Position numbers and translations under genes: made by a program. Below, one piece after another: positions 1 through 64,000 of a DNA stretch of 64,000 nt. How positions within the stretch are numbered: the first letter of the stretch is position 1; the number at the start of each line of letters is the position of its first letter. The stretch is taken from positions 29,797,024 through 29,861,023 of the forward strand of contig CAIIXF020000006.1 in the NCBI GenBank assembly GCA_903813345.2, read 5' to 3'. Source of the DNA: Owenia fusiformis (taxonomy: Eukaryota > Annelida > Polychaeta > Sabellida > Oweniidae). The notes below the pieces were generated by a model. It had not been told where the DNA came from and made no database searches. It was given only the letters and a program-made list of their open reading frames with translations.

Positions 1-1216
1 AAAATATAGCTAACATTTCATTGATACTGCTATATCAGCAAGGCGACTAAAACTAAAATCTATCATCAAATGGGGTGGCGGACCAATTGAACTCCTCTTT
101 TTAGATGAAATATAATCCCAGTTGAAGGACTCGTTACATTATATTATTACTTAGAACCCTTGGCACTATATAACTGCAAAATTTGGGGTACGTAGGTTGG
201 GCCCACCCTGTATATATCATTATAATTCCCATCTGATTAATATCTGTTTGTTTTACAACATCTTATTCCAGTGCAAGAAACTGCAAGCACTGCATCTAAG
301 GTACATTAAGATACGAGGTTAGACACCTATATTTCCAATTAAAAAAAACTGTATACCCAGCAGATATAAATTATAGAATAATTTTAAAACATATAAAATA
401 AATCTATTTTTGATCTAAATAAATCTGTACAAAGACATTATAATCATAAAATCACAAAAGAAGCATTGATTATATAATGGCACAAACATGAATGAAAATT
501 GGGGTAAAATATATAGGTTCAATAGTTTTACTAAATTGCAATTTGTAAGTTTTCAGATACAGTATACCGGTATATGATACAAGGTGATCCAGAATTAAGA
601 TAAAAAATATTACCATTTGGATACTACTGCTTCAATCTTCTTAAAACTCTTCAGGAAGATTGGTTAAGTGGTATTAAAAAGGCAACATCTTACTTCTAGA
701 TCACCCTGTACTATATCAATACAACGCTGTATTACAACAAAAATATATAAACAAATATGTATGTTTCATATTTTAAAATTATTTAAAAACCAACAATAGT
801 GATATTTCTGAGCATCGGAAAATATTCCTCTTTATCCAGATAGGAATGAATTTTTATGCATTTCTATTTCGAGTAATAAACTCTATGACAACATAGAATG
901 ATAATGACACAGACTATATGAGAGACCTAGAACCACCGCCCTCATATGAAGGAAGAGATATTTGAGGCAGAGAGGATATATCCACTTTGCTAAATGGAAG
1001 ATAAAAAGCCAAGGTGAAAGCCCTGCCTGTGCACTGCTGCACTGAGGCTTCTTTCTTGTGATCAAAATCAAGGTCCTTTGGGTGACGATATCTTTTATGT
1101 GAGATAAACTTTAACTTGAGGTAACAGTATCTCAGAAACCATCTAATTGGCTTCTTTTGAGGGAGGGTACCACAGAAAAAACACCACCACAGGCCTCACT
1201 TAGAGAAAAAATGTCA
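1..1216. other. Non-coding flank 3' of the SLC5 gene
   Basis: No convincing exon is visible. The stretch holds the 3' flank or UTR of the minus-strand SLC5 gene and short repeats. A small element at about 580-708 has ends CAAGGTGATCCAGAA and, inverted, CAGGGTGATCTAGAA, with TA on both sides. That arrangement is typical of a short mariner-type MITE. I saw no clear minus-strand AATAAA close to the stop codon. Confidence 0.5.
580..708. mobile_element. Short MITE with mariner-like ends
   Basis: About 129 bp bounded by imperfect inverted termini (CAAGGTGATCCAGAA and CAGGGTGATCTAGAA) and flanked by TA dinucleotides. There is no coding capacity. The CAGGGTG-type end and TA target are typical of Tc1/mariner-derived MITEs; the assignment rests only on the termini. 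Confidence 0.45.
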
Positions 1217-4200
1217 TCAAGCAAAAAATCCCCAGATAAAGACAGCGATAGTCATGAGTATTACGGCATTAATATCTGTGAAATATCTCCAAGACTTCTC
1301 TTCTTTAATACACATCATCTTGGCCTCTTGGGCTATCCTCTCATCATCAGATATCTCTGGAACTAGCTGTTTCTCTATACCACATATCCAGTTGAACGCA
1401 CGTCTCCAACATGGAAGATCTGCATTTGCCTCTGAAATATACAGGGTCACTCAATAAATTAGCATGTACAGGGTGATCACTAGGTTCTGGGAATTTATCT
1501 GTCATTTCATTATTTTTCAACCAATTTACTTGGAATTTTCAAGGTAAATGGGGAATGTAAATTTGGGTTGGATAAAACAGTGCAAGGGCCAATGGAAAAG
1601 TACCAAAAATGGTTACAAAACACAGCAAGAAAAAGAAAACATCTTAGAGTATACCAGTCAAGCTATTTTGATGTTTTTTAATACATTTTGCTCAAACTTT
1701 CAAAAAGACATTTGACACAAAATTCAGCGGTTGTCAGTGTAACTTGAAAAAGGGGATAGCCCAGCAAAACATAATGTCACAAACTCACATAGCGATCTGT
1801 ACCAACCTTGACCTATCCATTTCAGGTTGCAACAAACAGTGTGTATATAAAAGAAATATTTTGAAATATTAACCACCTGAAAACTGCAGAAATTCTAAAA
1901 TGGAAAGCCAAATGGCTGTACCATCCAATGTACTGATAACAGTGACCTGAATATACAGTAAAACCCATGAACGAGCATGAAATGCCTTTAAAATCTATAA
2001 ATGGTGGTCCAAACTTACGAATTGTTCCACTTTACTTGTAGTCACTTACCTTCCCTGAGTTCCTCTTCAGATAGCACCACAGTCCCTCCAGTGTTTGTCA
2101 CTTCAGTAAAGTTAACAGCTTCAGCTTTACTGGCTTCTGTATGACCATCTTGATACAAATTAATTACAAATCATTATTTATGAATACATGTAATGTAGAT
2201 GCAACTAAACAGAGTAAGAGAGGTGTTTTCTATGAAAATGTTATTTTATAATTTCATTTTATTCAAATTGTCATAGATTTTAAATTTTCATAGATTTTGA
2301 AGATTAGTTTATTCTGCGGAACTCAATTTTAATATTCATATTCATTTAGCATTTGTTTTTCTGATTTTCAGAAACACTTTAAAAAGTGCCACTCTATCCA
2401 AACCTTTAGTGGATAATTCCACAGATCTACAGTAGAATTTGTTATTCACATTCAGCATTCTTTCCAAATGTTCTTAAATACTCCCAAATTAGCAGGCCCA
2501 TAGCCAGCTTTTGCCAAGGGGAGGGGGTTCACTTTTCAAGAAATTCCATTTCGATCGAACCCCCCATACCCCCCTCCCTCCTGGCTATATAAGGCAACCC
2601 TACCTGAGAATCCAGAGGCTCCTTCACTCTCTTTGGTTCCCAAAGTCTCATACTGGTGAGCATCCTTGTCAGAGAATTGGCTTACAGGAAGTATGACGGT
2701 CTCCCCCTGACTGTTATATTCAACAGGCTGTGGGGTAGTGTACATTGTATCTATATTTTCCCTGTGTTCTTTACTGTGCCGTGTCCAGTAAGTCAGCCTG
2801 TAGAGCTAGAGAGCACATTACACATGTTAGCACATTACACTAAATAGCACATTACATAGAACAGCTTATCGAAAAGTTAAGCAATTTATACATACTGGCC
2901 GGACATTACAAATCACTTCATTGCAAATTACATATGTCAGCGCTAGTACATTGCAGAGAAAAACACACTAAAAAGTTAAGCACATATTGGCACATTACTA
3001 GCTATTTCACATTATAGTTTGTACATCATAGCACATTACATATGCTGGTAGCCCACTACAGAGTATAGCACATTACACATTGTACTGCTAATTTTACATA
3101 CATATTAAAGCACACTGGAGAAGTACATACCGTAATACACATTTATTCATTTGTACAAAAATATTCTTGAAGCCAAAAGAGGTTTTGCACAACGTTTTTA
3201 GCACAACGTCTCTAAAATCCGTAACATGTTCACAAGATTTATCTGTTAGTAGTAGATCAATAAAAACGAGAAGCGGTTGCGGACAAGTTTTAGCTATAAC
3301 CTGTTGTGTGAAACCACTTTAATAAAAGAAAAAATACTTACATATTTTTTGTCAATTGGTTTGGTAAGTAGACTAACAACTGTGCAAACAAGCAGTGTGA
3401 GAGCAAACAGGAATGAGCCAAAGTACAAATAATGGAAGTTCTTCACTATATCTGGGGTGGGATCTGGCCTGTCTTCACCACATAAAGGCTTTTGGTAGGC
3501 ATATTCCACGACAAATCTGATCCCTCCTGTCAACAGGCCTACCATGAGAGCCCAAAATGCACCCTGAAATAGGAAATATCATACTGTACATGTACATGTT
3601 ATCCTAGGGATTAAGTAATCTATCAACCATATTGTAATAATCTTAAAATGTTTTTTAATTTATGTCAATTTTTTAAATTGTTAAATTTATTGTACAAAAA
3701 ACAATGGTTCTTATTTTAAAGTTTTTAACAATTTTACTGTTTGATAAAATCACAAAGATTCTCTAATAAATGGACTAGGGGGATGCCAATATATTACACA
3801 TATACAGAGTGTTCTGCAATCATGAAGCAGAGACAGTATTTTAGGGTCACCCTGTAAATACCTGTTCATTAATCCTCTCCCAGAAGACTGCTAGAATGTA
3901 CACTGCACATATGGGAGGTTGGAGAAAGCTAGACACTTGCTGGAATTCAATTTAGAAATCATGTAACATAAAATGTGTTTGAAAAATGAAACAAAATGCT
4001 CACAGCCACACTCAATATTTTTCAGTTTTGTCCTAAAAATGGGCCTTTTGGAATGAGGGACATCAATTTTGGAAAAATGACTCCAAAGATTGTTTTTATT
4101 GTTTTACTATATACAAAGTGTTTAGAAGTAGCAGGACTGCTGGTGCTGGCATTTGTTAAATAAATTGCTAAAATTGTCTTCAAATTTGTACTTGCAACTA

Positions 4201-7200
4201 AAACTGTAACAAAATTTACAAAGGCAGTACACTCATCATTATCTTTTTAGTCCACACAAAATGTTCAAACATAAAATTTAGGCTTCCCCTAAAGATTACA
4301 TGAATTCCAAAGTACATAGATTTCAATGTAAAACAAAATACAAGTAATGCAAACAATATTGTATACAATACCTGTATATACACAAATAGCTGACTGCCCT
4401 GTGAGGCTTGTATGACTGGGATCCATGCAATGCTAACACCCACCAGCACCACTACTGTTAACCTATATGAACATAGACAAAACATGGGGGATAAACAGGG
4501 GCAAATGCAAGAGATAGACATAGCCTGTAACAATAATGGGTGAAAGGGTGAGTTCCAGCCTAGAGGTCAGTAAGTTTTGGTCCAAGTCAGGTTTTTTTTC
4601 AAGCACACATGAAAATGACATGACAGCTGAGGATAAACAACAAAAAACGCTAATAGGTGGGTGCTATAACATACATATTTACTTACTCCTGCTTTGTAAA
4701 ATCTGTTCAACACTGGCCAAATCCAAACAAATTTCTTTTTCAGTCTCAGCTTTTTATCTTCAAACAGACTCCCATGTTAAAAGCTTGAAATATGAACACC
4801 TCCTAATTTGAACACTTTTGGCCAGACCCAGTGAATTTCAGAATTGACAGAATTTACTATGCATGTACATGTATTATCTCGTATACCTACACTTTACCAG
4901 TACATGGACCTACCTCCCCACTATCATGAGTTCAGTGTCTGTAGCTTGCTTCCTAAAACGTGTCCACACATCCATGGTGAATATAGTACTACTACTGTTG
5001 AAAATAGACGTCAGAGAGCTCATTAAGGCACTCAGCATCACAGCAAGGAGAACACCTCTTGCACCTTTTTAACAAAAAATATCTTTTTTCATATGTTTAA
5101 ATCCATCAAATGATCAATATACATGCAGCTCCCATGTAAAAGTAACTCTATAAACTAACTTTCTAACTATTATTTTCCCCTCTTGCACCTAGATCATAAA
5201 GAAATAATGATTATTTTATAATGTTCACATTTGTCCAAAGATCAATATCCCAAGCACATCTTACATACTATTTAAACTTACATGTACTTTGAAGCTATTT
5301 TGAAGTTATTTTTGAATTTCAATGATTAAGTCTGGATGAAAAATTGGCCAAAAAGCTGATTTTAATTTAATTTGTATCAGTTTTGAATCAAAATGCCATT
5401 ATTGTAGGAATTCAGTTTATTTTTAAATGATCTAAAATATGTAATGGTACGATCACTTAAGACTGAAACACAGAACACACTTTGCTCAATGTACATGTAG
5501 AATAAAAATTATTTGCATTAATTTGCAGAATGAATATTGCACATACATAAAGGTTGACCAAAAAACTATACTTTTCACATTTTACTCAATATGATAAAAA
5601 TCTTGAAGCAAATGAGGCTGTAGACATTTTTTGGCCGACTCTGTACATATGCAGTATAATACTGTACCTTGAGGCATTAGTTCAAGGACCATAGTAGGGT
5701 AGGCAGTGTTTGAGCAACCACTTCGACTCTTACAGATTTCCCAGCATTCATCGGGTGTGGAACAAGCAACCTTGTCTACAAGATACATAATCAAGGATTA
5801 GGAATATGTATGTACAAAAACTTCAATAGTCACCATAATTTTCGAGACACTCTGGGCGCTTATTTCAAAGAATATGGTAGTTTTTTCCATGAATGAACGA
5901 ACTGGTGAAAATGGTTTCATCATAAACAAATATGATACTGAAAAGAGATTCGCCAGAGAAACATTTGGTAACCAAATCATTAACTGCTATTAACTCATCA
6001 GATAAATTAGTCACTCATCTACATGTATGAAGAGATTGACTCACTTGGAAATGAAGCACTAACCTGGAAAAAGAATACGAGAGATCATGCCAGGGAACAC
6101 CATAAGAAACAGAGGAAGGATCTTGAGATAGCCACATAAAATGGTCCCTGCCTTGGAATATGTGTAGTTCTTCCCAGCCAGTGTTCGCTGTACTATAACC
6201 TATAAATGACATGAAAAATCCTTTCAATGGTTCATTTTTACTGATATAAACATGAAGCATACAAGGTATTAACAGGCACCACCAATTATTGAAAGATTCA
6301 GTGTAATGGACTAAAGAATAATAATTTCATAATAATATAATTATAATTTAATAATAATTTTCATTTTAAATACTTTATTACAACTCTGAATCCAAATAGC
6401 CTGTCACAAAAATCTCTGACTACTAAAGATGATTTTACAATTTTGATTTTGATATTTGCTCGTATTAGGGCTCGGTCAATGAATCACTCTAGAGTGTAGA
6501 AGAGGTCCTCTTGTAAATGTACATAGTTTAATAAATACCTGATCAGCACACCAGTACCATATAGAATTAATAGTGATGCCTATGATGCCAGGCCAGGGGA
6601 TGTCCCCAGTGACAGGGTCCCTAAATAGGTGCATGTAGTCCTTTCTAGGCAAGCCACATGTAGAGTTGGAATGTAAGGTAGTGTTAGATACAGCAAATTG
6701 ATACTTGAAAATCATTGCCTCAAACCCCCCAACACGGACAAAACCTGGAATATGGAAGCACAAAGGGCAACATTAACAGCGTGTAACTATCAAACAACGG
6801 ATTGTTTCAAAATTCTTTATGATCTCATATATTGCTTGATGAATGTTTATTGTGGAATAATATAGCCAAGATAAGTGCTTGTTTGTCTAGTTGTTTGTTT
6901 GTTTTCTTGTTTGTTAATCTGCTTGTTTGTGTCTCCCAATGCACTCAGAGCCAAACAATATCTCATGTTATTTTTCTATGCTGAGAAATTGTTGTACACA
7001 CTACACAGTAAAAACTGACAAGTGGAACACATCCATACATGGTACACCTCCAAAAGTGGAACACATTTCAAGTCATGTGACCCACTGACTGAATTTTCAA
7101 TGAACCTCTGTAAATGGAACAGCTTTAAAGTGGAATATTTGTAGAGGTACCAAAGGTGTTCCAGTTACACAGCTTTTACTATTACCTATTATCATAAGAA

Positions 7201-10200
7201 CAAAGGCTCCAATTATCATTATAATGGTCTGTATAAAATCTGTCCATATCACAGCAGTAAGACCCCCTGGAAAATGTAAAGGAAACTATAATTGCTATCA
7301 AAATATAACATACATATATTTTTGCATTGTAAAAATTAGGACTGAAGTGTGACAGAAATACTCTTCCTTAAGAATGTCCAATAGTTTTCAATCATTTATT
7401 TTCATAATAAATGTGATGATTTTGTAAAACTTATTTACAGTTGTAAAATAAAGATGGCAGCTATGTACAGTATTTCATGAAATGCTATCATCATTCTGAA
7501 TCATCTTTTTATCTATAAAGTCAAGGAAGATTGGCACCCAGAATGCAATCTCAATATTTTCCAACAATGAATCCTATCTTTAAAGAATGCCATGATTTTC
7601 ACTTCAAATTTTGAATCACATTTTGGTCTTTTTACGCAACAAAAAAATCAGAACAAGAAAATATTGAGTTGCATCCATGGGAGCCAATCCTCCTTGTTAT
7701 GAATTGATCCAAATTGATTGAATGGGTGAGTTTATTATGTAACAAAGGGGTGTACCTGTTATGGTGAAGACAGCAGCTATGGCTAATAGAATAATTATAG
7801 AAATATAAATGTTCCATTTCAGAGACTGTTCAATAAAGATGGCACCAGCAAATAGATCAGCCTGAAATGAAAATATACCACTATTTGAGTAAAAAGTCTT
7901 TCTCACAGATCGGTTGACACAAGGATTTCTTGCTTCCACTTCATGTCATTTCTGAAAACATGAAATAGCTTATTTTTCAGAAAATTACATAATCACTAAA
8001 AATACCTCATAAGTATGGATATCACTCTTTTAAAAATTTGGAAAATGATTAATATTATGTAAACATTTTTATAAAAACATGTGTTATGGATACACCACAC
8101 TGATATTCTGTTATCATACCCTGACATGTGAAACTGATGTACAGTAGTTTGTAATTTTTTGTACACCGTAGTGACGATTATGTCATTTACATGACATGGT
8201 TATTGAGTCAATAAAAGATATATCATGAATATTAAATAAAATTCTATGATAATATAAAATAATGCAAAAATACAATGGTACAATCAAAATTGATGAAAAA
8301 ATGATTTTATTAAAGCCAATACAGTTATACCAATGGCTACTACTTACAGATATTTTGGTGAATATATAGAGAAGTAAAGACAGAACAGCTAGGTAGACTC
8401 TAATCCTCTGACCACCAAATCTCATCTTTAAATACTCTGGCATAGTGAATACCTAAAATTCAAGAAATCATTAAATCAAAAAGTTAATTCTAGTATACAT
8501 TATGATATATAATATGAATAATATTATTGAACTTACAGGGTGACACAAAAAACTGCAACCCTCTAACCTTCTCAGGTGTGATGAAATCTTCTTGAATTTT
8601 CATGTCACAGTTTGTATAATGTATTACTGCAATTTCTAATATACAATATATTAGTTTGAACTCTAGTGCTTTGCTTTGAGAGATCTTTCTTCTAATATAC
8701 AATATATTAATTTGAACTCTAGTGGTTTGCTTCAAGAGATCTTTCAGATTTCTATATTGTCAATATAACTTACCCCAGAAGCAATGTAAACAGGGACAAA
8801 TAGCCATCCAAGCATCAGTACAACAAATATTGCCTAAAATAAATCAGATTTTTTCCTTTAATATACAAATTTCAGATTCAGATTTCAAAGCTCTATTGTA
8901 TTTTTATAGAAAAGATATTAGTTAACCAGCTGAATGTATGTATTTTTATTCAAAACAGCTTCTCTTGTGTCTTCAAAAATAGGTAAGTACTTAAATCAAA
9001 AATGCATGTACACTTTAACAATTAAAAATGTTTTCATTGGTTGAACCATGGACTTAAGTCCATGGTTGAACCTAGTCATGGACATTGTCAGTTGGTTTCC
9101 ATTCTATTCCTAATTTTGCTATGTTCATGAGGTGTGATGTGAATACGACTTACATTAAGTTCATACATGCCTATAGCAATCCCAGCAGCAGCTCCTGAAC
9201 CAGCCAAACCAATGAAGTGAAGACTTCCCACATTACTAGCAAACAGGGAGGCACCAAGCTACAGATAGAAGAACCATGTACGTGAGATTCTACATTTAGA
9301 GAAGAAAAAAGGAAAACATTTGAAAAACACAATAGCACAAACTTCTATGAATCAATTGAACTGCAAACATTATAAATCTATTACCAGGTTTAGTTCAGAT
9401 ATACACTTAGTTGAGAGGTTAAGCTTTGCATATATAATCGAAACTAAACCTGTACGTATCACTCGACCATATACAAATTCATGTAGCCTTCTCATATAAA
9501 TAGCCGTTCAAATCCAGTGTTTGTTTAGACTACACCATAGCGTGATATGATTCTATAGTATGTCATTGATGCGGTTTTATAGCTGGTCTTCTAATACATA
9601 TTTTAAACGAGCTCGTTTCGTAAGATTTTTGGCGCTAAATCATGCATGGCATACATCATCGTGTTCAGCAAGAATTCAACTGTGCATCGAAATCAAAATT
9701 GACAGCATAGTGTTCAATAGACACGAGTAAAATGGTTCCCGTTGACCCAACGTCAAATTTCAAAATCTCCCGTTCTAAACCCGAAACTCTGAAGCTGAAA
9801 GAGTATCTGAAGTAGACTAAGCGCGCATAAAACTATGAGCGCTCGATACATTCCTTTGTTAATTTTTGTACTTTGCGTTCACGGTTACGTTGTGAAAAAC
9901 ATCGTTAGCTTAACCTCTCCAGTATCTTATGGTAAGGGGAATTTTAATATCACTTTAGAAAAATTATTCAAGAATGTTTCTTATTTCTAGAGGTTACTCT
10001 TTAAGGCAGTATATAATTAATGTAAGTCTCATAAAATGTCATGGAAAATGTCTGGAAACTACATGATATACAAAGCTGTCTCTGAATACCACTGGGACTG
10101 GCCTAAAGTGTTCAGATTACCAGATGGTCACAATTTGATGTTTCGTAAGTCATGCAAGTCAATGGGAGAGGGAGGTGTTCACATTGAACGGTGTTTGGAT

Positions 10201-12433
10201 AAGAGAGGTGGTTAGATATACAGGTTTCCCTGTATAGTGTATGATGCTTCATTATTAAAGCGTTAGATTGTATTGTTCCCTGAGGAAAAACAGTTTGTTA
10301 CTTACAGGAATCCAGTGCATATTCCTCCCTGCTAAGAAGTAACCTCCAACACTTCCTCTGTTGGAGCGAGATGTCTGAAATTACAGGAAAATGTTGGATT
10401 ATCATGCATGTATCATGTACTTCTAATGCAACCATTATGGGTTGCTATTAAACAAAACTGCAAGAATGACATGTCGGAAGAGGAAATTGAAAAGGATATA
10501 ATATGAAGATGATGTTCTAACAACAAAGTTATGTTATATTCATTGCGAAGTGGTGTATATATTATGTACAAAGCATCTTGTAACTTTTGATATTTAGTTT
10601 TTGATTGATGTATTTTTATAAAGAAACTAAAATAAAAATGAATTTAAATCTAAAAATATATGCATTTATGACATGATAACTTTACCCTTTCTAATCACTT
10701 AATTTTGATATTTTGATTTTTAATATATGAATATGTAACCATACATGTATCTAAAAAGTTGCTTGTCTAATGTTTACCCATCTTCTTGTTTATCAGGACC
10801 AATGGTCACAGGGAAATGCCTCTGTTATTAATAAGATTGGGGAGCAAAACCAAGCTAATAGAAGGGGTAAAGTTATCATGTCATAAGTAAAATGTAGAAA
10901 TGTAAAAAAGTAGATATTACATGTATTTCTTATTAAGTGGCAGCATTTATTCTCAATTATGCCATACTGATTAAACTTTAATTTTACTACTCATTCAAAT
11001 AATAAATGTTCTACTTGTTAGGCTTATGGCCTAACACTGAATCACCACTTTCGATTATCTCAAGTGTTGTAGAACAAGTCAGGTGACATTATTATTTCTA
11101 AAATAAAATCTAGTGGAAATTTACTTGACAGGCTTTTGTATGTAAAATTCAAGGATGTCAGGAGAGATGGAACCCTTAACCTTGTACACACATATGTTGG
11201 TAATCGAGAACACGGGTGCCCTTCAATATCAAGTACATCCTCAAACAGTAGAAGTATTATTAAAATGTTATCTTTTGATATGTTATCTCTGGTAATGTAA
11301 AAATGAAGATTAACACATGAAAGTCTAAAGAACTTTGATAGTGCCTGATTGTCCTGATAGACCAAACCCTTCCTGAGCAAATAATTTGTAGTAGTGGTTA
11401 TATCTACTATATGTATTGAATAACGAATAATATAGACTGTCAATAAGTATTTCAACTTAAAGTGAGATACACTGTACTTCTGCATTATGTTTCTCCAGTA
11501 GGTATGGTATTTTTATGGATAATGCGTCATCCCATTAATTAAATAACTTTGAGCAATCATTATTTTTTGCATAGGTAACCAGTTAAAAGTGGTCTCATCA
11601 CATATAATATTTCAAACAAAGTTCACCTGATTCACCTAAAGTAGATCAATTGCAAATATAATGTAGCAGTATAAAAATGCCATAAAATAATAAAATGCCA
11701 TGATTTCACAGAAACAGTCTGCACGAAATTGTGATCACAAATTTTGTGTCTCATGTAATCAATCCCCTCAGAGTAAGTAGATCAACTTGAGAACTGTACA
11801 TAAAGCGCCTCATTGTAAACAGTGCTTTCATAAGTAAACTTGAGATTGTATTGTTATAGCATGTATAGTACATGTACATATATGTTATAATTTTAATGTT
11901 ATTATGTCTGAACAAATTATCTGGGGGTTCTATCAAGGGAAAACTGTTTTAACATGTGACCAGACCCGGATCGAGGATTTGCCAAGGGGGGTTCACTTTT
12001 CACTTATTTAGTTACACCAATTGTTGTCATTTAAAAGTAAAAAGTCTGGGATCATAATACATGAATACAACATGTTTTATGTTAGTCTCAGATAATACAT
12101 AGGATTTTTGAGATAACCCCTAAGAGCCCTAAAGTGGTGCATGATCGATCAATGACTGTAACGAAAGTGCAACGTGATTTACAAATTATTCAAACACATG
12201 AATCAGCAAAAATATTGTCTACAATGCATGTCAATTGTCAAGTGACATAGATGAACTTTATGATACAGATAATAATATTGATACATGTGCATGTAATGAT
12301 GATAAATAAGCAAATAAATATTCTAAATTTATCTCACCCATAATCCAACAAACAGGATGAAAATGAAGTATACAACTATGACTACTATGTCAGGAATCTC
12401 CAATGCAGTTCCTGAAACCTTTGTGGACGACAT
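1217..12433 (-). CDS. SLC5/SGLT-family sodium-coupled sugar cotransporter, complete, 17 exons
   Basis: Plasma-membrane symporter predicted to couple Na+ influx to uptake of glucose or a related solute. Seventeen exons with GT-AG junctions sum to 2130 nt (709 aa, near the SGLT1-class length). In gene order: 12338-12433, 10306-10374, 9154-9258, 8774-8833, 8348-8452, 7756-7861, 7186-7266, 6539-6744, 6064-6199, 5668-5775, 4914-5064, 4372-4462, 3862-3939, 3342-3563, 2604-2805, 2050-2148, 1217-1431. Recognisable SGLT blocks are [90 protein letters not shown], and a C-terminal last helix ending in WGFFA. Residues aligned with the sugar site (Asn and His of SNVGSLHF, Tyr-Trp of WYWC, Lys of AGKN, Gln of SQLFVYIQ) look conserved. 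A glycosylation and Cys-rich loop ([16 protein letters not shown]) is present. The family is certain; the exact paralogue and substrate are not. Confidence 0.95.
2811..3115. repeat. Degenerate AGCACATTACA-rich repeat tract in SLC5 intron
   Basis: About ten irregularly spaced copies of a motif close to AGCACATTACA occur over 300 bp just upstream (in gene sense) of the exon at 2604-2805. It looks like a decayed short tandem repeat. No coding function is seen. Confidence 0.45.
7006..7180. mobile_element. MITE with AGTAAAA termini (family A copy)
   Basis: Inverted ends of about 27 bp, starting CAGTAAAAACTG on the left and AGTAAAAGCTG when the right end is read inverted. Each continues to a GTGGAACAC or CTGGAACAC block. 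It sits in an SLC5 intron. It resembles copies at 13777-14686, 18978-19129 and 23618-23800. The CAGTAAAACCTG-type end with TA targets is reminiscent of pogo/Tigger MITEs; this is inferred from the termini only. Confidence 0.5.
8634..8745. repeat. Two-copy 56-bp tandem duplication
   Basis: Two adjacent, slightly diverged 56-bp copies, each starting TTCTAATATACAATATATTA and ending in AGAGATCTTT, lie in an SLC5 intron. No coding role is seen. Confidence 0.7.
9835..9931 (+). other. Possible first coding exon of an unrecognised plus-strand gene, in SLC5 intron 2
   Basis: An ATG opens a frame encoding a signal-peptide-like N-terminus ([17 protein letters not shown]), followed at 9932 by a good donor, GTAAGG. 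The 250 bp upstream are richer in CpG than the surrounding AT-rich sequence, as at a promoter. It lies on the opposite strand to the enclosing gene. I could not find convincing downstream exons, and read-through without splicing stops after 43 codons. It may be chance. Confidence 0.2.
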
Positions 12434-14822
12434 GGCAGCTGGATCCTCCCTAGTAACCCAGATGAGTAGTTATATCACACCTGACACAGGTAAATGTTTG
12501 TTTTTGGTCTGCAAACTCTGAGTTGTATGGCAAACTCACTTGAATCGAAAGAAACAATTTAAACAAAGTTTTTGACGATTGAATATTATTCTGCCATTAT
12601 ATGCATTTATTGAAGAATTTTTTAAGATCAGTAAAAATAAATGTGTGCAAATATTATGAGTTTCTAATTTTTTACTCTTATTCGTTTCGTTGTAGTTATA
12701 AATCAAGCTGACATCTTGTCGTTTCCGGTTTTGGTGAGTTGGAAATATTTTTTCACATTTTCTATCTTATTTGGCACTGTTGATGTTAAGAATTAGTAAG
12801 AGAAGCGCACTTGAACACAACTATATACAGGCTAGACATATATTCTGAAATTAAAGTGTTGCAAACTTCGAATCGGTCAAAAACTGGAACTGAATATTTT
12901 TCCAAATATCTTTTGAAATTTTTATTTTTCGTGGGTGATAATAGGCCTTTGGTAATGCTATCAAATGACACTTGAATTTTATGGCGTGGATAATTCTAAT
13001 GCTAATTCATCAAGGAATGTTCTATATGATGATACTGTGCACATAGTTCGTACAGATTCAGTTATACTATATACTCTATTCTGAATTTTTTTGAAATTTG
13101 GAGTGAAAATATCCAGACTACTGTATAGACTATAAATTTTTGTTTTGAAAAACATTTGTTTACACAGGAAGTGTCATTCAAACTGGGCGTTGGAGTTGAT
13201 TAATTTGCGTCAGTCTGATTCAAAATTCTATTTAGTACTTTGAATTCAAAAAATAAGCAATCAATTGACCATATTGCAACAGTTTATGAAAAAATAGAAA
13301 CATATGTACAAGACCTAACTTTTGACTATTTTTCATCCACATTTTCATAGTCTGTATCCTTAGACTGAACACGCAATCTTATGTTCTGTCCTGTCAAAAT
13401 TGCAGAGAAGCTTTACTTCTCAACAATAAACATAACAATTCAATCAAAGTGACGCGGTGCTAGACAAAGTGTAGAGGATAACATAGTTGAAAATTACATT
13501 TTTTGCTTGAAGACATGATTGCCTTGTCGAAAACCTTCTCTAATGAATCTCATTCAAAGTCAATGTTTTAACCTTTAAAAAGCCATGTTCAGATTTTAAT
13601 TCTTTGTTGATCTATTTATTTCCATCATGAGATATAGACAAAACAAACAGAGTGGCATTTGTCTCGTTATTAAGAATACTAGAAAACCCATCATGTGTTT
13701 TCTGTTCTTCATTTGTCCCTTTCCTGTAAACATAAGACATAATAAATTACATGTATTTGAGCAAAATGTAATACTACAGTAAAACTAAAACCTGAGTTAG
13801 TGAACACATCTCCCTAGTGAACGCCTATCAAAAGTGAACATTTTTTCTCGGCAAAACCTTTTTCCCCCATTGACTCCCATGTTAAAGTACAATCCTATTG
13901 TGAACACCTACCTACTGTGAACAGTGAACATAAAATCTTGGCAAAATCAATAGAATTATTGGATCAGATATAAGATTTCTCATGGATTTTCTGCAACTGC
14001 CTTATCAGAGTTAAGCAGTTAATGTTAATATTACCTGACTAAATTACATGTAAAGATGTTGATCTCTTCTTTTATTGAAACAGGTGTGACTAATTATAAT
14101 TCTTAATATGCTTTGTTTTTATAATACAGGAAAAGTGTCTAGCCTTGATTGCTTTAAAGATAATCTGGTTAATTATCATTATAATTACCTCTATCTGCTA
14201 AGTCCCAATTTAATCTTTTTCTCATCCCCATCAATTTAAAAAACAGATTGAAATAAAAAATATAATGATCACCCTTAATTGACTCTGTCATGTCCTTTAA
14301 TTAATTTAATTACGTCCTTTAACTGAGTCAAATGTGTCAAGGATTCAACTATATAAAGGATCATCTTGATGAGATTATAAAGAATTATAAAGAGATTGAA
14401 ATTTGACATGAAAAAGATGAACCATTAAGATGACAGTCAATCTAAAATATGTCAATTTATATAACACTTAACAAAACAAGACCTTAAAGCTTAAATGTCA
14501 TGGATAATCATAGGTAGAAAATAGAATTTAAATTGATTATCCCCTCTTCTCTTTTAGCCTTGTTGAATAACTGGTCTCTAGATAATACGGCAAAATGCCT
14601 CGAAATCAAATTCTTACTTTAGTGAACACCAACCAACAGTGAACGTTTTTCGGCAAAAAAATGTTCACTATACACAGGTTTTACTGTAGTGCTTTATATT
14701 GTACTTCCTTTCAAGAGTACTTTTTACATTTGTTCGACTTCACTTCTTAAAAAAGAGCTTCACCTTCAGTTTGTAACCAGACCTTTTTTGTGTGCAGGGT
14801 ATTCAAAGGACACTACCTCACC
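12434..14822. other. Divergent intergenic spacer between SLC5 (-) and SCFD2 (+)
   Basis: Contains both gene starts' upstream regions. A 910-bp MITE-like element occupies 13777-14686. An acceptor-like TTTTTTGTGTGCAG at 14783-14796 lies just before the SCFD2 ATG, so SCFD2 probably has an upstream non-coding exon that I cannot place. No other coding potential was seen. Confidence 0.55.
13777..14686. mobile_element. 910-bp MITE-like element, family A, with TA target duplication
   Basis: The left end CAGTAAAACTAAAACCTG and inverted right end CAGTAAAACCTGTGTATAG are flanked by TA (13775-13776 and 14687-14688). Next to the ends are AGTGAAC/GAACACC motifs shared with the other family copies. No transposase reading frame is visible. 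It is probably a non-autonomous pogo/Tc1-type element and occupies more than a third of the shared spacer. Confidence 0.65.
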
Positions 14823-17800
14823 ATGGGAGACCTATCCAATGCTGTAAGGGACACTTTGAGAGATGTGCTTCTTAAAGTCAAGAAAGCTGTTGTCTTCATC
14901 GATGATTCAAGTGCAGAGTGTCTTCATTGGAATTTGGGAGTCATAGAACTTTTCAAGGCCGGAGCATTGGCAGTGAAGCAGTTCTCATCATTTGAGGTAA
15001 TGGTCATATTACTCATCATTTGAGGTAATGGTCATATTACTCATCATTTGAGGTAATGGTCATATTACTCATCATTTGAGGTAATGGTCATATTACTCAT
15101 CATTTGAGGTAATGGTCATATTACTAAGTTTTTTCAATTGATGGTACTAACAGTATATTTGACTTTCAACAATTCAGATGCTTTTTTTTAATTCTCACAT
15201 AAATATGTGTTTTACTTTAATCAATTTAAAATCTTGTTTCAAACCGCTTAGGTTTTATCTCATGTTGATAATGTAAAATTTATTTTTGAGGAAATTTTGG
15301 GGAAAACACAGCTTTGATGTTACTGTGTGTTTTTGGATACTGATTATTGAACAAATACTGATTATTGAACAAATGTTGTTGTACATTTATTCAACATTCA
15401 CATAGATTTGTCAATTGTTAAATTATTTGTTTGTACATTTGTATATAAATGAAATTTTGATTTAATACATATACTATGAGTGTCAAGTACATAAACTTTA
15501 CTAGGAAATTGCTTTCATAAGTGCAACATGTTTTACAATATGTACATTTAAAATTCTAGAGTGGTGGAAAAGAAGCTAAGAAGGCTGTGTTCCTAATCAG
15601 CTCACCTCTAGAAGGAACAGCATTAGACATTCTCCATGACATTCTCAGTGCCAGTAGTTTCCAATATGTAATTGTCATAGTAACAGGAAGTGTTACGCTA
15701 CAAGGATTCTGTCGCTATGGCAGCAGCCTAGGAGACAAGGAGGAAGCTGAGTTATTTCCAGATTATCAGGACCAATTACTAGAATGGATGGGAAATATGG
15801 TATGTTTGATATGGAAGAGAAACCCCCCTCTTAATTGAACAGCTGTCAATATGAAAGCTCTTTTTGGTTCCATTTTTACATCACCGCCAAAAGTGGTGAC
15901 ATATTGTTATAGTCTCCAACTTATTTGTGGATGGTGTTCAGCAGTCAGTACCTGTAGCAAATTCTTTCAACTTAAAATAACTAAAAAACTAAAGAATTAT
16001 TCTTGCTTCCCTCTCACCCATAATTCTATCCTCTCATAGACTTTGATTTAAAGTGTTTATTATTGTATTGTAGAATTACACAGCAGAAGTCCTACACAGA
16101 CCTATAAACATAGCACCGGTGACCAAGGAATTGTTCCTGTTACCATCTCACTCACAGTTGTATCCTCTCTTAGACACTGATCTACCTCATATAGTGAAAA
16201 CACAGTAAGTTTCATATAGTTAAATAAATAAATATGTTAATCAAGGAAATAGTAGAAGTTTGATTGTTACATAAAAGATCATGTCTGTGTATCTCAAGGT
16301 TAATATATACTTGATTATTTCCATGCTGTGATATTTGTTCTTTCATTGGTCAATCAGATACCATGTGACTAAAAATATATACAGGTATTCCATTAGATAG
16401 CCCTGCTTAGAAAACATTTGTAAAGTGTATTCCCCGGCAATGACGTCATTTTGATCGAATAAATAGTGATATTCACTTAAAATGACGTCACATCACTTAA
16501 TTCCCGGGAATTATGGCAAATTGCCATAATTGGAAATAATAATTATTCTGGAAATTCCGAATCTAATTTTCATCTGTAATGGTATGATGGAGATCTTGAA
16601 TTTCAAGCAATTTTGGATCTATAGGCAAACATGTTGAAGTATGTTGAAACAAAACGTCATATCATATCAATATTTTGTACATCTTGTGGATAATGGGGAA
16701 ATAATGAAACAAATATTCATCTCCATAAAATTCAATATTTGAATTGTATCTTGATAATCATATTGATACGTTTAAATGGTGGAATGTTTTTCTTTTTTAA
16801 TCAGAGAGAAGTCAGATGGAAAGGCTGTGGTAAAGAGCTTAGAAGATGTAGAACATAGTCATCTACCAAAGGACTACCTCATACAACTAAGGGTAATTCT
16901 TTTCTTCTTTCTCTTTCTAATGTGGTGTTGCAGACATCCATTGAACTAGTTTATACATGCAATGTAAATAACATTAATGATAACTATTTTGTCTCCATCA
17001 GCAAATATCCCTCCATTGGATTCTGACAAAGTCTAAAAACCATTTAGTTATTAAATTCTTAATGCATGTCTCATGATGGTAGATTTATGTTTTGTAGAGT
17101 CTAGTTGATTCAGTAAATGGTTTGCTGGAGATTCTAAAGGTTCAAGAAGAGTGTTACTATATTGGTAACACCAGCAAATTGGTTGCATCTTCACTAGCAG
17201 CCTACCAGCCAGCCAAAAACAGGAGAAAGGTAAGGCTCTTAACATATATAGCCAGCCAAAACCAGAAGAAAGGTACTTTTAACATATAGCATGTCACGAC
17301 TTAAGATTTTTGCTATAGGTAGCGTATGTTGAAGAATATATGTGTAGAAATAATTGGGTTTATACAAATAGTATAAATATAATACAAGATAAATGAAATG
17401 CTAAATAAAAGATCCTACAGTCATTCAAATTATTTTCACATTTTCTTGTGGATCAATAATGGTTTATTATCCTCAATCCACTCATAGCTAGGCAAGGTAT
17501 GTCCGATTCCAGCCGATCCGAACAGAGTTTTCACATTATGAACAGTGCATGAAATATCAATAACACATGCAAGGTCATTAGTTTAACATCTGTTGTCTTG
17601 GTGATGAATGGATTGGATTGGATTTCACATTGGATTTGATGAGTTGCCAACTTGACCCTTGCAAAAAAATTCATTGAAAATGTTTTCTTTTAGTGATTTC
17701 GTTCCTTTAAGATGATTTTTAAGAAAAAAATTTGCTATGTGTGAAAAGAATTTAAGCCCAAGACTCACTGCATTGTAGCTGCTTCATTCCACTCCGGCGA

Positions 17801-20800
17801 TGTTTCCAAACCTTTGCATTGCCGCTGCACGGTAATGCAAAGGTTTGGAAACAACACCTTCATGGTATGATTAGACAAACAATGCATTGAGTCTTGGACT
17901 TAAATCCGTTAATAGAACAACCTGGATTTGTATATGCACCATGGTTTAGAGGTCAAGAAGGAAGAAAAATGAACATTGAAAATAAAAACATCTTAAACTT
18001 TTGAAATTATTTTGTTTTGAGCATATGTACAAAGGCAGGGGAACTTCTAACAAACATTGAAACATAATGTAGAGTAGTACAGTCAATTGTATCAACACTG
18101 TCAATTGTAATATCTACATACTGGCATATATACTTCATATGTTTATAGAATGCTCAGGCGAAGGCTTCAATCGTGTTCATGGACCGAAGCCTGGACCTAG
18201 CACTCCCAGGGAGCCACTCCATGGAGACTCTTCTAGACCGTGTCCTCAATCAGCTTCCCAATCTCCCCGCTCATTCTACAGATGTCAGTATCAACATGCA
18301 TTCCCTTACAGATCTACACCCAAAGTAGGTTGCTAATCTTAAAGTCACTTGCTGGAATGACACCTGAAAAAACTCTAAAAGCGCTTCAGTGGAAAGCGCT
18401 TTACAAAATCGCCATCCTGATTACACCAACATTTCTAAAGCGCCTTAGGAATTTTATTTTGAAATTACACCTGTCATTTCTAAAGTGCCTTTCGTGCACT
18501 TTTAACAATGTAGATATGGAGAATATCCAGCAGATGTGTACATCTACAATAATTGTATTCTTTTAGCATCTAAGAGAAAACGTAATCGAGACTTTTGCCA
18601 TTGATGTGAACTTACTTTCAATTTTTGCGATATAATTTCATGACCTATTGCAAAATTGTCCTGTCTGACATGTACATGTATGAGATGAAGTAAATCACAC
18701 ATACTAGTTTTCTTCTTCTTCTGCATGAAAACGTCAAACTCTGCATGAAATCACAATTTCCACAATAAATTCTGCAACCAACAGCTTGAGTAAATGTGAG
18801 CCCAGAATATGATATTGTATATATGATACTGTATTCATCTGTACTATTGTGTTTATAGCATACCAGAAGACAGTTGTCTCGTCAGTGGATGTTTAGCTCA
18901 ACCTGGAGACTCTACTGCTATATCTTTACTAAACACCATGGCAACAGCAAAACAGAAGGTAAGGCAACAACAAGTATAGTAAAACCTGTGTGACTGAAAT
19001 ACCTTTCATTTTGCAGCTCAGAAATGTGTTCCACAAAGGAGCTGTTCCACTAATATGAAGATTTAATTAACATTTAGTAATTGAACGATGGGACTCTGCA
19101 ACGTGTTCCACCTACACAGGTGTTTTACTTATAGAGTTTCATGCGTTTCACTTCACACATGTCATGTACTTGAATGCCTACAGACAAAATATTTCTGTCG
19201 TTGTCTAATTAGACTGTGCTTGATCAAATTTCGGTCATCTAATTTATGTTTTTTAATAAACGGATTCTGCATGTAGTGAAAAGTATTGCTGTGCATTAGT
19301 CTAGGGCCTCCAATGGTGACTCACAGGCTTGAGTTTTAAAATATCCGCATCAGTATGTTATTATGACTTTGGCGGGAATGGACATTCAAATAATCTGATA
19401 AAAGTCGTCCTATATGATTTGTTTCTTTTAGCGAGATGTTCACACATTCCGTAGGTTTTGCTTATTTCACTTCACATTATAATAATGTCTATATACATGT
19501 TTATGTTTTGTAAAGGAAGCCCTTATGGAGGTGAACAGGCGACTTGTAGAAAGTGCATCAACATCTGGTCTCCCAGTTAAGTTAGACGCCAGACCAGGGA
19601 GAGTCAGTGCCAACACACTGGAGTCACATGTGCAGCTTTTTAGGTAAGACGTTCACCAGGAAACCTCAGAGACACTAATATAAAATTATTTGGAGCAAAT
19701 ATCCTGCATGAAGATTATACCGGGTGGGCATGAAAAATGGGCCGTACTTTGATGTTCAATATTATTTGATAGGGTTTGACCAAAGGATAATTGAGCAGGG
19801 GGTAGCATCAAAATATGCCCCATTTCTTTATGCCCACCCCATATATCATATAGTCTTCATTAATAGTTTTTTAGCTTTTATTGATGATATATTGTTCAGA
19901 TACAATGAGTAAATTTTATTTTATTAAAGGCATTAATTAACAAAAGAATTCAATATATTCAGATAGATAGCTTATTACTTGTTACCTCCAATTCATTCAA
20001 GTACATGCATGTATTGTAGAAACAACCCAGATGCAATAGAAAGTCATGCAGGAGTACTACAACTGGCCCTAGCTACAATCCAATCTCTTAATGGCAAGGA
20101 AAGCACAGAATTAGTTAGACTAGAGAAGTTGTTGTTACAGAGTATAGATGATGATTCCTCACCCAGCGGTTATATGCAGTTACACCAGACTGTTACAAGG
20201 CAAACTGATATGTCAATAGAAGACAGGTAGATCTAGTGAATAAATTATAACATTTTCAAAAAAATTGTGAACATATTATTGTTGACATAATTATTAGTAT
20301 CTTTATCATTAAGAATTAGTATCCATTTCTTCAGTCCAAGAATTCCTCCCTAACGCTACATGTTCTTATTATAGGAAAGGATACTATATGATAGAACATT
20401 TTCATATACCAGGTAGCTTCAAGTAGAGATATACATCAAAATTGGTTTCAGTGATTGGGTGAAACTTTGTATATATTCCACATTTCTACATTATACAAAC
20501 CTCCATTTTGCATTTCCAGGGAGGTCAGCTTTGATGATGTCATTGTGTTGTTGGTATGGTTACACTCCATAGCAGGCAACCAAGGTTATAGAGACATTGA
20601 GGAGGTGAACCAATTGAAAGAAGCACTAATTATCTGGATATTGGAGGGTGGAGAGACCCTCCCTGAAGTCATAGCCATGCAAGGTATTCTCATTGGATAA
20701 ATAGAATGATGGCAATGAATTAAAATCTAAAATTTTGTGGAAACAGTGGAATTAGCAATTAATGAAATAATCAGACATTACGTAACTGCATATAAAATGG

Positions 20801-23800
20801 TGGAGTGAAGTCTGCATGACAAGAGAGATGTTTACCTATATAGGGGTATAATATGACATGTTTACTCTAAAGTCAAACATTTTGACGCCAAAATATATAT
20901 TTCAATATTAGATCTTGGCCTTGAATGTTAAAAATATTGTTAAAATAATTTAGAGGCAGCGTGCGTAATCATTATTAAATTGTACCAATTCCAAAATTGA
21001 AGTATGTTATACATATCATCAAAACAAAAAGTATTGCAATACGCAAATTTCATATTACAGTTGAAGAGACTAGACAGAGTGACAAGGATGTATTAGAAGA
21101 TGTATTAGATGATGTATTCACGCAATTACATGCTGTGGGAAAGGCTAGGCAGAATCTGAAACAGAACAGGTGAATAATTAATAAAACTTGTGGTTTAAAA
21201 GATTATGACATAGTATGATACTGTTATAGTCTTGAACTTTTTTTGTGGACACTCTCTTTGACATTTGGTGGTCGACATTTAGTGTTCGATGTTTGTAACA
21301 AATGACAGTCTGCCATTGGCAGGTGATGACATTTTTCATGTTCATGCCTTGTTTAACTGTGTTGTTTAACTGTATTATAGGTCTTTACTGAGTGCTAGTA
21401 CCATGACAGCTCCTGCATCATATAAACCACTAATTAAACAGCTCTTGGGCCAGATTTTTGATCCTGCCAAACCAGACTTATTAGACGTACACCACAAATC
21501 TAGCGCTTTCAAGGACCTCCTCAAATCCGGCTTTGGGTAAGTATCTTAAAAAGTATATATCAGAAGGTAACTGGACAAGTCGGACCCAGGACAACTCGGA
21601 CCAAGGACAACTCGGACCCTGGACAACTCGGACCCAAGACATCTCGGACCCAAGACAACTCGGACCCAAGACAACTCGGACCACTTTTTGAAATGATGAT
21701 ATTTACATCATAATATGGGGTTTTAATTTTTGTTTTATGTTTAGATGACATATATTATGTACTGTGCATTCATTTATTGTGTTAATTTGATGAAATTGTT
21801 TTAAATCAACTTATTATTTGATGGTAGTTAAGAAGAAAATATTGAAGCTAAAGACCCAAGACAACTCGGACCACTTTTTGAGATTATGATTTTTATCATG
21901 ATATGGTGTTTTTTTTTATTTTATGTTGAGCATATATAATATATTTTGAATTCAAATGTTGTGTTAATTTGATGTAATTGTTTAAAATCAACTTAATTGA
22001 TGAGAATTAAGAAGAAAATATTGAAGCTAAAGATCCAAGACAACTCGGACCACTTTTTGAAATTATGATTTTTATCATGATATGGTTTTTATTTTATTTT
22101 ATTTTTTTTAGCCTGACATTTTATACATATTTTGAATTCAAACATTGTGTTAATTTGATGTAATTGTTTAAAATCAACTTAATTGGTGAGATTAGTCAAC
22201 TTGGACCACTTTTTGAAATTATGATTTTTATCATTATATGTTTTTTATTTATTTTATGTTTAGTATGACATACTCGTATATACATATTGTGAATTCAAAT
22301 ATTGTGTTAATTTGATGTAATTGTTTTAAATCAACTTAATATTTTGGTGAGTTTTCATGTTCGGATCGTAATATCAGATCAGGTGTTATATCGACGCATA
22401 AACCCTTTAGGGCTAGGCACAAAAGCTTTCGGACCCTCACTCCCTTTGGCCAGTTTGGGTACAGAATGCGTTCATGCCTAGCCCTGCGGGGTTTATTCGT
22501 CCAAATAACGACTGATGTTCAGTCTATATTTCTTAATTAAATGATAAAAATGAGGATTTACAGAATACAAACACATTCCTCAATCTTTCAGTGAAAAACT
22601 TTAGGATTAACAGAATACAAACTCTTTCATTGATCTCAATACGGCATCAATCTTTTAGTGAGATTAAGATTGAATGATCAAAAAATTGAGGATTTACAGA
22701 ATTTTAAGTTTCCATTGATCTCTATGTGACATAGGTCTTTCAGTGAGATTAATAAGACCGCACGGTGGTGAGTGTAAATGAGATAATGAGATTAGGATTA
22801 AAATTATTATTGTTTCAATTCCTTAGTGATTCTCCAAATGAGTTGGTATTAACTGTATGAAAAGACTCATTGACACCTCTATATAACAAGTTGTATTCTC
22901 AACTCTCATCAGATAAGTTAATTGAAACATCTTGTTCATCTTTACATGTAAACACAAAATATACATTCACAATATATCTAAACCGTGTCATGCTAAACAT
23001 TTATAAATAATCCCATATTATGAAAACAAAAAAGTACCTAACAAAAACTAACATTTCAGAAAGTGGTCTGTGTTGTCTTGGGTTTATAGCTTCAGTAGCT
23101 TCTACTTAATCTTTATCAAATAAGTCAGATTAAAACATTTTAATCAAATTAGTACAAAATATGTATTCACAATGTATGATATATTTAATAAGCATAAAAC
23201 AAAGACTAAAAACCCTAAACAATGATAAAAATCATTATTTAAAAAAGTGGTCCGAGTTGTCTTGGGTCCGAGTTGTCTTGGGTCCGAGATGTCTTGAGTC
23301 CGAGATGTCTTGGGTCCGACTTGTCCAGGGTCCGACTTGTCCTGGGTCCAAGTTGTCCGGAAACCTATCAGAAAAATACATATACAAGGGGTGAAAATAC
23401 ATAAATAAACATGAGTTCTCATTACAGATATTTCATGAATGTTAGCAAACCGAGGCCCAATGAGCATGGTTTACTCATACTCTACATAATAGGTGGCACC
23501 ACCACCGCAGAGCTGAAACTTGCCAAAGATACGGTAGCATCATATAACAAAGATATCAAGGTATGTTACAGATAAGTAGTAATACCTGTCAAGTTGACCA
23601 CCTTTGAAAGTGGTATACAGTAAAGCCTGTATGTAAACAGTGAACACCAATGGAGTCACAAAAATGTGTTCACTGTAGGTAGATGTTCTCTACAGAGAGT
23701 CGATTTTACATAGAAATCTGTGGAGTGTGCGCTGAAAAGAGGTGTTCATTAGACACAGGTTTTCACTAGAGAGAGGTGTTCACTGAGACAGTTTGAACTG

Positions 23801-24223
23801 TACTTCACTCTCCAGTTTCATAATGACTTCATGTTAATCGGACCTCCGTTAGTAGAACAACTCCTAAGGGGAACATTTTTAGAATTCCACTCACACACAA
23901 TATGTTTAACTTATTTTTATTGTTCCATTGATTCACTCTAGTTTGTCAAGACTATTATGAATTTCAAATTTTGCAAGGTCACTTAAGTCCATGGGTCTCA
24001 TTTTGGAAGAGAACAAAATATCAAATATTTTAGTCTGATATGATAATTTTCTCTGGTCTTATATTTATTGTTTTAACTAAAATGTCCATATGTCTCCAAG
24101 GCGAATGAGTATAAATAAAATGTATTTTTCCAGGTTCTAGTCGGCAGTGACCAACTTCTCAAGTCCAAAGACGTTCTATCTAACCTCTTTTCCCATTTGG
24201 GGACATCAGCGTTAGATACATAG
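14823..24223 (+). CDS. SCFD2, Sec1 family domain-containing protein 2, complete, 14 exons
   Basis: Member of the Sec1/Munc18 (SM) superfamily, inferred to act in vesicle trafficking or SNARE regulation; its precise role is poorly known. Exons: 14823-14996, 15560-15799, 16074-16204, 16805-16892, 17098-17229, 18149-18324, 18859-18958, 19516-19643, 20020-20226, 20520-20683, 21061-21169, 21381-21536, 23428-23560, 24134-24223. They sum to 2028 nt, 675 aa, close to the vertebrate length. Diagnostic blocks: KVKKAVVFIDDSSAECLHW at the N-terminus, LLEWMGNMNYTAEVLHRP, AYQPAKNRRKNAQAKASIVF, KEALMEVNRRLVESAS, and near the C-terminus ASYKPLIKQLLGQIFDP and LLILYIIGGTTTAELKLAKD. The start ATG has a strong context (ACCATGG). 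Two donor sites are tandemly duplicated (exons 1 and 5). Intron 12 consists almost entirely of a 1.8-kb transposable element. A possible poly(A) signal AATAAA lies at 25480. Confidence 0.95.
14984..15123 (+). repeat. Five-copy 28-bp array carrying the SCFD2 exon 1 donor
   Basis: Five essentially perfect 28-bp units. Each contains the exon end TCATCATTTGAG followed by the donor GTAATG, so identical donors lie at 14997, 15025, 15053, 15081 and 15109. The first joins exon 2 in phase 0. Using the second would read through to an in-frame TGA within the unit. Confidence 0.95.
15885..15960 (+). repeat. Dispersed repeat family B, copy 1
   Basis: Begins near CGCCAAAAGTGGTGACATAT and contains TTGTTATAGTCTCCAACTTA. 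It matches copies at about 21218-21345 and 27172-27295. Function unknown; it could be a SINE- or MITE-derived fragment. Confidence 0.5.
17208..17293 (+). repeat. 43-bp duplication of the SCFD2 exon 5 donor
   Basis: GCCAGCCAAAA...AGAAAG|GT occurs twice, 43 bp apart, with donors at 17230 (GTAAGG) and 17273 (GTACTT). The copies also share the intronic AACATATA. The first donor joins exon 6 in frame. The second would add 43 nt and shift the frame. The copies are diverged, so the duplication is older than the exon 1 array. Confidence 0.85.
17485..17912. repeat. Dispersed repeat family C, copy 1, with internal hairpin
   Basis: Starts GCTAGGCAAGG and ends near GAGTCTTGGACTTAAATCC. A related sequence occurs at 34342-34595 (GCTAGGCAAGGCGTATCC to GAGTCCAGAGCTTAAATCC). 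Inside, TTTCCAAACCTTTGCATT and its inverse flank a short loop (about 17800-17852), giving a strong hairpin. Lies in SCFD2 intron 5. Probably a MITE. Confidence 0.55.
18978..19129. mobile_element. MITE with AGTAAAACCTG termini (family A copy)
   Basis: About 150 bp with left end AGTAAAACCTGTGTG and inverted right end AGTAAAACACCTGTGTAGG, adjoining GGAACACG-type motifs. In SCFD2 intron 7. Non-coding; same family as the 910-bp element at 13777. Confidence 0.5.
21218..21345 (+). repeat. Dispersed repeat family B, copy 2
   Basis: Shares TGTTATAGTCTTGAACTT, TTTGTGGAC, TGTAACAAATGACAG and GGTGATGACATTTTTCATGT with the copy at 27172-27295. It ends shortly before SCFD2 exon 12. Confidence 0.5.
21566..23365. 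mobile_element. Foldback-type element with 16-bp subrepeat termini and 8-bp target duplication (family D, copy 1)
   Basis: Exactly 1800 bp, flanked by a perfect direct repeat TATCAGAA (21558-21565 and 23366-23373). Ends are GGTAACTGGACAA and, inverted, GGTTTCCGGACAA. Each terminus carries seven tandem units of a 16-bp sequence close to ACAACTCGGACCCAAG, inverted between the ends. Inside lie larger tandem units of 155-190 bp (each starting CCACTTTTTGA) that recur inverted near the right end, and a central imperfect hairpin (about 22398-22495). No transposase is seen. It fills SCFD2 intron 12, which without it would be about 83 bp. An 8-bp duplication is typical of hAT-like transposases; foldback structure is the visible trait. 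Confidence 0.9.
23618..23800. mobile_element. MITE with CAGTAAAGCCTG termini (family A copy)
   Basis: Left end CAGTAAAGCCTGTATG and inverted right end CAGTTCAAACTGTCTCAG, each next to AGTGAACACC and flanked by TA. In SCFD2 intron 13. Non-coding. Confidence 0.5.
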
Positions 24224-27200
24224 GATAACAATGATAGCATTGGAGAACAGGCATATCCTTATATAATGTATGTAAATTGGAGTGGATACACAAGACTGCT
24301 TTACAATAACGGCCTCATATTTGGATATCCACACAGTGGAATAATATTATTTATTTTAGAATCAATGAAATATAAAAACAAATAATGAACTTTACTCATT
24401 CTGCGTTTGTTGCTATTATATAATCACCAAGATATGGTAAAAATTGTTGCGACCATTTTTTATAACTCAGGCTCTCAGTGTTGTCAGTGTGTGTAACAAA
24501 TTGTTACACTTTTAATACCATTTGTCAGCAGCTATATCACGTGATGACATTATGTGGTACGAAGGATCTCTCAGAGAACAGGTCAATATTGTGTACTCAC
24601 GTACTTCATGTACTAATGGGTGTTGGATAAAATTCAAGAACGTTTTGTTTGCATATATTGTATATTAGGGTGTATCAAAAAATGACTTTACATTTTTTTA
24701 AAGATCAACAGATATCTAATAACGCATTTTTCAATCTTAAGATTTGTTCCAATGGTTTCAGTCATCTTTAGGAAAAGTTGATTTTGGTCACATGACAACT
24801 TGGATGACATCTATCTTTCAATGATATATTTTGTTAAACTTGGTATCATTGAAAACTACCCTGTATTGAATGCGATATTATAAGTTATTGAATGAATTGA
24901 AGTGCAATACGGGATATATTCTGCTTGAGAAATTCTGTATTGGAATGAGACGAAGTCAAGTGCCAATACCGAATATCGAGAGCAGAATATATTCTGTATT
25001 GCATTTAAATCATTCTATAACGTTTTTATCGTATGATCTTAGGATCTTAGGCCAATACATTTTCCTTAGGAAATAATCCCTAGGAAATATTTTGTATCCT
25101 CCGTATTGCTACTGTGATTGTCCACTCTGTACCAATATTTTCTGTATTGCGACGGAGATGACCAACTGGGACAATCGCAGTAGCAATACGGATTCGTACA
25201 GCACAAGAACTGACCAATCAGAGGGCTTCATTTTACAGATTATACAATAATATATTATACTGGGGAGTCCCACACGATGAAATTCAATTTATTTTGTTTT
25301 GATGTTCATCAGGGAAATTGAAGATCTAGTAAACTTGATGGAATTTTATACAAATGTAGAGTCAGTTTATAAGGTTTCTTAGGAGTTTTCGTTTTGTGTA
25401 CATGTAGTATCATTGTAGATCTAATAATCAATACTAAATAATGAGGGACTATATGAGATTCCATGTACTAATGTAAAGGAATAAATATTTGAAATTTACC
25501 TCACTAGACATGACCTTAAAATCCAATATTTGGTTTATAACAAGTCTCACTTAGCCTGCTGATATTTCAATACCAAACAAGCATTGAAACAAATTAAGTG
25601 TTGTTTAAAGTATATGGGTTAATCTAATTAGGGGGGGGGGGTACTTATAGTCATCCAGGCTACAGTGTCTGTCGTGAACTCCCCCCCCCCCGCGCTGGCC
25701 GAAAATTCTTTCAAAATCATGCAGTTTTTCACCATTCTGAGCACTTTTTAAGTGACTTTGGCCATTTTTGCACCCAAATTGTCAAAAGTGAACCCCCTCC
25801 TGGAATTTTCCAAAAGGCGAACCCCCCTTGGCAAATCCTGTCTACGGGCCTGTATGTATACATATATTGATCCATGTTTTGTACTATGATTCAGCAATCT
25901 AATGAATTAACGATACAATGACTACACATCCAATCTGTGGCATAGTTTGATTGATCAAATGTCTACTAAATACATATAAGAAGCAGATCAATTGATATTA
26001 TCGAATATTCCAACTTGAACCAAATGTCATACCCTGCGCGGAGTCTAGTTGGCCTAGTTATGAACTACCTATTATTTCTCTTTTACGAATCGAAGTGGAA
26101 CGAATGCAAAGGGTACAAACTTCAATATGCAACACTTATAGCTGAGACAGATGTCCTTCTGAGTTTCATCTTTTTCATGAAACATGAAAGCAACAAACTT
26201 GGCATAGTTGTAGAAACACATGAGTGAAAAATTATTTAAGGGCCCGGGTTTGAGGGCAAGTGATTTGGGTTGGTTCTTTTAGAGTTTTACCCTCTCGGGG
26301 ATTATTTTTGAGAAACTAACCCCGATAGGAGGAAGGAAAAAATCTGTTTTATCGAACATGGAGTGGGGGATTATGCAACTGCAATATTCGATAGGGCTCC
26401 ATAAATATGCAATGGGGTATAAATCTTTGTGAAATTCGTTTCTCGAGAAAAAGCTGATATTACCCGCTCACTGAATTCAATAAGGGTTTATCGGGAATAT
26501 CTTTTAATTAATCAACTGAATGGAGATATTAATCACATATTAAAACTAAGCCAGTGCTATATTATTTCTTCCTTTACCTGCATTTTATGCCATGTCTATA
26601 CGTACTAAATAATTTATTGCTAACTTAAGAAGCTTGTAATTCAAATGAATCATTAATTGAAGATTATAGACCAAATTTGCTGTTTGATCGCTCTCTGATT
26701 GTCGCTTATTAATTCTAATAATATAGACTTGCGTCGACATTTTATTTTCATTCAAAATGTCCAATATGTGTAGTTAAAGTAAACGACACTATGTTTAATT
26801 TATTAATTTTACCATTATTAAGGTCACGTTAACCCCAATATATTGTTGTAATAACAATTGCAGATCCTGTTCACTTGTGTTCAGTGTTATCGTAATTGAT
26901 ACGACATTCAGTTAAGGATTTATTGTATAAATGTCGATTTAAAGAGTTGTTTGCTTAAGTTTAACGTCATTCGTGTTTTGTTAGTTATTTTAAACTAACC
27001 ACAATGGGAAATATTACATTAGATATTACTTAGTAAAAGTCATCATGATAAACCATGACATCTCATTTCTTCTCAGCCATGAGATGTTTCAGGTGAAACA
27101 GAAAGATGCTATGAGTATCAGAAGGAGTAAAAGTACTGTCTCTGTAAATCTGACACCTCTTTTAATTTTTTATGTCACCACCAGTAGTGGTAACATATTG

Positions 27201-28326
27201 TTATAGTCTCAAACTTATTTTGTGGACGGTGGTCGGCTGTCGGCGTCTGTAACAAATAGCAGGTGGTGACATTTTGCATGTTAATCCCTTGTTGATGATC
27301 TGACTTTGTACTACACGGTTTAATTGCCTATCCATTTTTTCAAATCGAAGCCATCCAAATGTATTGTAATAAATGTTAATTTCTATTGTAATGTGAATTA
27401 TGTGTTATTAGTAAATGTACAGCATTTTCGGCTAAGTTAGGAAATGATTGACTGTCCCTTTATATCAGTGATCGAAACATGTTGGTATGTACATATATTA
27501 GTCATTAACCCACAGGAGTTCATTGAACACTTAGAAATGAATACTATGGAATAGTATGTGAGTAGATTTTGCTCAACCACCCACCTACTAGCCTTGCCCA
27601 AGTCGGTAATGATCTTGAATTATTACTAGAAATCAAGATAAGTAAAAGAGACCGACTTGGGCAAGCTTACTCACCTACAAATGAATATAATCGCCTAAAT
27701 ATTGAAATAACATATAGCAATCATCAATGACTTAATGAAATGTCCTTGTTTACAAAATCTTGTTTACAATTGTCTGTTCTCAGATCGACAATAAATAAAA
27801 AAAATCTAAGTACTAACAATCCACCTGCACATTTCTTCTCTGATATATTTGATAAAATTATTGTAACCACGACTGTTTGTAATCAGGTTTGTAATTCATA
27901 TACAATTTAATTTACCGTATTGTAGTTATCTTCATTCTATATTATATAAAAAAAACACCATTGACGTATGTCATTTTCTGAATCATTTATCGCCTTAAAA
28001 TGATTAAATCCAAAAGAACCCTTTACAGTTTCTTCCATATTGCAATAATTTTTCAGAGGCAATATAATTTGAATTATTAATATATGAGGTAAACCTAAGC
28101 CCTTGATAATCATGAGGCATTCCCCATAATACTTATTAATTAATAATAATAATTGATTTTGCGAAAAAGGTTTTACTTATTAATATTTGTCCTATGACGT
28201 AGGCCGACACACCTGTGTATTACTTAATGCAGAATCTAATAGACAACGACAGGGAGTTCTAGCGTTTATAATATCGACCAGCCTAGCAACAATACAGTTT
28301 ATAGTTTCATATCGGTCTACAGCGCA
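24224..28326. other. Intergenic region between SCFD2 and the AJM1-like gene
   Basis: No supported gene. It contains inverted-repeat hairpins at about 24895-25010 (GCAATACGGGATATATTCTG type) and 25100-25190 (CCGTATTGCTACTGTGATTG type). It also holds a poly-G tract near 25630, a poly-C tract near 25682 with a CCCCCCTTGGCAAATCC-type repeat to about 25855, a family B repeat at 27172-27295, and a hairpin at 27592-27668 (CTTGCCCAAGTCGGT and its inverse). The 5' flank of the next gene lies at the right edge; I cannot place its promoter. Confidence 0.5.
27172..27295 (+). repeat. Dispersed repeat family B, copy 3
   Basis: The clearest copy. Starts GTCACCACCAGTAGTGGTAA, includes TTGTTATAGTCTCAAACTTA and TTTTGTGGACGGTGGTCGGC, and ends near CATGTTAATCCCTTGTTG. 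Shared with 15885-15960 and 21218-21345. Confidence 0.55.
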
Positions 28327-31300
28327 ATGCCTCGACTTACCGGCGAAAATCTATTCGAGAGATATATACTCGCCACAGTTGCTACCATAATAACAGTCGT
28401 TTTATCGTGGAGATTATTATATTCTTGGAAGGATGGTTCCAGAAAGAAACAACAGTTAACAGCTGCTAGCAAAGAAAATCAAGGCGTTCCTGTGGGTTGT
28501 GCTATATCGGTTAATAATAACACATGCGAGGATGATATTTCTTTAAGTGGAGAGGAGTGTAGCGATAATGTTAATTCCGAGTATGATAATACGATTATAC
28601 AACGTCACCACGTGAGGACAGATCAAGTCAATGAGAGTCACATTGAACCAGCTGGAGTCGTGTGTGGTGTTGACGTATCACCTTGTACAGTGGAGACGAT
28701 CGATAATAGTCCAGATGTAGCTCGGGTTTCTGATGGAAACTATAATAGAAGGAGCACTAATGGAAAATATGTTTGTTGCAGTGAACCCAATGTTAGTTTA
28801 TTGATTAGTGAAGGGAGTAATATTAATCCTATACAACAATGCAATAGCAATATACAACAGCGAGAAGTCGACACGAAATCAAGAGACAATTATTCTACAA
28901 AAGTCACGTCATCGGAACAGGGATATGTGACAAGTGCCATCAAATCGGTAGATGGCGTTACGAATATCGTATTACCAGATGAATATATCACCAGGGGTAA
29001 TGATAATGTTTCACTTAGCAATGATCACCAAGATACATTTTCATCACGTAAATGTCAGACTGTCCTGTATCCGCAATACACGATAGAACACACGACCAAT
29101 AAAAGATGTCAGGCCGGTTGTAAAAAACAAGTATTGAATTCTAAAATGGAAGTTATACGACGTGGAGATCAAGGGTCGTGCGATAACAATGGTCCCAAAG
29201 ATATATTGACAGGAGGTCACCTTGATCTCCGAACCGAGGCCTCAGATCGCATAATAGCATTTCTGTCTGACAGCGATGGAGACGAATCTAGATCTAGTTC
29301 TGATGTATCGGACGCTGAAACTATTATTGAAATTAAACCTAATGAAAAAAGCGACGTTGTAAGTGAATGTGATACAGCTGACGCTGAGGATCGTTCCGAT
29401 CAAAACTGCGACGACCTTGAAATTGTACAAGAAATGGATGAATTAAGCAACGAGGGAGAGAATTGTTCGGATATTTATGCTGACGCACCTCTCTCGAATA
29501 TCGCAGAAGCAGACCAAGCATTGACGAAGTTTGTATTCGTGCAACAATCTCATACTCGAACTCTTTTATGTGAGCAATTAACAGTGACGTCAGTCAACCA
29601 TGAAGCTCCATCTATAGAATATGAGCCAGAAACTGGAAACGATGTTGATGATACGAGGGGTAACCAAAATGTTGTTGATTTGAAACCTGAAACAAATGAC
29701 GCAGTGGATAATGCCGTTTCTGGATCGATAATTACGTCAAAGGATGATGACAGGCATCTCCTGGGGTTGAGTTTCAAACCGCCCAACACGTATGATGCAC
29801 GCAATGAGACAGAAACTACCAGAAGTGACATTGCATCTTCGTGTAGCATCAAATTAAATAACGATGTCGATGTTCATAATGAATGCATTGCTGCAGATAC
29901 CGAAAATATTCAACAAAATGAAAGTGTCGCCCCAAGTGATGATCTTTCTGAAAGTAATTCCAATTTTATTTCCAAGATGTCATTAGATGCAGTTCGTGAA
30001 ACTTCCCCTATCAAAACCGAAAACGCTGTCATAAATAGTAGTATAGATGTCGTGAACAATGATAGTAAAATGCCAGTCACACGTTCTATTGAAAACATAA
30101 ACAGTTCTATTTCAGAGGAAACTGAAGTGGCAAACAAACAAGAGAATCAAAACAATCCGACAAAAGGAACCGTTAAACAAGCAAATTCTCCCTGCCATAA
30201 TACTTTTATAAATATACACAACAATGCCGAACCAATACTGCAAGCGAACATTTCAAATAAGAAGTCAAGTCAACCCTTGAAGAGTGACTTAAACGGGAAA
30301 CCGTCGATTACTGATGATTATATCGAGGGGAAACAATCGAGCTTTCCTATAAATTCATGTTCACCAACTAGCGAACAAGCAGGATACGATACAGTATTGT
30401 TAAAAGAAATTTCAAGTGGTAGTTCTTGTTCAAATAATGAGAACTCTAATAAAACTGATAATCGCATTGAAGAAGTGGCTATAAGATTACAATGTAATGT
30501 CACGAGTGCAAATACGTCTCACCTTAACCACAGTACTAAGGAATATCACAAAACTCGAGAGCTGTACACTCAAAAAGGGACGCTATCTGAATCACCAACA
30601 ATTGAACCAGATATAGAATCTGAAAGTAACGCGAAGAATGACGAAAAAGAAAACATTTTCGCCAAGGACAATTCGTGTAAGACAGCACACTTGAACGCGA
30701 ATATTTCTGAAATGATCTTAGACAAAAGCAAATCGAATAATGTTAAAGATAAGACGATTGATCAAAACACGACCGAAGTCCAGCCACGTAATAAAATGCA
30801 AACTCAATACAAATCCCTTAATGAGGAAAATAAATACGAGGACAAACATTTATATTTGGAAAGCGATGGAAAGTCAACCATGGGACATAATCAGCCTGGA
30901 AACTATCATAATTCCAATGTGAATAATACGACTAATATAAGGACTTTAGATAGAAAAGTGGACACATCCAAAAACGCAAGACCTCAGTCACTGGAATATA
31001 GTCCGGGAAAGGCGATATCACTTGACAATTTAGCAAAGACCCACAGCCGAGCAGGGATTACACCCTCCTCCCCAAGCGTAGCTCCTAAGGGATTTTTCTA
31101 CGATAGAAGATCGTGTACTTCCTTACTTGAGACTGATCTTGACACGATGGTTACAACTGCTGTTCCACTGGTCACCAAAACAGATATGGATGATATACTT
31201 TCAGCGCCACCTATGCGTGCTTCAAGCATGGTCAATTTACGCAGCACAAGATCAGATACAAAGCCCAACAGGCCAAGCTCAGTACTAAGCATGCCTTATC

Positions 31301-33762
31301 GTTCAAATGATGCAGTTGATTCATTCCAGCCTAATATGGCATCTCCATCGTCAGATAGCAGTCAGAGAATCAACCAATCTCTCGAGAAATTAAACATACC
31401 TGATTGGTTGAGGTATTCCAATGTGAAACATTATGCATCTACTGGATTTATACTTGGTACTGACAGGAAGGACGCTGGTCTTAGCTCCGGGAGAAGTACC
31501 CCAACTATACCCAATGAGCCGACCCCTAGTGGACCTAGACCTGTAATCATTCAACGTAGTGCCTCTTCAGTAAGTCGCTCGAACTATATGAGACCCCCTG
31601 TAAAGTACGCTAGCCTTACGCCCTCAAAATTCGAACTCCCTAGTGCAAAACTGAGGAGAAGTACCCCCAAAGAGCTACTCCCGATTAAAATGAAGCCTTT
31701 TAAAGCCATTGTTACGAAAGCCCCAAATATACAAGCTAAGACCAGTGAACCGTACGAATCCGAGCCGCCTAGTGAACCACAGGAAACGGGTTCATTTGGT
31801 AGAATGGTTAGATCACGACCTATCATGGGACTCTCTCAGTATACATTGAAAGAGGTTGATGAGAAAGATGGCAGCACTGCGCCCAAGCCTGTCATTAGAG
31901 ACAATGAAGAAATCCCTGTCATACCTAAGTATTCAAAGAACAGAAATGAATTTAAAGATGGCAATACTGTACATAACCCAGTTATCATACCAAAAGGAAA
32001 CGGAACTGTTTCTCCAAATAGGGTCGAAAGTCGACAACCCAATGACAGTACAACCGATCCGATAATACATGTAAAGAATAGTAGGCAATCTACTGGATCA
32101 AACGAGAATACAGTCCAGAAGTCATCGGTCCAGTTGAATTTGAATGGAAATAGGAGTTTAAACAATACACCTCCATCTCCCAGACTGTCTGTGAGAAAGG
32201 TACAGCAGTCTCCTCAAGAACAAAGTCCAAGAAAGGAGCATTTCAATGCCGTCCCACAAATTCTTATAAATGACAAAAATCATACGATTTCAAGCACCCT
32301 AAATCATGATCGCCAAGAAAGAAAAACTAAAAAGATGAATAGTTCGTCTGATGCGACATCTGACTTAGATCCATCTAAATCCTCCATCCAGTCAGATCAC
32401 AAAACCACACCAAAGCAAACTGGTCGAGATGTTTTTCCTGTTCTTACACTCGACGACTCTCCTCCACAAAATAAGACCTCTCGTCCTAATAAGCCTGATC
32501 TCCACGTGGAACTTACTGAAACAACATTGGATAAAGTATTTGTCAAAAAGCCTCCACAGGAAACTGATTCTTCCCTGGAGGCCATTTTGGACGGACTTCT
32601 TGACCTTTCTTCGCCTAAGACTGAGACTCCACCTGGAGATGGAAATGTAAGTTTTTCATTTGATGACCCAAATGAAAAAGGGGAGGGAGCAGAAGCACAG
32701 ATTAATGACTTATATGATTTTAATTTCTTGAATTCTACTGCGGATGTTTCATCGTCTGATGATGAAATTGCGAAATTATTTGAAGATGAAAATGTTGAAA
32801 TCAAGTGTAGAAACACCAAATGTGGAAAGACAGCGAAACTTGTAGAGGCTAGAGCCAGTTATAAGTCTTGCCATCAGTGTTATACATACTACTGCAGTCG
32901 GGAATGCAGAAAAAAACATTGGCCAAGACACAAGAAAAAATGTCTCCAGAGTAAACTTGGAAGTGCTTGCAAACATATTATCACATCCATAAGAAAGAAT
33001 GCAGAGCAATTTTCTCGGATTGCCAGGACTGGATTTCTATCGAAAGGCAGGGGTTATGTCCAAATTATTTTTGATGATATCGAGTCAACAGAACAAATTA
33101 TAAACAACAATGCACACGGTGCTTCGTTGGCTATTGCCACATATGTCTCCCTGCGAGATCTCGAAGAGAGTTCGATGGTGACCAGCGAGACCACACATGC
33201 CAAGCACATTGAGACTCTCACGCAACAATGTAAAGCATACAATCCTGAATTCAAGTTTGTTATTAATGTCGGCATTCAACCATGCGTTTCAGACGCAGGT
33301 TCAACGCACACTTCATCACTGTCCAATGACTCTATGTCTTTGTCTTCTGGAGGTTTGGGAATGGTCCAGAAGTCAGCAAAAGTCAACTTAAGCTCAGCTC
33401 AAATAAGACCTCGACCTAAGCCAGACAGAGAAACCCTCATTCTTACAGCTGTACCCGGTGCTGAGATAACCGAAAACATGGACTTGAGAAAAGCGCGGGA
33501 GATTTGTTTCATCCATATCCAACGGAAGTTACGTCAGAGGGGAGTAAGTTTACGACATCAATACCCGGATATTTACAGCAGATTGTGTGCCTACGTTGAC
33601 ACAAATGAACCGTTTACACCTATAGATCTGTATCCAGTTGACAAACGAACTGGCAAACGGTTTGTGTGTCTCATTATGCCAAACTCTGACCCAGAATTAG
33701 ACTGGTTAATCGATAGCGATTTACTTGATGAACTTGGATTATCAAATATGGGCCTGCAATGA
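28327..33762 (+). CDS. Large single-exon MYND zinc-finger protein, probably AJM1-like (apical junction component)
   Basis: One uninterrupted frame of 1811 codons. A hydrophobic segment at about residues 13-31 (YILATVATIITVVLSW) followed by KDGSRKKQQ suggests a membrane anchor with the bulk in the cytoplasm. Residues of about 35-1480 are Ser/Asn/Asp/Glu-rich and look disordered. A MYND-type finger spans 1494-1539: C1494, C1499, then C1515-x2-C1518-x4-C1523-x3-C1527-x7-H1535-x3-C1539. A well-structured C-terminal region follows, ending at RTGKRFVCLIMPNSDPELDW and LLDELGLSNMG. From memory, the finger plus tail resemble the apical junction protein AJM1 (C. elegans AJM-1, human AJM1); I am moderately confident and could not align them. 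The coding region has no introns, unlike its neighbours. Start ATG is in a weak context. Confidence 0.9.
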   Translation: MPRLTGENLFERYILATVATIITVVLSWRLLYSWKDGSRKKQQLTAASKENQGVPVGCAISVNNNTCEDDISLSGEECSDNVNSEYDNTIIQRHHVRTDQVNESHIEPAGVVCGVDVSPCTVETIDNSPDVARVSDGNYNRRSTNGKYVCCSEPNVSLLISEGSNINPIQQCNSNIQQREVDTKSRDNYSTKVTSSEQGYVTSAIKSVDGVTNIVLPDEYITRGNDNVSLSNDHQDTFSSRKCQTVLYPQYTIEHTTNKRCQAGCKKQVLNSKMEVIRRGDQGSCDNNGPKDILTGGHLDLRTEASDRIIAFLSDSDGDESRSSSDVSDAETIIEIKPNEKSDVVSECDTADAEDRSDQNCDDLEIVQEMDELSNEGENCSDIYADAPLSNIAEADQALTKFVFVQQSHTRTLLCEQLTVTSVNHEAPSIEYEPETGNDVDDTRGNQNVVDLKPETNDAVDNAVSGSIITSKDDDRHLLGLSFKPPNTYDARNETETTRSDIASSCSIKLNNDVDVHNECIAADTENIQQNESVAPSDDLSESNSNFISKMSLDAVRETSPIKTENAVINSSIDVVNNDSKMPVTRSIENINSSISEETEVANKQENQNNPTKGTVKQANSPCHNTFINIHNNAEPILQANISNKKSSQPLKSDLNGKPSITDDYIEGKQSSFPINSCSPTSEQAGYDTVLLKEISSGSSCSNNENSNKTDNRIEEVAIRLQCNVTSANTSHLNHSTKEYHKTRELYTQKGTLSESPTIEPDIESESNAKNDEKENIFAKDNSCKTAHLNANISEMILDKSKSNNVKDKTIDQNTTEVQPRNKMQTQYKSLNEENKYEDKHLYLESDGKSTMGHNQPGNYHNSNVNNTTNIRTLDRKVDTSKNARPQSLEYSPGKAISLDNLAKTHSRAGITPSSPSVAPKGFFYDRRSCTSLLETDLDTMVTTAVPLVTKTDMDDILSAPPMRASSMVNLRSTRSDTKPNRPSSVLSMPYRSNDAVDSFQPNMASPSSDSSQRINQSLEKLNIPDWLRYSNVKHYASTGFILGTDRKDAGLSSGRSTPTIPNEPTPSGPRPVIIQRSASSVSRSNYMRPPVKYASLTPSKFELPSAKLRRSTPKELLPIKMKPFKAIVTKAPNIQAKTSEPYESEPPSEPQETGSFGRMVRSRPIMGLSQYTLKEVDEKDGSTAPKPVIRDNEEIPVIPKYSKNRNEFKDGNTVHNPVIIPKGNGTVSPNRVESRQPNDSTTDPIIHVKNSRQSTGSNENTVQKSSVQLNLNGNRSLNNTPPSPRLSVRKVQQSPQEQSPRKEHFNAVPQILINDKNHTISSTLNHDRQERKTKKMNSSSDATSDLDPSKSSIQSDHKTTPKQTGRDVFPVLTLDDSPPQNKTSRPNKPDLHVELTETTLDKVFVKKPPQETDSSLEAILDGLLDLSSPKTETPPGDGNVSFSFDDPNEKGEGAEAQINDLYDFNFLNSTADVSSSDDEIAKLFEDENVEIKCRNTKCGKTAKLVEARASYKSCHQCYTYYCSRECRKKHWPRHKKKCLQSKLGSACKHIITSIRKNAEQFSRIARTGFLSKGRGYVQIIFDDIESTEQIINNNAHGASLAIATYVSLRDLEESSMVTSETTHAKHIETLTQQCKAYNPEFKFVINVGIQPCVSDAGSTHTSSLSNDSMSLSSGGLGMVQKSAKVNLSSAQIRPRPKPDRETLILTAVPGAEITENMDLRKAREICFIHIQRKLRQRGVSLRHQYPDIYSRLCAYVDTNEPFTPIDLYPVDKRTGKRFVCLIMPNSDPELDWLIDSDLLDELGLSNMGLQ

Positions 33763-34286
33763 TTTGGTAGATCTGTAGATCATTCATGACCCTTTTGATA
33801 CCCATACAACTTTTATACACCAATATAGCCATTTCATGTTGAATATTTCACGGGCGGTGTCATGTAATAATTTAACATGCATGTGATAATTAACTGTTAA
33901 AATAACGAATGGTAGTTTTTAGAATTGTAAATATGTTACACATTGACATGATCTTATGCCCTGAAAGTTGGACTTGCTAATTTATGTGGTGGCTTTGATG
34001 AAATGAAATTGAATGTGAGTGTGTATATTATATATGGCTTGTAGACAGTTAGTATTTTATCATATTTGATTTATAATGCTTATTTATTGTCCTGGTGTGG
34101 ATCCTAGCAATTGCGTACAGAGTATGTAAGAGAAGCAGAGTGTAGGATTATACATTCTGTTACTAAACTTCTTTAATGAGTTGAATTATTATTTTATTGT
34201 ATAAATTAAAATATTATTTATCAACGAGTCTATGTCGTATATTTTGTGTGTTTTATGTGGTTACATATACACAAGATTATAACAGA

Positions 34287-34292
34287 AATAAA
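34287..34292 (+). terminator. Candidate poly(A) signal of the AJM1-like gene
   Basis: AATAAA about 525 bp after the TGA stop, in an AT-rich 3' region. Position and sequence fit a cleavage signal. An ATTAAA variant lies about 80 bp upstream. Confidence 0.4.
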
Positions 34293-34341
34293 CAATAGGG
34301 TACCCAATATAGACCTTTGTTAACGCCATATTCACACACCG

Positions 34342-34595
34342 CTAGGCAAGGCGTATCCAATTCCAATCCAATCAGAACACGCTATTTCACCTTCTGTTAT
34401 GTAACCAATAACGAACTCATGGTCACTAGTTAAACGGTTGTTATGGTGATGATTGGGCTTGATATTTCGATGCTGGGGCTTTGCCATATGGTTTCCGATC
34501 AGTGCTTGCTCCGCATCTCGTGTAAATTTTGGAAAACAAAATCTTCAAGGAATTGTCATTCCACATTGCACTGAGTCCAGAGCTTAAATCCTTAA
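34342..34595. repeat. Dispersed repeat family C, copy 2
   Basis: Starts GCTAGGCAAGGCGTATCC and ends near GAGTCCAGAGCTTAAATCC, matching both ends of the repeat at 17485-17912. The hairpin core of copy 1 is mostly missing here. Confidence 0.5.
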
Positions 34596-34882
34596 ACAAA
34601 AATGAATTCCCATACAAGGTCTATAAATGGGTTAGAACTATTTTGAAATTTTTTTCATCGTCTCAGATTCAATCGTACATCATGTTAGCACTTGGGGATT
34701 TAAGCAACTTACTCAATGCTTTATTTGCCTGTATCACAAGTTAATTGTTGTTTGGTAAGCATACACGTCATGAGCATTGAGTATATTTCACACAAATTTT
34801 CAATACAAGGAAAGATTCCAGACAAATATGATACCTTTAAACCACCGTATTCAGATTTGAAAGACTGCAAATCGTCGCATGA

Positions 34883-37022
34883 GAATAACTTTGTACTATC
34901 TCACATTTTTACGGAACTGAGAAATCAAGGTTTGAAAGTTTAGAGGTCTGTATCTTACTTAGTATTGCTATGTGAAACTTGATTTTTTGTATGTCACCTG
35001 GTCTCACCCTAGAGATATCTTATATGAAATATCATACCTTGAAACAATTTACAAAATCCTTTTTTAAAACTATGGAAATGGAGTTGATACAATTTCCCAC
35101 CGGAATAACAGCTTATTTCTAATTTCAAATTGTCATATCTGATATCAACTGTTTCAACCAATCAACTCTCTAAGAATTGGTCATGTGACTTGCAAAACTT
35201 GGAGTTATAACAATCTTATATTAAAACAAAGTATGCCAATATGCATGTTATTGTATCTAGAATGAAAAATAATGTTTTGCTTTGTAAAAAAGTCTTCAAA
35301 AACCAAAGAATATTATTTAATAAAATAAAGAAAATTCAATTTATAAAACTTTAAAATCAATTTCTCAAATAAGTACAATTATTTCTTAATTTTGGAATCT
35401 CAGGACACCCTTCAAAAAGAATTTATTGCTTTTGAAACTAAGGCAGAAGTACAATGCATTGAAACCAATGATGCCAATACGGTCCCCCACATATTTCCCT
35501 CGGTATAAACCCTGTAGCCTAAACCTCCCAGCACATTACAATGTAGCCCCTAAGGGCCGGTCCGCTGGTCATTATCAGGTTATTTTTGATACAGACCAGT
35601 TGATTTTTTCACTGGGTATAGGAGAATAACATTGCAACTGGTCCGTAATTCCAATTTGACCAGCAGGTTTCAGATCCTTAGGGCCTAAGACATAACCAAT
35701 TTTTATTACATGCACATGGAAGAAATTTGAAAATAGAAAAATAAATTCTAATTCATTTTAGATTAATGAAAGTGATGAAACCTCGATTTAGGTAATCACA
35801 TTTTATTCATTGGGATGCAGCTATCATTATCCATTCATTTTCTGTTGTTTGCTACTCTGTGGAGTACAATTGGGAATTGAAGCAATTGTAGAAGTGGAGA
35901 CTAAGAGTGGCTCTTTGTAAAGAAATTGAACCAATTTGTTACTTTTCCAAAATAAAATGTAGATGATCTAAAAACAATGATCCCAAAAATGCAAAAGAAA
36001 GGACAAATCTGAAAAACATACTAGTAATAAAATAACTAAAAAGATCCCAGATGTTCATAAAGATAACTCCTTATTGATATAGTGAATGGTCAGTAAAAGT
36101 TAAAGCTAGTTTAAATAGATTTAGCTTTTTTCCACAAACTATAAAACATCATTTTGAAAGAAATTTCAATAGTATACAGACAGTGACTGCCTTTGAGCAA
36201 TGTAGTGCAAAATATGACAGTTACTATTTGTTTTGATTACTATATCTAGTATATAACCTATTATTTTGTACTCTATTTGAAGAAACAAATAAGTAGTCTT
36301 TCATTTTCAACATTTAATGATGACAGCTTCGTATATGCATTTCTATTGCATTTGGCCATTCAAACCCCTATAAGACCTGGTAGCAGGGAAGATAAAGGGT
36401 ACTTTTGACTGCTCACATGATCTAATTAACTGGTCATTTGTACTTTTCATCTTCCCTGGTAGCGAGGATTTAGGTTTTCGAGGAAATTAGTAATTCTATT
36501 TCATATCATGTGGCCATGAATAATCCAATGAGCATCCATAATACAAAGAGTAATTGAGGGCATATAATTTGAATATGCATGGGATTACACATACTGTATC
36601 ATTTTATTTTTTTGATCTACTTGTAATAGTTCTAAAAATAAAACATGAAAGGCCAGGCATGCAAACTGGCATGGTATTGTGTTACAAAACATTATTTCAT
36701 TCTAGATACAATAACATGCATATTGGCATACTTCGTTTTAATATAAGATTGTTATAACTCCAAGTTTTGTAAGTCACATGACCAATTCTTAGACCGTTGA
36801 TTGGTTGAAACAGTTGATATCAGATATGACAATTTGAAATTAGAAATAAGCTGTTTGTCTGGAGATGGTACAATTTAACACTGAATTCTAGCTTAATGAG
36901 AGGGAATTGAGATGGGGCATGTATCTGAGATGAAAGCCTGTGTTTCAAATAGTAAAATTCCATGTCTATCTCAATTTTTTTGAAAATGGCAGTTAGTACA
37001 AAGTTATTCTCACGCGACGAAA
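34883..37022. repeat. Large inverted repeat (foldback-like) around a 1.4-kb centre
   Basis: Inner arms 35107-35280 and 36685-36855 are near-identical inverted copies (for example AACAGCTTATTTCTAATTTC against its inverse). Outside them, a patch with AGAATAACTTTGTACTA recurs inverted at about 36990-37022. The centre holds smaller inverted repeats (about 35545-35690 and 36378-36470). No protein-coding potential is seen. Probably a decayed foldback or large MITE. Confidence 0.7.
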
Positions 37023-38515
37023 TATCATTCATTTTAAAATCATATCATCGTCTATGAATGCCTATTGATATCATGAAAAACAGAAATCACATGGACTTAT
37101 TAAATGCTATTAGCATACCCATTTCCTAGGATTTGCATCAATATGATAAAAAATCTAAAATTAAAAGATCACAGAATGCACTGAACGAAAATCATATCTC
37201 AAGGCCCCTGCATCTATAAATCAAATACAATATTTGCTCAAATGTGTAACATATTATTTTATCGTGTATACTTAATCACATCATATATTAGGGTAATTGT
37301 CAACGTGACCAATTCAAGGTTAATACCACATGCAGTTCATGATTTACTCATCACTGTAGTTATGCGTGGACATCTTGGCAAAATTGACAAAGCTTGAGGC
37401 GCAAAATTATTTTCCTAAAAGTCTTTTGTACTGCGCTTGTGTGTGAGCCTTGGCCTCTTTTGAAACATTTGGTCTTGCTTTGTGAAATGTCTAATCTTTT
37501 TAGAAAAAAACATTGTCAAAAAATGAGGCCTACAGTATTTTGAAAAAAGGCCAGAATGTAAAAAATAGATAAATAGGAACTCCCCCCCCCCTTCGAGTCC
37601 ATTGGTGGAAGTAGTAGATGCCAGTACATGTACATATTGAAATGATATGAAACATAGTAGAGCAAATATGTTAATGCATGATAATATCTTATATAAACAT
37701 GACGATAATAAAATTAAATGTTACTGGTCATATTGCACTCGGAACGCCTCGTTTTAGATTTGGATAGCTACTTTTATTTACAGTGATACATTTTGAGATA
37801 TAAACGCTATCTATTGTCAATAAGTGATGCGTACTTGTCAATAAGACCTACCCTACCTAAGGTTCACGAACAAAGGAGTTGAATAATTTGCAGAGGGAGG
37901 ATGACCTCTGAGATCTATTATTCAGTATCTTGTTGTAATGTTTGAGTTTGGTATTATCATAAGACAATTATTACACTATCTGCAACATGCCCAACTTTCG
38001 GAAGCCTTTAAAGGCCCCATGCGTGTAATTCTTGACTCTTATATGATTAAAATGCCCTTTTGTATGCTAGCTTCAAAACTCTACTAAAGTTCTTTTAATA
38101 GCCAACAACAACCTAAGGCAATAAATCACAAACAGGTGATTGAGTTCCATGTTACGGTCGAAATTCTCCAAAGATTCCATGTGCTCTAAAAACCACTTTG
38201 GTTGTTACAATTAAAACTCTAAGATAGATCGCATATTATATTATTTATTCTTTACAGTCATACATTTTGTACTCGAAAGTGCATTCTGAGATCTATTTCT
38301 AATAAAGCATGATATTCATTGTATTTTTTCTCGTGTGGAGTAAATCTACTTCAGCATTTTAAACTCAGTACAAATAACAAAATCTAGTTGTTTCAATCAA
38401 TAAAAACGCTACTTATGACGTGCATGGACCTGAGGACAATTCGGGAAATGCGGGGTAATCTCAGCTTTAAGCGTTAATCTCTGCCTTATTTGAAAAGCTA
38501 ACTATGCGTTATATA

Positions 38516-39320
38516 CAGGGTGTTCAGGAAATAAAGAGAATAATGTCATAACTTTTTTATTTATTCATGGATTTCAATAAAATTTGCAGGGATTATACTT
38601 TCAACATATTTAAACATACTTTTGGAATTTCAGCTTCAAGTGATTTGATTGGTCAATTCTATGGTTAGCATAGCAACGCGAGTAGCGTTAAGGCGGGGCA
38701 CGTAGAATAACTGCAGTGGTTTCTGTGTAACATTTAGCATGGCAAAGCGATGTTGACTCCATATTTAAAGCTTTCTTGGTGCATCTCTATGATAAAACTC
38801 TTCTATTGTTTTGTTCTACTTAATGCAGGCATTACATAGAAAGCGACCCGGGATGCAATTTCTCTTCCACTTGGACAATTCCCCCTCCCATACTGCTGCA
38901 ATATTCACAACAAAAAAATTGAGCAGCCGAGATTAGAGCAACTCAAGCATTCACCTTATCCACCCAACCTAGCGCCAAATGATTTATATTTCTTTGCTGA
39001 ATCAAAATGGGACTTAAGAGAACACGCTTTTGAGAATTTGAGAACTATGTTTAAGCATCCATTTTAAGTCATAGTCTTGTTAGATTCTCTTTTTAAAACA
39101 TTTAAAACATGCAAATATACTGCAGTTATTCCACCTTCCCCGCCTTAGCGCTACTCGCGTTGCTATGACAACCACAGAATCAACCAATCAAATCGCCTGA
39201 AGCTGAAACTCCAACATTAAGTTAAAATATGTTAAAACTATAATCTCTGAAACTTTAAATGCAATCCACGAACAAATAAAAAAGTTATGACATTATTATC
39301 TTTATTTCCTGAACACCCTG
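38516..39320 (+). mobile_element. Defective mariner-like transposon with intact TIRs and TA duplication
   Basis: Flanked by TA (38514-38515 and 39321-39322). Termini start CAGGGTGTTCAGGAAATAAA and are matched inverted at the right end, with homology for about 45 bp. Between them (about 38853-39046) a frame shows relics of the mariner catalytic domain: a HLDNSPSHTA-like block and an SPYPPNLAPNDLYFF-like block, as in D,D34D transposases. The element is only 805 bp, so most of the transposase is deleted and the rest is broken. Not active on its own. Confidence 0.85.
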
Positions 39321-40655
39321 TATATCATTTTGAAGTATTTTTTATTCGCATTTCAGTGAAATTATTTTTCCTTAAAAATTTGATGGGATCTACCATATTT
39401 TTAAAGTTGGATATACCCCGACAAATACGCTGTAAAACGTAACACGTTACGCTTAAATGGTTCGTTGAAATTGGGATAACTTTTGAAATAATGATCAGAA
39501 TTCCACTAAAATTTCACATTTTATTCAATGGAACATGTGCATTTATGAGGTCACATAGCGACTCCAGTTCAAATTGTCTAAATATGAACGCTTCAAAATT
39601 GTGTAAGGTTTTGAAGACGAACAAGCAATAAGTTTACCTTGATTTTACCTTCTAATTTTGGTCTGATTTGAAAAAAATTAACTGCACTATATTGTCACGG
39701 CGAAATTTACGAAACAATAACCGATTTGTTTATTTCGCAAATGATATTAAAATAAGAGCTGATTTTCGAGAATTGAAAAAATGTGACGCATCAATTTTAC
39801 AACAAATTCCAAATTGGATTTCCTGACCGTTTTTCAAAATTCAAAAACATTGTAGAAATATTGTTCTCGAGATCTTGCTACCTTGTGAATTTTATCATGA
39901 TTAAATAAGGATAAAGTATTTTCTTTTTGGTTTGTTTTGGTATTTTGACGCCATAATGTTACGCTTATTGTCCCCAGTTTCGTGCGACGTGTAACTCCAT
40001 TTAGTTCAAATATTACATAGGGCCTTTAATAATTATAAATTAACCTGCCGTATCAAAATATTATTTTATTAGTGTATGAATTTATAAATATGAGTGCACT
40101 ATTTTTCGAATGGCCTTACCAAACAAGCAAACAAACAAATAGACAAACAACAGTGAAACAATCGTTTAACGAAAAAGAAATCTTCAAACAGTTTTCATAC
40201 TTAACAAAATCATAGCACTTAGCCCTGGGTTCGAATTTTCAAAATCAGTTTCAAGATTATGTGACTTTTAAATAAACATACTTATCAAAGTTATCTCTTG
40301 GGCCTTTAAGAAAATGAGAGTCGAATAATAAATGGGCATCAAAACTCCATTAGGCTCAATGATAAGCTTATTCTAGTCTTGAGCTGTCCACGGTATATTA
40401 ATAGAGCAATTTTTGATCGAAGCTATCATACAGAACGTTCGAAATATTAAAATTAATTATGTTAATATTTATTTTTATGTAAAAGGTGCATCAACTTTTG
40501 ATGATATCTCAATTAGTTGCCATAAGGTACTTTATTCTATTTGGATTTGATTGACTTTAGTTTGAGTCTTTGACCGTTCAGGACTCGAGTTGAGTTTGAA
40601 TCGTCTTAAGATATAATTGGCGTTGCTTTAGGAAGTAAAACAATTGGTTCGTGCG

Positions 40656-43600
40656 ATGGGAAGAAGAGATTATGATAAGCAGATTATTAAAGTAGTTTAT
40701 TCTACAGGGATTTTTGTAGCGTTTCTTTGCTGCGTAGGAATAATCAAAAGCATCGCCCCGTACAATGACGGGCTACAGTCGCAGTTCCACCACTCGGAAG
40801 GAACGCACAGCGAGGCGTTTGCATGGAACTCACGAAGTCTTTTACAAGCTAAAAGATCAGAGGTAAATACAAAAAAGTGATTTCTTGTAAGCAAATCCAA
40901 AAATGTGTTATTTCTTTTTCGAGTTCTTTTCTAGCAGTTTTTTAGCGATGTCTAATTGTCGAGAAAAAATTACCCCCCCCCCCCTCCCTCCCATAACTCA
41001 GACGAGCCTGTTTTAGTCAGCCTATTTTAGCTTATTAGTGTACAGTATATATTGTTACTACTTAAAATGTTATTAAGCGCCATGCCGCCATTATTGTAAA
41101 TGGCTATCAATTTTGATTTACGTTACTTATTTGTAACCGCATGGACTCCAAATAGTTTAGCATCCAAGTAATTTTTTAAGCTATATGTAGGCATTTATAC
41201 AGATGCAATCATAACGTTCCATTTTTTGTCTTGTTACACAATTAAGATATAAGGGGCGATCTTTAAATTTCGCAAGTTACTCTAGATCTATCTCAGCAAA
41301 TCATATCGTGAAACATAATTGTTGAAATATGTATGCGCAAGTGTCAACGGGGAAATACAAAAATGATTACATAACTCAAGAAAAATAAAACACTAAGAGC
41401 ACACCACTTATAAGGAAAACAAACCCAAACTATCCCAAGTCAGTATCCAAAGGGAAAAGAAGCAATGTATTATACCCCTCCCCCACCATTCAACTACGAT
41501 ATCACAATCCGAGACCGTAACACCAAGAAACATTTCATTAATACCGAAGTCATCATGATACTTGTTGAAGAATTACTCTAAAATTGAAAGTTTTGAATAA
41601 TCATAACTTCAAAAATAATAGTAGTTAATATAGTATACATTCAAGATAAAGCGTTCAGTCTTAAATGATGTAGGACAGACAAAATTCATTTTCGAAATCC
41701 ATATGCGTATCAAAGGGTCAATATCCATCCGCAAAGACACCATAATCCATAAAACACAATGTTTCACAATGGTCATCAGGGGAAATCTATGGCTGGTTTT
41801 AGATTTTTGTTTCTCAACCATATTTCCCCAATTTTCAGTAATATGGATTATTCCTGATAACACTCAGGACGATAGGCAGCTCCTTTTGGCACCATTATTT
41901 TTATTTATATACATCATCGAAATGACAATATCTCGGACAATAGTTTTACACCAAATTTTGACAAGTTGTTTAAATGTGATAATCCTTATTAAAGATTGTA
42001 TTTCAATTTAAAGTATAGGTCCCGGGGTATAGGTAATTTGCTGTTTTCCCCTAAACTTTATTTATCCGTCACCAGGCCAACATTTTCCTCTTCACGTCGG
42101 GAAAAGGCTAAGGCGACTTCATTAAAAAGAGCTTAAACGTATGGTTGTTAAAGTATCCCAAGTCTTTCTTCTTGGTACATATTAGTAAAAATCAAATTCA
42201 TATTTTACTATTGTCTGGGTGAATCAAAGGGTAGTGTTCACTGCTCTGTCGTTTAGTAAGGGCTCATATCCCTATTATTACGTTTTATAACAGGTTAAGC
42301 ACAATTCCCTCTCCATGGTTATGCTAAGTGCGATGTAGTAATTGAAGCAAGCCATGATCATTCAAGGTATTACAACTTGTAATGCTATTAAATCATGGTC
42401 GGGTTTAAAAATCTTGGAACTAGTTTTGAGCAAACTTCAATGTTTAATCTCATATTGTACAACAAATTATTTTACCATATAAGCTGGTTCAAAATGTTTT
42501 GCGAATGAAATAAACTTAAACAAAAGGCAAAGTATTGGGCGTTCTCCTATTACCATTATCAATGGTTTGACATCGATATTCAAATTTCTGGCAGTCTTAA
42601 GAGAAAAAATATTTGAAAAATATGTTTCTGTAAATCTTTGCCGCAACTGGCTTTGCCCATTTTATCTGAATAGGGAATGTAGGCAACCTTGTTTAGCGCC
42701 ATTGTGCACTTGAATGTAACTTTCTTATGACTCTACCACTTGATCATTGCTTTCCCCTATACAAATTTACTTTAGAATTCCAAAGTCCTCGATGCCCTCC
42801 ACAAATTCTTTAAATAACAGGACTATTGATAATAATAACATTCTCTAAGGACTTGATAAGCTTAAACGGTTGCATGATCAAGTTGTGGTATTATTACCTT
42901 ACACTATTGACACACCGTACTAGTATTATCTCGGGTAAAGACGTGATTTAGAGGACGCTGTCCACTATTTCATCTTCTATGCCCATCTGACTAATTCCAT
43001 TGAGTAATACATGTATAATACTGATCGGTTTTGCTCGTATCTAATATCATATATTTCATTCTGATGTTTTTATCTAATGCTAAGATTAAGACTTAAACAT
43101 GTTCAAGAGTTTAAAACGATGCTTTGTGTAAAATATGTTTTAGGTCATATGACCTCACATGCTACAAGAGTATGTCAAACGAGCTTTTATTTTCAATAAC
43201 AAATTTCGAAAATGGCAATGTACCTTTCGCCAGAGTTTGCCAGTATTTCAGTACGTTTGTTTTAGGTTCAAACAATAACTGGGAAAGACATTTAAGTCAG
43301 TGTCTATTTGGATGATCGATTATCAGTAACAAACATGTCCACGATTTTCTCAGGAACAAGGCAATCTCTCTAAGGAATCGATGGATGTTGTTATCGTTGC
43401 CTCTCCTAAAATGTATCAGAAAGTTTTTAACAAGTTTAAACGGACAAAAACAACCAGTAACGTATTTTACAATACTTTTTGTGTTATAGCCAATGCCATG
43501 CATGACGGTTAAACCGTGTCTTTATACATCATTACATGTAGCTCCTGATGTTTTTCAGTGCAGGGACGTTCACAATTATGACATCAGTCAGTCATGCGAG

Positions 43601-46600
43601 TTCGTCAGCAACGCTCCAGCCTGTAAGATGGTGGAAGGTTTCATAAACTACATTGATGTTATCTATTGCAAATTTCCCAACAACCTTATCCCATTGGGAA
43701 TGGTTATATTGGTAAGTTCATCTACTTATACCTATTGCTAAGCAAGACGTCCATCTGTCTATCTAAAAACCAAACCTCTAATTTCGCTTGAATGAATGAA
43801 AATATATGGCCCACGTTCCAAATACAGATATCTAAAATCCTTTTTGTTATGGTCTCCGGTTGTTATCGAACAAACGACCAGTGCCATCTAACCGGAGTGC
43901 GTTTCTACATATGCCTCAACATAAGACCTAGTTCAATTCTTTGCCTCTTTGTTTCCAGTTCATCTGGTGGATGTTTATATTCATAGGACTTGCCATAACT
44001 GCTGATGACTTGTGAGTACAAAACATGTTCAGAATATGTATATTATGAAACGTATGAAGTGTGGAGTATGTCAAATAATTATTCCCTGTCATATTCCTCA
44101 CTCTCTGATTGGTCTATGTCTTACACGTGACTAGGAAACAAGAAGCCATATTCGCCGCCTGTGAGTTCGTCCAGTGTAATCTGAACCATTCCCAGACTAG
44201 CATTTTGTGCAATGTACTTTTATACTATGTCGAATACTAGTAGATCATTCCAAGATGAAACTATGTTAATGGTGTATTCTCCTCAAATCCAAAAACCCAC
44301 TACATTTGAAACATTTGAAGTATGTCCAGATTTTGTATTACTACAGTCTCATTAAGATAAAATTGATCACTTTGATATGAAACTATATCCAAATGGTGTA
44401 TTCTCCTCAAATAAAAAATCCCATTACAACTTGAAACATTTGAAGTATGTCCAGATTTTGTATTACTACAGTCTCATTAAGATAAAATTGATCACTTTGA
44501 TATGAAACTATATCCAAATGGTGTATTCTCCTCAAATAAAAAATCCCATTACAATTTGAAACATTTGAAGTATCTCCAGATTTTGTATAACTACAATCTC
44601 ATTAAAATAAATTGGATAATTTCAAGAGGAATGTATGTCCAAATGTATGTCCATGTGGTGTATTCTCCTCAATAAGAAGAAGATAATTGCAAGTTGAAAA
44701 GTTTGAATATGTCCAAATGTTGTTTTACATCTTATTAAATTAAAATAGATAATTACAAGATAAAATAATGTTAATAAAATATCAATTACTTACTTAATTC
44801 CTCTACTTTCAAATCAAAATATATTCTTTAAGTTTGCACTTTCAAGTTAAATGGATATAGATACTTGACCAATTCTTACAAGGGTAAGTGTTTTGATAAT
44901 AACGTAAGAGGTGAAGAAAGAATTCTTATAAGTACGTAGCTATTTATCAATTCGAAGTAAATTATTAGAAGTGGTCTCATAGGATACATTTAATTGAGTA
45001 TTACTAATTAAGGCACAACATACGTCATAGTAGACCCTAGATAGCTCGTCCAATAATAAACAGATTCTGAAATCTCAGGCAGGGAACATGTGATTTTAAG
45101 TTTGGATTGGAAAACTTTTTTTCTGTAGCAGGCCTACCGACTTTATACATACACATTATTATACATGTACATTCTGACAATGCACGTGTGAATTTATTTT
45201 ACAATTAATGTATGTTTATTTTATATTTCAGTTTTTGTCCCGATCTCGCTGTTATATCAGATACCCTTGGATTGAGCCCCAATGTAGCCGTATCCTTTTG
45301 TAGAACTAGTGCAAGGTGGTTAATCTTGTTTATTTATTTGCACTCACTTGTATGATAAACAATATATCAAACATTGTCAAAAGTGGTTTCTGAAACGCTA
45401 TCAGCAGTGTTATTACAGCAGTGAATTATTTATGTTGGCAGTACTTAATCAGGGACATTCGAATGATAAATTATTTTTTCATCATAAGGTGTGACTTAAT
45501 TTATAGTTTCTAATCAAAATATTTCATCATAAATAATAATAAATAAAAATAAGATTCCAATGTTTAGTGGTAATAGTAGAATCAATAGTCAAGTGGTTGT
45601 TCGTTGAGGTACACACAACTCACGTCAACGGCAGTATCCAGTAACCCAAAATGGCCACTAAGCTGTTTATTATTCCTTAATCAGGAATAGGGTGTTACAT
45701 TTCTTGCATTTGGAAATGGCGCTGCTGATATTTTCTCGGCATTCGCCGCCTTTCAGGCAACATCAGGAGGAGATGCTGGTTTAGCTGTCGGTGGATTATT
45801 TGGTAAGGTACAGTTCTGATCTATGTTTTTTCCATATAACATGTTAACCCTTCTATGAAACTATATGTATATGATCAGAATTGGTCGCAATAAAGAAATA
45901 TATATATATCAGATATTTAACTCAATGCGCCAAATGTTGCTTTTTGAGTAGTTGTCACAACGTACCCTCATCTCATTATATACAACATATACATTATTCT
46001 TATTATAGGCGCTGGGGTGTTTGTCACCACAATAGTTGCAGGATCGATCGCACTTGTAGCACCCTTCACAGCTATGCAGCGTCCTTTGTTGAGAGATATT
46101 ATCTTCTACCTTGCTGCCCTCTATTGGACGTTTTACATTTTCTATAGAGGAGAGATTTTCCTTTGGGAAGCAATAGGTATAAACAGATTTGAAACCTTTC
46201 ATAAATAATTTCAATGCTTGTGAAAATACAATTACACTTATTGTCAAATCTAATTTCTTTTTTTTTTATTTTAGGGTTCATGGTGATGTATGTACTTTAC
46301 GTCATAGTTGTTGTTTTGTCACAGAAGACATATGATGAACAGCAGGATAGTAGAAGACGCTCTATGATGTCTGGTAATATAATGGCCTTGATTTTAATTA
46401 CTTTTATGAAGGTCTTTACTTGACCATTTTTCATAATAAAAACAAAGTCAATACATTTCAAAACTTCTGACTCTCTGGTATCACTACACACACATCACAC
46501 ATGGTAATTACCAGATTTTAAGATGAAAATTGCTCATAGTTAATCGTGTTTTTTTTTAATTTCTTAATTCATTTTCCAACATATAATACTATTTCATTGA

Positions 46601-49600
46601 CCTCACTTGTCTTTTTGGGAGATATTGCCGATTTCAATTATCTCTTTTTCGTAGACTAAAATATTTCTGAATCCATTATATCATTGTTTTGGGTGTTTGA
46701 GTCGCTTCCATGTGACCAAATGTATTTTTCTTTTAATTACCACTCAGGTGTTGAGATGAAAGGGCATCGGCCATCAATTCAACTGGAAAAGATAGACGAT
46801 GCAGCAGTTGTGAACGTACCAGAGGTCGAATCAAAGTCGACAATTTCAAAAGTTGAGGGAGAAGTTGTTAATGCATATGGTGTTGGATCACTGAGGCTTG
46901 TTCTTACACCCCTAGATTTAGATCCATCCAGCATTGATGGAAATACGAACCCAGCATTTAAGCCTGATGATGCTAAGATTGAATCCAAGGAAGAAAAGGG
47001 TAAAAATCATGATATTAGTGAAACTAAATTGAACCTAACGAAAGTAACAACAAGATGGCACAGTAGCAAAGACTAGTAAAACAAAGGTCAATTAGTTTAT
47101 TTCAAAAAACAATAAAATGTTAGAACTTTTGAAGTTATGTGCAAGTTTTATTTGTTCTGTGAACTTCAATATATTTGCAGCTGAATATATGCAGATAGAT
47201 GTCAATGCTAATTCAGAAAAAACTGATGTACAATATGAGACATCAAACTTGGAAAAGGGAATCTTTACAGTTGGAGACAAAACAGGTTTGCTTTTCATAC
47301 AAAGTTCAATGAAATATCCATGTTCAAAACTTCAAATATAATTTTTCATAATCAAACGGAAAATGAAATTGAAAATGAGAAATAAAAAGATTAAAAGATT
47401 ACAATTCTTCTTATCGTACCTTTATGAACAGAAAATGGCAAACTACAGAAAGAAACGGATGATGGTACTAGTGAAAAAGATGAAAAAATAGTCGAAGCAG
47501 TGAGTAAAGATCCCAATGAAGATTTGAAAAATAACGAATCAGTTCGAAAAATCGTAAGACAAACAAGCCAAGGTAAGAGGGCTTTTCTTTTTTATCGTGC
47601 ATATAAAATAAAGTGTTTTTGCTGTATGCATGTAAATTATTGTATATATATATATAATAGTAATCTGTACCTAGCGGCCTTGTCTTGCCCAAGTCAGTAT
47701 TATCTTTCATTTATCTCGATTTTCAATTAATATACCTAAACTTTCAAAAGATCGACAACGACTTAGGAAAGGCTACTACCTGCTTTGGTGCCCAATTCGG
47801 AACCATGCACAGGGAAAACACTTCCAGAAAAAGTGATATAGTTTATACATACTCCAATAAATATTATATTTATAAAGCATATTAACCAAAAAATATTTCT
47901 GCTTTCATGATTCCTATTACCTGTCTCTCAGTTTTAATACAATTTTATTTTTAGTTTCTTTCAACCTGGATGCTATGAATACTGAAGGTATGCAGGAAGG
48001 TACTTACAAAAGGAGATACAGTTTAGCTACTGAAATTTCTGTTATTGGTAAGTTGGTAAATTAATAAAACAAATATTAGCATAAATCAAACAGTTGTCAA
48101 AAATCATACATCTTCAGAAAGGATAGGTATCGATATGGTGAACTGAATTCAACAATGTTTTTTCTCTAAACCAATTATTGAAAACATTCTGTAAAAAACA
48201 CGGTCCTTTATGTAATGTTGTACTGATTGGCAACAATTTAATGCAAAAATTATTTAGATATATTTTATATAAAGTTTTTACATGTACTTGACCCCAAGGG
48301 GTGTGAATGTACTTGAAGAATAAATAAATATATTTTATATAACTGTTTTTGTTAACATTTTTTGTTTTTTAGTGCAATTGTCTTTTGTTCCTTTCTACCA
48401 ATTCTTGAGAATGAAATAAAATGTCTTTCCGAACCCTGTTGGAACAAAATAGCATATACAACATTTTTACCTCTCAATATAATAGTTATACAAAGGAAAC
48501 TTTGGTTGATTTCACAAAAAGTATGCAAAAACTCCCAAAATAGATAACAATTAAGATAAACATTTTATTTCATTAGCAAGATACTTTTTTTTAAATCAAC
48601 CAAACTTTCCTTTGTACAATTACAATATTGAGTTTATGTCGTTTTGTTCCTCTGAGGTTCGGATAGATGTTTCATTCCGAACATATTATACCAAGAACGA
48701 AAGAAGTGGCTGATGTGTTTTCTAAAACAATATAGAGAAAAGTATATAATATAAATTTCAAATTACAATGTTACCATCCAAAAGATGACAATTAAATTGA
48801 CGATATGTAAAATTTTCAGAATGTTTTGATGATTGGTTTAAGAGGAACGCGTGTTCAAAATGTTCACCATATCGATACCACTCCTTTGTACTATATTACA
48901 TATATATGGCTCAGTGGATGCCTATTCATTGCAGAGGATCTGGAAAAGAGACGAATTAAAGAAGAAGAGGCCAAACTTGTTGTAGAAAACCCAATTAAAG
49001 AGTTCTTGTATGCTTTATCACCCATAAGAATAGACGCATGGTCTGAAATGAGATGGTTTATTAAAGCATATGAAGTGTTTAAGGTATGGCCTTTAAAAGG
49101 TAGACTACAGCATTTGAAGCAATATTATCAGAAACTCAAAATCAAGTCATTTGCATGTGCATGTCCCTTAAAATTGTATTAAAGTACAGCTACTACTTGT
49201 ATTTGTATTTTAAACTAATAATTTGCAACAAAATAAATTGAATATACATCAGAACATAATAATAAATTATTCCATTTTTATTCGTTATTTGTCTTCAGTC
49301 ACCTATCCAACTTTTATTGAATGCAACTATTCCTTGTGTGAGTTACGCTGAGAAAAACAACAACTGGAATAGACATGTGAGCTGTCTCAATTGTGTATTG
49401 GCACCTTCTCTTCCTATATTAGGATTTAAATGTAAGAGTCTAATCTCTTTTTCATACTTGTTAACTCTACAATCCTATGTAAAATCCTCTGATTATAATA
49501 TATAAACTGATCACTATAAATAAATGAATAAATAGATAAACTAAACTATATTAAGCTGCCATATTGTATGTCGATAACTGCAGACTATTCTAAGTCATGT

Positions 49601-52600
49601 TAGAGTGGTCATGTCATTTTATGGATTCTTTATATCATGTTTATTAAAATGTCGTGTAAACATTTTTAAACGCTGTAACGAAGTATTATAAAATTCATAT
49701 ATGTATTATTTGTATTATATATATCTAGTGTATGGTACAATGCTTGGTGGTGTGTTCCCACTTCTTGTTCTTACCCTTCTCATTGGGATCGCTCTTGCTG
49801 CTCTCGTCTTTTTCACATCAAGAAATGAAAAACCACCAAAATACCACTGGGTAATCATATTTTTTAATGATAAGTATCATTAGAATTAAATTCTGTGTCT
49901 TTATTCAGCAAGGATTGCAGCGAACACAAAAAAAACGTTTAGTATATTTTTTTATTATAGCTAATGACGTAAAAGGCTATTGCAAGTTATTTATTTGTGT
50001 GTATTTCAAAAATAAATTAGTGTCCATATAAGTAATTTTGGAATGTAGGAAATTAAATCAATATTCATGTTTGTTTGTAGGCATTTGCTTTCCTTGGATT
50101 TGTTGTTGCCATTGTTTGGATCTATGTGATGGCCAATGAGATTGTAAATGTATTAAAGGTAAAATATATCATAATTAAATTTTTAGTGAAAGAGGGTCAA
50201 AAGAAGGTGTTATTTGTTTAAGTGTTTGCATATAACATTGTAAAGGGGGACGTGTCGGGAATAGGATAGAATAACATTACGATAGCCTACCAGTTACTAA
50301 GATGATTAAATCGGATTAAATGAACAAAGGGCAATTTGACAGACTCAGTTTGACATGCATTTCTAAGTTTTGCTAAGTGAGTTACTTTGCATCAAATGGA
50401 TTTTACCGTTAAAGGCTCGACGATTTTTTCAAGATGACTTTTGACTCCTGATGACCTTTATAGATAATCTCTTAAAGTGTGCATACTAGACATGTAAAGA
50501 ACTATGCCAGTATGTGAACTATTAAATTGACCAAGTTTAATTAAAAATAAAGTATTACCAGATAATAACGAAAAGTGAAAATTTAACATTTGACCTTCAG
50601 TTCCGCATACATTTTTGGCACTCATCATTCAAGTATCACGCTTCAGCATACTTCCTAGCTTGGAAATGTAGCGTACATAAAATAGTGAGTGGGATATCAA
50701 ATAAAAATACGATTTGAAATAAAGAAAAAAAATCCCTGAAAATATGATCTTTTGCTCTAAGTACCACGCTCATTTTTCTACAAGGTATCTCTTATCACAT
50801 TTGGTAAATTACATCATCTCAGGTAAGTAAGTTTTAAAATAAGCGCTATGGAACAAATTCAATCAACAATTTTAAAATTGTTTGTGAATGTTGTTCCGCG
50901 AATAAATACCGGAATAATAAATACAGTACTTTTTTACATAAACTTATCTTCCCAACAGAGGCCCAGGCCGTGCTCCTAAAAATATTTTAAATATATCAAT
51001 GGCTATAGAGTTTATGATTAACACCCCAGTCACATTTGTCGTACGGAGGGCGTACGTCGACCGCATTAAATCAGTGTATTTCTGCGGCGAGCGTAGGAGA
51101 GCGTAGGAAAACTACGTACGTACGTACGGCGTATCCAGTTCTTTGATAAAAAATGATAGACCGCACGGCGGCCGTGGGAAATGTGACTGGGGTGTTACAC
51201 AAATTACCATAGAAATTTAGAACTTTGATTTTCATATATTTTAGGCGACAATTTCAAATGTATATTTCTTTCATAGTTTGATACTAACCATTTATTCATT
51301 CAAGCTCATCATACTGGAATACATTTTAATAACGTTTGAAATCGTTCCTTTTTATCATTATTCAAAAATTATGTTTTTAAATAAACTGAAACTCACTAAA
51401 TTAACTTTGCAACGAGCGAACGTCGGCAAGGAGGCCACGTATTTCACCCTGACACTCCCACCTTTCAAATGGTATATTTGGACGTCTAATATTGTATGAT
51501 TTGTTTTTCATTAGTGCCTTTGAAGCTCTCGTTTGCTCAGCTATTATGAGTATTAAGCATTGAAGTAAACGGTCTAATCGGTAATTTTTGAATATTTAAA
51601 TTTTTTCTGATCACATTATCTCAATTAAGTTATAAGTAGCAGGTAATTACTTTGTTACAAAATCCCTCTTCATGAGATTAAAATATCGTAAACCACAATT
51701 TTACTAAGAATTCGTAACCCAGCATATCGTACATACCACTTTAGCATATTTATATTTTGTATTAAGATATCACATGACGTAAGAATAACGAAGTTACATA
51801 TTACAGATGTTTGGCGTAGTATTGAACATAAGTGACGCCATCTTGGGTCTAACACTGCTGGCATGGGGTAACAGTGTAGCAGGTTAGTGCCACAAAACGA
51901 ATTTTTACACTATCAGTATCATCGAAATTATTTTGAATATCTATTGATAATGTAATGGGTAATACAAACAGTCGAAATAGTAGATAATGAAGATTTGATG
52001 AACTGAAGTGCATAAGTATAATTAACGTTTATAAATATAAGTTTATTGTGTCTGACTTCGTTATTTTCGTATTCATCAAACATTACTAGATATCTAAGTT
52101 GATAATAACATTTATTTGCAGACTTCATTGCTGACATGTCCATGGCCAGAATGGGCCGGCAACGTACAGGGTTTACCGCCTGTTTTGGTGGAACACTTTT
52201 TAGTATCCTTCTACAATTAATGGGGCCATCACCTAAAATAATCACGAGCTAATCTAATTGATGATGATTTTTTAGATACAAATCAATGGAATCAAAAAAC
52301 GAATGGAAATTAGTGAATTGGCATCTTAATGAGTCTTTGATGAACCAAATAACATAAATCATTGATTTGATAAACTTGATAACATTATAGGAATATCCTA
52401 TGGTTTTGAAAAAATATCATTTATATCCATGAGTGGATATTGATATCTTTACGAATGAACGCAGCGAATGAGTGAAGATATTGATATCCATGAGTGGATA
52501 TAATTGATATTTCTGAAAAACCATAGGATTGTCCGTTTATCCCATGGGAAATCTTAACCCAGCGAAAAAAATGGTAAACTTTTTTTTTAAATTTCGAAAA

Positions 52601-54940
52601 AAGTTTTTGAAAATTTTTTTTTAAGGAAAACATTTTTGAAAAAAGATTTTGAAGGTTTCAAAAATTTTGAAGGAAAAAATCTAAAAAAAATTTTAAGAAA
52701 ATCTTGAAAAAACATTTTTAGAAAAAAATTTGCCAAAAAACCATCGAATATCACTTTTGAAACCATCGAATATCACTTTTTGAGAAGTGATATTCGATGG
52801 TTTGAGAAGTGATATTCGATGGTTTGGGGATTTTTTTGCTAAAATATGATATCTTGATCCACATATCAAATATATCTTCACTTGATATTCGATATATATC
52901 CTTGTAACCATTGGATAAAAATCCTTAACTTGTAACTAGACTTATTGCTTGGAGTTGGAGTACCGTTTACATTGAGAGTCGCTCGAGAGGGCCGAGTGTT
53001 CGTAAGTACACGGGACAAATATGCATATTTTAGTTTGAATATGATCAAGATTGAAAATATTGTGTTACAACTTACGTACAGTTCATAATGATGTATTTTG
53101 TGTAACTGTACAAATCCAATAATACTGTGTGATTGTCTTCCAGCTAACTTATAGTATGCAACAAGTTATCCAATAATACAGCGTTATTGTCTTCCAGCTA
53201 ACTTATAGTATGCAACAAGTTATCCAATAATACAGCGTTATTGTCTTCCAGCTAACTTATAGTATGCAACAAGTTATCCAATAATACAGCGTTATTGTCT
53301 TCCAGCTAACTTATAGTATGCAACAAGTTATCCAATAATACAGCGTTATTGTCTTCCAGCTAACTTATAGTATGCAACAAGTTATCCAATAATACAGCGT
53401 TATTGTCTTCCAGCTAACTTATAGTATGCAACAAGTTATCCAATAATACAGCGTTATTGTCTTCCAGCTAACTTATAGTATGCAACAAGTTATCCAATAA
53501 TACAGCGTTATTGTCTTCCAGCTAACTTATAGTATGCAACAAGTTATCCAATAATACAGCGTTATTGTCTTCCAGCTAACTTATAGTATGCAACAAGTTA
53601 TCCAATAATACAGCGTTATTGTCTTCCAGCTAACTTATAGTATGCAACAAGTTATCCAATAATACAGCGTTATTGTCTTCCAGCTAACTTATAGTATGCA
53701 ACAAGTTATCCAATAATACAGCGTTATTGTCTTCCAGCTAACTTATAGTATGCAACAAGTTATCCAATAATACAGCGTTATTGTCTTCCAGCTAACTTAT
53801 AGTATGCAACAAGTTATCCAATAATACAGCGTTATTGTCTTCCAGCTAACTTATAGTATGCAACAAGTTATCCAATAATACAGCGTTATTGTCTTCCAGC
53901 TAACTTATAGTATGCAACAAGTTATCCAATAATACAGCGTTATTGTCTTCCAGCTAACTTATAGTATGCAACAAGTTATCCAATAATACAGCGTTATTGT
54001 CTTCCAGCTAACTTATAGTATGCAACAAGTTATCCAATAATACAGCGTGATTGTCTTCCAGCTAACTTATAGTATGCAACAAGTTATCCAATAATACAGC
54101 GTTATTGTCTTCCAGCTAACTTATAGTATGCAACAAGTTATCCAATAATACAGCGTTATTGTCTTCCAGCTAACTTATAGTATGCAACAAGTTATCCAAT
54201 AATACAGCGTTATTGTCTTCCAGCTAACTTATAGTATGCAACAAGTTATCCAATAATACAGCGTTATTGTCTTCCAGCTAACTTATAGTATGCAACAAGT
54301 TATCCAATAATACAGCGTTATTGTCTTCCAGCTAACTTATAGTATGCAACAAGTTATCCAATAATACAGCGTTATTGTCTTCCAGCTAACTTATAGTATG
54401 CAACAGATTATCCTCACCGCAGCTATGGCAGGCAGTCTTCTCATCACTTTCGTCTCCATGCCTCTTATCTTCAACTTTAAGGTAAATGCTTTCATTGCTT
54501 TTCATTTGTCCAAAAATAAATAGAATTTCTTGTCTACTTATCACTGTAAGTTTGGATTTGTTTATCTCAGGTACAACTCCCAATTAAGGTGATAAAAAAG
54601 CTTCTCACTAGAAAACAATTGAATGGTCATTTGTTATTTTTTAAATTACTTCACAAAGTTTCTCATTAAATGATTACAACAAGGAAATTTTCATTAAAAA
54701 TTATGTAAGACACAAGAGTATAGCATTTTTCAAAAATGTGAGTTTGAATTTACCTTCATATTATCAATCAGTTATTCCCATCAATATGTACCAAAGGTGT
54801 TCGCTAATATGTACTGCTGTTTTCTGTTCTAGGTGGGCAGAGCGTATGGAATTGTTATGGTAGTCTTTTACGTCGCCTTCCTAATTATTGCTATTCTCGC
54901 TGAGGCCGGGGTCATCAAAGGAGAGCTTAGGAGAATATGA
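40656..54940 (+). CDS. NCLX-type Na+(Li+)/Ca2+ exchanger (SLC8B1 family), complete, 20 exons
   Basis: Cation/Ca2+ exchanger of the NCLX family; in vertebrates it extrudes mitochondrial Ca2+. Exons: 40656-40862, 43559-43711, 43959-44011, 45232-45289, 45691-45802, 46009-46176, 46275-46373, 46748-46999, 47181-47285, 47432-47572, 47955-48047, 48935-49083, 49299-49431, 49729-49850, 50081-50158, 51807-51882, 52122-52202, 52940-53001, 54386-54481, 54833-54940. The sum is 2346 nt, 781 aa. An N-terminal hydrophobic segment is followed by a Cys-rich lumenal region. The alpha-1 repeat (VTFLAFGNGAADIFSAF, about residue 160) and alpha-2 repeat (LTLLAWGNSVADFIADMSMA, then TACFGGTLFN, about residue 655) are clear. 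The hydrophilic loop between them (exons 8-12) is much longer than in human NCLX (about 584 aa in all). Exon 19's acceptor lies in a 24-copy minisatellite. Localisation is not evident from sequence. Confidence 0.95.
44230..44740 (+). repeat. About four tandem 125-bp units in NCLX intron 3
   Basis: GGTGTATTCTCCTCAA recurs at 44271, 44395, 44520 and about 44656, giving a period of 124-125 bp, then one longer interval. The middle units are almost identical; the outer ones are diverged. Non-coding satellite-like repeat. Confidence 0.85.
51019..51197. mobile_element. 179-bp MITE with perfect 19-bp TIRs in NCLX intron 15
   Basis: Begins TAACACCCCAGTCACATTT and ends with its exact inverse. The interior is GC-richer than the intron, with CGTACG runs (TACGTACGTACGTACGG). 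No coding capacity. Superfamily unknown. Confidence 0.75.
52385..52530. repeat. Inverted repeat in NCLX intron 17
   Basis: CCTATGGTTTTG...TATCCATGAGTGGATAT is matched inverted by ATATCCATGAGTGGATAT...CAAAACCATAGG-like sequence, giving a near-complete palindrome with a short loop. It resembles a small MITE. Confidence 0.6.
52738..52825. repeat. Doubled palindrome of a 25-bp unit in NCLX intron 17
   Basis: AAACCATCGAATATCACTTT occurs twice in tandem and is followed by two inverted copies, AAGTGATATTCGATGGTTT. The whole 88 bp can form a long perfect hairpin. Just upstream is a purine-rich A/T stretch of AAAAATTTTT type (52560-52735). Confidence 0.85.
53114..54406 (+). repeat. 54-bp minisatellite carrying 24 copies of the NCLX exon 19 splice acceptor
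   Basis: Each unit holds the polypyrimidine tract and acceptor ATTGTCTTCCAG followed by the exon start CTAACTTATAGTATGCAACA. The exon-start motif occurs first at 53144 and last at 54386, exactly 23 periods of 54 bp apart. Units are nearly identical. The first reads ACTGTGTGATTG and one near 54047 reads ACAGCGTGATTG instead of ACAGCGTTATTG. Only the last copy runs into the true exon (CAACAGATTATCC). In any earlier copy the frame meets TAA eleven codons in. Confidence 0.97.
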
Positions 54941-55162
54941 GGGCCACACCCGTAGATCATAATGGACGTTACATTTCAGGGTCTTTCTTTATTAGGACAT
55001 TGCCAGCTTGATGTTAAAGGCTTCCTTGATGTAAAGATGGAGTTGGTTCTGATTTTACCATTTGTAAAAATGAGCGGAGTTTCAAGAACACATTTCGCAT
55101 ATGGTATTGTACATATAACGTTGAGTGAGATATTCAAGTAATATATATGTTTTAGGGTTCAA

Positions 55163-55168
55163 AATAAA
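55163..55168 (+). terminator. Candidate poly(A) signal of NCLX
   Basis: AATAAA 223 bp after the stop codon; further AATAAA hexamers occur at 55214 and 55271. The first well-placed one is listed. Confidence 0.45.
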
Positions 55169-55504
55169 ATATGAATTGATGTATTGTATATTGAACATGG
55201 TGTATGTGTAGTGAATAAAAATGTAAAAACAACATAACAGAGTTGTTGAAAATGTCAAATAAGTGATGGAAATAAATGGCTTATACAAAAAAAATATTAA
55301 AAAGGCTCAAACGTTCTACCTAACTGAGCTGGATCGGTCGGTCATAGGTAAAAGTAGAATTGAAATTGAAGTCAGAATGTATCAACTTGTTTTGGGTAAT
55401 TGATTTGATTCCATTACATTGAATTTATTTTGCGGATGTGATTAGACTTTTCAAACATCGGGAAACATTCAATTGTCACAAATTGACACCCAAAGCTCTG
55501 GGTA

Positions 55505-56560
55505 TGAGCTTTTCCAATCACCCACTTGTCCGTTTGTCCGTCAGTCCGTCCGTCCGTCCGTCAGTCTGTCAACAATATTGGCACGTTTTAAAACATCTGT
55601 TGATAAGATTCCCGTATTAATTTATTATTTTTCAAAATCATTAAAGAACCCCCCCCCCCTCAACTATTACTTCTGTTCAAAAGCTCGCCTATTTTCAAAA
55701 TGACCGCCATTTTTATCTTGCAAAATCCACTCTTTACCATTTGTTTTAAAACCTCTGTCGATAGGATTCCCGTTTTAAGTTATTTTTGTTCAACATCAGT
55801 AGAGAAAAAACTATGAGTCCTGGTTCAAAAGGTTGCCTATTTTCAAAATGGCCGCCCATTTTTTCTTGGAAAATTCACTTTTGGACCATTAAGTAGCTTT
55901 ATTAATAAAGGTTAATCATTGTAGACAGTAGTTTTATGGAATAATTTTGTAAGAAAAAATCGGCAAAAATTTATATCCGCAATTTCATTTTCAGCCATTT
56001 TAGTTATCATTAATTTGCCCATCTGTCTCTAAGTCAGTCCATCGTGGCACGTTTGCCTATTTTCAAGATGGCCGCCCATTCTGTCTCGCATTTAGTACCT
56101 TTAAAATAATTTTAGGTGGCCTGCACTGTAAAAAGCCTTGTCACTGTGAACAGTAGTTTTATGAAATAATTTTGAAACAAAAAATTGGCAGCAATTTTAG
56201 ATATCATTGATTTGCCCATCTGTCTCTCAGTCAGTCCACATTGTTGAACATCAATACAGGAAAGCCCCCTAAAACTCGTGGTTCAAAGCCTCGCCTATTT
56301 TCAATATGGCCGCCATTTTTGTCTCGCAATATTCACTTTTGGACCATTTAGTAGCTTTATAAATAATTTCAGGTGTTTTGCATTTTAAATGCAAATACCC
56401 ATGTCACTGTAAACAGTGGTTTAAGAAATCAATTTGTTATAAAAAATCCGCAAAAAATTCTAGGCCTATCTGTTTTTTTTTATTGTCAGCCATTTTAGTA
56501 AGTTATCATGGTGTGTACCGTAATCCAACACGAAATTCAAAAATTCTGAACACTTATCCC
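55505..56560 (+). repeat. Diverged repeats with GGCCGCCATTTT motif (family E)
   Basis: Three to four irregular copies. Shared blocks are GTCCGTC/GTCTCTCAGTC, GGCACGTTTTAAAAC, AAAATGGCCGCCCATTTT, CACTTTTGGACCATT and AGTAGCTTTAT. Another copy lies at 58795-59140 beyond the inserted palindromic element, so the array probably was once continuous. Confidence 0.65.
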
Positions 56561-56946
56561 GTGCCAGTCCTGGCAAGGGATAACTGAGCACTACTTTGCA
56601 CATATGGCGTTCGTGAACAACTATGAAACGCTTACCCCCCATAGTTAAATGTACTTGTTCATATAGAGGTTCGATTGATCTAGATAAAATAATAGGGAGT
56701 CAGGTTACTTTTTGAGATATCAGCGTCCATTTATTATAACTCGCGCTTGCTACCATTTGATCAATTCTGAGATGACGGGCACACGCGTAGTAAACATGCT
56801 CACGTTGGAACTATTTTGACCTACATCGATATTTTCGTAATTAAAATGAAAGTTGAACTCCTCTTTATTTTGATACCAAAAATAGCAAACTAGGTACCCT
56901 AGAAGCCAACTATGTCGTTATTTAGAACAAAATCAAAGCCATAAAT

Positions 56947-58677
56947 GGTACCAGGTCGAAAAAACCGGGTCCCCAAAAAACGAAAAATACGAATATACGA
57001 GGGTTGATCATAAAGTTCTCATAATATCTCTTTAATTTCTTTATTTTTCAATATTTTCCTATGAAATTTTCACAGAATGTGCAGCATGGAATTTTTTATT
57101 AATCCAACAAACAATATTCAGAATAACAGAAATATCAGATAAGAAATGGTTGCCATAGTAACTTGAAATCAAGGCACCCGGGGCAAATAAAAAAAACTAG
57201 CAAGAATAGCCCCCATTAACCATGTTTAAGTACAATATAAGTTGTCAAATGAGCTATCAAACACATTAAATTGTCAAATAATATGGGCTCTTGACTGTAG
57301 TGAACTATTATAATGGTCATGTGAATTGTATGATCTCATAATGGATTGTTATGCTTCATTAGAAGTGACTGTTAGACCCCGTGACTGTTTTGTCAAATAT
57401 CCCGAGGAAAATTGATTTTGCCCCTTTAGTTCATTTTTAACACGTACAGACCATACACAGAGTGTAATTTTGTTGATACCTAGCAATATATTTGTTTTAG
57501 ATCATGTTTAGTCTGACCAAAGGATCTTACAAACTTAACATAACATTTTATCAGTATGAATTTTATTTTTCTGAAGATCTCTGCATCTATCGCATTCTCT
57601 TACTCAGTCATTTCTGATCATTAGCTTTGAGTCAGACTCTGGTATCACATCTAATGGAGCATGAAAGCACCCCCTTTGACATCACACAATTTACACGATC
57701 GGTTTACTTAATTGTTAAAGCGCTTTACAACATATTCAAGTTGACATTTTAACGTGTTTGGTAATTCATGAGAGTTTATTATGTATGTAAACATGGTTAA
57801 TTAAGCTCATTCTCTCAGTTATTTTTATTTGCCCCGGGTGCCTTGATTTCCCGTTACTATGGCAACATTTCCTTATTTAATATTTCTGTTAAACTAAATA
57901 TTTTTGCTGAATTAATAAGACATTCTATGCTGCACATTCTGTGAAAATTTCATTAGAATATATTGAAAAATAAAGAAATTAGAGAGATATTATGAGAACT
58001 TTATGATCAACCCTCGTATAACATTATTAGATCATTAGAAAACGTGTAAGATTTGTTTATAATTTACAAAAATTTTCAAAATTTAGCTAGAAGCTTCAAA
58101 TAAAAGGCATTTTAAGGCTCTTTTCTTCATCTATCACCATGGTCATATTTTCATCGCACCCCCTCCTGGCTACGCCTTTGACATTGTAAGACGTAACAAT
58201 TTACACTTCAGTGGACGTTTCGTCGAAAATTGGGATAACTTAAATTATGATTAATAATCAAAATCTTACACGTTGCATCATGTAAATTTACACACGTCAC
58301 CTCTCTGACGATAGTTTTTACAGATTTAGATCATAATCAAAACAATTCACGTACTAACACATGAACTATTGTTATAGAGTAAGATTGATTTGTCATGTTT
58401 TTCAAATCGTCTTACAATGTCATAGGCGTAGCCAGGAGGATGGTGCGATCTCACCCCCCCCCCCTCATAACCAATGAAAATATGACCATGATGATAAAGG
58501 AAGAAAAGAGCCTTAAAATGTTTTTTATTTGAAGCTTCTAGCTAAATTTTGAAGGAAGTAACATACTTTTTTGTAAATTCAAAAAAAATCTTACACGTTT
58601 TCTAATGATCTAATTAATAATGTTATATATTCGTGTTTGTCGTTTTTTGGGTACCCGGTTTTTTCGACCGGGTACCA
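56947..58677. mobile_element. Palindromic element split by a nested insertion
   Basis: Outer arms are 56947-56997 plus 58017-58195 on the left and about 58405-58677 on the right. They match inverted: TGGTACCAGGTCGAAAAAAC against its inverse near 58677, and AGAAAACGTGTAAGAT and CCTGGCTACGCC against their inverses. The left arm is interrupted by the element at 56998-58016. The centre carries GTAGCCAGGAGG-type motifs seen in other invertebrate MITEs. No coding capacity. Confidence 0.75.
56998..58016. mobile_element. 1019-bp mariner-type MITE with about 200-bp inverted ends, nested
   Basis: Flanked by TA (56996-56997 and 58017-58018). Ends are CGAGGGTTGATCATAAAGTT and its inverse. The inverted homology extends inward to GGCACCCGGGGCAAAT, about 200 bp. 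No transposase frame is visible. It lies inside the left arm of the palindromic element and so is younger than it. Confidence 0.8.
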
Positions 58678-58794
58678 AGTTTGAACCCAGCATAGAGGAT
58701 TTACTACCCTGTACCCGGTAACCGGATTTTTCTACAAACCCCATAAATGGACTATATAGGGGTCATACCTTTTGGCGGATGGATATGGATCACA

Positions 58795-59140
58795 CCTCAC
58801 TGATTTGTCCATTTGTCTCTCAGTCACCCAACAATAGTGGCACGTTTTAAAACCTTGGTCAATAGGTTTCCTATTTTGGTTCCTTTTCAATTGCTGAAGT
58901 CCCTAGTCCCGGTCCAAAAGCTCACTCAGACACTTACCTATTTTCAAAGTGGCCGCCATTTTAGTCACGGAAATTTCACTTTTGGACCATTCAGTAGCTT
59001 TATAGTTAATTTCAAGTGTCCTGCATTGTTTAAACATAAGTCACTGTAAACATTAGTTTAATGAGATAATTTTGTAAAAAGAAATTGGCAAACATTTATA
59101 TCTGCTGTTTATTGTCGGCCATTTTAGACATCGTTCACTT
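58795..59140 (+). repeat. Family E repeat, distal copy
   Basis: Shares GTCTCTCAGTC, GGCACGTTTTAAAACC, GTGGCCGCCATTTTAGTC, CACTTTTGGACCATT and AGTAGCTTTAT with the copies at 55505-56560. Confidence 0.65.
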
Positions 59141-59688
59141 TTGTCTTTTTGAGCAACACCATGTGGGGCCAGTACCCATGGTACTATTTACCTTTCAATA
59201 ATGTGAGGTTAACTATGGAAATTTTGTTTAAAATCAAAATATTTTTTGGTTAAGCCCATGTTTTTGAAAACCTAGATGGGTGGCTGTCAATTGATAACAA
59301 TGGAATGTTTCCCCAAAGTACTGGGAATGTATATGATCCTATACATATACTATTGGCAGGTGAGGAAACACGTTCACGGACTACCAAATAAAACGAATAA
59401 AATTACACCTACCTGTTCTTCGAACGAAATTACTCTACGCGTTTCCAGCCCCCCACCCCCCATTGCAAGCACTTGATACCAAATAATGCGCTTGTAGTAA
59501 AGCACTCTATGACATAACAAAACGATATATGACTTCAGATTCAGGAAAATATATATTTCTGTGACAGTCCATATAAAGATCAACATTTTCTCTCGCTTTT
59601 GAGAAGCCAATGCCCTACATTTTCATTTAAAAACGTTTCCATTGTGTCTAGTACCGCTCCCGTTCCATAGACACCCCCATTATCACCA

Positions 59689-61188
59689 TTAAGACTTTCT
59701 AAGGCGTATGAGAAACTTCATCTCTTTGAAGGAGTACCAGCCATTGTCGAGTTCTTTGTTTTCCTGTCGCTCAGACGCATTGAAGAGCTCTCTAGGCCAA
59801 CCCATCCAGCCCATGCAACCATATTTTACATCGCACTTGGCCCCATTCATATAATGCCCAAATGGGTTGACACGTCCACAGCCAGGTGATTTGTACCACC
59901 ACGCTCCCCTTCGGAGTTGAGGACATTCCGTATCTGTCTTATCCCAGGTTTCAAAAGTGTACTTCTTGCTGCTCACCAGATTATCATAATAATCAGAATA
60001 AGTTGCGTAGTCTAAATATGGCCGACCATAACGGAATCTCACTTCCCTATCAAATAACCCAGTGCCTCGATAATCGTCAACTCGTAGGTAATTTTCAGTT
60101 GCGTAGAAACCGTGAAACTCATCAAACTCGGTATCGCCAGCCCATGTTGTAAATTTTAGTCTTAAAACGTATCTATGAATTTCGTGTTCCAACAATTCAA
60201 ACAAGTTATCGAGACCAATAAAATATTCCCCTTGAGGATTTCCGAAACCAGATTTATACTCATCCATCGAACGATTAAAGTCCACGCTTCCGTCAAATCT
60301 GTGGGCTACAACTAACCATCTATCATTACATTGAGCCTCAAAAGATTTTTCATTGCCAAGTTGTATTGTATTGAGACCATCAATACCTTCCATGCAAGGG
60401 ATCCGATCAGGTTTAATCATCATTTTCATATCTTTGAACGATGTTTTAATATTTTCATAGGGTGTTAAATATAAATGGTGTGCACACATACTGTAAGAGC
60501 AGTCTTCATTGTACCAGAGTGGTCCTTTCTCAAGTGCGCAAGATTTTTGATTCTTGTCATGAGTTGAAAATTCAAGACTACAATCATAATACCCAAAATT
60601 CATACGATAGAATTCGACTTCCTGATCAATTATAAATCTTGTGTGCTCTTCATAGCTCTTAGAACCGTTCAATGCTGTCGTCTCAGTTCTTACCAGAAAT
60701 ACATTACGCGACGTCATGTAATTTAACTGTTCAAGGCCTATAAAGAACTCTGCCGATGTATTTCCAAATCCAGCTTTATACTCAGACCAACTGCGATTAA
60801 AATCAACGCTTCCATCAAATCTATGAGCCACAACTAACCAATCGTCTTCACATTTTGCAATTAGGTCACCACTCAGTTCTGTGTTTGATTTATCTTTGCC
60901 ACATATGTTAGGGTCAATAGGACGTTGTCGTGTCATGATTCTCATTTCTTTTATTGTGATATTTATATGAGTAGGGTCGATGTTGTAGTGATCTGATCTC
61001 AATGTACCATACCAATGCATACGGTCGTAAGACCAAAATAAGTTAACGTTGCTGCAGTGAAAACGTTCATCAGGTGGCTCATATGGGCTCCACCAGCGAG
61101 CCGCGTAGTCAAAATCCGTTTGAAATGTACAATCTCCAGCGTTTCCCTTATATTTATCGAAATATATCATCATGAAGGACTTACGAGT
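59689..61188 (-). CDS. Fibrinogen-related multi-domain protein, C-terminal part of a transposon-split exon
   Basis: Open frame to the stop at 59689. It begins with the C-terminal half of one fibrinogen-related domain (FReD): FDKYKGNAGD, then YAARWW and NITIKEMRIMTR. Two complete FReDs follow, with WLVVAHRFDGSVDFNRS at about residues 114 and 287, EYKxGFGN and EFFIGL/EYFIGL blocks, and paired cysteines. The last domain ends KEMKFLIRLRKS. FReD proteins are typically secreted lectins or adhesion molecules (ficolin, tachylectin, angiopoietin classes); no ligand can be named. The N-terminal half of the first domain is at 63545-63903, beyond a 2350-bp insertion. The ATG at 61171-61173 is internal to the domain and unlikely to be a real start. 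Confidence 0.85.
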   Translation of the reverse strand, partial: TRKSFMMIYFDKYKGNAGDCTFQTDFDYAARWWSPYEPPDERFHCSNVNLFWSYDRMHWYGTLRSDHYNIDPTHINITIKEMRIMTRQRPIDPNICGKDKSNTELSGDLIAKCEDDWLVVAHRFDGSVDFNRSWSEYKAGFGNTSAEFFIGLEQLNYMTSRNVFLVRTETTALNGSKSYEEHTRFIIDQEVEFYRMNFGYYDCSLEFSTHDKNQKSCALEKGPLWYNEDCSYSMCAHHLYLTPYENIKTSFKDMKMMIKPDRIPCMEGIDGLNTIQLGNEKSFEAQCNDRWLVVAHRFDGSVDFNRSMDEYKSGFGNPQGEYFIGLDNLFELLEHEIHRYVLRLKFTTWAGDTEFDEFHGFYATENYLRVDDYRGTGLFDREVRFRYGRPYLDYATYSDYYDNLVSSKKYTFETWDKTDTECPQLRRGAWWYKSPGCGRVNPFGHYMNGAKCDVKYGCMGWMGWPRELFNASERQENKELDNGWYSFKEMKFLIRLRKS

Positions 61189-63538
61189 ATGGTTGGCCTA
61201 TTAGTATAAAGAATGCATGCGTTGTTTACGGGTGTGTAGGCGTTAATTACGCTCGTGTAGATGTAAAATTACGCCCGTGCTGACGAAAAATTACGCCTGT
61301 ATAGGCGTAAATTACGCCCGTGAAGAAGTAAATTCTACGGGCGTTCAGAATACATTTACAGGCGTTAAGACTGTTATTTTACACGCGCTGAGAAACATCT
61401 TCACGCCCGTCGAGTTCATTTTAGCGCCGTGAATTATGAACCAATCAGCATCTTGCTTACATGATGATACGATGCATTATAGCTAAAAGTACAACTCCAA
61501 GATCCTTGTGCAAGTTAATAACATACTCATGATTGTGCCAGGAACAACTGTTGCAATTGGAGGCATATGAAATATTATTTCTTTTCTGGATATCTCGGTG
61601 CACTATTTGTGCAAATGTGAAAGATTTACATCGTATATTAAATGAGTGGTAACTGGTCAACTCGTACCCAAGACAACTCGTACCCAAGTCAAGTCGTACC
61701 AAGACAACTCGTACCCAAGACAACTCGTACCCAAGTATATGTTTTGTTTTGAATCAAGTGTTGGGCTGGGAATGGGTATAGATATACATATTATAATGGT
61801 TACATACAGTTCAGAATAGTTTGAAGTATGTAAAAGAGTTTTTGGAAGAAATTGATTGAAATTTGTGACCAAATATATTGGTCACAGATTCAGATGTTCG
61901 AGGGAAGAGATTTATGTTTATTCAACATATTCATAATCATTGTTCACAATATTAGTGGTATTTTTGTATGTTAATGAGTGTTTGGAACAAGTATCAGATC
62001 TAATTCATCTTGAAATATGGTATTATCAAAAATATAAAGATTTTCAAAACTTGCTATTATTTTCAAAACTTCTTATTAAACAGATAATCTATTTAGGATT
62101 TCATATTATCAGATAAAAGAATGATAATTCTAAGAAGTCACCTTCATAAAATTAAGCAATAAAAAATATTCTAAATAATATGAATATCAAATATTATTTT
62201 GATACTTATTCATACATGATATAATACACTTTGCATGCATGTGTTCAAATATAATCCAATTAAGTTCAAAATGGAAAAGAAATTAACAGATTAAAGTTCC
62301 ATTATTAATTTCTCTGAATGCACTAAGCTAAATTAATTGTTTGATTCATTTGTTGAAAAGTTACTTTTGTAATTATATTCATTTATATATATGTATTACA
62401 AAAAAAGTTGAGAACAAGCCCTTCAAAGCACTTCAAAGGTAATCCAAGTTAAAACAAAATGCTTTGCTTAATCCATTGAGAAAAAATGTCTTCTAAATTC
62501 AGAAAAAATATTGACGCACATTATAACATTAAACATTTTGACACAGACTCAATTTGTTTTCTTATATGCACCCATAATACAGAAAATAAACGTGGGTACG
62601 AGTTGTCTTGGGTACCAGTTGACTTGGGTACGAGTTGTCTTGGGTACAAGTTGTCTTGGGTACGAGTTGTCTTGGGTACAAGTTGACTAGGAAGCAAATG
62701 AGTTATGTATTCCTGGAAATAACATGTGACATATAAAGACGGCTGCATAAAGATTCCAAAAAGTACACATCTCCCTAACACCAAATTTGAACATATGTTG
62801 GCTAGGTATACTAGGTATATAGGCTCATTTGACATTTTCAGTACATTTTCAAAAAATGCCAGCTCTGCAGGATATAGTCTAGATTTGCAGTCGATTAGAT
62901 ACTATAATTCTAGTACCTGGACACATCCTTTAGAGGGATACATTAGCGATCTGACTGTATAATGAGACTGTAAGCTGCAATGCGTGTGAGCTTAATAAGT
63001 CCCTACCTAGCCTACCTCTGAAGCCGACGCCTAGATTGGAGAATTATCCAAAAATCATCGTATTTAGAAACCAAACATGTATACCTTCTCAAGATACTCT
63101 GTAATTTTGTCGTTTCTACAATGGGTGTTGATAACTGCCAACACAGTACATGTCTCTTCAATTTGCCTTTTAATATAATTTGCTCTAAAAAAATGAATAC
63201 TTCTTTGGTTAAATCTAGTTCAATCTTGAACGAATATTTAAGGACCTCAATGCAACACACTAAAATGTAAGCAGGCTTCTGATTGTTGTTTACTAGCGCA
63301 AGTATCTCGGAGTTGCTCTTTTAGCAAGGATGCATTAAATCATCATGTAAGTAAGGTTCTGATTGGTTCATAATTTACGGCGCTAAAAATAAACTCCACG
63401 GGCGTGAAGATGTAATTTACGCCTACACAGGCGTAATTTTTCGTCAGCACGGGCGTAATTTTACATCTACACGAGCGTAATTAACGCCTACACACCTGTA
63501 AACAACGCATGCATTCTTTATACTAATAGGCCAACCAT
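61189..63538. mobile_element. 2350-bp element with long TIRs inserted in a FReD coding exon
   Basis: Inverted termini starting ATGGTTGGCCTATTAGTATA at both ends. They extend about 320 bp on the left and 245 bp on the right, the left containing extra tandem ACGCCCGTG-like subrepeats. Flanks show an imperfect 6-bp duplication (ACGAGT at 61183-61188, ACTAGT at 63539-63544). A second element sits inside at 61648-62695; without it the host element is about 1.3 kb. No transposase is recognised. Confidence 0.9.
61648..62695. mobile_element. Foldback-type element with 16-bp subrepeat termini (family D, copy 2), nested
   Basis: 1048 bp flanked by a perfect 8-bp direct repeat AAATGAGT (61640-61647 and 62696-62703). 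The left end GGTAACTGG is identical to copy 1 at 21566. Termini carry about five and six 16-bp units close to ACAACTCGTACCCAAG in inverted orientation, differing from copy 1 by T for G after CTCG. The interior is AT-rich and non-coding. Confidence 0.9.
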
Positions 63539-63544
63539 ACTAGT

Positions 63545-63903
63545 AGGCCTAGTGTACGGATCATAATGAGTCATATCAAATTCTAGGTAATTAGCATTTC
63601 TAACCTCCCCGTCAAACGTTGTCAGTTCAAAGCGTATCTCGTACATGCCCTGATTGGCAGCTGCCTGAAGATTGTTGAGACCTATGAAATACTCAGAAGG
63701 CGGATGACCAAAGCTTTCGCCATATTTGATATTTGCTTCATCTACGACTTCGTAAGTGTGGTAGAAAGATGGAAAATCCACACTGCCGTCAAATCTGTGG
63801 GCAACAACCAGCCATTCACCATCGCATACTGCTAGGAATCTTGCACCATTCTCTGTCTGTATTATGTTCACTCCTTTAGAATTCTTGTTACAATTGTTTG
63901 GAC
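63545..63903 (-). CDS. Fibrinogen-related multi-domain protein, N-terminal half of the first FReD in this exon
   Basis: Exon starts after an acceptor TTATCTTCAAG at 63904. It encodes NNCNKNSKGVNII, FLAVCDGEWLVVAHRFDGSV, EYFIGLNNLQ and ELTTFDGEVRNANYLEFD, the expected N-terminal half of an FReD. The frame runs into the element at 61189-63538 and would stop after six element codons (MVGLLV). Counting the target duplication once, the frame continues exactly into the part at 59689-61188. Earlier exons lie beyond 64000. Confidence 0.85.
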
Positions 63904-64000
63904 CTTGAAGATAAAATACAAAATCGCATAAATTAGATTGATATTATTTCAACTCGCCAGTGAATGATTCTACGCAAGTTAATCTTGAATATTTTGCTAA
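63904..64000 (-). other. Intron upstream of the FReD exon
   Basis: Sequence 5' (in gene sense) of the acceptor at 63904; nothing else recognised in the remaining 97 bp. Confidence 0.5.

Follow-up and report, generated by a model that had tools for sequence, protein, structure and literature searches.

Twenty-four tandem copies of one 3' splice site in an NCLX gene of the annelid Owenia fusiformis

Introduction

Which acceptor is used when a minisatellite has placed 24 near-identical 3' splice sites in front of a single exon is the question raised by a gene of Owenia fusiformis encoding a mitochondrial Na+/Ca2+ exchanger-like protein (NCLX). Identical rival splice sites are indistinguishable by their own sequence and, therefore, position and exon context must decide between them; in this respect, the locus is unusually clean and lends itself naturally to testing how splice sites are chosen. 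Minisatellites of a comparable kind, the so-called mirages, have been described in amphioxus for Adh3, the globin genes BflGb6 and BflGb9 and troponin C, together with a similar one in PGBD5 (PMC3087553, PMC3902484). According to the available text of these reports, they do not disturb regular splicing (PMC3087553, PMC3902484), and it has been proposed that new introns can arise from them (PMC3087553). Our search of the literature on repeats at splice sites, in which the gene name was not a search term, returned no report of the NCLX array. The array is probably a tolerated mirage, of which the exon-proximal acceptor would be used as a result of exon definition, mis-spliced RNA being destroyed and the array itself being near neutral and no dedicated switch.

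The NCLX gene and its conserved junction

The gene is located in the window, i.e., the whole stretch of 64,000 nucleotides analysed here, which has a GC content of 33-35%; that of the amphioxus genome is about 41%, and the low value speaks against an amphioxus origin. COX1, GFP-family and molluscan haemocyanin searches yielded no match, the latter two being run without a positive control. The model comprises 20 coding exons (Table 1), with one frame open throughout and 19 GT-AG introns; exon borders were set by eye and the model is restricted to the coding exons, the 5' UTR exons being left out. The product of exons 16-20 is homologous to NCLX/SLC8B1 over the C-terminal exchanger repeat, as indicated by its matches with PDB NCLX chains (9z4i, E 5.3e-28; 9ps1, E 7.6e-28) and with the Pfam family Na_Ca_ex (E 6.9e-21). 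The assignment to NCLX made in the preliminary description is thus borne out, and its numbering of the exon as 19 is consistent with the 20-exon model. Another array, 125 bp x 2.8, occurs in intron 3 at 44268-44611, away from any splice site. Elsewhere in the window, a frame of 1839 codons, open from stop to stop, extends over 28243-33762 and contains in its C-terminal third a cysteine-rich motif, possibly a MYND finger.

Three NCLX paralogous loci occur in the genome. In all three, intron 18 is placed before the same codon, in phase 0, and ends with an ordinary acceptor at a junction free of any array, the intron measuring 125, 501 and 182 nt in L003, L004 and L005, respectively. Because intron position and phase are common to the three paralogues, the array multiplies a real and conserved acceptor, and the exon 18/19 junction is both real and old.

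Anatomy of the array

Depending on the reading, the array extends over 53114-54413 as delimited by TRF (24.1 copies of period 54, matching at 99% without indels; score 2558) or over 53114-54409, which is filled by 24 whole units, each consisting of 30 nt of intron end followed by 24 nt of exon head. On 20 dinucleotide shuffles of the 22,049 neighbouring bases, TRF yielded a single repeat of score 60 at a period of at least 20, the 19 other shuffles giving nothing at the threshold of 50. The acceptor CCAG/CTAACTTATAG (CCAG/CTAAC, the slash marking the border) occurs in all 24 units, with the first exon base at 53144 + 54k and the last of them at 54386. The units identical to the consensus number 21 of 24; copies 1 and 24 deviate from it as listed in Table 1, and copy 18 shows one difference in its intron part. 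The 24-copy array of 54 bp multiplying the 3' splice site of exon 19, as well as its high homogeneity, had been correctly recognised in the preliminary description, which also placed an exon head in each unit but estimated it at about 20 nt instead of 24. When a 31-bp core of the unit was searched throughout the 498-Mb assembly with up to two mismatches (assembly gaps cannot match), 24 places were recovered, all of them in the NCLX array, and the same search detected neither further unit copies nor a second haplotype in the assembly.

Two sequence features of the amphioxus mirages are present: the unit crosses the exon-intron border and carries exon sequence, and the splice signal is repeated with one authentic copy beside the exon body. 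On these two features, the NCLX array belongs to this kind of minisatellite, of which it is a striking case.

Near-perfect repeats are error-prone, and the real copy number might be much smaller than, or different from, that of the assembly. However, a length of 1.3 kb falls within the length of long reads, the first and last copies are distinct, copy 18 possesses a private variant, and other arrays of this genome consist of diverged copies. An assembly artefact consequently appears very improbable, even taking into account that the published draft of one amphioxus array appeared to be mis-assembled (PMC3087553).

The unit also contains a 7-bp hairpin, CAATAATACAGCGTTATTG, located just above the polypyrimidine stretch (53171-53189, and at the same place in later units), with a z of -4.6 when folded alone; its perfect form is absent from copies 1 and 18.

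Table 1. Location and main characteristics of the NCLX gene features and of the arrays found at splice junctions (window positions unless a contig is given; the slash marks an exon-intron border).
Feature	Position	Strand	Characteristics
NCLX (mitochondrial Na+/Ca2+ exchanger-like) coding region	40656..54940	+	20 coding exons, 782 aa
NCLX exon 18	52940..53001	+	donor TTC/gtaagt
NCLX array	53114..54409	+	54-bp x 24 minisatellite; intron 18 3' end and first 24 nt of exon 19; TRF and unit-by-unit reading
Copy 1	53114..53167	+	3 differences, in the intron part; acceptor score 0.65 bits, the lowest but one among the 24
Copy 24	54356..54409	+	authentic acceptor, exon from 54386; 2 differences, in the exon part (CAGATT for CAAGTT)
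NCLX exon 19	54386..54481	+	96 nt, both borders in phase 0; alignment with PDB NCLX chains
NCLX exon 20	54833..54940	+	last coding exon, contains the stop; gene model
Exon with multiplied donor	14798..14996	+	ends ...VKQFSSFE; joins 15560-15799 in frame, no stop
Second junction array in the window	14984..15125	+	28 bp x 5.1, 100% match, unit TTTGAG/GTAATG (donor); TRF
Paralogue A (L003/L006), exon 12	C12:9690100-9702600		27-bp x 1.9 array starting at (abutting) the donor
Paralogue A, exon 13	C12:9690100-9702600		donor array, 38 bp x 4.0
Paralogue A, exon 14	C12:9690100-9702600		donor array, 70 bp x 3.0
Paralogue B, exon 2			donor array, 82 bp x 2.1
ABC transporter gene (L009 + L035)	C6:9936700-9942345	-	115 bp x 10.5; acceptor and start of H-loop coding sequence

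Reading frames and strength of the decoy acceptors

Exon 18 was joined in silico to each of the 102 AGs occurring from 53002 to 54440, a range that includes intron 18 and the first part of exon 19. The frame is kept up to the native stop from only two of them, the authentic 54386 and 54407, both located within copy 24, and any acceptor upstream of these therefore leads to a truncated product. From all 23 upstream array acceptors, the frame reads LTYSMQQVIQ and then meets TAA as codon 11. In this respect, the dilemma formulated in the preliminary description, namely that a stop awaits ten codons after every earlier acceptor, that the last copy alone leads into the true coding sequence, and that the spliceosome must either choose the most distal acceptor or make abortive transcripts, is reflected in the frames. 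The decoy stops are located 117 to 1,305 nt upstream of the exon 19/20 junction and, following the usual rule, stops that far before the last exon junction are expected to result in nonsense-mediated decay. A coding role of the array itself was rejected, since none of the six frames of a perfect unit is free of a stop.

Acceptors were scored with a matrix for which the gene's 18 other acceptors served as the basis, a number of sites that makes the scores rough. A value of 5.01 bits is reached in 22 of the 24 copies, copies 1 and 18 scoring 0.65 and 0.08 bits, respectively. In a leave-one-out procedure, the 18 other NCLX acceptors range from -3.2 to 11.3 bits, eight of them below 5.01, and the decoys, falling inside the range of the gene's own acceptors, are thus ordinary acceptors; of the 601 other AGs between 40657 and 53000, 25 score as high. 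The only perfect yTnAy branch-point words of the unit, CTAAC and CTTAT, belong to its exon part and precede the acceptor of the following copy by 50 and 46 nt, respectively. Copies 2-24 would accordingly each take their branch-point candidate from the preceding copy, which makes them complete 3' splice-site modules. The four GT words of each unit score between -3.3 and 4.7 bits, as compared to at least 5.0 for 15 of the 19 real donors; the array carries 3' splice sites and no donors of the ABCA7 type. Re-splicing via donor-like GT words (GTATGC, 4.7 bits; GTTATC, 0.9 bits) was also considered and discarded, these words being no better than weak real donors.

Such an array, with complete modules in copies 2-24, acceptors of identical, mid-range strength in 22 of its 24 units and a stop at codon 11 after 23 of them, could act as a rheostat, provided that the decoys capture splicing in proportion to copy number and that the unstable length of the array sets the NCLX output via unproductive splicing and decay. 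A correlation of repeat length with splicing and expression has been reported for the human ABCA7 repeat (PMC5954066). However, the length effect in ABCA7 concerns the skipping of the next exon and not the isoform retaining a repeat unit (PMC5954066), and regular splicing is reported as undisturbed in the amphioxus mirages (PMC3087553). A tuning of expression by the copy number of the array, as suggested in the preliminary description for an exchanger presumed there to be essential, is possible; a rheostat of this type is unlikely.

The decoys are transcribed first and, save copies 1 and 18, equal the authentic site in strength, two properties that would also be compatible with a damaging allele, in which most transcripts are mis-spliced and an NCLX copy heading to loss is tolerated through the three paralogous loci or through heterozygosity. 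Against this idea, all 20 modelled exons are open with GT-AG borders, and PDB NCLX is well matched in alignment by the exon 16-20 product, keeping in mind that a recent allele could still be damaging. A gene on its way to loss seems improbable.

Another way of distinguishing copy 24 from its neighbours would rely on RNA structure: the quasi-palindromic exon heads of the interior copies would pair with one another and hide the decoys, whereas the changes of copy 24 would break the pairing and leave the last acceptor open. In fact, the TAACTT...AAGTTA motif is intact in the interior units and broken in copy 24, a two-unit fold (-15.7 kcal/mol) pairs neighbouring exon heads, and the probability of a 15-nt acceptor window being entirely open is higher in copy 24 than in interior copies, by a factor of about 3 to 10. 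However, the z of the two-unit fold is just -1.26, the mean unpaired probability (about 0.55-0.58 at the smallest setting) is similar for the decoys and copy 24, copy 23, itself a decoy, exceeds copy 24 in openness under one of three settings, and giving copy 24 the letters of the interior copies in silico alters its openness by a factor of less than two. Apart from a slightly raised joint openness at the last copies, folding and local accessibility lend no support to RNA masking as the reason for site choice, and this explanation was rejected as highly improbable.

Origin and homogenisation of the array

Intron 18 measures 1384 nt, of which 142 nt would remain after subtraction of 23 units of 54 bp. 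The tetranucleotide ATCC occurs at both ends of the array (53114-53117 and 54410-54413), which fits a duplication between short repeats. In the interior copies, the intron part follows the last copy and the exon part follows copy 1, a mosaic that is the expected product of unequal exchange in a two-copy array. The array probably arose from the tandem duplication, between the two ATCC tetranucleotides, of a 54-bp segment covering the intron 18/exon 19 junction, followed by an expansion to 24 copies through unequal exchange, which would have left the authentic exon intact with 23 decoys upstream.

The interior copies encode QQV where the used exon reads QQI, and the residue at this site is V, T and V in the paralogues L003, L004 and L005. 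With V in two of three paralogues, the ancestral state seems to be that of the decoys and the derived one that of the used exon; the decoys have probably kept the older exon text, the used exon having changed later. Over the 22 interior copies (1,188 bp), a single substitution occurs, i.e., 8.4e-4 per bp (95% range 2e-5 to 4.7e-3), which indicates a recent homogenisation.

Other arrays at splice junctions of the same genome

The array had been considered to occupy an unusual place, a view that does not hold in light of the amphioxus mirages already published and of other junction-spanning arrays in this genome, one of them within the window. The latter repeats a donor (Table 1), and with any of its four decoy donors the joined stretch meets a stop at its codon 75. 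The corresponding gene resembled the Sec1 family when inspected by eye, an assignment for which Pfam and PDB gave no supporting match. Two further donor arrays and an abutting one occur in paralogue A of NCLX, and another donor array in paralogue B, exon numbers being those of the matching NCLX exons and borders being set partly by hand; no junction array was found in paralogue C (C221). Exons 19 and 20 correspond to a single exon in paralogue A.

An acceptor is repeated in an ABC transporter gene, where the acceptor of the last copy is followed by GRTVLVIAHRLST. The copies of this array have diverged, and its origin probably predates that of the NCLX array. The AG is kept in all ten copies that were located by exon text away from the acceptor, and the idea of selection against the decoy acceptors was rejected. 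Substitutions amount to 2/147 in the acceptor core versus 29/810 outside (P 0.21), a comparison biased towards conservation because the copies were chosen by their acceptor motif, and from which no signal is claimed. This array is the only junction-crossing one recognised in a sample of 25 ABC loci (79,155 bases), in which arrays were judged by eye.

Protein-kinase loci were sampled as well. Among the best 30 of 144 matches (109,080 bases, TRF), no array was seen to extend over a splice junction with exon sequence in it, and two arrays abut one, in a sample where selection by best score favours long exons with few borders; L050, L052, L060 and L063 were read by eye and the rest judged from the TRF table. 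In L052 (C11:19329697-19330146, minus strand), a gene which we take to be LATS-like, 35 units of 23 bp of the GTAAGTAATG type begin the intron (1979-2784 in gene orientation), with 12 exact GTAAGT words right after the exon, as in the human ABCA7 repeat. In L050, an array ends at an apparent acceptor, and other arrays of L050, L055 and L063 are located inside open frames.

In the bodies of the four NCLX-family genes, 4 out of 12 arrays of period at least 25 span a junction, the 27-bp array at the exon 12 donor being counted as non-spanning. Depending on the null model, 4.2 spanning arrays are expected when whole arrays are placed at random (P 0.68), and 1.6 when single units are placed (P 0.06). 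In this small sample, junction arrays look tolerated, neither clearly sought nor purged.

Comparison with known systems

The NCLX array shares with the amphioxus mirages a tandem unit placed over an exon-intron border and, with that of BflGb6 in particular, the duplication of the 3' end of an intron along with the beginning of the exon that follows (PMC3087553, PMC3902484). In the amphioxus mirages, the edges of the clusters escape homogenisation, and 5' as well as 3' borders can be duplicated (PMC3087553, PMC3902484). The differences reside in the gene and in the size of the array, which contains 24 copies, 21 of them identical, as compared to 6 and 3 in two BflGb6 haplotypes (PMC3087553, PMC3902484).

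The VNTR in intron 18 of human ABCA7 is also made of about 24 units at the border of a coding exon (23.7 x 25 bp in the reference), but its unit begins with the donor and consists of intron sequence, and its length correlates with the skipping of the next exon (PMC5954066); a frameshift isoform retaining one repeat unit accounts for about 2% (PMC5954066). A related donor-side anatomy underlies this human disease-associated repeat. Internal tandem repeats of human segmental duplications similarly occur at exon-intron borders, where they can alter splicing and form introns, but they consist on average of four 30-bp units in primate-specific paralogues (PMC2812944). The dog MCHR2 repeat was discarded as an analogue, no splice site being concerned in the available text of the report (PMC8912139). 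NAGNAG and other short tandem acceptors are, like those of NCLX, rival acceptors of one exon, but they consist of two sites spaced by 3 to about 12 nt and form no array.

Probable choice of the exon-proximal acceptor

If the NCLX array is a tolerated mirage, exon definition would pair the last acceptor with the donor of exon 19 to give an exon of 96 nt, as opposed to 150 to 1,338 nt for the decoys, and any slip to a decoy would bring in the codon-11 stop, no less than 117 nt upstream of the last exon junction, and expose the transcript to nonsense-mediated decay. The exon-proximal choice, the decay and the neutrality are the most likely interpretation of the frames and sites described above. 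The rule that would keep all the array-bearing genes working is the use of the site giving the shortest exon, i.e., the first copy at donors and the last copy at acceptors. Such a rule is what exon definition predicts, whereas an intron-wise pairing would favour the decoys. The authentic copy is indeed the first in the donor arrays and the last in the acceptor arrays, but the authentic site ends up beside the exon after any tandem duplication, and this arrangement proves nothing about site use. Support for the rule is found in published cases, namely the amphioxus mirages, in which regular splicing is reported as undisturbed (PMC3087553, PMC3902484), and the rare ABCA7 isoform with one retained unit (PMC5954066).

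The discrimination required can be estimated from a first-come model, in which each decoy is used with a chance p and the productive share equals (1-p)^23, i.e., 79% at 1%, 50% at 3%, 31% at 5% and 9% at 10%. Half of the normal output therefore requires that splicing pass over each decoy in about 97% of cases. Against a tolerated mirage stand the strength of the decoys, which are no weaker than the true site apart from copies 1 and 18, the predicted RNA accessibility, which shows no clear preference for the last copy, and the result obtained with the kinase loci.

A broader proposal, which we advance tentatively and with some doubt, is that many genes of Owenia fusiformis, an animal outside amphioxus, carry arrays at their splice junctions, both donors and acceptors, and that the spliceosome of this animal ignores up to 23 mostly equal decoys and always takes the shortest exon. 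If so, these arrays would constitute a natural titration series, from 2 to 24 copies, of exon definition among identical sites, of which NCLX would be the extreme, the other donor and acceptor arrays, with 2 to about 10 copies, providing a graded series within one genome. A second lineage beyond lancelets would, in addition, generalise the proposal that mirages give rise to new introns (PMC3087553).

A last observation concerns the acceptor at 54407, an in-frame CAACAG created by the two changes of copy 24. Its use would remove LTYSMQQ and might give a minor isoform.
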